Shown: positions 1 to 35,478 of the stretch, piece by piece | How the letters are laid out: each line of letters starts with the position of its first letter | Position numbering within the stretch: position 1 is the first letter of the stretch | DNA from: a virus | DNA: 35,478 nucleotides | Strand: one strand, 5' to 3' | IMG/VR virus record: IMGVR_UViG_3300010885_011297 | Span: 1 to 35,478 of that record | Notes under the pieces: model-generated | Told to the model about the DNA's origin: nothing | The model's input: the letters and a program-made list of their open reading frames with translations, nothing else | The model's database searches: none | Made by a program: the position numbers and the translations under genes

Positions 1-2
1 CG

Positions 3-1997
3 CTCTTAAAAGCAAATCTGCTTCGTGACGGCGTTGATTTGGCTTTTGAGACCGACTTATTATATTTGGATGTTACAAACGGCAAAGTCGGTATTAAGAG
101 ACAGCCTGATCCCCTATACGACCTAGATGTTAACGGTACAACCCGCTCAACAAATTTAAATGTTACTAGTCAAGCTGACATAGCTAGCTTTACTATTTCC
201 GGTAACACAATATCAAGTACTAACTCAACAATTAATATTGAAGCATCTGGAACTAATCCTATTGTTTATCAGGGAAAGATAGTCACCGGAGATCTACAAC
301 TTTCGACTAATATAATTGAAGTTACCGTTGCCGACGAAGATTTACAAATCAATACTCTAGGTACAGGTAAGGTAGTCGTTGGTACTATTGCGCACAATAC
401 AGACGTATTAGTCAACGGTAATTTACATGCCACTGGAAATATCACAGCCGATGGCGACATTACCATTGGTGACGCTAATACTGACAACGTGGTGTTTAAC
501 GCAGATATCAATAGTGACATAATTCCTAATACTAATAAAGAATTTAATTTAGGTAGCGATCCTGCTACCGGCGGCAAAGCATGGAAAAATGTTTACGCAG
601 ATAATATTGTAGCCAATACTTTACAGCTACAGGATTTAACAGTTGATAGAAATTTTGAAGTTTCCGGAACTGCAACCTTTAACGGTGATGTAGCATTAGG
701 TGATACTACAGCAGACAACATTACATTCAACGGCAAAGTAAATAGCAATATAGTACCAACAGCCGATGCATTTTATGATCTAGGAGCAACTGGGTCTCGT
801 TGGGCTAACGCATATCTTAACAGAGTTGAAGTTGACGGTGTCGTAATTGACGCTAACACTATTGAAACAACAGTAGGCAACGATGATTTAACATTATCCG
901 CACAGGGCACTGGAAAAGTATCTATACCAAGTAATAATGTTTTAATTGATCAAAATTTAACAGTCAACGGCACAACTAATTTAACAGATACTAACATTAC
1001 CGGTACGCTGAATCAAACAGGTGTTGTTACTGTTGTTGGTAATATTGATCAAACTGGCGACTTTACAACCAGTGGAACAGCAACAGTTACCGGCAACATA
1101 ACAGCAACCGGAACATTACAAGTTGGTGATATTTCTGTATCTGGTAATACTGTTGAAGTAACTACAGCCGATACTGATTTAAATCTAATTCCTAACGGTA
1201 CAGGTGATGTTGTATTTGAAGAAATTCGTGTACACAATAATGTATTTCAAAGTACACAAGCTAATCAAGATATTGTAATACAGCCCAACGGAACTGGCAA
1301 TGTAGTAGTTGATAATGATCAAAGTTTACAAATCCCAGTAGGTACAGATGCAGAACGTCCCGCAAGCCCAACAAACGGTATGGTTCGTTACAACACAGAT
1401 CGTAGCCAATACGAAGGCTACAATGCCACTTATAGCAAATGGTTACCATTAAGCGGAGTACAAGACTATGACGGTAACACAAAGATTACCGCTGAATCAG
1501 CACCGGGTGCTAATGAAAATGTGCTGTCATTTTATGCAGATGGAAACTTAACAGCAACTATTGACAGCACTAAGTTGTTTGCCGAAAAGATTGAAACAAC
1601 CGGTATAACTATAAACAATAATAACATTACTGCGATAAATATTGATGCAGATATTAATATCAGCACTAGCGGCACCGGTGGAGTTAAGATTGGTAATCTT
1701 AAAATTAATAGTAATTCAATTACCAATGTAGTAGCTGATGCAGTTACTGAGTTTAGAGAAAGTGGCACAGGATATGTAAAAATTGCAGGTACTAACGGCG
1801 TAGTAATTCCGTCGGGCACTAATTTTCAACAACCGGCAGCTCCTCAAGCAGGAATGATTAGATATAATACATATTATCAGTATGTAGAAGTTTACGATGC
1901 ATCATTAGGATGGATTAACAGCGGTGGCCCGTCTTCGGGTATTAGCATATTACAAGCAACTGACCTTGGAATTGTGTCAGCACTTTTATTTGGATAA
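3..1997 (+). CDS. Tail-fibre-like structural protein, 5' end cut by window edge
   Basis: The reading frame is open to the first base of the window (upstream residues read LLKANLLRDGVDLAFE), so the TTG at 39 is not the true start and the N-terminus lies outside. The protein has no predicted catalytic motif. It is a chain of short beta repeats: six Gly-Thr-Gly-x-Val units (near bases 357, 903, 1194, 1287, 1669 and 1759), and two copies of a longer unit with G-D-x-x-x-G-D ... D-N-x-x-F-N ... P ... L-G (about 454-600 and 686-830). Such repeats are typical of fibre-like virion proteins in marine T4-like phages. The Tyr/Trp-containing stretches near 1370-1460 and 1850-1925 look like small knob or trimerisation modules. 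It heads a run of co-directional structural genes, with only 6 bases before the next start. Structural role is inferred from composition and context. Confidence 0.75.
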   Translation, partial: LLKANLLRDGVDLAFETDLLYLDVTNGKVGIKRQPDPLYDLDVNGTTRSTNLNVTSQADIASFTISGNTISSTNSTINIEASGTNPIVYQGKIVTGDLQLSTNIIEVTVADEDLQINTLGTGKVVVGTIAHNTDVLVNGNLHATGNITADGDITIGDANTDNVVFNADINSDIIPNTNKEFNLGSDPATGGKAWKNVYADNIVANTLQLQDLTVDRNFEVSGTATFNGDVALGDTTADNITFNGKVNSNIVPTADAFYDLGATGSRWANAYLNRVEVDGVVIDANTIETTVGNDDLTLSAQGTGKVSIPSNNVLIDQNLTVNGTTNLTDTNITGTLNQTGVVTVVGNIDQTGDFTTSGTATVTGNITATGTLQVGDISVSGNTVEVTTADTDLNLIPNGTGDVVFEEIRVHNNVFQSTQANQDIVIQPNGTGNVVVDNDQSLQIPVGTDAERPASPTNGMVRYNTDRSQYEGYNATYSKWLPLSGVQDYDGNTKITAESAPGANENVLSFYADGNLTATIDSTKLFAEKIETTGITINNNNITAINIDADINISTSGTGGVKIGNLKINSNSITNVVADAVTEFRESGTGYVKIAGTNGVVIPSGTNFQQPAAPQAGMIRYNTYYQYVEVYDASLGWINSGGPSSGISILQATDLGIVSALLFG

Positions 1998-2003
1998 CAT
2001 AAT

Positions 2004-2345
2004 ATGGCAACAGCATTTAAAAATGTATTACAAGCAGGTATCGGAACTAGCGAAGTTCAAATTATCAGTGTAGCAACGGCCGCGCGAGCGACTGTGATCG
2101 GATTAAGTCTAACTAATCTAACAGGCAGTATTATATTAGCCAGCATAAGAATAGTAAATACAGTAGCAAGTAGTCCAAATGACAGTGCGTATTTTATTAA
2201 AGAAGTAGTGCTGCCACCGAATCAAAGTTTACGTGTGATTAACGGCGGCGAGAAGTTAGTATTAGCAGGTGATATGAAAGTATACGTTTCTTCAAATATA
2301 GATGCTAGCATAGACTTAGTTGCAAGTTATGTTGAAATTACTTAA
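2004..2345 (+). CDS. Small beta-rich virion protein (113 aa)
   Basis: Short protein rich in Val, Ile, Ser and Thr with alternating hydrophobic residues, no signal peptide and no membrane segment, suggesting a single beta-sandwich. Residues 1-50 contain a V-I-G-L-S-L-T-N pattern followed by I-R-I, and the end contains S-Y-V-E-I-T. The start codon follows the previous stop by 6 bases. A protein of the same size and similar N-terminal pattern (Met-Ala-Thr, then V-x-F/L-T-N, then I-R) lies at 22067-22420, on the other side of the two giant adhesins. I infer a minor virion or fibre-associated protein; I do not recognise a characterised family. Confidence 0.65.
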   Translation: MATAFKNVLQAGIGTSEVQIISVATAARATVIGLSLTNLTGSIILASIRIVNTVASSPNDSAYFIKEVVLPPNQSLRVINGGEKLVLAGDMKVYVSSNIDASIDLVASYVEIT

Positions 2346-2355
2346 GGAATAAATT

Positions 2356-2727
2356 ATGTACTATATTGGCGGAGAAATTTCATTAAATGATATATTAGGA
2401 GAAGGTAATCCTAGATTTTTTTACGGATTACGTCGCACTGATGACGGCACTTTGTATTTTAGTAAGATTGATCAATTAAAAGATACCTCTACTATTACAT
2501 TAAATGTACCCGGTACGAGCGATGGAAATTTTGATAATTTTGAATACGGCGTAGATTATTTTGATGGAAGACTAGCGACTGATCACAGCCGTCCGTACGC
2601 TAACTTAAATTTTGATCAATATCGCTGGGACGGAAAAGATGCATACTACTATATTAACGACAACGGCGAATTGGTAGTAAGAGTAAACAAAGTATATACA
2701 TACTCACAAGACCAAATAATAAGCTAA
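2356..2727 (+). CDS. Hypothetical virion-associated protein (123 aa)
   Basis: Acidic, aromatic-rich protein (many Asp, Tyr and Phe) of 123 residues starting MYYIGGEISLNDIL. It has no signal peptide or membrane segment. An AAGGA ribosome-binding site lies about 7 bases before the ATG, and the previous gene ends 10 bases upstream. The middle carries Y-G-V-D-Y-F-D-G-R and the Tyr-rich C-terminal half suggests a compact beta domain. Its place between fibre-like genes points to a baseplate or fibre accessory role, but this is context only; I do not recognise a defined family. Confidence 0.6.
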   Translation: MYYIGGEISLNDILGEGNPRFFYGLRRTDDGTLYFSKIDQLKDTSTITLNVPGTSDGNFDNFEYGVDYFDGRLATDHSRPYANLNFDQYRWDGKDAYYYINDNGELVVRVNKVYTYSQDQIIS

Positions 2728-2755
2728 GTATTAACAAGATAAGGAAAAATATAAA

Positions 2756-5700
2756 ATGTCAGCAGAATTTAAGATTGGTAGACTACGTTACAGCTGGGCA
2801 GGTACTTGGGCTCCTAGTACTTCATATTCTCGAGATGACGTTGTACTTAAAGACGGAAAGTTGTACACTTGCCTAATCCCAAATACATCAAGCGTAAGTT
2901 TTTATACAGATTTAAATGCTACATTTCCTTGCTGGCAAAAAACAACTGATGGTAAAACTTGGTCCGGCACATGGGCAAGCGGTCAATCTTATGGTACAGG
3001 ACAATTAGTAATTTTTGGTGGACTGGTGTACAACTGTATTACAGCCCATACTAGTAGTATATTTAAAGACCAAGCGGCAAACTGGGCTGAATATACAGAA
3101 TTTGATGCATGGCATCCAGTGTGGACTACTAACACTCAATATGGTCTTAATGATGTTGTTCGTTGGGGCGGTATTGTTTATAAATGTACTACTAATCATC
3201 TTAGTGCCGCATCGACTGTACTTGGCTTAGAGGCAAATCAGTCTTCTTGGTCTGTATATTACTCTGGTGTAGATTACAAAGGATCATGGGCCTCTAGTAC
3301 TAGATATAAACTTAATGATCTTGTTAAAGTTGATGGCAATGTTTATATTTGTACACAATACCATACATCAAGCTCTACATTTAACCCAAGTAATTTTACC
3401 ATGTGGTTACCGGGACAAATGTATGATGCAGTTTGGTCTTCAACGACATCTTATCAAATCGGTGACATCGTACTATATGGCGGCGATGCATATATTAGTA
3501 AAACAGCAAATAATTTAAATAATTTTCCAAGCACAGATTTAACTAATTGGGGATTATTCAACGTTGGATACACACTAAGAAATACTTGGGATAGTGCTAC
3601 AAGTTATGCCCCAGGCGATCTAGTGGCACGCAATAGTGTATTATATGAAGCTATTGCAGATAATACTAACGAAGATCCTACTGATATAACAGTTCAAACT
3701 AGTTATATTTCTGCAGGTAGTTCAGGAACTACAATTAATGTATTTTCTAGCAGTAATATTGTTGCAGGTATGGCAGTTTCAGGAACATATTTTACATCAG
3801 GACAAGTAGTTTCAACTGTTACCCAGACAACCGCAACAGCAACTGGAGCAACGTTTAGCGGAACTGCTCTTACATTGGGCGGAACAGTTACTGGTACATT
3901 TGCCGTTGGTATGGCAATTACAGGACAAGGGGTAACTCCTTGTTATATCGTTTCTGGCTCAAGTAATTCGTGGGTTGTTAGTTCAGATCAAGGAACTGTA
4001 TCTGCGACAACAATTACAGGACAAAAAAATTCCATAGTGCTATCAAAAGCGCCAGACTCTACATTAACTGATGGGCAAACATTAAGCTTCTTAGGAATAA
4101 ATGCACCTTATTGGTCATTACTAATCCCAGGTAAAAAATGGGCTAATCGTTGGACTGTATCAACATCGTATTCAGTTGGTGACATTGTATCATGGGTTAA
4201 CGGAACTTATGTAGCAGTTGACGCTCACATATCAACTCTTACAGGATCGTCAATCAACAGACCAGATTATCCTGCCGCACTTGGTAGATACTGGATATTA
4301 TTAGCCGCCCACGATCTTAGAAATTCTCTAAACACTCAAGGCGATTTGCGAACATTTAAGAATGGTCAAGCCGGTGTTGTACCTATTACTAGTACTACTA
4401 GTATAGATACCTATGTATTAGGAGTATCAACTGATCTTCCTGCTTGGAGAAAACTAAATGTAATTCCGGCAGTTTATTATGTTGACACTTACAGCGGGAT
4501 TGATAGAAGCGACTACGGAGTAACATGGGATCAACCTTGGAAGACCATCAAATACGCTTGTGATAAACTCACTGCTGGATTCTATTTTTCTAACACAGTA
4601 ACATTATTGAAAGCAAATAAAGCATACATGATTGCAGAAATGTATCAATGGATGCTTTATCAAATGAGTCAAAATATCAGTCCATTTAGCACTGACAGTC
4701 TATGGGATGCAAACTATACACAACGTGATGCTGAACGAATTATTGATGCGGTAATTTATGACCTAAAACGCGGCGGCAATAGTCAAACAGTTGCGGCAAC
4801 ATTATCATTCTTCTATGTCGGCAGCAAAACTCAATTTATAAACAGCTTGGTAGCGTCATCGGTAGTTTACTACAGTCCAGCATTGAATTATTTGTTAACT
4901 CTAATGCAAAGTGTAGTGACTAATACAGCACTAACTAGCTATCAAACAATAAACAATGTAACTCCGACTAGTGTTGTTTATCAAACTATTAATAATGCAC
5001 TTACTGCAGAAACAGGCACTGCTACAAATATTGCAAGCCTAATGAGTGTTATTACAACTGCACTAACTAATCAAAATACTTATTTGGTTCCTGTTAGCAA
5101 TACAGGAATAACTGCAAGTATCTATGTTAAAACCGGAACATACAACGAAGCATTACCGATCGTTGTTCCTGAAAACGTAGCGATCATCGGAGACGAATTA
5201 CGCAGTGCAGTAGTACAACCGGCCATAAGCAAAACTTTATATTGTTCTCAGACCGTTGGAGCAACAGGCAACCCAACAACTGCATATTTGATGATCGTTA
5301 ATTCTACAATAGGATTAACAGATCAAATGCCATTGCAATTTATTAGCCCTTATGTAAACAATGCAAGTACAACATTTGGCGGTGTAACTTCTGGAAAAAC
5401 ATATTATGTTGTAGGAAGTAGTATTACTAGTACTACATTACAAATAAATGATGGCCCAACATTCACCTTTACTGGTAGCAGTATAGTTGGCAGCAATGTC
5501 CTATCAAATGTAACTAGCATTACAAATCTAGCAGTAGGTATGCAGATAACCGGTACTGGCATTCCAATTAACACCTATGTATATTCATTCTCACAAGCAG
5601 TTAACAGTATTGCTACTATAACTCTATGCACTGGATATCCGCTAGCGAATGGCTATTCATTTGTAGCCGCAAATGCAACAGCTACTTCTACACTCCAAAC

Positions 5701-8700
5701 ATTTACAGCCGCAGGCAATTTAGTACAATTTACCAATGGTTACGGAAACATGACTGTCTACGCAGGCGATTGCTTGAAGAACATGTTCTTAATGCACAAC
5801 GGCACAACAATTCGTAACATGTCTTTCTTTGGATTAAAGGGAACAATAACTGCAAACAATCAATACAGTACTGCTCGTCCGACAGGTGGAGCATATACTA
5901 GTCTAGATCCAGGTAACGGACCTAATGATACTAGTGTATGGATCATCCGCAAGAGTCCTTATGTTCAAAACGTTACAGTATTTGGCGAAGGCGCAACCGG
6001 AATTAAAATTGACGGAACACTACACAATGGCGGTAGTAAATCAGTAGTGTCTAACGATTATACTATGGTTATCAGTGACGGCATTGGCATTTGGTGCACT
6101 GGCCCAGGTTCTATTACAGAAGCAATTTCGGTATTCTCATACTATGCCTATGCTGGTTACTTTGCAGAAGCTGGCGGCCGAATTCGTTCAGCTAACGGTA
6201 ACAGTTCATATGGTACATTTGGGGTTGTTAGTGAAGGATACGATACTACAGAAGTACCAATCACTGGAACTATATACAATCAATCACAACAGGTTCAAGC
6301 TAGTGTTACCAGCGCATTTGGTACCACTGATCAACTATTAAAGTTAAACTACAGTAATGCTGGTTCAGGATACTATTTGCCTATTACTAATATGTTAAAA
6401 TACAGCAACGAGTTCCTTACTACTTGGACCAACGATGCTAACTTATCATTTACTAAAAATAACACAGCACCATCTGGATACACAGAAGCTTGGTTACTTA
6501 CTGGCTCAACCGGTACACCCGGAACTGGATATATTCAACAAAGCGTAGCAATCAATCCATCCGGATACACTTATACAAATATTGGCGGAACTACACTATA
6601 CGGGGCTCCAGGTACCGGAGCAACATTTAATATTGTTGTTACTCCCACAGCCTATGTAGTAACAGTAAATAACTCGGGTGGAGCAAGTGCTCAGTATCAA
6701 ACAGGAAATAATATTAAAATTCTTGGATCAGCACTTGGCGGAATAGATGTTACGAACGATTTAATCATTGTTGTTGGTGATTTAGTTGGTACAGGTATCT
6801 CAACAATCGCATCAACAACAGGTACTGTACCTGCTGGCAGTAATCAAGGTTATACTCTAAGCATGTATGTGTATGCAGGTACTTCTGCAACTGTTGATTT
6901 ACAAGCAGTATTTTCAGGAACTACTACAGTGACTAGCGGTATTAGTTATAATGTTTCTAGTAATACAGCAACAGCATACAGCGGTACTAGTCTTATAAGT
7001 TCGGCAAACGGCGGATCAGTTCCTTACGCATACGGTGTTTTAAAAACGTTAGTAACCGGGTGGTATAGAATTTGGATGGCAGTTTACGATTCGACAGGTG
7101 TTAATAATACTTTAACTTATAAGTTCTTCCCGCAGGGTGCAAACGCACCGATAGCAAATACTTACTCAATAATCTATGGAAGCCAGATAGAAATTGGTGG
7201 TGTAAGCCCATCTCCGGATTTTTATCTTGAAACAACTACAAACAGATTTAGTGCTTATGCAAACTATCAAGTAGTCGGCGCAGGCTCTAATGCATTATTA
7301 TCTGGTGAAGAGTCTAGAAGCCAAGCGGTGTTTAATGCTAGGATTACAACTGACAACAACGGATTTACCGGCGGAGCAGGATATGCAACTAGCTCAAACA
7401 CCGCGCAAGATGGAAATAGCTATTCCATTAAACTAGCAGCCACAGATGTTGGACTTTACAATTATCTTGGTATGAGAGTATTTGTTCAATCAGGAACAGG
7501 TGCGGGACAATATGGATTTATAACATATTACAATAATTCATCCAGCGCAGATTCAAACAGCATTGCTGGTAAAACTGCTCTAGTATGCAAAGACAGTGTT
7601 GACCAGTTAACTGTAATTTCAACAACTACCAGTGCAACTCCGGCTAACAACCTGTTGACATTAGCATCCGGTACTGACGTAAGCACTTGGTATGTTAATC
7701 AAGCAGTACAATTTGTACCAACATACTATACGACAACAGCAACAGCAACTTCTACAGATACTGTCGTTGCAACAGCAACAGTTGGCGGAACAACAAATAC
7801 TATTGCTGTGCCATGCGCGAGTCTTGCAGTGAATATGCCAGTAACATTTGCTGGATCAGATTTCAATATTACTCCAGGATATCTATATTATATTTCAAAT
7901 GTTGATTATGTCAATAATCTCATACAAATTTCTGCTACCATATCAGGCAACCCAATTCAGTTATCAACTGTAAACAGCGGGACAATGACAATGACTTATC
8001 CGAGATATTCTGGATATATCAAAGCACCTACTGTAAATATGGTGCCAAACATCAATATTCAATTTACTGGTGTATCACTTGGTGGACTTGCATTGGGTAC
8101 TACATACTACATCAATGACATCATCGATTCAAATAATTTTACAGTATCTACAACTAAAGTTACTTTAACAACAACATCAACGACTGTTACAGTAAATACA
8201 ATTCAAGCAAATACAGCCAGTTTAGTTCCAATGAATCCTGTTGTATTCAGCGGAGTAATATTTGATGCAGGTATTAGCCAAGGAACAACGTACTATATCA
8301 GTAATATTATTGACAGCGGAAACTTTACCGTTGCAACTAACCTTATTAATGTTACCGCAACTGCAACTGAATTTGGTACAAACTTAATCACACTTTCAGA
8401 TGTCACTGGACTTGTTGTAAATCAACCTATTATATTCAGCGGAATTGCGGCAAACAGTACATTTGGTAATATCGTACCACAGACTGTATACTATATCTTA
8501 ACAATTAATTCAGGTAATAATAAGATTACCATCAGCTCAGATAAAACAAATTCATTTACACTGACTAGCAAAACTGGATTGATCCAAGCAAGAACCTGTC
8601 CAGCGTCGGCAGCTCTCGGCGGCGGCACAGGATCAATGACAATAACCAGTACTGGAACCAGAGTGGTAGTTACAAATAGCGTTGGAAATATCAGCACTAT

Positions 8701-11700
8701 GAATGGAACATTCTCAACTAGCTTGTTTGGTAATTTAAATTCGTATACACGATATTACATAACTGCACTAACAGCAGGAACTAACCCAACATTATCAATT
8801 AGTACAACACAAGCAGGAACACCGATTACGCTAGCAACCGGTGTCGGTAATATGCAGATGGCAGCAAGTGGTTGGGACAATATTACTCCCGGTACTCCTA
8901 ATGCTACAGCCCTTGACTCTACAAGTGCATATTTTATTGAGCCTAGAACAGTATTTTCATTGCCGCAATATTCTCAAACAACCGGTACAGTAACAACTCC
9001 ACTATCGAGTTCATCGTTTAGCAAAATTGCATTTGGAAATAATTATTTTATAGCGATTCCTACTAGCGGATCTAGAGGAGCGGCCTCAAGTGACGGATTA
9101 AATTGGACAGCAATAACATTGCCGTCGTCAGTGTCAACCTGGACTGATATTGCATTTGGAAACTTTTATTGGGCGGCTCTAGGAACAACTAGCGGCGGTA
9201 GTTCTGTCGTAGCATATTCTAACTCTAGCGGATTAGGATGGAGAACTGTAGCGTTACCATATACATCTTCATGGAGCAAAATTGTTTACGGCAACGGGAC
9301 TTTTGTAGCAATTAGTTCAGACAGCACCCGAGCGGCATACTCAACAAATCAAGGATTGACATGGACTGCAACTAATCTACCGAGTAGTACTGCATTTACA
9401 TTACCGGGTTATGGTACGACTGGAAATAATGCACAACTAAATTCAGGAAATCTTAAATTTGGTATTTCTAGTGCGGTGTTTGATGGGGCTAACTCTTACA
9501 TTACATCAGGTGTAGATAGTAAGTTTGCGTTTAGTACATTTGATTATACAATTGAATTTTGGGCCTACAGAATATCATCACAGCTGAGTACTATTGTTGA
9601 TTTTCATCCGAGCGGCGCTGGCAACTATCATCAAATTAACTTGAGTTCTACCGGCGTATTGCGTTATGCCGTTAACGGTGCAACAGCCATTACTGGTACA
9701 ACACTACCAATAGGCAGCTGGAATCATGTTGCTGTTTCTAGAAACGGTACTAACGTAAAAATGTTCTTAAATGGAACACAAGTCGGAACTACATATACTG
9801 ATAGCACAGCATATCCTGCTAGTTCAATTACTTTTGGTGCAACAAATCTGGGTGCAAACTTCTACAGTGGATACCTAGACGAAATTAGAGTTAGTACTGG
9901 TATCGCAAGATATACTGGATCATTTACTGCACCGACTACAACATTTACTGCTGATGCATATACAACATTGTTAATGCATTTAGATGACGCTCCGGAAAGC
10001 ATCGTCTTCACAAGTATAATTGGATCATGGGCTTCTTTAACCTACGGTTCTGGATTGTTTGTAGCAATTAATTCCAACGGACAAACTGCCTGGACTACCG
10101 ACGGAATAACATGGAACTCATCTACCGCACCTACAAGTAATGCCGCATTAAGCGGTGTAATTATCAACGACTCTGGTGCTAATTTTACTTGTACAACGTC
10201 TACTACACAGTTAGTTGTTGGACAAAGTGTAGTGATATCTGGTGTCAATAGTGCTGTAGACGGCAGTGCAGTTACAAACGGCACATACTATATTAGTGCA
10301 ACTAACGGTAAGTCAACTTTCAGACTAGCTGACTCATACACTCATGCTATCGCAGGAACTAACCCAATTACTACTGTATCTGGTACACCTATAGGATTAA
10401 CATTTGCTGTAGGAGCTCCTTCTTACACTAGCATAGCATTTGGTAATAATAAATTTGTAGCGGTACAAGGCGGTGTAGGAACAACTGGTTTGAGATCTGC
10501 ACTTAGCTTTGACGGAGTTAATTGGATCCAGTCTCTAAACTACATGTCGGCAACTAATGTAAAATACGGACAAGGTGTATTTGTAGCTGTAAACTCTGGA
10601 AGCACTGCCGCTTATATCAGTGAGCACGGCCAATACTGGAAGAGTCGCACACTAACTTACGGCAGTATTACTGCAATGACATACGGCATCAATTCATCTA
10701 ACATTGGAGTTTTTGCAACTCTAACCGGCGACGGAAGTTCAGTTGGTAACGCAACTGTTATTAGCGAAGGTGCAAGAGCACAGGGCAGAGTAACTGTTAG
10801 TTCTGGTGTAATAACTGCTACCTCACTATGGGAAACAGGTTCTAATTATACATCACTACCAACAATAAGTCTCCTTGACTATAACGTTTCAGTTAATGCT
10901 ACGGTAACTGCTCGTACTAGCAACGGAACATTATCAAACCCAACCTTTGTTAATAGAGGTACTGGATATAGTACAACATCTACGGTAGTGACAATTACTG
11001 GATCTGGTTATGCCGATACATTCCAAACAGGGTTAACATTGATTATTAATAATCTGTCTTCAGTACCTTTAGTGGGAAGTAACATGTCAATCGCAGGAAA
11101 TAGCCAAGTGTATAAAGTGACTAGTGCTAGTGCAGTTTACGGAACAACTGCTCCGTTTATTCAAGCTAACGTACAAATATCTCCAGAGATGACTACAACA
11201 CTAAGCCCAGCTAACGGCACTGCAATACAGCTACGTCAGGCATATAGTCAATGTCGTGTAACCAACCATGACTTCTTATTAGTTGGCGTTGGTAATAGAC
11301 AAACAGCTAACTATCCATACACTGACATCACAACTGCTAAAGTAAATCAACAAGCAGTTGAAACAAATCAAGGACACATATTCTATTCAAGCACTGATGA
11401 AAATGGTAACTTTAGTGTAGGTGGATTATTTGGAGTACAACAAGCAACAGGTACAGTTACGCTAAGTGCAACACAATTTGGATTAACAGGTACACAAACA
11501 TTGAGTTTGGGAGGAATTGCCGTAGGAAGTTCAAGTGTAGTAGTTACCCAGTTTAGTACTGACGTAACATTCGCAGCCAACTCAGACTCAATAATTCCGA
11601 CACAGCGAGCAATTAAGTCCTACATAACAGGACGTTTAAGTCAAGGTGGTGCAAATACATACACTGGTAACTTTGTTGCTGGTACGATATCTGTTGGTAA

Positions 11701-11866
11701 TCCAAATATTATTAAATCGACTGTAACTAACGGGTTTGTTGGGTCTAGTATCAAAGTAGCTAATAAGATGAATCTTACCGGCACCAAAGGTATAGACGGA
11801 GCAATAACAGCATTAGAAATGTTTATAAGTAACGGAAATCATAAATCTGTTGATACAGTTGCTTAA
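2756..11866 (+). CDS. Giant modular tail adhesin A (3036 aa) with beta-helix, propeller-like and LamG domains
   Basis: Very large Ser/Thr/Gly-rich virion protein. Domains in approximate residue order: six tandem Trp/Tyr-rich repeats (11-306) plus a separated seventh (459-499), resembling carbohydrate-binding CBM5/12-like units; the start of a pectate-lyase-like beta-helix (570-607, with P-W-K-T-I-K-Y-A-C); an alpha-helical Y-D-L-x-x-G-G-N motif (657-676); beta-helix rungs (791-823, 1009-1033, 1060-1172); a jelly-roll carbohydrate-binding-like module (about 1210-1497); a series of Y-Y-I/V beta modules (about 1622-2039); propeller-type blades with Y/F-G-N/S-G-x-F-V-A-I (from 2085); a LamG/concanavalin-like domain (2229-2412); more blades; and a conserved C-terminal block (2829-2969). 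An AAGGA site precedes the ATG. It is the paralogue of the next gene. Likely a host-surface-binding tail fibre or tailspike; enzymatic activity of the beta-helix is possible but no catalytic residues can be assigned. Confidence 0.85.
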   Translation: MSAEFKIGRLRYSWAGTWAPSTSYSRDDVVLKDGKLYTCLIPNTSSVSFYTDLNATFPCWQKTTDGKTWSGTWASGQSYGTGQLVIFGGLVYNCITAHTSSIFKDQAANWAEYTEFDAWHPVWTTNTQYGLNDVVRWGGIVYKCTTNHLSAASTVLGLEANQSSWSVYYSGVDYKGSWASSTRYKLNDLVKVDGNVYICTQYHTSSSTFNPSNFTMWLPGQMYDAVWSSTTSYQIGDIVLYGGDAYISKTANNLNNFPSTDLTNWGLFNVGYTLRNTWDSATSYAPGDLVARNSVLYEAIADNTNEDPTDITVQTSYISAGSSGTTINVFSSSNIVAGMAVSGTYFTSGQVVSTVTQTTATATGATFSGTALTLGGTVTGTFAVGMAITGQGVTPCYIVSGSSNSWVVSSDQGTVSATTITGQKNSIVLSKAPDSTLTDGQTLSFLGINAPYWSLLIPGKKWANRWTVSTSYSVGDIVSWVNGTYVAVDAHISTLTGSSINRPDYPAALGRYWILLAAHDLRNSLNTQGDLRTFKNGQAGVVPITSTTSIDTYVLGVSTDLPAWRKLNVIPAVYYVDTYSGIDRSDYGVTWDQPWKTIKYACDKLTAGFYFSNTVTLLKANKAYMIAEMYQWMLYQMSQNISPFSTDSLWDANYTQRDAERIIDAVIYDLKRGGNSQTVAATLSFFYVGSKTQFINSLVASSVVYYSPALNYLLTLMQSVVTNTALTSYQTINNVTPTSVVYQTINNALTAETGTATNIASLMSVITTALTNQNTYLVPVSNTGITASIYVKTGTYNEALPIVVPENVAIIGDELRSAVVQPAISKTLYCSQTVGATGNPTTAYLMIVNSTIGLTDQMPLQFISPYVNNASTTFGGVTSGKTYYVVGSSITSTTLQINDGPTFTFTGSSIVGSNVLSNVTSITNLAVGMQITGTGIPINTYVYSFSQAVNSIATITLCTGYPLANGYSFVAANATATSTLQTFTAAGNLVQFTNGYGNMTVYAGDCLKNMFLMHNGTTIRNMSFFGLKGTITANNQYSTARPTGGAYTSLDPGNGPNDTSVWIIRKSPYVQNVTVFGEGATGIKIDGTLHNGGSKSVVSNDYTMVISDGIGIWCTGPGSITEAISVFSYYAYAGYFAEAGGRIRSANGNSSYGTFGVVSEGYDTTEVPITGTIYNQSQQVQASVTSAFGTTDQLLKLNYSNAGSGYYLPITNMLKYSNEFLTTWTNDANLSFTKNNTAPSGYTEAWLLTGSTGTPGTGYIQQSVAINPSGYTYTNIGGTTLYGAPGTGATFNIVVTPTAYVVTVNNSGGASAQYQTGNNIKILGSALGGIDVTNDLIIVVGDLVGTGISTIASTTGTVPAGSNQGYTLSMYVYAGTSATVDLQAVFSGTTTVTSGISYNVSSNTATAYSGTSLISSANGGSVPYAYGVLKTLVTGWYRIWMAVYDSTGVNNTLTYKFFPQGANAPIANTYSIIYGSQIEIGGVSPSPDFYLETTTNRFSAYANYQVVGAGSNALLSGEESRSQAVFNARITTDNNGFTGGAGYATSSNTAQDGNSYSIKLAATDVGLYNYLGMRVFVQSGTGAGQYGFITYYNNSSSADSNSIAGKTALVCKDSVDQLTVISTTTSATPANNLLTLASGTDVSTWYVNQAVQFVPTYYTTTATATSTDTVVATATVGGTTNTIAVPCASLAVNMPVTFAGSDFNITPGYLYYISNVDYVNNLIQISATISGNPIQLSTVNSGTMTMTYPRYSGYIKAPTVNMVPNINIQFTGVSLGGLALGTTYYINDIIDSNNFTVSTTKVTLTTTSTTVTVNTIQANTASLVPMNPVVFSGVIFDAGISQGTTYYISNIIDSGNFTVATNLINVTATATEFGTNLITLSDVTGLVVNQPIIFSGIAANSTFGNIVPQTVYYILTINSGNNKITISSDKTNSFTLTSKTGLIQARTCPASAALGGGTGSMTITSTGTRVVVTNSVGNISTMNGTFSTSLFGNLNSYTRYYITALTAGTNPTLSISTTQAGTPITLATGVGNMQMAASGWDNITPGTPNATALDSTSAYFIEPRTVFSLPQYSQTTGTVTTPLSSSSFSKIAFGNNYFIAIPTSGSRGAASSDGLNWTAITLPSSVSTWTDIAFGNFYWAALGTTSGGSSVVAYSNSSGLGWRTVALPYTSSWSKIVYGNGTFVAISSDSTRAAYSTNQGLTWTATNLPSSTAFTLPGYGTTGNNAQLNSGNLKFGISSAVFDGANSYITSGVDSKFAFSTFDYTIEFWAYRISSQLSTIVDFHPSGAGNYHQINLSSTGVLRYAVNGATAITGTTLPIGSWNHVAVSRNGTNVKMFLNGTQVGTTYTDSTAYPASSITFGATNLGANFYSGYLDEIRVSTGIARYTGSFTAPTTTFTADAYTTLLMHLDDAPESIVFTSIIGSWASLTYGSGLFVAINSNGQTAWTTDGITWNSSTAPTSNAALSGVIINDSGANFTCTTSTTQLVVGQSVVISGVNSAVDGSAVTNGTYYISATNGKSTFRLADSYTHAIAGTNPITTVSGTPIGLTFAVGAPSYTSIAFGNNKFVAVQGGVGTTGLRSALSFDGVNWIQSLNYMSATNVKYGQGVFVAVNSGSTAAYISEHGQYWKSRTLTYGSITAMTYGINSSNIGVFATLTGDGSSVGNATVISEGARAQGRVTVSSGVITATSLWETGSNYTSLPTISLLDYNVSVNATVTARTSNGTLSNPTFVNRGTGYSTTSTVVTITGSGYADTFQTGLTLIINNLSSVPLVGSNMSIAGNSQVYKVTSASAVYGTTAPFIQANVQISPEMTTTLSPANGTAIQLRQAYSQCRVTNHDFLLVGVGNRQTANYPYTDITTAKVNQQAVETNQGHIFYSSTDENGNFSVGGLFGVQQATGTVTLSATQFGLTGTQTLSLGGIAVGSSSVVVTQFSTDVTFAANSDSIIPTQRAIKSYITGRLSQGGANTYTGNFVAGTISVGNPNIIKSTVTNGFVGSSIKVANKMNLTGTKGIDGAITALEMFISNGNHKSVDTVA
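2786..3671 (+). repeat. Six tandem Trp/Tyr-rich ~50-residue repeats in adhesin A
   Basis: Each unit follows the pattern W-x4-Y-x3-D-x-V-x3-G-x-x-Y-x-C/A-x4-H/N-T/L-S and occupies about 150 bases. The first four keep Y-x-C and H-T/L-S; units five and six have lost the Cys and His. A seventh unit (about 4132-4250) is separated from the sixth by inserted beta modules. The aromatic pattern resembles small chitin/cellulose-binding (CBM5/12-type) modules. Sugar binding is inferred. Confidence 0.75.
6385..7245 (+). other. Carbohydrate-binding-like jelly-roll module, itself interrupted by a small module
   Basis: The segment begins L-K-Y-S-N-E-F-L-T-T-W and ends with a G-S-Q-I-E-I-G-G ... Y-L-E-T-T pattern; G-W-Y-R-I-W lies in between. 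This order is common in carbohydrate-binding jelly-roll domains of phage fibres. The first strand block ends near 6560 and the fold resumes near 6840 with Y-T-L-S-M-Y-V-Y-A-G; the intervening part carries an I-L-G-S-A-L-G-G module also found in adhesin B at 12940-13190. Identification is by pattern only. Confidence 0.55.
9440..9990 (+). other. LamG/concanavalin-like domain inserted in the propeller region of adhesin A
   Basis: The segment starts with F-D-G-A-N-S-Y-I and continues with T-I-E-F-W-A-Y, then W-N-H-V-A-V-S-R-N-G-T, and ends with Y-L-D-E-I-R-V-S and L-L-M-H-L-D. This order is the hallmark of the LamG / concanavalin A-like lectin-glucanase fold used by many adhesins. It sits between blade-like repeats on both sides and has no counterpart at the same place in adhesin B, so it looks like a gained module. 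Confidence 0.8.
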
Positions 11867-11888
11867 TAAACTAGAGAATACACAATAA

Positions 11889-11896
11889 GATAAATA
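11889..11896 (+). promoter_or_regulatory. Possible T4-type late promoter element
   Basis: GATAAATA matches seven of eight positions of the T4 late promoter core TATAAATA and lies 20 bases before the ATG of adhesin B, in the 50-base gap after adhesin A. An AGAGGA ribosome-binding site (11902-11907) follows. A single short match in AT-rich DNA can be chance, so this is tentative. Confidence 0.3.
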
Positions 11897-11916
11897 CTAT
11901 CAGAGGATGATATAAA

Positions 11917-14900
11917 ATGGCAGAATTTAAATTAGGTAGAATTAAGTTTGTATACCAAGGTACTTGGGCACAAAACCACAGTTATGCAATTGATGACGTT
12001 GTTACAAATGGCGGAAAGACGTACATTTGTGTAATATCACATACTTCAACTAATGCAGTATCTGGATTTGCTACAGACTTGGCAGGCGGCGCAGGCGTTA
12101 CTAAATGGAATTTAATTTCCGACGGTACTACGTGGCGTAATACATGGGCCGGCGCTACCTATTATAACCTAGGTGATATTGTTGTATGGGGAGCAACTGT
12201 TTACGTTTGTAAAACAGCACACACTAGTCAAACTTATCTAGAAGATGATACAAGCAAGTGGGATCAATTCTCTGCAGGATTTAAATGGTTAGGTGCTTGG
12301 ACAACTAGTACACGATATAAAGTCCGTGATATGGTCTACTACGGCGGAAGTACTTATGTTTGTAATACTCAACATACTTCAGCTTCAACAGCCGCTAGTG
12401 GTTTAGAAAATGATTCAGGCAAATGGGATATTTTTAATCAAGGTATTACATATCTCGGAGCATGGAGCGGTAATTCTGTACGATACAAAGCCAATGATGT
12501 TGTTAAATCTGGTGCTGATTTATGGATTTGTACTACGTACCACACATCAACAGGCACTGCAATTGACGCCAGCAAGTTTTCAATCTTTGTTTACGGATTC
12601 CAATTTGAAGGATCTTATAGTTCAGCTACAGCTTATCAAGTCGGTGATGTAGTAACCTACGGTGGATACACATATACTGCCATCCAAAATAACGATTCAA
12701 CGAGTCCACAAACACCGAGTACAGCCACAGCATACTGGAAAGTATTCACAACTGGATTAAATTATTCAGGCGAGTGGGACACTGGTACAAGTTATAAAAT
12801 TGGTAACATTGTAACCTTAGGCGGATATACATATCTAGCTAAAGCAGATAACTCTGCATCTAAGCCACCAAGTGCAAACTGGGGACAGTTAAGCTCAGGC
12901 ATTCGATGGGCAAGTGCTCCAAATACAACATACACAAACGTTGCAAGTAGTAACGTAAGTGCAACCGGTAGCGGTAGCCCAACATTTACTGTAACACGCA
13001 GTGGTACAGCATATTCAGTAGTAATTGGTGGGACAGCAGGTACTGGTTATACAGTTAATGATACATTAAAGATTTTAGGCAGCGCCTTAGGCGGTTCAAG
13101 CCCAGGCAACGACTTAGTTGTTAAAGTTGCAACTATCACTGGCGGTAGTGGCACAGGCCCGATCAGCACAGTAACAGTTTCTTCTGGATATGCGGCAACT
13201 TGGAAAACTGGTATAACCTATGTACTAGGTGATGCAGTATACTATGGTAACAGCAGTTATATTTGTATTAGTGCCCACGTTGGTTCCACAGGTGTAAACG
13301 ACCCAATCACTGATACAGGAACATACTGGAACATATTAGCCAACGGCGCAGACAGCGGTGCCTTAACTACGCAGGGTGACATGGTTTACTATGGCGTATC
13401 TGGACCAACACGGTTACCAATTGGTACAGACGGTCAAATTTTACGTGTTAGTGGCAATCAGCCAGCATGGCAATACTACGGGCAATTACAAAATGTTGTC
13501 TATGTCGCCCCTAACGGAACAGATTCTTCAGGCAGCGGACAAGGTACAACTTTAGATAAACCATGGGCTAGCTTATTATATGCTTGCCGACAAGTTGAAG
13601 ACGGTTATTTAAACGTTAATGCTGGCCTAGCATTAACTGTTAATAAACAGTTCATGATGAAAGAAGTTAATAACTTTATTCAAGTTAACTACTCTTTCAA
13701 TGTTACTGGAACTAGTGCCAGTGGAAATACATTTACAGTTGGAGGCACCAGCACTTCAAGCCAAACAACAACTGCAAATATGTACTACGGAATGCCTATT
13801 ACATTTACAGCCGCAACTGGCGGTGTAACAGTAGGTACTGTTTACTATGTAAATACTTTTCCAACAACTACAACATTTACAATTAGTGATGTATATCAAA
13901 GCGGATCAACTCGATCAATTACAAGTAGTAGTGTTGTAACATCAACTGCGGCATTCAATTATACACAAAGTAAAGCAGAGCGTGATACAGGAACGGTCAT
14001 TGACGGTATTATATTTGACCTAACTCACGGTGGCAATCTATATAGTGAAACAGCTACAAAAGCATATTTTAAAACACTAACAACTTTTACTAGCACCGGA
14101 ACTACACAACAAGCACCAGTATTTGCAGGAAGCCTTGCATATTTAAATAACACACTGTTCCCGGCGATCTTAGCTAACTCTGCACCAGCGAATAACTATC
14201 AAACACTAAATGGCATCAGCACTAAAGCTATTCAAAATACAACTACGGTTACAACTGCATCAATCGAAACAGGTGCATTAACAACTGCACAAGGGTTGTT
14301 GGCTATCATTACGGGAGCACTGACAGCAGGTACTTATGGAAATATTCCGCAAGAACAACGTCCACATACTACTATCTATTTAAAAACTGGTACTTTCAAT
14401 GAATACGGTCCTATCGTTGTTCCGGTGGATACTGCAATTGTAGGCGACGAATTACGTAGTACTATCGTGCAAGTAGCCGGAGCTAATGTTAATTTATATA
14501 ACGATAAACCCAAGACAGCAGTTGCATTACAACGTGTCCAAAGTGTTCTATCTAATCTAGTAGCTAATAGCACAGTAACGCCAACTACAACAGGAACAAC
14601 TGCGCCAAATACACAAACACAAATAAAATCTCTACCAGCAGGCGATACTGGAAATACATCAGCAGTTAATCTAGTTGTAAGTAATACTAGAACTATCCAA
14701 GATATGTTTGCAGGCGGCGGTGTTATCACTGGCCCAACAAATTCAAACTATCCTAACGGATTGCTACATCAACCAGTAATCAGTATGCCGACAGTTACTG
14801 GTTATAACTCATCATATCTAGCAAACTACGGTGACGGTGTAACTTTAATTCAAAATAACTATCAATTCATTAAAGATGAGATTGTTGCTTTCTTAGCTGC

Positions 14901-17900
14901 CGACGGTAACTTAACCGGTTCAGCGCAGTGGAGTGCCTATAGCTCAACATATCAAGCAGAAACATTACGCGATTTAACTTATATCCTTGATGCTGTTTGC
15001 TATGATATGACATACGGTTGTAATAATCAATCATTGATTACTGGTAGTTCTTACTATAGTTTAAATACCGCACAACTAGTTAGTCCATACTTGATTGGTG
15101 TAACAGAGTCATTAACTAGACTATCAACAATCCTTGGACAAATTGTTCAAAAGACAGCAGTTATTAAGACAACTAGTGGGTCGTTACCAAATACAACTAC
15201 ACAATATACAACAGGTACAGCAGGATCAGCGGCAGCGGCATCATTTGCTCAAGCTCGTATTGCAGATATCGTATATTGGATTAACAATGGCGCTCCCGAT
15301 ACATCAACTGCAACATTCACAGGTTCTATCAGTGGAACAACCTTAACAGTAAGCTCAGTAACTGGCACTGTTAAGATTGGCCAGATTGTAACAGGTGGAA
15401 CAGGGAGCGGAGCAGTGGCCGCAGGTACTTATATCACAGCAGGTTCAGGTACAAGCTGGACTGTTAGCATAAGCCAGACAACATCATCAGCGACAGGTTC
15501 AACGCTAGTTATTACTCCGGTTGCATCTGGATCATACGCACTAGCAACTACAGCAAATAAAGCATCCTACGATGCAATACAAGCTCGTGCAAGCGAAATA
15601 GCCAACGATGCTAAATCATGGGTAACACGTTTCTATCAAAATGAAAGTCCTATCCTATCATTAACAACTCGCGACGCAGGATACATTGTTTCAGCATTAG
15701 CCTATGATGTATTATTTGGCGGAAACTTTGGAAGTATCCAATGCGGACGCTCATTCAATAGACCAATTACATCTGTTCAAACAGTACAGAATAGCCTTGC
15801 AGATTCAACATACGGTGCTATTGGTTTCGTAGGTGAGCGTGTCAAACTTATTGCCGCTAACGGTGCTGTTGTACAAACATCAACAGTTATCGATGAAATG
15901 GTTGCACAAATTTATGGCCAACCTACAAGTACAGCAACATTCAACGGAACAATTACTGGAACACAGTTAGTTGTTAACGGATCAGTTACTGGAACTATCG
16001 CTATCGGTATGCAGTTAACAGGTACTGGCATTGCCAACGGAACAACCATTGTTTCAGGTAGTGGTACAACATGGTTGTTAAACTATAACCAATCAGCGTC
16101 TTCAACAACTACTAGCATTATTAATGTAACTACCAGTGTAACGCTTAACGGAAATACATATACCAACGTTCTTACAGCAGGTACTACAACCGGATTTGTG
16201 CCGGGACTAGTTATTACTATTACAGGTTCTTCTATTAGCAACTTAACAGCTGGGACATACTATATCAAACAAGTATTAAGCTCAACACAGTTTACAGTTA
16301 GTAGCACATACTTAGGTTCAACATTCACTATTAACAGTACTGCTACAGGAGCAATGACTGCTGTAGTTTATGGTATCTATGGTGGTCTTGCACTAACTAC
16401 AAATATTACAGCAAGCGGAACAACAATTCCAGTTACTACCGTAACCACAAGTACAAATTTAATTACTGTATCTAGTAATGCAGGCATGTATGTTAATATG
16501 CCAATAGTATTTACTGGGTTGTCAGCAAATATTACAACAACCGCAACATCTATCACAAGCAATGCTATTACATTATCAAGTATAACTGGAGTAGCTGTAG
16601 GTCAACGTGTTTGGTTTACAGGATTTACTCCACAAGCAAGCGGTACAGCATCTAGTATTATAGCTAATCAAAATTACTATGTTCAGTCGATTGTAAGTAG
16701 CACAATTACTATTGCCGCTACACTTGGTGGTTCAGCTATTACATTAACTAATGCAAGCGGATTAACACTAACAGCAATATTTAATACAGCAGGCGGCCTA
16801 GTAAACGGGAACATCTATTGGATTAACTCAGTGACTGCTGGAACATATCCAGCAGCCGGCACAACAATCACAGTAACAAATAGTTACAAGAGCGGCACAG
16901 CATTTGCAATCACTAACACAGTAAGTGGATTGACTGCTACTGCCACAGCAGGTATGTCAACAAACCAAGGCATCAATGATAAAAATACCAACGGTACAAT
17001 TCAACCATGGAATAACCCAACAGGTTCATATGCATCTGTTAGCGGATATAATAACACATTAGCTACTATCCAAGGTGCAGAAATTATCCGTGCTAATAAA
17101 ACATTCTTGGCCAATGAGATGGTTGCCTATGTATTATCACAATTTACCGGTACAGTAACAACTACAGCAAGTGGTGGAACAATCACATGTTCTGGATCAC
17201 ACAACTTAACAGTTGGAGATCCTATCGTATTCAGTGGAACAAGTTTTGATGCTAATATTACGATCGGTACAAAGTATTGGGTGCTAACAACCCCTAGCAC
17301 AACAACATTTACCATGACAATAACTGCTCCCGGTACTGGAACACAGTCTACTAAAACACTAGTAGGCGACACAGGTTCAATGACAGTAAGTTATTACATG
17401 AGTCAAACTAAGTGCATTCGTGATGCTAATCAGTATCTTGATGCATTAGTTTATGATTTAGGTCTAACTGGTAACTATAAATCAAGCCGTGCTATTCAAA
17501 TTTACTTGTCAGCACAAGCCGGATCAACATCCACAGACTTGTTCCATCTACGTAACGGTTCCGGTATTCGTAACATGACAACTAACGGCTTAACTGGCGC
17601 ACTAACATTACCAAACGCACTAGGAACTAAGCGTCCAACAGCCGGATCATACTCAAGTCTTGATGCAGGATTTGGTCCAAATGATAGCTCAGTATGGATT
17701 AGTAATCGTTCACCTTACACACAAAACTTAACATTATTTGGTTCTGGCTGTTCGGGTATGAAGATCGATGCCGCGCTACACAACGGCGGTAATAGAAGTA
17801 TTGTTGCTAACGACTATACAACTATTATTAGCGATGGTTTTGGTGTATGGTGTACTGGTTCAGGTGCATTAACAGAACTTGTTTCTGTGTTCGCATACTA

Positions 17901-20900
17901 TTCATATGCAGGTTATATAGCAGAATATGGTGGACGTATCCGTGCTACTAACGGTAACAGCTCATACGGTACATACGGTGTTATTGCTGAAGGTATTGAC
18001 AGCTACGAAACACCAATCTACGGTCGTTTAAATAACCGTGCTAATCCAGCATATATCACAAACGTTGTAACAGACGGAACAGATAAGATTCTTCGTTTAG
18101 AATTTGAAAATGCTGGTAGTGCATATACTAATGCTACTCCAACAATTAGTGGAGCTGGTTATAACATTGTTGCAATACAAGATGAATTCCGTGACTCAGC
18201 AGTATTTGAAACACGCTTAGTTGACTTAAACAACGGTCAAGGAACTGGCGGTAGCAACTACTTAACAGCAAGTAATGTGGCACAAACTGGTACAGTTGGT
18301 ACTATAACTATTGCTAACAGTGATATTCAACTAAGTTCAGCTTACGTTGGTATGAGAATACAGATTGTAGCAGGTTCAGGAGTTGGACAGTATGCCAACA
18401 TTATTGGTTACTCTCAAGCTAGCAAACTTGCCAACATTATTCGTCCAAATTTTGCAACATTGACTATCACTGTAAACTCAACAACATTGTTTACAGTGGC
18501 TAGTACAGCAACTATGTACGTTGGGCAACCGATATACATGAACGCATCAATCGGCGGATTAAGCGTAACTGGCTCGGGAGCAACGGCAGTATATACCCCA
18601 ACAGTTTACTTTGTAAGTACAACTAGTTTCTCTAGCACACAATTTAGACTTTCTACAACTTATGCAAACGCTATCGCTGGAACTAATATTACCCTAACAG
18701 CAACTAGTGCAACACCGGCAGTAACAACAGCTTCAATTATTGTTGGAACTACATTAACTGTGGGAACATTAACATCCGGTGTAATTTATCCAGGCATGCT
18801 ACTAACAGGCGGATCAATATTAGCTAACACATACGTTGTTGCTAATATTAGTGGTAGTGGTGCAGGTTCAACATGGACTGTTAGCGTGAGTCAGAACTTA
18901 GCAAGTACAGCCTTAACTGGTACTGTTAGTGTTTCAGTATACGAAGCTGGGTGGGACCATGTTGTTCCAGGAAATACTATCACTAGCGTTCTTGATGCTA
19001 CATCAGCATATATTATTGAGCCAGCACTATCATATACTGCTCCAGGATTTACAAGTACTGCAATCACTATGACTGCGGCAGCTAGTACAACATGGTCTAG
19101 CGTGGCATACGGTCAAGGTACATTCGTTGCTATATCAAATGCAACAGGTGTACGATCAACAGCAACTACAATTGACGGCACAACTTGGGCCGCAGGAGGC
19201 AACTTACCAGTTGATGCAAGTTCTACCTGGGGTAGAATTGTGTACGGTGGTGGACAAAATGCTGTAGCTACAGCAGTTGTTGGCGGTATTGGCGGCAGCG
19301 GTGCTGTATTACAAGCCGTAGTAGGTGCTGCCGGTACTAATGTATCTGGACAAATTATTAGTATCACTGTAGTTAACGGTGGATATAATTATACTACACC
19401 TCCTAATATTGTAATTGTCGATGCGTCAGGTTCTTCGGGCGCAACTGCAACTGCCCGTGTATTGAATGGTTCAATCCAAGCAGTAGATATGGTAATTACT
19501 GGTAGTGGTTATTCAAGTGCAACTGTTACTGTTACAGCAGTTACAAGTAGCCTATCAAGTATAACTGCTACAGTTCAAGGTTCAGGATACTATGCGGCAC
19601 CTACAGTAACTATCGCGGCACCGTTTACAGCTACAGGTTGGTCTAGCGGTGGCGCCGCAACTAGCGGAATATATTACTCTGCGGTCGATACAACAGTAAG
19701 TCCAAACGTAACTAACTATTATCTAGCAGGCGGAAGCGGAACATTTAGTTCAACTAAACCAACATTTACTAATGCAGTTTATGGTAAATCTGGTTATGGC
19801 GCAACAGGTGTTGGAGCAAGCGGTACATATGGTGTAACGTTAACCTATGTTGGTACCCTAGGAGTTGCTACAGCTACTACTAATACCAATACAGCAGGAT
19901 ACGGTGTGATAAGTTACACTGTATCACAAATTGGTTACGGGTATGCATCAACCCCGACAGTAACAGTAACAGATCCAAATGCGGCATTCATGGCAATTTC
20001 TACTGCTACAAACTCTGCGGCGTACAGCACAGATCAAGGAACATCCTGGACTGCTACTAATGGAAATACAGGTAAAACAAATCTTAAATCACTAGCATAC
20101 GGTAATAACTTATATATTGCAATTGGCGGAACAAGTTCAGCAGTAGCAGTATCGTTTGCACCAAGTGTACTTTCAACTACAACATGGTCTGATCAATCAA
20201 GCTATATTACAGCAAACTCATCAGGTTATAGTTATATTGCTTATGGTGCAGGAGTATTCTGCGCAATCGGCGGTACTGTAAGTTCATTTACAGCGGCAGA
20301 TCCAACTAAGTGGTATGCAGGTGCTACGTTACCAAGTAAGACATGGGTAGGCGTTGCCTACGGTAATGGTCGATTTGTAGCATTAGCTAGCGATGGTACA
20401 CTATATTATACAACTAACTGGCAAAGCGGTGGCTGGACTACTACTCCGTCAAATGCGGCAAACAATACATGGAATGCAGTATTAAATAATCCTTTATACG
20501 CAAACGGTGTAACAACATGGAGCAGAATCAGATACGGTCAGGGATTATTTGTAGCAATATCTAACACACAAGCAGTAGCAATTAGTTCAGACGGTCTAAA
20601 CTGGACTTATTATGCCACCGGAATGCCAAGTTCAAGCAACTGGTTAGGACTAGCATTTGGTAATCCTGTAAATGCTACGCTAGGAAGAGTACCTACATGG
20701 GTATCAGTATCTAACACAAGCGGAAAAATAGCAACGACTATTGCAACCGGTGCACGACCAAGTGGCCGTGCTAAGGTAGTTAACAACCAACTTAGTGAAA
20801 TTAGAATGGTTGAGCCCGGAAGTGGATTCCCACGCGGTAACGTAACAGCAACTAGTACAACAAGTACAGGTACTATTACAGTTGATAATATTACTAACTT

Positions 20901-22047
20901 GGCAGCAAATCAACCTATAGTATTTGGCACAAGTTCAGGTAATATTGTTGCAGGAACGTACTACTTTGTTAAAGGTACACCAACAAGTACAAGCGGCCTA
21001 GCAGGAACATTCCAAATATCTACTACCGCAGGTGGAAGTATATTTGCTCTAACAGCATCAACACCGACTAGCATGACATACTTTGCCGGGCCAATTATTA
21101 CACAGACTGACCCTAACAAAGTTAATACAGCACCGTTAGTGTCTCGAATCGGTAATGGCGCACTTGGTAATCCAAGTTTTGGAAATCGTGGTACTAGTAA
21201 CTCGACTGCTACAGCAAGTTATCTAGGTGACGGCTATGCAGATTTGTATCAAACAGGTTCATATGTTAACGTAAGTGGATTATATTCGATCCCAACAGCG
21301 GGTTGTAACGTGGTGTTTAGTAGTATTACTGGTTCTGCAAGATGGTATAAATTGGTACAAGTAACTAACATATTAGGTATTCCTGGAAACTATACTGCTA
21401 CATTCCAGATTAATCCAAGTATATCTACACTACTAGCGGCAGCGCATAATGATTTAATCACAACAAACTTGTCATACAGTAACGTTCGTTTAACTGGACA
21501 TGACTTCTTGTATATTGGTACAGGCGGCTTCTCAGCAACCAACTATCCGTATGTTGATGCAACTAAAGCGGTCAGTGCTAATCAACAGTTGTTTGTGGGT
21601 GGTGGACGAGTGTTCTTTACAAGCACTGACCAAGACGGTAACTTCAACGTTGGTAACTTGTTTGGAGTCCAACAGTCAACTGGTACTGCTACATTGAACG
21701 CTAGTGCGTTTAACTTATCAGGACTACAATCGTTGACACTTGGATCGGTTAGCCTGGGAGTTGGATCAGCTACAATTACACAATTTAGTACAGATCCGTA
21801 CTTTACAGCCAACAGCGATAGCGTTGTACCAACACAAAAAGCTATTAAATCGTTTATTACAGCCCAGATTGGTGGCGGTCAATCAACATTGAACGTAAAT
21901 ACTATCACATCTGGACAGATATATATTGCTGGAAATACGATAAGTAATACTAATAATGCACAAATTATTGTATCAAGTAAAATGAACTTTACAGGCGGAA
22001 TAGATGGAGCACCCGTTGCCCTTATATTCTTTGGTGGACAAAAATAA
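11917..22047 (+). CDS. Giant modular tail adhesin B (3376 aa), paralogue of adhesin A
   Basis: Largest gene in the window, Ser/Thr/Gly-rich. Approximate residue order: six Trp/Tyr-rich repeats (9-316); an I-L-G-S-A-L-G-G module (342-425); a seventh repeat (427-462); the beta-helix entry V-Y-V-A-P-N-G-T-D with K-P-W-A-S (527-562); four alpha-helical motifs with x-Y/F-D-x-x-x-G-x-N spread between Y-Y-V/I beta modules (about 685 to 1860); the beta-helix core (1874-2049), closely matching adhesin A; further beta modules; propeller-like blades (2389-2935) with one blade split by a 240-residue insertion; and a C-terminal block ending soon after the shared T-Q-F-S-T-D and P-T-Q-K-A-I-K-S-F. An AGAGGA site precedes the ATG. 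It probably forms or caps a tail fibre that contacts host glycans. The function is inferred from domains and position. Confidence 0.85.
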   Translation: MAEFKLGRIKFVYQGTWAQNHSYAIDDVVTNGGKTYICVISHTSTNAVSGFATDLAGGAGVTKWNLISDGTTWRNTWAGATYYNLGDIVVWGATVYVCKTAHTSQTYLEDDTSKWDQFSAGFKWLGAWTTSTRYKVRDMVYYGGSTYVCNTQHTSASTAASGLENDSGKWDIFNQGITYLGAWSGNSVRYKANDVVKSGADLWICTTYHTSTGTAIDASKFSIFVYGFQFEGSYSSATAYQVGDVVTYGGYTYTAIQNNDSTSPQTPSTATAYWKVFTTGLNYSGEWDTGTSYKIGNIVTLGGYTYLAKADNSASKPPSANWGQLSSGIRWASAPNTTYTNVASSNVSATGSGSPTFTVTRSGTAYSVVIGGTAGTGYTVNDTLKILGSALGGSSPGNDLVVKVATITGGSGTGPISTVTVSSGYAATWKTGITYVLGDAVYYGNSSYICISAHVGSTGVNDPITDTGTYWNILANGADSGALTTQGDMVYYGVSGPTRLPIGTDGQILRVSGNQPAWQYYGQLQNVVYVAPNGTDSSGSGQGTTLDKPWASLLYACRQVEDGYLNVNAGLALTVNKQFMMKEVNNFIQVNYSFNVTGTSASGNTFTVGGTSTSSQTTTANMYYGMPITFTAATGGVTVGTVYYVNTFPTTTTFTISDVYQSGSTRSITSSSVVTSTAAFNYTQSKAERDTGTVIDGIIFDLTHGGNLYSETATKAYFKTLTTFTSTGTTQQAPVFAGSLAYLNNTLFPAILANSAPANNYQTLNGISTKAIQNTTTVTTASIETGALTTAQGLLAIITGALTAGTYGNIPQEQRPHTTIYLKTGTFNEYGPIVVPVDTAIVGDELRSTIVQVAGANVNLYNDKPKTAVALQRVQSVLSNLVANSTVTPTTTGTTAPNTQTQIKSLPAGDTGNTSAVNLVVSNTRTIQDMFAGGGVITGPTNSNYPNGLLHQPVISMPTVTGYNSSYLANYGDGVTLIQNNYQFIKDEIVAFLAADGNLTGSAQWSAYSSTYQAETLRDLTYILDAVCYDMTYGCNNQSLITGSSYYSLNTAQLVSPYLIGVTESLTRLSTILGQIVQKTAVIKTTSGSLPNTTTQYTTGTAGSAAAASFAQARIADIVYWINNGAPDTSTATFTGSISGTTLTVSSVTGTVKIGQIVTGGTGSGAVAAGTYITAGSGTSWTVSISQTTSSATGSTLVITPVASGSYALATTANKASYDAIQARASEIANDAKSWVTRFYQNESPILSLTTRDAGYIVSALAYDVLFGGNFGSIQCGRSFNRPITSVQTVQNSLADSTYGAIGFVGERVKLIAANGAVVQTSTVIDEMVAQIYGQPTSTATFNGTITGTQLVVNGSVTGTIAIGMQLTGTGIANGTTIVSGSGTTWLLNYNQSASSTTTSIINVTTSVTLNGNTYTNVLTAGTTTGFVPGLVITITGSSISNLTAGTYYIKQVLSSTQFTVSSTYLGSTFTINSTATGAMTAVVYGIYGGLALTTNITASGTTIPVTTVTTSTNLITVSSNAGMYVNMPIVFTGLSANITTTATSITSNAITLSSITGVAVGQRVWFTGFTPQASGTASSIIANQNYYVQSIVSSTITIAATLGGSAITLTNASGLTLTAIFNTAGGLVNGNIYWINSVTAGTYPAAGTTITVTNSYKSGTAFAITNTVSGLTATATAGMSTNQGINDKNTNGTIQPWNNPTGSYASVSGYNNTLATIQGAEIIRANKTFLANEMVAYVLSQFTGTVTTTASGGTITCSGSHNLTVGDPIVFSGTSFDANITIGTKYWVLTTPSTTTFTMTITAPGTGTQSTKTLVGDTGSMTVSYYMSQTKCIRDANQYLDALVYDLGLTGNYKSSRAIQIYLSAQAGSTSTDLFHLRNGSGIRNMTTNGLTGALTLPNALGTKRPTAGSYSSLDAGFGPNDSSVWISNRSPYTQNLTLFGSGCSGMKIDAALHNGGNRSIVANDYTTIISDGFGVWCTGSGALTELVSVFAYYSYAGYIAEYGGRIRATNGNSSYGTYGVIAEGIDSYETPIYGRLNNRANPAYITNVVTDGTDKILRLEFENAGSAYTNATPTISGAGYNIVAIQDEFRDSAVFETRLVDLNNGQGTGGSNYLTASNVAQTGTVGTITIANSDIQLSSAYVGMRIQIVAGSGVGQYANIIGYSQASKLANIIRPNFATLTITVNSTTLFTVASTATMYVGQPIYMNASIGGLSVTGSGATAVYTPTVYFVSTTSFSSTQFRLSTTYANAIAGTNITLTATSATPAVTTASIIVGTTLTVGTLTSGVIYPGMLLTGGSILANTYVVANISGSGAGSTWTVSVSQNLASTALTGTVSVSVYEAGWDHVVPGNTITSVLDATSAYIIEPALSYTAPGFTSTAITMTAAASTTWSSVAYGQGTFVAISNATGVRSTATTIDGTTWAAGGNLPVDASSTWGRIVYGGGQNAVATAVVGGIGGSGAVLQAVVGAAGTNVSGQIISITVVNGGYNYTTPPNIVIVDASGSSGATATARVLNGSIQAVDMVITGSGYSSATVTVTAVTSSLSSITATVQGSGYYAAPTVTIAAPFTATGWSSGGAATSGIYYSAVDTTVSPNVTNYYLAGGSGTFSSTKPTFTNAVYGKSGYGATGVGASGTYGVTLTYVGTLGVATATTNTNTAGYGVISYTVSQIGYGYASTPTVTVTDPNAAFMAISTATNSAAYSTDQGTSWTATNGNTGKTNLKSLAYGNNLYIAIGGTSSAVAVSFAPSVLSTTTWSDQSSYITANSSGYSYIAYGAGVFCAIGGTVSSFTAADPTKWYAGATLPSKTWVGVAYGNGRFVALASDGTLYYTTNWQSGGWTTTPSNAANNTWNAVLNNPLYANGVTTWSRIRYGQGLFVAISNTQAVAISSDGLNWTYYATGMPSSSNWLGLAFGNPVNATLGRVPTWVSVSNTSGKIATTIATGARPSGRAKVVNNQLSEIRMVEPGSGFPRGNVTATSTTSTGTITVDNITNLAANQPIVFGTSSGNIVAGTYYFVKGTPTSTSGLAGTFQISTTAGGSIFALTASTPTSMTYFAGPIITQTDPNKVNTAPLVSRIGNGALGNPSFGNRGTSNSTATASYLGDGYADLYQTGSYVNVSGLYSIPTAGCNVVFSSITGSARWYKLVQVTNILGIPGNYTATFQINPSISTLLAAAHNDLITTNLSYSNVRLTGHDFLYIGTGGFSATNYPYVDATKAVSANQQLFVGGGRVFFTSTDQDGNFNVGNLFGVQQSTGTATLNASAFNLSGLQSLTLGSVSLGVGSATITQFSTDPYFTANSDSVVPTQKAIKSFITAQIGGGQSTLNVNTITSGQIYIAGNTISNTNNAQIIVSSKMNFTGGIDGAPVALIFFGGQK
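11940..12860 (+). repeat. Six tandem Trp/Tyr-rich repeats in adhesin B
   Basis: Units follow the pattern W-x4-Y-x3-D-x-V-x3-G-x-x-Y-x-C with a trailing H-T-S in the first four. They are clearly related to the array at the start of adhesin A, and as there the last two units lose the Cys and His. A seventh unit at 13196-13300 is separated from the array by an inserted module. Copies differ considerably at base level, so the duplication is not recent. Confidence 0.75.
19261..19980 (+). other. 240-residue insertion splitting a propeller-like blade in adhesin B
   Basis: Intact blades in adhesin A read I-V-Y-G-N-G-T-F-V-A-I-S. In adhesin B a blade begins I-V-Y-G-G-G-Q-N (ending at 19260), and its expected continuation A-A-F-M-A-I-S plus A-A-Y-S-T-D-Q-G-T-S-W-T starts at 19981. 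The 720 bases between encode Gly/Ala/Val-rich beta repeats with several G-x-G-Y-x-x-x-P-T-V patterns. The insertion is in frame, so the blade can still close. Confidence 0.6.
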
Positions 22048-22066
22048 AATTTTGGAGAAATAAAAA

Positions 22067-22420
22067 ATGGCAACAGGAATTTTAGGAACATTTACACTAG
22101 GTGCTACGACAGCTACTACAGTGTATGCAGTACCAAATACTACATATAGTATAGTCAACGTTAGTTTTACTAACACTGGTACAACATCGGCAACTATTCG
22201 ATTATACATCGGCACTAGCTTAGGAACAGCAGGATCCCCGACTGGAACTTTAGTAGCAAGCGAAGCTATCGAGTACGGAACTTTAGTACCAGCAAACGGC
22301 ACTTTTGAAAGAACAGGCCTAGTTTTAAGTAGCACTAGTACTGCAAAATATATTGTAGCGTATGCAAGTACGGCTAACGTGAACGTTAACGTCTACGGTA
22401 TTGAAACATCAACAACATAA
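22067..22420 (+). CDS. Small beta-rich virion protein (117 aa)
   Basis: Starts with Met-Ala-Thr-Gly and is rich in Thr, Ala, Val and Ser with alternating hydrophobic positions. The ATG follows a GGAG ribosome-binding site and the previous gene ends 19 bases upstream. Its size and the pattern V-x-F-T-N ... I-R-L-Y-I resemble the 113-residue protein at 2004-2345, so the two may be distant paralogues flanking the adhesin pair. No signal peptide, membrane segment or catalytic motif is visible. I infer a fibre-associated or decoration-type protein. Confidence 0.6.
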   Translation: MATGILGTFTLGATTATTVYAVPNTTYSIVNVSFTNTGTTSATIRLYIGTSLGTAGSPTGTLVASEAIEYGTLVPANGTFERTGLVLSSTSTAKYIVAYASTANVNVNVYGIETSTT

Positions 22421-22436
22421 TTAGAGAGAACAGAAT

Positions 22437-23462
22437 ATGGCACGTTACAATACCGTTATCCCGGTTAATATAATTACAGGAGCAGCCTCTCAGACATACA
22501 CTCTGACAGCTCCTAGAGAAGGTCAGCTAACTGAGTTTGCCGGTACTGCTCCGTATACTGTACAACTTCCTAATCCAGCATATTTTGCAGGACAATCATT
22601 AGCACTTTATAATGCTACTTCAGGCAGTGTAACAGTAAGTACTTCTGCAACTAGCGGAAGCATTATAGGTGCAGCCACAAATAATAATAGTAGCTACGCA
22701 TTAACTACTCTTACTTCTGCGTTTTTGTATTCTGATGGAACAAACTGGGCATCAGTAGGTGGCGGCGGTGGCGGTCCTGTTAACGCAACCACTATCAGCG
22801 CAAGCTCTACAGTCACTCTAAGTCCAGCAAGTGCTAACGTAGCAATTAGTCCAACAGGTACCGGTACAGTTGCAATTAGTCCAGCAGGCGCTTTGACAAT
22901 CAATCCAACGGCAGCTAGTTCAATTAACAACACTAGTGTTGGAACAACTACAGCGGCAGCTGGTGCGTTTACTACATTATCAGCTAGCTCAACAGTTAGC
23001 GGCAGTGGTTTTAGTACATATCTAGCAAGCCCTCCAGCTATTGGCGGCACGGCAGCGGCAGCTGGTACATTTACAACATTCACAGCAACTGGTATAAGCA
23101 CATTGGCAGCAGTTACTGAAAAAATAGTTCCATTGAGTGGTGCTACAGGTACTGTAACGCATGACTACAGTGCAGCCGGTGTGTTTTATCACACAAGTAT
23201 TTCAGCAAACTTTGTACCAAACTTTACTAACGTACCAACTACGGCGGCTAGATCTGTTACTGTAACGCTAATTTTAAATCAGGGCGGCACACCATACTAT
23301 CCAACCAGTGTACAGATTAACGGTAGTGCATTTTCAATCACATGGCCAGGCGGTGTAACACCAACCCCACGTGCTAGTAAATACGAATTTGCAACATTTA
23401 TTTTAATTAACCCAGCTGGCTCGTTCAACGTAGTACTGGGACAATACGGATCATTTGGTTAA
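22437..23462 (+). CDS. Tail-fibre-like protein (341 aa)
   Basis: The N-terminal third is a beta domain with T-Y-T-L-T-A-P and V-Q-L-P patterns, followed by a Gly-rich linker of six glycines near residue 115. The middle holds GTGTVAI-type repeats and two copies of a G-x-T/G-x-A-A-A-G-x-F-T-T-L/F unit, a pattern common in repetitive phage fibre shafts. The C-terminal part (from about residue 230) begins G-A-T-G-T-V-T-H-D-Y-S and ends in V-L-G-Q-Y-G-S-F-G, resembling terminal domains of marine T4-like fibre proteins. It lies 16 bases after the small protein and 27 bases before the next gene. Role inferred from repeats and context. Confidence 0.7.
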   Translation: MARYNTVIPVNIITGAASQTYTLTAPREGQLTEFAGTAPYTVQLPNPAYFAGQSLALYNATSGSVTVSTSATSGSIIGAATNNNSSYALTTLTSAFLYSDGTNWASVGGGGGGPVNATTISASSTVTLSPASANVAISPTGTGTVAISPAGALTINPTAASSINNTSVGTTTAAAGAFTTLSASSTVSGSGFSTYLASPPAIGGTAAAAGTFTTFTATGISTLAAVTEKIVPLSGATGTVTHDYSAAGVFYHTSISANFVPNFTNVPTTAARSVTVTLILNQGGTPYYPTSVQINGSAFSITWPGGVTPTPRASKYEFATFILINPAGSFNVVLGQYGSFG

Positions 23463-23489
23463 TCAATAAATTAATTTAGGAGCATAACA

Positions 23490-24758
23490 ATGCCATTTTT
23501 AGGAACAATAGGTGGAAGCAACGAAGCTAAGGGCGCAGGTAGTTACCACCCAGGCGGCGGCCCAGTAGATACAGCAAGTAGCTCAGGTAGCGGATCAATT
23601 GGTACTAGTACACTAAGCGGATCGGCTACTGCCCCAACAGGTAGCTCGATATCAGGACAACGAATTACATTCGATCCTTACTTTAGCGGTTCTATCGTAT
23701 ATTCAATATCTAGTGGTAGTTTACCTCCAGGTTTGAGTTTGAACACTAGTACTGGTGCTATTACTGGATCATATACTGCTCAAGCTCTTAATACTAACGG
23801 CCTTGTATATACATTTACTGTTAGAGCAACTGATTCAAGCCCAGCGGCACAGTACACTGAACGTACCTATACTGTTACTTTAAGTGTTCCGTTTGCTTAT
23901 AGACAGATTCTTACTCGTAACTATGTTATGGGAGGTTATCAAGGGTCTAGTTACTGGAGTAATGCTAGTCGTTTATTACATTCTAATGATACAACTAGCG
24001 ATTTAGGTGACGGTGCATGTAATAACTTCCACTATAAATCTGGTGGTAATAACGATACGTATGGTTGGATCTGGGGCGCAGCCGGTTCTGGCGACGGTGT
24101 TTGTAATGGCACATCTCGATACAACATGCGTACAGAAACCAATGCTAACTCAACAGGCTATTCAACTGGTTGCGGACACACTGGGACAGTACAAAGTGCA
24201 GATCGAACAAGATTATACTACTGCGGAAACGGCCCATCAAATGTTTACAGATTCCAGTGCAATACAGAAGTGTTTACTAACTTAGGCGGCGGATTTGATG
24301 ATCACTCTGCTGGTATATTTGGTGAGTTTATTGGCATTTGGTGGGGTAATGGCGGCCAAACATCAAAAGTTACGTGGTCTACTGAAACAATTGCAGGTGC
24401 TGACAACACTGGTGCAAGTCACGGACAACAAAAAGGTCTTAGCGGTAAAGCAGGATATGGCTACGGTGGCGACCAAGGTAACTACAACGGAGGTTATAAC
24501 TTCCGTAAGACAAATATGACAACAACTAGTTCGAGTGACTCTGGTAGTCGTCCAAGTAAGATGTTTGGTAACATGGGCGAAGAAAACTACGGTACAGGAC
24601 AGTTAAAAGGATATGTTGCTGGTACATATGACGGCGCACAAAATAATCGTGGCGGACAAATTACCTATTCTACAGACTCAGCTAGTGAAAACAATGCTTT
24701 ATACTTAACTAGCCGCCACGGCGGATCCAGTTCTGGATGCATGTTTGGAAGAGATTAA
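23490..24758 (+). CDS. Fibre/receptor-binding-like protein with putative Ig domain (422 aa)
   Basis: A TAGGAG site precedes the ATG. After a Gly/Ser-rich leader (1-45), residues about 50-130 carry S-G-S-L-P-P-G-L-S-L-N-T-S-T-G-A-I-T-G, the classic core of the putative Ig (He_PIG, cadherin-like) fold. The rest (from about 140) begins Y-V-M-G-G-Y-Q and is rich in Gly, Asn, Trp and Tyr, with a C-terminal region of Gly-containing segments like those found in variable receptor-binding tips; it contains several Cys and ends C-M-F-G-R-D. Being the last structural gene before two unrecognised proteins, it is a good candidate for the host-range tip. Binding partner unknown. Confidence 0.65.
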   Translation: MPFLGTIGGSNEAKGAGSYHPGGGPVDTASSSGSGSIGTSTLSGSATAPTGSSISGQRITFDPYFSGSIVYSISSGSLPPGLSLNTSTGAITGSYTAQALNTNGLVYTFTVRATDSSPAAQYTERTYTVTLSVPFAYRQILTRNYVMGGYQGSSYWSNASRLLHSNDTTSDLGDGACNNFHYKSGGNNDTYGWIWGAAGSGDGVCNGTSRYNMRTETNANSTGYSTGCGHTGTVQSADRTRLYYCGNGPSNVYRFQCNTEVFTNLGGGFDDHSAGIFGEFIGIWWGNGGQTSKVTWSTETIAGADNTGASHGQQKGLSGKAGYGYGGDQGNYNGGYNFRKTNMTTTSSSDSGSRPSKMFGNMGEENYGTGQLKGYVAGTYDGAQNNRGGQITYSTDSASENNALYLTSRHGGSSSGCMFGRD

Positions 24759-24787
24759 TAATTAATGTTATTAATGGAGATTTAAAC

Positions 24788-25744
24788 ATGGATCTGAGTT
24801 TACCAAAGTATCACACTGCATTGAGCCCAAAAACTATAAAGACCGGCACCTCAATGCTATCTGATGCCGAGCGCGAAATATTACTTACAGCACACAATAA
24901 AGAATGGACAAATCCAAAATTTAAAGTGCGTTGGTTTATTGGCGAAGCAAACTATACACCTTACGGAAAACTTAAACAATGGTTGATGGAAGCTAAATCT
25001 AGAGAGCAAACTATTGAAAGTGTAGAAACTGATCATAATAGAAAAGCTATTGAATTAAAAATTGTAAATAGAAACATCGAAAACGAAACAGACGAGTTGA
25101 AAAAAGAACTCTTAATGATTGACGCATTTGAAATTAAAAAAAATATGGACGGCATGAATAACAAAATTGCCGATATCTATAAAGAAAGAAAAGAAATTTT
25201 AGAATTAATAACAGATTTCTTAGCTTCAGAAGAAGGTAAAACACCAGATGGTCGATCACTGATGGATGTAGTTAATACTCCTGAAGAAGAAATGTACGAA
25301 GCTCAATACTGGACTGTGCGACTAGCACGTCAGGCAGCAATGGATATGGTAGCATATGGCCGTATCGGTGCAGGCAATTACGAGGCTATACAGCAATTAC
25401 ATCCTAACCAACAAGTAGAAGTTCTCGGACTAGCAAATCACATTTCATTAACGTTAGATAAAAGACAGGAAGCTATTAGGCAAGAAATTGGTAAACATTT
25501 AGGATTTGCTCCTCCTGATCAAGGTTATCTCGGATCTATCGATCCAAAATTGCTTAATAGTGTAATTGACGCAGGTAATGCAAACATGGTCTCATCATTA
25601 GCCGCTAGTAATCCAGACAATCCATATAAGGAAAATGTACCGCCACAGGAGTCGGTACCTGAAGTAGGTAATGCATTTTTTAGCATTAAATCAGAACCTG
25701 TAATTCAACAAGAAAACGGAATCAACAATGTATATAATTTATGA
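24788..25744 (+). CDS. Unrecognised coiled-coil-rich protein (318 aa)
   Basis: An in-frame ATG exists at 24737 inside the previous gene, but the ATG at 24788 has a GGAGA site at 24776-24780 with 7-base spacing, so I use it. The protein is soluble and unlike its repetitive neighbours: rich in Glu, Lys and Asn, with a strongly helical, probably coiled-coil segment at about residues 65-145, a second helical part at 165-240, and a Pro/Asn-rich tail. No enzyme motif is visible. Its position right after the fibre genes and its composition would fit an assembly chaperone or a scaffold for fibre folding, but this is context only. The next gene overlaps its end by 17 bases. Confidence 0.6.
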   Translation: MDLSLPKYHTALSPKTIKTGTSMLSDAEREILLTAHNKEWTNPKFKVRWFIGEANYTPYGKLKQWLMEAKSREQTIESVETDHNRKAIELKIVNRNIENETDELKKELLMIDAFEIKKNMDGMNNKIADIYKERKEILELITDFLASEEGKTPDGRSLMDVVNTPEEEMYEAQYWTVRLARQAAMDMVAYGRIGAGNYEAIQQLHPNQQVEVLGLANHISLTLDKRQEAIRQEIGKHLGFAPPDQGYLGSIDPKLLNSVIDAGNANMVSSLAASNPDNPYKENVPPQESVPEVGNAFFSIKSEPVIQQENGINNVYNL

Positions 25745-26348
25745 ATTCACAAGTAGTGACAACCCTGTAGAGCAGTTCATAGAATTCTTTTCTACGTACT
25801 GGCAATATCGTGTTGGATTTATCAGTCCAGAAAACGAATCAAAGGTAGACCTTGCAGAACTAAATGCTGTAGAACTATCTTGGGACGTTGCACGAGCATC
25901 TAAATTTGCCCATTATAATAAAAAAGAACTCGGCGACATTATCAAATTTAAATGGGGCGATGACGAAACCCATGAAATGTTTTCATCTGCAGAACAGGAA
26001 GTGCCTAATCCAACTAAAACTGGTAAAGCATTATATGAATTAACAAATGAAGATAAATCAAATACATTAACCTTTTTACAAGCTATGATGACCAAGGAAC
26101 TAAATTGGCACTTTAGCCAATTGACTCCCGAAGAACTTGCACAGTATGGCGACAATAAATTAGCAGTACAATCAGAAATTGATGGTTGCAATAATATTGA
26201 AGATGCGCATCGTGTAATGCATCATAGATTTGGATGTTCATGCCATAACTGGCAATGCGAAGAGGAAGAATTAGACGGCTCAACATGGATGCTCAGCGAA
26301 CCAAGTTTAGAAATCCGTCCATGGGGTCGTAGGAATCATATACAGTAA
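25728..26348 (+). CDS. Unrecognised protein with Cys/His cluster (206 aa)
   Basis: Starts inside the end of the preceding gene (17-base overlap), which suggests coupled translation. The protein is acidic and Trp-rich, with no signal peptide or membrane segment. Residues 154-177 hold C154, H161, H165, H166, C170, C172, H173 and C177, a dense set of possible metal ligands; the order does not match a zinc-finger class that I know. The C-terminal end (Trp187, Trp199) is basic. I cannot assign a function. The pairing with the coiled-coil protein hints that they act together. Confidence 0.55.
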   Translation: MYIIYEFTSSDNPVEQFIEFFSTYWQYRVGFISPENESKVDLAELNAVELSWDVARASKFAHYNKKELGDIIKFKWGDDETHEMFSSAEQEVPNPTKTGKALYELTNEDKSNTLTFLQAMMTKELNWHFSQLTPEELAQYGDNKLAVQSEIDGCNNIEDAHRVMHHRFGCSCHNWQCEEEELDGSTWMLSEPSLEIRPWGRRNHIQ

Positions 26349-26365
26349 CCACAACTAGTACCCCG

Positions 26366-26414
26366 TGTGCCAGCGGGCACATAAGTAATTTACCTGTTAT
26401 AGGAAGTTACTTAT
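26366..26414 (+). promoter_or_regulatory. Hairpin plus inverted repeat overlapping the start codon of the U32-like gene
   Basis: Two perfect inverted repeats lie in the 64-base gap. The first is TGTGCC-AGCG-GGCACA (26366-26381). The second pairs ATAAGTAA (26381-26388) with TTACTTAT (26407-26414); its 18-base loop holds the AGGAAG ribosome-binding site (26401-26406), and its right arm covers the first two bases of the ATG at 26413. The two helices share base 26381, so they would compete or stack. This may control initiation of the enzyme cassette; the first hairpin could also attenuate transcription, although no T-tract follows. Confidence 0.4.
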
Positions 26415-28050
26415 GCCCAAAAAAATCTTCAGCGTACCACTAAATCCCAAACTTAATGCGGAGCAGTTTCAAGCCTTTTATCAGTGGTTAGCAACAAATA
26501 AAGACCATATCGCCGACGTATACTTTACTTCGCGTATTGCTCCATTTAAGCAAGATGCCATGGGCGATTTATTTTTACTAGAAGAAGATCATTATTCATT
26601 AATTGAAACAGCATTAAATATCCAAAAAACTCTTGGAATTAAAGTTAGTGCAACCTTCAATAACATAACAGTCCCGCCAACACAGCAAAATTTAGACAAG
26701 TTTATAATTAACTTCAAACCTCTGTATGATGCTGGTATTAGAATTGCAACAATTCCGCATACACATTGGATGGCAACTGGACAGATTAAAAAAGCATTTC
26801 CAGAATTATTTGTAAAAAATACAATACTTAGAGACGTTAGAGCTGCCAACGAAATTGTAGCCCTTGCAAAATATGGATTTGATTATATCAATCTTGATAG
26901 AGACTTAATGCGTGATAGGGACACACTACTACGCCTTAAAGATGCCAAGATTTGGATTAAAGAAAATCTAGGTAAAGACATACAGTATAGCTTGTTGGCA
27001 AATGAATCTTGCATCGGCGGCTGTCCTATGATGGTTGAGCATTTTGAATTTAATAATACTAGAGATGATCAACAACCTCAGTATTTTAATAATCCAATTA
27101 GTCGTGTAAGTTGCCCTAAGTGGGAAATTGAAGACCCGGCGGTTTATCTTAAAACAGCTAATCTACCGCCTTGGCGCGAAGACTGGGAAGAATTTTTTGA
27201 TCTTGGCATTGATGTTTTTAAAATGCACGGAAGAGAAAACGCCGGCCGCCTAGAAGATACTATGGATATTATTAATCGATGGGTCGCTGGTGAAAAATAT
27301 CTACACGCTAACTTTGAACAATATCTAAAAGAAAGTAATTTCGATGGTAAGCCTATCGAAGTGTATCGTAACAAAATCAAAAATTGTAAATTTGATTGTT
27401 GGGAGTGTCAATTTTGCGACCGTATTGAAGAAGTTAAAAGTAAATTAGATTACACTAGCCTAGTCAAACATGTTGTTGTAAGCATAGCAGATTCAGGAGT
27501 TCCAACAGTTAACACAAAAATACCAGGCGAAACTAGTTCACGAGTACAAACAGTATTGAACTCAATCGCTAAAGGTGTCGGTTCTTATTTAGAAATTGGA
27601 GCCAATCTCGGAGCAAACAGCGCCGCCGTATTAAAGGATAATCCGCTAACAGCATATTTTGTAACTAATTGGGACAAATCAAATATTTCTGTAGAGTCTT
27701 TCTTGGCAAATATTGATCCATACATTGACAAATCAATTACTATTACACACAACACAGAACCTCTAGAATTAGATTTATCGTTAGTTACTGATAAAATACA
27801 AATGTTATTTTATAACGGTCCTACAACACCCGACGATGTGGGTAGCACTATTTTATACTATTACTCAATATTGGCAACTGAATCAGTTCTTGTTTTTAAC
27901 AATGCTAATGATGAAAACTTAGTGCTAACTGTGGACGATGCTTTAAAAATTACAAATGCAAAAGTCACTTATAAAAAATTAATTTTAAATTCTAACAACA
28001 ATCCTAATGAGTGGTGGAATGGATTGTATGTCTTGGTGATTAACAAATAA
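26413..28050 (+). CDS. U32-like iron-sulfur TIM-barrel fused to a SAM methyltransferase-like domain (545 aa)
   Basis: Residues 1-345 resemble the U32 family (YhbU/UbiU/UbiV/RlhA type): D-Y-I-N-L-D-R-D-L near 157-165 and the signature N-E-S-C-x-x-x-C-P-x-x-x-E-H at 197-210. Cysteines C200, C204 and C234 together with a C-x3-C-x2-C-x2-C set (C325, C329, C332, C335) could hold one or two Fe-S clusters; modern members use Fe-S chemistry in hydroxylation reactions rather than proteolysis. Residues about 388-545 look like a class I SAM methyltransferase: motif I L-E-I-G-A-N-L-G (393-400), an F-Y-N-G-P segment (467-471) and a C-terminal W-W-N-G-L-Y-V, as in methyltransferases found in marine phages. 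The ATG has an AGGAAG site. The two-domain fusion is unusual; the substrate is unknown. Confidence 0.7.
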   Translation: MPKKIFSVPLNPKLNAEQFQAFYQWLATNKDHIADVYFTSRIAPFKQDAMGDLFLLEEDHYSLIETALNIQKTLGIKVSATFNNITVPPTQQNLDKFIINFKPLYDAGIRIATIPHTHWMATGQIKKAFPELFVKNTILRDVRAANEIVALAKYGFDYINLDRDLMRDRDTLLRLKDAKIWIKENLGKDIQYSLLANESCIGGCPMMVEHFEFNNTRDDQQPQYFNNPISRVSCPKWEIEDPAVYLKTANLPPWREDWEEFFDLGIDVFKMHGRENAGRLEDTMDIINRWVAGEKYLHANFEQYLKESNFDGKPIEVYRNKIKNCKFDCWECQFCDRIEEVKSKLDYTSLVKHVVVSIADSGVPTVNTKIPGETSSRVQTVLNSIAKGVGSYLEIGANLGANSAAVLKDNPLTAYFVTNWDKSNISVESFLANIDPYIDKSITITHNTEPLELDLSLVTDKIQMLFYNGPTTPDDVGSTILYYYSILATESVLVFNNANDENLVLTVDDALKITNAKVTYKKLILNSNNNPNEWWNGLYVLVINK

Positions 28051-28160
28051 TGTGGGTACTCGGAATATCTAAACATCATAATGGTGCTATTTGTTTAATA
28101 CACAATGGCAATTTGTATCTTCCTGGAACCAAAGCACTTGTAACAGTGGCTAATAAGTAG
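28050..28160 (+). pseudogene. N-terminal remnant of a NodU/CmcH-type carbamoyltransferase (36 codons)
   Basis: The ATG at 28050 overlaps the stop of the previous gene (TAATG), as in translationally coupled pairs. The first 20 residues, MWVLGISKHHNGAICLIHNG, fit the N-terminus of NodU/CmcH carbamoyltransferases, which open with I-L-G-I-S-x-x-H-x-x-x-x-x-L-x-x-x-G. The full family is several hundred residues long, but this frame ends at a TAG after 36 codons, and the sequence after N-G-N-L-Y-L no longer follows the family. It looks like the leftover of an internal deletion. The fragment is short, so the family call is moderate; a small expressed peptide cannot be excluded. Confidence 0.5.
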
Positions 28161-28166
28161 TATACT
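28138..28166 (+). promoter_or_regulatory. Sigma70-like promoter before the halogenase
   Basis: TTGTAA (28138-28143) and TATACT (28161-28166) are separated by exactly 17 bases and match the -35 and -10 consensus at 4 of 6 and 5 of 6 positions. They lie in the remnant region just before the halogenase ATG (28179). Initiation about 6-8 bases after the -10 would fall near 28173, leaving almost no leader, and could lose part of the AGGA ribosome-binding site (28169-28172). The element may therefore be fortuitous or give leaderless mRNA. Confidence 0.4.
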
Positions 28167-28178
28167 ATAGGACATATC

Positions 28179-29702
28179 ATGATTATTAATAAAATAAAAA
28201 ACATAATTATTTTTGGCGGAGGTACTAGCGGTTGGCTAACTGCGGCCTACCTGACTAAGAATTTAAATTTTCCAGTTACTGTTACGCTAATTGAAAGTAC
28301 AGCTATGGGTCCTATAGGTGTGGGGGAAGGAACACAGCCTGCAACATCAAGATTTTTATTCGATGCTGGCATACTACCAAAAGCATGGATGAAACCTAGT
28401 AGTGCAAGTTTTAAGTTAGGCGTAGAATTTGTTGGTTGGAATGATAATAATTTTTTTGTAGATAATGATTACGTAGAAAATTCCATAATGGGTCCAGGGT
28501 TGCGAGTGATGGATTATTTTATCGACAAACCCAAAGAAGATTTTTATAACTGGTTGCCATCGTATCGTATGGCAAGAGCCAATAAGAGTCCTAAGTTAGG
28601 CGGAATGGATGCTACTATTGGCGTTCCTAATTTGAGAGAAGCTGGGGCAGTACATTTTGTAGCACATGACATTGTTGATGCTATTAAACAAAATATTCAA
28701 TCTAGGATTGATTATTTCGATACTAAAATAGTTAACATTACAAAAGACGAAAACGGCATCACCGGATTAATTGACGAAGAAGGAAGAACTCATACTGCCG
28801 ATCTATATATCGATTGCTCGGGATTTAGTTCAGTATTATTAGAAAAAACACTTGGTGTAACTTTTAATTCTATTGAAAAGTTTTTACCTTGTAATAAGGC
28901 AGTGGCTATACCAACGGAGTTTAAAAATCCACAAGAAGAATGTCATCCTTATACTAAAGCAACTACAATGACAGCTGGATGGATGTGGACTATTCCTAAT
29001 TTCAAGCGTATCGGTAACGGCTATGTTTATAGTGATCGACATATTACCCCAGAGGAAGCAGAAGCTGAGCTAAGAAAAACTATCGGTGAATATGATGCTC
29101 CTGCTAAACATTTAACAATGAAATGCGGAACGCACAGTAATGTTGCTCACAAAAATGTAGTAGCGGTGGGACTTAGTGCAGGCTTTGTAGAGCCCTTAGA
29201 AGCAACGGGTATTACATTTACTACTCGCATAGTTGAAGGATTGACATCGCTACTAAATCAACAAAATGGCATTTGGGGTGGCGCCCCGATGAATTCATTA
29301 AATCAGATGTATAGTATTATGACTTCAGAAATCCTAGCATTTGTATGGTGTCATTATCACTACAGCAGTCGAAATGATACACCTTTCTGGAAGGATATTC
29401 GACATCAGCGATTAGAGGATTTGCCAGCATCAATTCAAGAAATTATTCGAGAATTTGTACCAGACCCACACCCACTATTATATTTAAACTCATCTTCTAG
29501 TTTCCAAGTAGGTCACTGGTTTGAATTATTACATGCATCTGGCGTATACAAAGATTACGTGTCGAGGCTTGATGCAGAACGCAATGATTATGCTGAATAT
29601 GCAGCCAAGGTACATGAGCTACGAGCTAACTTAGCTATTGAAAAATTCCCCAATCATTATGATTATTTAAAATCGTGGTATGACAATGATAACCCTATTT
29701 AG
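28179..29702 (+). CDS. Flavin-dependent tryptophan halogenase-like enzyme (507 aa)
   Basis: Member of the FAD-dependent halogenase family typified by PrnA. The FAD-binding G-G-G-T-S-G-W is at 13-19, V-G-E-G-T-Q-P at 48-54, and the catalytic lysine equivalent is K79 within S-F-K-L-G (same number as in PrnA). The halogenase hallmark W-x-W-x-I-P is at 269-274 (W-M-W-T-I-P), and G-F-V-E-P-L-E-A-T-G-I (336-346) includes E342, matching the conserved active-site glutamate. The length is normal for the family. Such enzymes chlorinate or brominate aromatic substrates using reduced FAD and oxygen; no flavin reductase is visible in the window, so reduced flavin would come from the host. AGGA precedes the ATG by 6 bases. 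The end overlaps the next gene by 23 bases. The substrate cannot be told from sequence. Confidence 0.88.
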   Translation: MIINKIKNIIIFGGGTSGWLTAAYLTKNLNFPVTVTLIESTAMGPIGVGEGTQPATSRFLFDAGILPKAWMKPSSASFKLGVEFVGWNDNNFFVDNDYVENSIMGPGLRVMDYFIDKPKEDFYNWLPSYRMARANKSPKLGGMDATIGVPNLREAGAVHFVAHDIVDAIKQNIQSRIDYFDTKIVNITKDENGITGLIDEEGRTHTADLYIDCSGFSSVLLEKTLGVTFNSIEKFLPCNKAVAIPTEFKNPQEECHPYTKATTMTAGWMWTIPNFKRIGNGYVYSDRHITPEEAEAELRKTIGEYDAPAKHLTMKCGTHSNVAHKNVVAVGLSAGFVEPLEATGITFTTRIVEGLTSLLNQQNGIWGGAPMNSLNQMYSIMTSEILAFVWCHYHYSSRNDTPFWKDIRHQRLEDLPASIQEIIREFVPDPHPLLYLNSSSSFQVGHWFELLHASGVYKDYVSRLDAERNDYAEYAAKVHELRANLAIEKFPNHYDYLKSWYDNDNPI

Positions 29703-30270
29703 AGCAGATTTATTTACACGAGCCAATGTTGGTACCGAAGATCAAAGAAAAGATATTGTTGATCGTCTATACCAACTAAAACAAGAAACTCCACCTTCAC
29801 CGAATACTAATCGATTGTGCTGGAGGATGAAATTTCCATTAGGTGATATATCTTGGTTAGCAGAAGAAATAAAGTTGTTAGCAACCGAAGCTATCGATTA
29901 TTATAAAGATCAAGATCCGGGTTTCAAAATATTTGCCAATGAAAATACTAATTTTTCTTTTAGTTACTGGGCAAATATTAATGAGCCTAGAAGCAGAAAC
30001 GTACTACACGATCATAGACATGCACATTTTGCCGCTGTATATTACCTACAAGGAAAAGATTGCGGTTCACTTCGCTTTCCACATCCTAGCAATATAATAA
30101 TGAGTGATGTTAATGACGACGGTCCGTTTGTGCGAGACTTTGAGTTCGAACCTACTGACGGTGATTTAGTATTGTTTCCTGCATTGTCAGCGCATGAGGT
30201 TGATGTAAATCTTTCAAATCGAGACAGAGTAAATCTTGCATATAACATAACAATGGTTAAAGATCTATGA
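29680..30270 (+). CDS. 2OG-Fe(II) oxygenase-like protein (196 aa)
   Basis: The double-stranded beta-helix pattern is clear: N-V-L-H-D-H-R-H-A-H near 107-116 with H110 and H112 as candidate metal ligands, followed by A-V-Y-Y-L-Q-G (119-125); then G-D-L-V-L-F-P (161-167), H172, and R183 in R-V-N-L-A-Y-N-I, which fits the 2-oxoglutarate-binding Arg. It resembles the 2OG-FeII_Oxy_5-type proteins common in marine T4-like phages. The predicted reaction is oxygen- and 2-oxoglutarate-dependent hydroxylation of an unknown substrate. It starts inside the halogenase end (23-base overlap) and overlaps the next gene by 4 bases (ATGA), so the three are probably translated together. Confidence 0.75.
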   Translation: MTMITLFRADLFTRANVGTEDQRKDIVDRLYQLKQETPPSPNTNRLCWRMKFPLGDISWLAEEIKLLATEAIDYYKDQDPGFKIFANENTNFSFSYWANINEPRSRNVLHDHRHAHFAAVYYLQGKDCGSLRFPHPSNIIMSDVNDDGPFVRDFEFEPTDGDLVLFPALSAHEVDVNLSNRDRVNLAYNITMVKDL

Positions 30271-31001
30271 AGAAAATAGAATTCTTTTCAACTATACCAG
30301 GTGTTGCTGATGCATGTCCCATGATGTACTCAAAAGATTATACTCCAAGTTGGGTTAGTACTCTTAGAGACGATTACAAAAAAGTTAAAGAACATAATAT
30401 GCACGGTTTTACTCATCTGTATCGATGCCCAGGTATATTTGAATTGATGAGAGAAGGATTCTTACTAACAATGCCTTGGGATATGGACATAGAAACCAAC
30501 GGAACCCCTTGGGAATTTACATGGACTATCCCCAATTCAGAAATTTCTGATTTAATGGATCCTGTGCTTCTAGTTCAATCACATACTAAAGTAGCCGAAT
30601 TAATGCCAGTGCCGCCGGGTGCTCTTAACAGTATCGTCAAAATCAATACGCCCTGGCATATTAAAGTTCCTAAAAATATAAAATTTATAGTATTACCAGT
30701 AAGCGATGATGATCAAGTATTTCAACAAGTGCCAGGTATATTAGATCCGTCAGTTAGTACTGAAATTAACTTTCAGTTGAGATGGTATAAACAAAAAGGT
30801 ATGTATCGTATTAAAGCCGGAACTCCTATGGCACAAATTATTCCTCTAAGCGAAGAAAAGTTTGAATTAATTTGTCGAGATGCTAACGCATGGGATAACA
30901 TATTTTTGCAAAAAAGAAAATATTTAAATAATTTTTCTTTTGTATTAAACCGAAAGATTATGCAAAAGGTATATAGAAAACATTATGGCCTCAGTGAATA
31001 A
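30267..31001 (+). CDS. DUF6065-like protein of unknown function (244 aa)
   Basis: The overall order (opening F-F-S-T, a Y-R-C-P turn, M-P-W-D, H-T, an I-N-T-P-W-H-I-K segment, G-I-L-D-P-S, then a C-terminal K-A-G-T-P-M-A-Q-I-I-P-L) recalls the uncharacterised DUF6065 group, which I name from memory and with moderate confidence. There is no signal peptide, no membrane segment and no obvious metal-ligand pattern. It starts in an ATGA overlap with the upstream oxygenase and its end overlaps the downstream gene by 17 bases, so it clearly belongs to the same translation unit. The many aromatic and Pro residues suggest a beta-rich enzyme or binding domain. It may be a partner of the oxygenases; function unknown. 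Confidence 0.6.
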   Translation: MKKIEFFSTIPGVADACPMMYSKDYTPSWVSTLRDDYKKVKEHNMHGFTHLYRCPGIFELMREGFLLTMPWDMDIETNGTPWEFTWTIPNSEISDLMDPVLLVQSHTKVAELMPVPPGALNSIVKINTPWHIKVPKNIKFIVLPVSDDDQVFQQVPGILDPSVSTEINFQLRWYKQKGMYRIKAGTPMAQIIPLSEEKFELICRDANAWDNIFLQKRKYLNNFSFVLNRKIMQKVYRKHYGLSE

Positions 31002-31509
31002 ACACAATTGGTTCCCTACAATTGGGTATAGTGGCCACATCAATATTGATAAATCCACTATTAACGATCATCGTAACTGGATGAAAGTGCAGAAAGAAAT
31101 TAGAGACAGTTCGTACGGAACTACCACTAAAAATGGATACCAGTGTCCGTTAGATAACAGCATGTCAATACCAAAATGGTATGAAACTTTATACGAACAA
31201 TTAACCGATGCACGGCTAGCACTACAGCCGTCTGTTCATAAAAGTACCTGGGTAATTGATTATGAGCCTGGCGGATATCAAGAAACACATATACATCATG
31301 TTAGCGAAACACTAGTTTTGAATATCAGCGGCGAGGGTGTACTAATGTTAGCAGACCCTCGTCCCATGGCTGTCTGTATGAGCGAGCCGTGGTATGAATA
31401 TGTTACATTAAAATCCGGAGATTGGATTACTATTCCAGGTTGGCTAGGGCATGCCAGTAGTCCCTGCGAAGGCCCTAGAAGTATTATGGTAATGGATTTT
31501 ATTCTATAA
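30985..31509 (+). CDS. Cupin/oxygenase-fold protein (174 aa)
   Basis: A double-stranded beta-helix protein: W89 and Y93-E-P-G-G-Y lead into Q-E-T-H-I-H-H (99-105), then L-V-L-N-I-S-G-E-G-V-L, and G-D-W-I-T-I-P-G-W-L-G-H (145-156), followed by R165. H102 and H104 with H156 are the candidate Fe ligands and R165 may bind a carboxylate co-substrate, as in 2-oxoglutarate oxygenases; a plain cupin is the alternative. It overlaps the previous gene by 17 bases and is 2 bases from the next one. With its neighbours it makes three consecutive-region DSBH proteins in one cassette. Substrate unknown. Confidence 0.6.
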   Translation: MASVNKHNWFPTIGYSGHINIDKSTINDHRNWMKVQKEIRDSSYGTTTKNGYQCPLDNSMSIPKWYETLYEQLTDARLALQPSVHKSTWVIDYEPGGYQETHIHHVSETLVLNISGEGVLMLADPRPMAVCMSEPWYEYVTLKSGDWITIPGWLGHASSPCEGPRSIMVMDFIL

Positions 31510-31511
31510 TT

Positions 31512-32099
31512 ATGGCAATAGCAGACTTATTCCCCACCCCTATCTTTATACATGATTTTGAAGGTGCAGATCTTAAACTTATTCAAGATGAGATTACACT
31601 GTCGTTACCAGAAATAAGAAAATCACAAAATCATTCAACATTTACTGGTAGTGTTAATAGTACTTTCAAGTTTGATCAAGAAGAAAATGTTAACGATATT
31701 AAGAAATTTAATTTAAAAGTTTTTAATGATGTAGCAATTAGTGCAATTCGTGCTTATTCTCAAATGATTGATTATCGAGGCCCTGTGTTAAAAATAGATG
31801 GGTCGTGGATTAATTTTTTTAATAACGGAAATTTTTATCATGATCATAATCATCCGGGTGTAAAAGTTGCAGGAGTTTACTACTACGCAACAAATGGTAA
31901 AGACGGCGACTTAAAATTTCAAAACCCAAATCCTTATATGTATTCGTATCAGTGGCCTGCTGACGGAACTCCTCAGGATTGTATGATTTTTCCTCCGAAG
32001 GTCGGTAGGCTAATGTTATGGCCAGCTTGGATGATTCATCGAGTCGAGCAAAATCAAACTGACAGCGAACGGATAAGCATTGGCATAAATTATAACTAA
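31512..32099 (+). CDS. 2OG-Fe(II) oxygenase-like protein (195 aa)
   Basis: It begins L-F-P-T-P-I-F near residue 6, a hallmark of phage 2OG-FeII_Oxy_5 proteins. The core carries N-F-Y-H-D-H-N-H-P-G (107-116; H110, H112, H114), G-V-Y-Y-Y (121-125), a G-R-L-M-L-W-P segment (165-171), H176 and R187 in R-I-S-I-G-I-N. These are the metal- and 2-oxoglutarate-binding patterns of the family. The end is only 42 bases before the membrane protein gene. It resembles the oxygenase at 29680-30270 in H-D-H-x-H, but the rest differs, so they are separate family members rather than recent duplicates. Probably hydroxylates a protein, nucleobase or metabolite; which one is not visible. Confidence 0.8.
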   Translation: MAIADLFPTPIFIHDFEGADLKLIQDEITLSLPEIRKSQNHSTFTGSVNSTFKFDQEENVNDIKKFNLKVFNDVAISAIRAYSQMIDYRGPVLKIDGSWINFFNNGNFYHDHNHPGVKVAGVYYYATNGKDGDLKFQNPNPYMYSYQWPADGTPQDCMIFPPKVGRLMLWPAWMIHRVEQNQTDSERISIGINYN

Positions 32100-32141
32100 C
32101 ACACAGACACACAATCGAAGTTATTTTAAAAAGGAGAAAAG

Positions 32142-33188
32142 ATGGACTTCATCACAACTGTCCTGTTAAAGGATATCACTTACTTATGGATGATATTCTT
32201 CATTATGATCACTGCTGGACTAGCTAAAGAGTACGCTCTGTTCGCCCCAGCATTTGCCTATGTAAGAAACACATTCAGAAGTAACAAGTTCGTAGTTGTT
32301 ATCCTAAGTGCGATTGGCGGCATATTACCAATCGAAGGCCGAGTCACTGTGTCAGCAGGTTTGCTTGATACAGTGGCACCTAAGTGTGGTCACGGTCGCG
32401 AGAAGATGGGAATTATAGATTATCTAGCTAATCATCACTATTATATGTGGTCACCGCTAGAGAAAACTGTAATCTTACCTATCGCGGCATTTGGCTTATC
32501 TTATAGTGCATTTATTGGTCTAGTTGCACCCTTGTTGATTGTTAGTTTGTTGTTTATTGGTGGCTATATTTGGACACAAGTAAAAGACGAAGAGCTAGTA
32601 ATCACTCCGGGAAACTTTAAGTTGAGTGCAGTTATGCGTAACGTACTCCCTATGTTTGTCGCCATTGGCGTTTACATATGGGGCGGCGGCGAGGCAAATG
32701 TATTTCCAATTTTTGGTTTGCTAACTCTATACTATGTAATCATCACACAACAGTGGAGCCCTAAGAAATTATTAGGTTACATTCGTTGGGATGTCTTAGC
32801 ATGGGTGGCGGCAGTTATTATCTTAGGTAACTATTTTAAATCATATAACGGAGAATTCCTAACTATGATCAAAGGTGTTGGATTAGATCCTCACACATTT
32901 GTCGGTATGTTAGCAATTTCAGTTATTGGTTTTGTAGTCAGCTTCCTAATGGGTAGCTCAGGCAAGTTTATTGCCGTGGCTGTTTTAATGGCGCAGGTAT
33001 TTGGGGTAGAATATTTCCTCTGGTTCTTTGCTATTGATTTTGCTGGTTATCTTGTAAGCCCGACGCATAAGTGCGTTATGATCGGTAATCGTTATTTTGG
33101 TACACCGCTCGGTACTTACTATAAGGCTTTAGGAACATGGGGCGTGTTGTTACTAGTAACAGCAGGCATTTTTACATTTATAATTTAA
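32142..33188 (+). CDS. DUF401-like polytopic membrane protein, possible transporter (348 aa)
   Basis: An AAGGAGA site precedes the ATG, stronger than those of its neighbours. Hydrophobic segments give about eight to nine predicted membrane spans. The stretch G-G-I-L-P-I-E-G-R-V-T-V-S-A-G-L-L-D, followed by I-D-Y-L-A-N-H-H-Y-Y-M-W-S-P-L-E-K, has the order of the conserved core of DUF401 proteins, which are related to ion/anion transporters of the ArsB/NhaD type. A second conserved-looking loop is S-F-L-M-G-S-S-G-K-F near residues 266-275. Location: inner membrane. Function: possible ion or organic-anion permease; substrate unknown. It is 10 bases before a beta-barrel gene, suggesting co-expression. 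As a phage gene it would be an auxiliary metabolic or transport gene. Confidence 0.65.
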   Translation: MDFITTVLLKDITYLWMIFFIMITAGLAKEYALFAPAFAYVRNTFRSNKFVVVILSAIGGILPIEGRVTVSAGLLDTVAPKCGHGREKMGIIDYLANHHYYMWSPLEKTVILPIAAFGLSYSAFIGLVAPLLIVSLLFIGGYIWTQVKDEELVITPGNFKLSAVMRNVLPMFVAIGVYIWGGGEANVFPIFGLLTLYYVIITQQWSPKKLLGYIRWDVLAWVAAVIILGNYFKSYNGEFLTMIKGVGLDPHTFVGMLAISVIGFVVSFLMGSSGKFIAVAVLMAQVFGVEYFLWFFAIDFAGYLVSPTHKCVMIGNRYFGTPLGTYYKALGTWGVLLLVTAGIFTFII

Positions 33189-33198
33189 GGAAACAACT

Positions 33199-33756
33199 AT
33201 GAAGAAGTTATTTGTCATCCTAGCACTATTATCTGGCACAGCATTTGCCGGTGAAAATGGTGTTAGTTTTGAATTCGAACGTGAACGTGGTAATAATGCC
33301 CCGAACACTTTTGAAAACACAGTCAGTGTAGCACCATACTATAAGTTTGATAACGGCATCAAAGCTGATATTAAATTTTATGGTAGCCGTGAAGACGGTA
33401 GTAAGACACTTGAAAATAAAGTAGAAGCTCGTATCCAGAAAATGTGGACCGTGTTCCCAAATGCAAAATTAGGCGCACGAGTAAGTGTTGGTGAGTTGTT
33501 TAGTTCAACCACCGACTTTGCTTACTACACATTTGAGCCGAAAGCAAGTTATGCATTAACAGATGCATTATCTTTGCAGGCGGCCTATCGTTATCGTAAC
33601 GCTTTTAATACAAGTAACAACTACGAAACTCGTACAACTAAGTTAGGCTTTGATTATACTTTAACTAAGAAAGACGAAGTCGGAGTTCGTTATCTTATGA
33701 AACGTAGTGACAGTGATACTAATGGTGTAGAATTTGCGTATACACGCAGTTTCTAA
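33199..33756 (+). CDS. Small outer-membrane beta-barrel protein with signal peptide (185 aa)
   Basis: The N-terminus MKKLFVILALLSGTAFA is a typical Sec signal peptide with a predicted cut after A17 (A-F-A/G-E-N). The mature part alternates polar and hydrophobic residues in short strands separated by charged loops, and the last residue is Phe (T-R-S-F), the usual recognition signal for outer-membrane barrels. With about 168 mature residues it would form a barrel of roughly eight to ten strands, resembling KdgM/OmpL-type or other small porin-like proteins. An AAGGA site lies before the ATG, 10 bases after the membrane protein gene. The 3' end overlaps the opposite-strand NUDIX gene by 4 bases. 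A phage-encoded barrel could change surface permeability or block receptors; this is inferred. Confidence 0.75.
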   Translation: MKKLFVILALLSGTAFAGENGVSFEFERERGNNAPNTFENTVSVAPYYKFDNGIKADIKFYGSREDGSKTLENKVEARIQKMWTVFPNAKLGARVSVGELFSSTTDFAYYTFEPKASYALTDALSLQAAYRYRNAFNTSNNYETRTTKLGFDYTLTKKDEVGVRYLMKRSDSDTNGVEFAYTRSF

Positions 33757-34202
33757 ATCAAATCGACTAGATCAAATATTGTTTGAAGTTTAGTTCGAAT
33801 AGTTTTACTTGAAAAACTATTGCGGAGCCCCTGGTGTAATGGCTTAGGGGCTCTGTCTATCGTAGCCCATGCCCATCCAGAATGTTCATCGCTTAGTATA
33901 GGAATGAATTCGTCTTGTATTACACAGAGGTATGTATGAAAGTTAAAAATTCTATCGTTAGATACAAATGTTTCTAACGGAATCGTTTTGATAATTTTAG
34001 GAATTGATCCTACTTCTTCAGTAACTTCTCTCTGAAGACCTTGCCAAGGATTTTCGTTTTGTAAGTTTGTGCCACCTACAAGTCCCCAAGTACCTGCATG
34101 TTTACCTTGAGCTTTTTGCAACAACAAGAACCGTCGTGTTGTTTTAGCGTAGAACAATGCTCCGCTACAAACAATCTGATCTGTTACAGTTCTATTCTCC
34201 AT
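33753..34202 (-). CDS. NUDIX hydrolase (149 aa)
   Basis: The NUDIX box is complete: G44, E50, then R58-E59-V60-T61-E62-E63-V64-G65, giving G-x5-E-x7-R-E-V-x-E-E-x-G; the final position is Ser66 instead of the usual bulky residue. G-T-W-G-L-V-G-G (37-44) is the normal lead-in strand. Members cleave nucleoside diphosphates linked to another group, such as dNTPs, ADP-ribose or Ap4A, using Mg2+; the exact substrate cannot be read here. Its start lies within the last 19 bases of the gp15-like gene, so the two are one transcription unit. It is convergent with the beta-barrel gene (4-base overlap). Confidence 0.85.
   Translation of the reverse strand: MENRTVTDQIVCSGALFYAKTTRRFLLLQKAQGKHAGTWGLVGGTNLQNENPWQGLQREVTEEVGSIPKIIKTIPLETFVSNDRIFNFHTYLCVIQDEFIPILSDEHSGWAWATIDRAPKPLHQGLRNSFSSKTIRTKLQTIFDLVDLI
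33798..33853. terminator. Two adjacent perfect inverted repeats at the convergent junction
   Basis: AATAGTTTT (33798-33806) pairs with AAAACTATT (33813-33821), a 9-base stem with a 6-base loop. GAGCCCC (33825-33831) pairs with GGGGCTC (33847-33853), a 7-base stem with a 15-base loop. Both lie inside the 3' part of the NUDIX gene, 40-100 bases after the stop of the beta-barrel gene, where a terminator for plus-strand transcription would be expected. Neither is followed by a long T-tract, so the terminator reading is tentative. Confidence 0.3.
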
Positions 34203-35478
34203 TGCCCTTGTAAGTATTCACCCTCAAACGATTTAATCCAGGATACACCGTTCCACATGTATTGTATTCCTGTATATATATTCGTTTGATATATGATGAT
34301 GTCTTGTTTGTGAGTACTGTCAAATACTACATTCCACTTGTTGTCATGCCACTCTATAATATCGTTAGCGTTGGCTATTAGATCACTATTGTCATTGCCC
34401 TTCCATGCATCTGCGCCATCAGCATTACCACTATTGCCAATGTCTTCAATAATAAGATATCGTACACCCGCACTTGGATCTGGTAATCCAGATCCTCTGG
34501 GACCTTTAGTTAACGGATTAATGATAGCATCAAACGTACCTGGACTACCTGGACGATAACTACCCGCACCGTCGTACTCGACATCAATTCTTTCAATTAG
34601 ACCGTTACTGTCGATACCGTTAGTTCTAGGATAAGTGTCTTTGTCCCAACTTACTTCAAGACGTGTTTCGTCTAGGGGATTAATAGCAACAGTGCCTACT
34701 ACTTCAGAACTATCTGCTTGTCTTAAAAATATACTAGTAGATCCTGCTATAAACTTACCCGGATATCTAGCAAAAATATCAGGCCACGGTTCAGTCATGC
34801 CTTGATAATTAGTTAATTCGTCTTCGTTGGCTATTCGAGATTCGTGTTTTATGTTTGATATTAGTATTACATTATTGCCCTGAACTGCAATGTTAAAATC
34901 AGATACTGTAACTGACTGTCTGGATAATAATCCTGTTAAAGTTGTAGTATTTCCACCAATCGGTTGTCCTAGTCCTTCTATATAAGCATCGTCTGTGCTG
35001 GTAACGGTTTCATAAAGGCTAGTAATGATGTTAGTAATAACACCAAGATGTTTAACTTTGACAGGAGGACTGATCCATATAGGTGTTTCAAAACTTAGTG
35101 TAGCAATATCTATAGGAGTATCTGCACCACTTGGTACTTGTCTACTACTCCAACTTGTGCTGGTTAAGTTTAATACACTCAAACTGGTCCAGTCAATATA
35201 GTTGTCTGTAGTTTGCAATTCTAAACTTGGATTGAATAATACTAATATTTGTTCTAGTATTTGTAGTTTTTGTTCAGTGCTAGTGCTCCATATATCTGCT
35301 TTCATAGTCAGTTTAAAAGGAGTGGGCATCAATCTCTCAACAGTGTAATTCTTTCCCTGTCCTTGTGTATACTGCCCATCATTGATATCGCGTTCACGTA
35401 TGTGTAGTTTGCCTACATAAGTGCTGTCGCTCAATCGATCTCTGTCTAATTCTAAACCAGTAATATACACAGCAATAC
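34184..35478 (-). CDS. T4 gp15-like tail sheath stabiliser, N-terminus outside the window
   Basis: The frame is open to the right edge; the GTG at 35470 is not the likely start, so this is the C-terminal part (428 residues from that codon). The central segment M-P-T-P-F-K-L-T-M-K-A-D-I-W (48-61), then L-Q-I-L-E-Q-I-L-V-L-F-N-P (69-81), N-Y-I-D-W-T-S, W-S-S-R (107-110), I-D-I-A-T-L-S-F and P-I-W-I-S-P-P-V (130-137) follows the order of T4 gp15, which has P-I-K-M-I-Y-E-L-S, I-V-E-Q-I-L-P-Y-F-Q-P, S-R-R-R, W-S-L-T-F and W-M-Y-P-P-V. gp15 caps the tail and stabilises the contracted sheath end. The part beyond about residue 150 is an extension compared with T4 gp15 (272 residues in total), with a Trp-rich end. 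It is transcribed opposite to the fibre genes and overlaps the NUDIX gene by 19 bases. Confidence 0.7.
   Translation of the reverse strand, partial: IAVYITGLELDRDRLSDSTYVGKLHIRERDINDGQYTQGQGKNYTVERLMPTPFKLTMKADIWSTSTEQKLQILEQILVLFNPSLELQTTDNYIDWTSLSVLNLTSTSWSSRQVPSGADTPIDIATLSFETPIWISPPVKVKHLGVITNIITSLYETVTSTDDAYIEGLGQPIGGNTTTLTGLLSRQSVTVSDFNIAVQGNNVILISNIKHESRIANEDELTNYQGMTEPWPDIFARYPGKFIAGSTSIFLRQADSSEVVGTVAINPLDETRLEVSWDKDTYPRTNGIDSNGLIERIDVEYDGAGSYRPGSPGTFDAIINPLTKGPRGSGLPDPSAGVRYLIIEDIGNSGNADGADAWKGNDNSDLIANANDIIEWHDNKWNVVFDSTHKQDIIIYQTNIYTGIQYMWNGVSWIKSFEGEYLQGQWRIEL

Follow-up and report, generated by a model that had tools for sequence, protein, structure and literature searches.

A phage halogenase cassette that appears to be inherited together with a tail adhesin

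The window analyzed here, a stretch of 35,478 nucleotides of viral DNA (IMG/VR record IMGVR_UViG_3300010885_011297), contains giant tail fibre genes, a run of smaller genes with a putative tip adhesin and a cassette of six genes, P1 to P6:

2756..11866, plus strand: giant tail fibre of 3036 aa with six CBM5/12 modules and one laminin-G-like domain (phrog_9851 tail fibre, E 6e-113; Pfam CBM_5_12 and Laminin_G_3)
11917..22047, plus strand: second giant tail fibre, 3376 aa, with five CBM5/12 modules (phrog_9851, E 2e-143)
22437..23462, plus strand: fib341, fibre-associated protein, at the same position as in relatives (phrog_5906, phrog_9017 tail fibre; weak Phage_depo_C)
23490..24758, plus strand: fib422, putative tip adhesin with an Ig-like domain and a glycine-rich part (phrog_1417; He_PIG, E 7e-11; 17.5% Gly)
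24737..25744, plus strand: U335 (phrog_1409), constant neighbour of the adhesin and P1
25728..26348, plus strand: U206, small protein at a conserved position upstream of P1; no confident match in family-profile searches
26413..28050, plus strand: P1, U32-like barrel fused to an O-methyltransferase-fold domain (phrog_1458, E 5e-153)
28050..28160, plus strand: 36-codon open reading frame resembling a carbamoyltransferase N-terminus; its sequence starts MWVLGISKHHNGAICLIHNG and its ATG overlaps the P1 stop
28179..29702, plus strand: P2, flavin-dependent halogenase (PF04820, E 2.5e-93, residues 8-464, nearly full length)
29680..30270, plus strand: P3, 2OG-Fe(II)-oxygenase-fold protein (PF13759, E 2e-13; phrog_81)
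30267..31001, plus strand: P4, dUTPase-like-fold protein (phrog_7084; AlphaFold pLDDT 94.7)
30985..31509, plus strand: P5, cupin/2OG-fold protein (phrog_81, E 3e-10; weak Cupin_2, E 7e-4)
31512..32099, plus strand: P6, 2OG-Fe(II)-oxygenase-fold protein (TIGR02466, 74.7 bits against a cut-off of 62.5; PF13759, E 6e-20)

The six co-directional open reading frames of the cassette (26413-32099) overlap or are separated by gaps of 2 to 128 bases, as the first-pass annotation of this DNA had described. This arrangement is not due to chance, because dozens of contigs show the genes in the same order. Among 80 viral contigs sampled through P1, 52 have a halogenase, with the order adhesin-U335-P1-halogenase-oxygenase-P4 or a close variant. 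In a second sample, built from the halogenase, P1 lies within 2 kb in 34 of the 36 close loci with flanks, fibre genes lie within 8 kb in 32 of the 36, and P1 accompanies distant phage halogenases in only 2 of 15 loci. The cassette genes are thus not scattered in relatives. Accessory content varies among loci, with P3, P5, P6 and P4 coming and going.

That marine phages carry halogenase genes has long been known. P2 has PyrH (E 2e-72) and VirX1 (E 9e-56) as relatives in the PDB, and all expected motifs are present and conserved, including GxGxxG (GGGTSG), WxWxIP (WMWTIP), Lys79 and Glu341. With added halogenase relatives, the catalytic Lys is kept in 168/168 sequences and the Glu in 166/169. 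By its sequence, P2 is a flavin-dependent halogenase of the PrnA/PyrH/VirX1 type, in line with its initial assignment. Among phage enzymes, halogenating activity has been demonstrated only for VirX1, in vitro; this iodinating enzyme has been structurally solved and reportedly has a large, accessible active site (PMC8407142), which is compatible with a bulky substrate. In the papers found, phage halogenases are assigned to antibiotic protection of their host or to the making of a secondary metabolite, or their role is left open.

P1 had been described as a U32-like barrel fused to a methyltransferase. Both folds were recovered, since its AlphaFold model (pLDDT 86.5) matches the U32 peptidase 5D88 (TM 0.69 on target, prob 1.00) as well as O-methyltransferases of the TrmR/COMT type, and PF13578 is matched by 51 of 52 P1 members; Pfam Peptidase_U32 matches none of these 52, the P1 of the window included. 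Seven cysteine residues are invariant (Cys200/204/234/325/329/332/335) and could hold a cluster. The C-terminal part retains the methyltransferase fold and motif I (ExGxxxG; E394, G396, G400), but its active site is degenerate in this genome only (D418T, D468N, H471T, D496N and D497N): the five residues are kept in 116-119 of 120 P1 proteins, and the window is the sole degenerate case among the 120. Judging from these substitutions, the methyltransferase has almost certainly lost its activity in this genome. Cellular homologues of P1 were limited to two MAG contigs, both resembling phage fragments.

The two folds of P1 recall TrhP (U32) and TrmR, which act one after the other on tRNA U34, by hydroxylation and then methylation (PMC6599085), and whose U32-type barrel and TrmR-like methyltransferase fold are fused in one protein in P1. 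Unlike these enzymes, P1 has no U32 Pfam signature, its invariant E198, C200 and C204 are spaced differently from the catalytic E162, C170 and C177 of TrhP, its gene neighbours those for the adhesin, and in this genome its methyltransferase is degenerate. Modification of tRNA by P1 was rejected, as it leaves the linkage to the adhesin unexplained and the methyltransferase here is almost certainly inactive, and TrhP and TrmR are kept as a comparison.

The fold and family assignments of P3, P5 and P6 as 2OG or cupin oxygenases also stood, with 2rg4 and 3bvc as PDB relatives of P6, but not the canonical iron triad that such assignments imply. HxD/E...H is absent, and HxH...H is found in its place in 50/50 sequences, with the Arg kept: P3 has the invariant residues H110, H112, H172 and R183 (His/His/His/Arg in 50/50), and H102, H104, H156 and R165 are invariant in 14 P5 sequences. 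Hydroxylase activity of the three proteins is therefore not assured. The same HxH is carried by PDB 2rg4.

For P4, the proposed resemblance to DUF6065 proved wrong, since a profile search of 49 members gave no DUF6065 match and the model has a dUTPase-like fold (Foldseek against dUTPases: prob 1.00, E 4.5e-4, TM 0.5-0.6 on target). The dUTPase profile PF00692 is matched by only 1 of the 49 members, at E 0.075, so that the profile does not place the family among dUTPases. No single-protein search hit for P4 was found in viral contigs, and the P4 alignment has no stretch conserved enough for scanning. In cyanophage Syn10, a P4 homologue lies directly 3' of VirX1.

Between P1 and P2, the 36-codon open reading frame is probably the remnant of a carbamoyltransferase gene, as the first reading of the sequence had suggested. 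In phage records it has four matches at E<=10, all to carbamoyltransferases or to their nodulation-protein homologues and all weak when taken singly (E 5-7); the match in phage S-SSM7 falls at the N-terminus of a carbamoyltransferase gene. In that phage, an intact carbamoyltransferase adjoins 2OG genes and a halogenase.

A related cluster in cyanophage S-SSM6a, with carbamoyltransferases, a halogenase and 2OG and cupin enzymes, was interpreted in 2021 as producing a halogenated secondary metabolite (PMC7824862), and the combination of enzymes in the window is therefore less unusual than first supposed. Like the window, S-SSM6a and S-SSM7 have carbamoyltransferase-type sequence, 2OG enzymes and a halogenase after the fibre region; they differ in having intact carbamoyltransferases, a HemK-like methylase and HAD phosphatases, whereas the window has P1 and P4 instead. 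A HemK methylase, a HAD phosphatase and a carbamoyltransferase core are all absent from its cassette, save for the 36-codon remnant. By extension, the cassette could serve to synthesize or modify a polysaccharide or small molecule within infected cells, such as a halogenated amino-acid-derived metabolite or a capsule decoration. The remnant of the S-SSM7 kind is consistent with this, as are the gene order in S-SSM7 (carbamoyltransferase, 2OG, carbamoyltransferase, halogenase, then heptose-kinase-like and carbohydrate-kinase-like genes) and the best structural relatives of P2, which are free-tryptophan halogenases. This is nonetheless rather unlikely: genes for a glycosyltransferase, a PKS or an NRPS were found neither in the cassette nor in those neighbours that were examined, the co-inherited unit described below contains no scaffold-building or sugar gene, a nearby membrane-protein gene tracks the backbone, and why the identity of the enzymes tracks that of the adhesin is left unexplained.

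Proximity to fibre genes extends to other phages, as seen in isolates. In S-SRM01, the halogenase is flanked by a fibre gene on one side and by a gene annotated as adhesin tip on the other, and halogenases are downstream of fibre genes in S-RIM44, Syn10, P-TIM40, S-CREM1, Sf-FP1, Sf-CH1a, P-RSM6 and S-SSM7; in S-B64 and S-MbCM6, the halogenases are not near fibre genes. The published text on S-CREM1 is silent on the presence of cassette proteins in its virions. After the VirX1 gene, a full-length match to 6qgm, come P4 and a run of oxygenases. This Syn10/Syn9 region (Kyanoviridae) resembles the window in having halogenase(s), a P4 homologue and oxygenase genes after the fibres, and many of the genes after P4 are of the 2OG/JmjC type. 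It differs in that the Syn10 stretch has no P1, two halogenases and a T4-like backbone, and the halogenases of the region are only about 28-31% identical to P2. Conversely, the T4-like cyanophages S-H25 and P-HM2 share the order fib422-U335-P1 (P1 about 41-43% identical), followed in S-H25 by a 2OG gene and DUF401, but have neither halogenase nor P4 in these stretches and a different virion backbone.

The virion backbone of the window is that of a jumbo-phage lineage (relatives of Atu_ph07 and PA5oct) and not T4-like. An origin from T4-like cyanophages was rejected, as the sheath stabilizer and the structural protein next to it have their matches in jumbo phages, and a search of 12 related contigs gave no psbA.

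Co-inheritance was measured as the correlation of pairwise sequence distances between genes (Mantel, rank correlation). The halogenase closely follows the adhesin fib422 (Mantel r 0.81-0.87; rank correlation 0.87, median gap 3.4 kb) and U335 (rank correlation 0.85), whereas its correlation with the backbone Nudix gene is only 0.26 at a gap of 3.1 kb (n=13); Nudix and the sheath stabilizer correlate at 0.62. The downstream gene for a DUF401 membrane protein, which has the same orientation, tracks the backbone (0.78 with Nudix, n=9) and not the halogenase (r=0.18, n=15). It adjoins the cassette but is not co-inherited with it, and was rejected as a cassette transporter. Between loci L130 and L136, the sheath stabilizer differs by 11%, and P1 and the halogenase differ by about 50%. 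Because the enzymes diverge in step with the adhesin, and not with the nearby backbone or membrane-protein gene, the exchanged unit is, as read from sequence divergence, the adhesin (about 22437-26348) plus the enzymes (26413-32099), one block moved horizontally between phages and here set in a jumbo-myovirus backbone.

Such a pattern could also arise with no common pathway, if independent auxiliary genes gathered at a recombination hot spot by the fast-evolving fibres and were held by physical linkage. The variable presence of P3, P5, P6 and P4, the decay of the P1 methyltransferase domain and of the carbamoyltransferase in this genome, and the location here of DUF401, which tracks the backbone, would fit. 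We consider it unlikely, given the adjacency of P1 and halogenase in 34/36 close loci, the lack of co-inheritance of the equally close DUF401 and catalytic residues kept almost without exception. The linked pathway initially proposed is thus supported as regards conserved linkage and retained catalytic residues, but not as a single linear pathway.

As the co-inherited partner is the tail adhesin, a virion protein is favoured among the substrates first put forward, which also included a host surface glycan and a small molecule. Since the enzymes travel between phages together with tail-tip adhesin genes, tailoring of the tail adhesin is suggested, and it is the best reading, held with moderate confidence. 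Modification of the receptor by the enzymes, or simply a recombination breakpoint lying downstream, would give rise to the same co-inheritance. A host surface receptor (protein or glycan) of the cognate adhesin might be modified, for instance to keep out superinfecting phages or to prevent progeny from adsorbing again. This explains the co-inheritance equally well, and genes for an outer-membrane-barrel-like protein and an inner-membrane protein lie 3' of the cassette, as would suit such a role together with the carbohydrate-binding modules on the fibres. It appears unlikely, as the membrane protein is not co-inherited and the six proteins have no obvious secretion signal, as judged by inspection of their sequences, so that cytoplasmic action is expected of them.

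If the adhesin is the substrate, as co-inheritance suggests, the cassette enzymes would act on it before or during tail assembly. P2 would halogenate an aromatic side chain that is exposed, hydroxylation of side chains would fall to P3, P5 and P6, and P1 would add a further oxidation, with O-methylation in relatives but not in this genome; the part of P4 would be that of an accessory binding protein. A tip modified in this way may bind the host receptor better or resist decay. The adhesin Trp/Tyr columns gave no convincing target specific to halogenase carriers, the candidates being few and column numbers shifting between alignment runs; the best C-terminal Trp is absent from the adhesin of the window and present in some carriers without a halogenase. 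Collagen-like fibre repeats were rejected as hydroxylase targets, as the proteins of the window contain no long GXY runs and no tandem repeats.

More tentatively, phages may vary the chemistry of the tips with which they bind receptors by means of exchangeable enzyme sets for halogenation, hydroxylation and methylation, each set dedicated to an adhesin and inherited with it; this would be the native job of VirX1-like halogenases. No description of post-translational tail-tip chemistry of this kind was found in the phage literature. With the halogenase, P1 and P4 varying together with the adhesin, but not with the neighbouring backbone, what was a loosely defined "auxiliary metabolic gene" becomes a specific, testable hypothesis on the role of phage halogenases such as VirX1, which predicts that tail-tip proteins carry halogen, hydroxyl and methyl marks. 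Such a role, if true, would add a chemical layer to phage host recognition and provide a source of enzymes for site-specific protein halogenation. JmjC_2 domains, whose family includes ribosomal-protein hydroxylases, are present in some relatives of the cassette.

The virus record is 35,478 bases long, and the six genes placed at 26413-32099 by the first-pass annotation agree with six plus-strand ORFs (P1 to P6), which overlap or are separated by at most 128 bases. The cassette and its surroundings read as follows.

Upstream, two giant genes for fibres that bear carbohydrate-binding CBM5/12 modules
22437-23462, fib341, following the giant fibre genes
23490-24758, fib422, Ig-like and glycine-rich, read as a putative tip adhesin
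24737-25744, U335, and 25728-26348, U206, two small unknowns
26413-28050, plus, P1, U32-like barrel with methyltransferase
28179-29702, plus, P2, halogenase
29680-30270, plus, P3, PF13759 protein
30267-31001, plus, P4, dUTPase-like fold without the dUTPase family profile
30985-31509, plus, P5, divergent relative of P3 and P6
31512-32099, plus, P6, PF13759 protein
32142-33188, plus, DUF401 membrane protein, immediately after P6
33199-33756, small outer-membrane-barrel-like protein that probably carries a signal peptide
Downstream, minus, Nudix gene and tail sheath stabilizer

It had been proposed that the same gene order be sought in other viral contigs, and it recurs there nearly unchanged. 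P1 as the sole query retrieved 80 viral contigs, 52 of which have the halogenase in the order adhesin, U335, U206 or equivalent, P1, (oxygenase), halogenase, oxygenase, P4; in the stretch examined of the remaining 28, no halogenase was found and DUF401 often comes next after P1. An independent halogenase-first sample, which avoids selection by P1 and partly overlaps the former (some contigs being reached by both queries), gave 36 close loci whose flanks span 2.5 kb or more. P1 lies within 2 kb in 34 of these, an oxygenase within 3 kb in 27, P4 within 3 kb in 24 and fibre genes within 8 kb in 32; the corresponding counts for 15 distant halogenase loci are 2, 8, 1 and 5. In the isolated cyanophages S-RIM44, Syn10, P-TIM40, S-CREM1 and Sf-FP1, fibre genes are likewise followed by halogenase, P4 and oxygenases, S-B64 and S-MbCM6 being exceptions to the halogenase-after-fibre arrangement.

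Enzymes that belong with the adhesin should have pairwise sequence distances that follow it and not the virion backbone. In the 13 loci where halogenase and Nudix lie no more than 5 kb apart, halogenase distances correlate with those of the adhesin (0.87, median gap 3.4 kb) but hardly with those of Nudix (0.26, gap 3.1 kb), with adhesin-Nudix at 0.17. Nudix and sheath correlate at 0.62 (19 loci with sheath data), and a wider locus set gave 0.86 for P1-halogenase, 0.85 for halogenase-U335, 0.76 for halogenase-P4 and 0.06 for P1-sheath. DUF401 is uncorrelated with halogenase (0.18) and P1 (0.21; n = 15) and tracks the backbone gene Nudix (0.78, n = 9), its correlation with halogenase climbing to 0.52 in one 9-locus subset. 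The distance pairs in these comparisons are non-independent and the subsets small. The simplest reading of these distances is that adhesin, P1, P2 and P4 are exchanged as a single block ending before DUF401.

We favour the view that the cassette enzymes would modify the adhesin itself, because they are co-inherited with it, a halogenase relative has an open active site (PMC8407142), the oxygenase families include JmjC_2 members in cyanophage cassettes, and the examined neighbourhood contains no scaffold-building genes. The last point bears on the main rival, a secondary-metabolite or polysaccharide system, as the related S-SSM6a cluster was called in a 2021 jumbo-phage analysis (PMC7824862). 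Modification of the host receptor instead predicts identical co-inheritance, and a search of the adhesin for Trp/Tyr columns specific to halogenase carriers gave no convincing target.

The best matches of the sheath stabilizer, and of the structural protein adjoining it in relatives, are jumbo phages (Atu_ph07, Phosso, PA5oct), and psbA is absent from 12 related contigs. Since the adhesin-U335-P1 block is also present in the T4-like cyanophages S-H25 and P-HM2, it is common to two myovirus lineages. Earlier work already describes halogenases and 2OG genes in phages, as well as a cyanophage cluster that combines them; new within the literature searched are P1 and P4 as cassette members, the cassette in a jumbo-phage lineage and its measured co-inheritance with the adhesin.

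P3, P5 and P6 each retain three His and one Arg. HxH...H...R replaces HxD/E...H...R in every PF13759-type protein of the window (29680-32099) and of oxygenase alignments A4 and A5, as in structure 2rg4. Three His residues at the metal site would be an unusual arrangement in a 2OG hydroxylase, and this substitution makes the predicted reaction of P3, P5 and P6 uncertain. Between P1 and P2, a 36-codon ORF (28050-28160) resembles a carbamoyltransferase N-terminus: all four records matched are carbamoyltransferases, each weakly (E 5-7), including the N-terminus of the S-SSM7 gene, which is intact and lies beside halogenase and 2OG genes. Cyanophage cassette genes labelled "DNA endonuclease V (denV)" (L004:13869-14474, L004:15832-16545, L177:10364-10915) are 2OG-Fe(II) oxygenases by Pfam, their name apparently a misannotation that has spread. 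In one contig that bears the cassette, a ferritin/Dps-like gene (L018:18336-18770) lies close to the neck genes.

By sequence, P2 is a flavin-dependent halogenase with complete catalytic motifs. VirX1 is one of two Syn10 halogenases (full-length match to 6qgm) and is directly followed by P4. Short halogenase-like proteins (~390 aa) without the catalytic Lys or Glu (L014:8812-10005, L112:8671-9852, L114:12492-13673) may represent a different flavoenzyme that joined the same cassette. In L011, L014, L016 and L020, an additional and more distant halogenase is encoded on the other strand, downstream of P4, P5 or P6.

P1 belongs to phrog_1458. In its AlphaFold model, the barrel resembles U32 structure 5D88 and the C-terminus TrmR/COMT-type O-methyltransferases; 51 of 52 members match Methyltransf_24, and seven Cys are invariant across all 120 P1 proteins. 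Within this set, the window's P1 alone has lost methyltransferase acidic/His residues (D418T, D468N, H471T, D496N, D497N), so that methylation probably does not take place in this phage. After the barrel, it carries CX3CX2CX2C (Cys325-335); CX3CX2C is the radical-SAM spacing, but its position is wrong for that family. P1 and U335 also occur on two MAG contigs labelled Dehalococcoidia RS371 (L098, which has the adhesin too) and Euryarchaeota UBA439 (L099), probably wrongly binned phage contigs.
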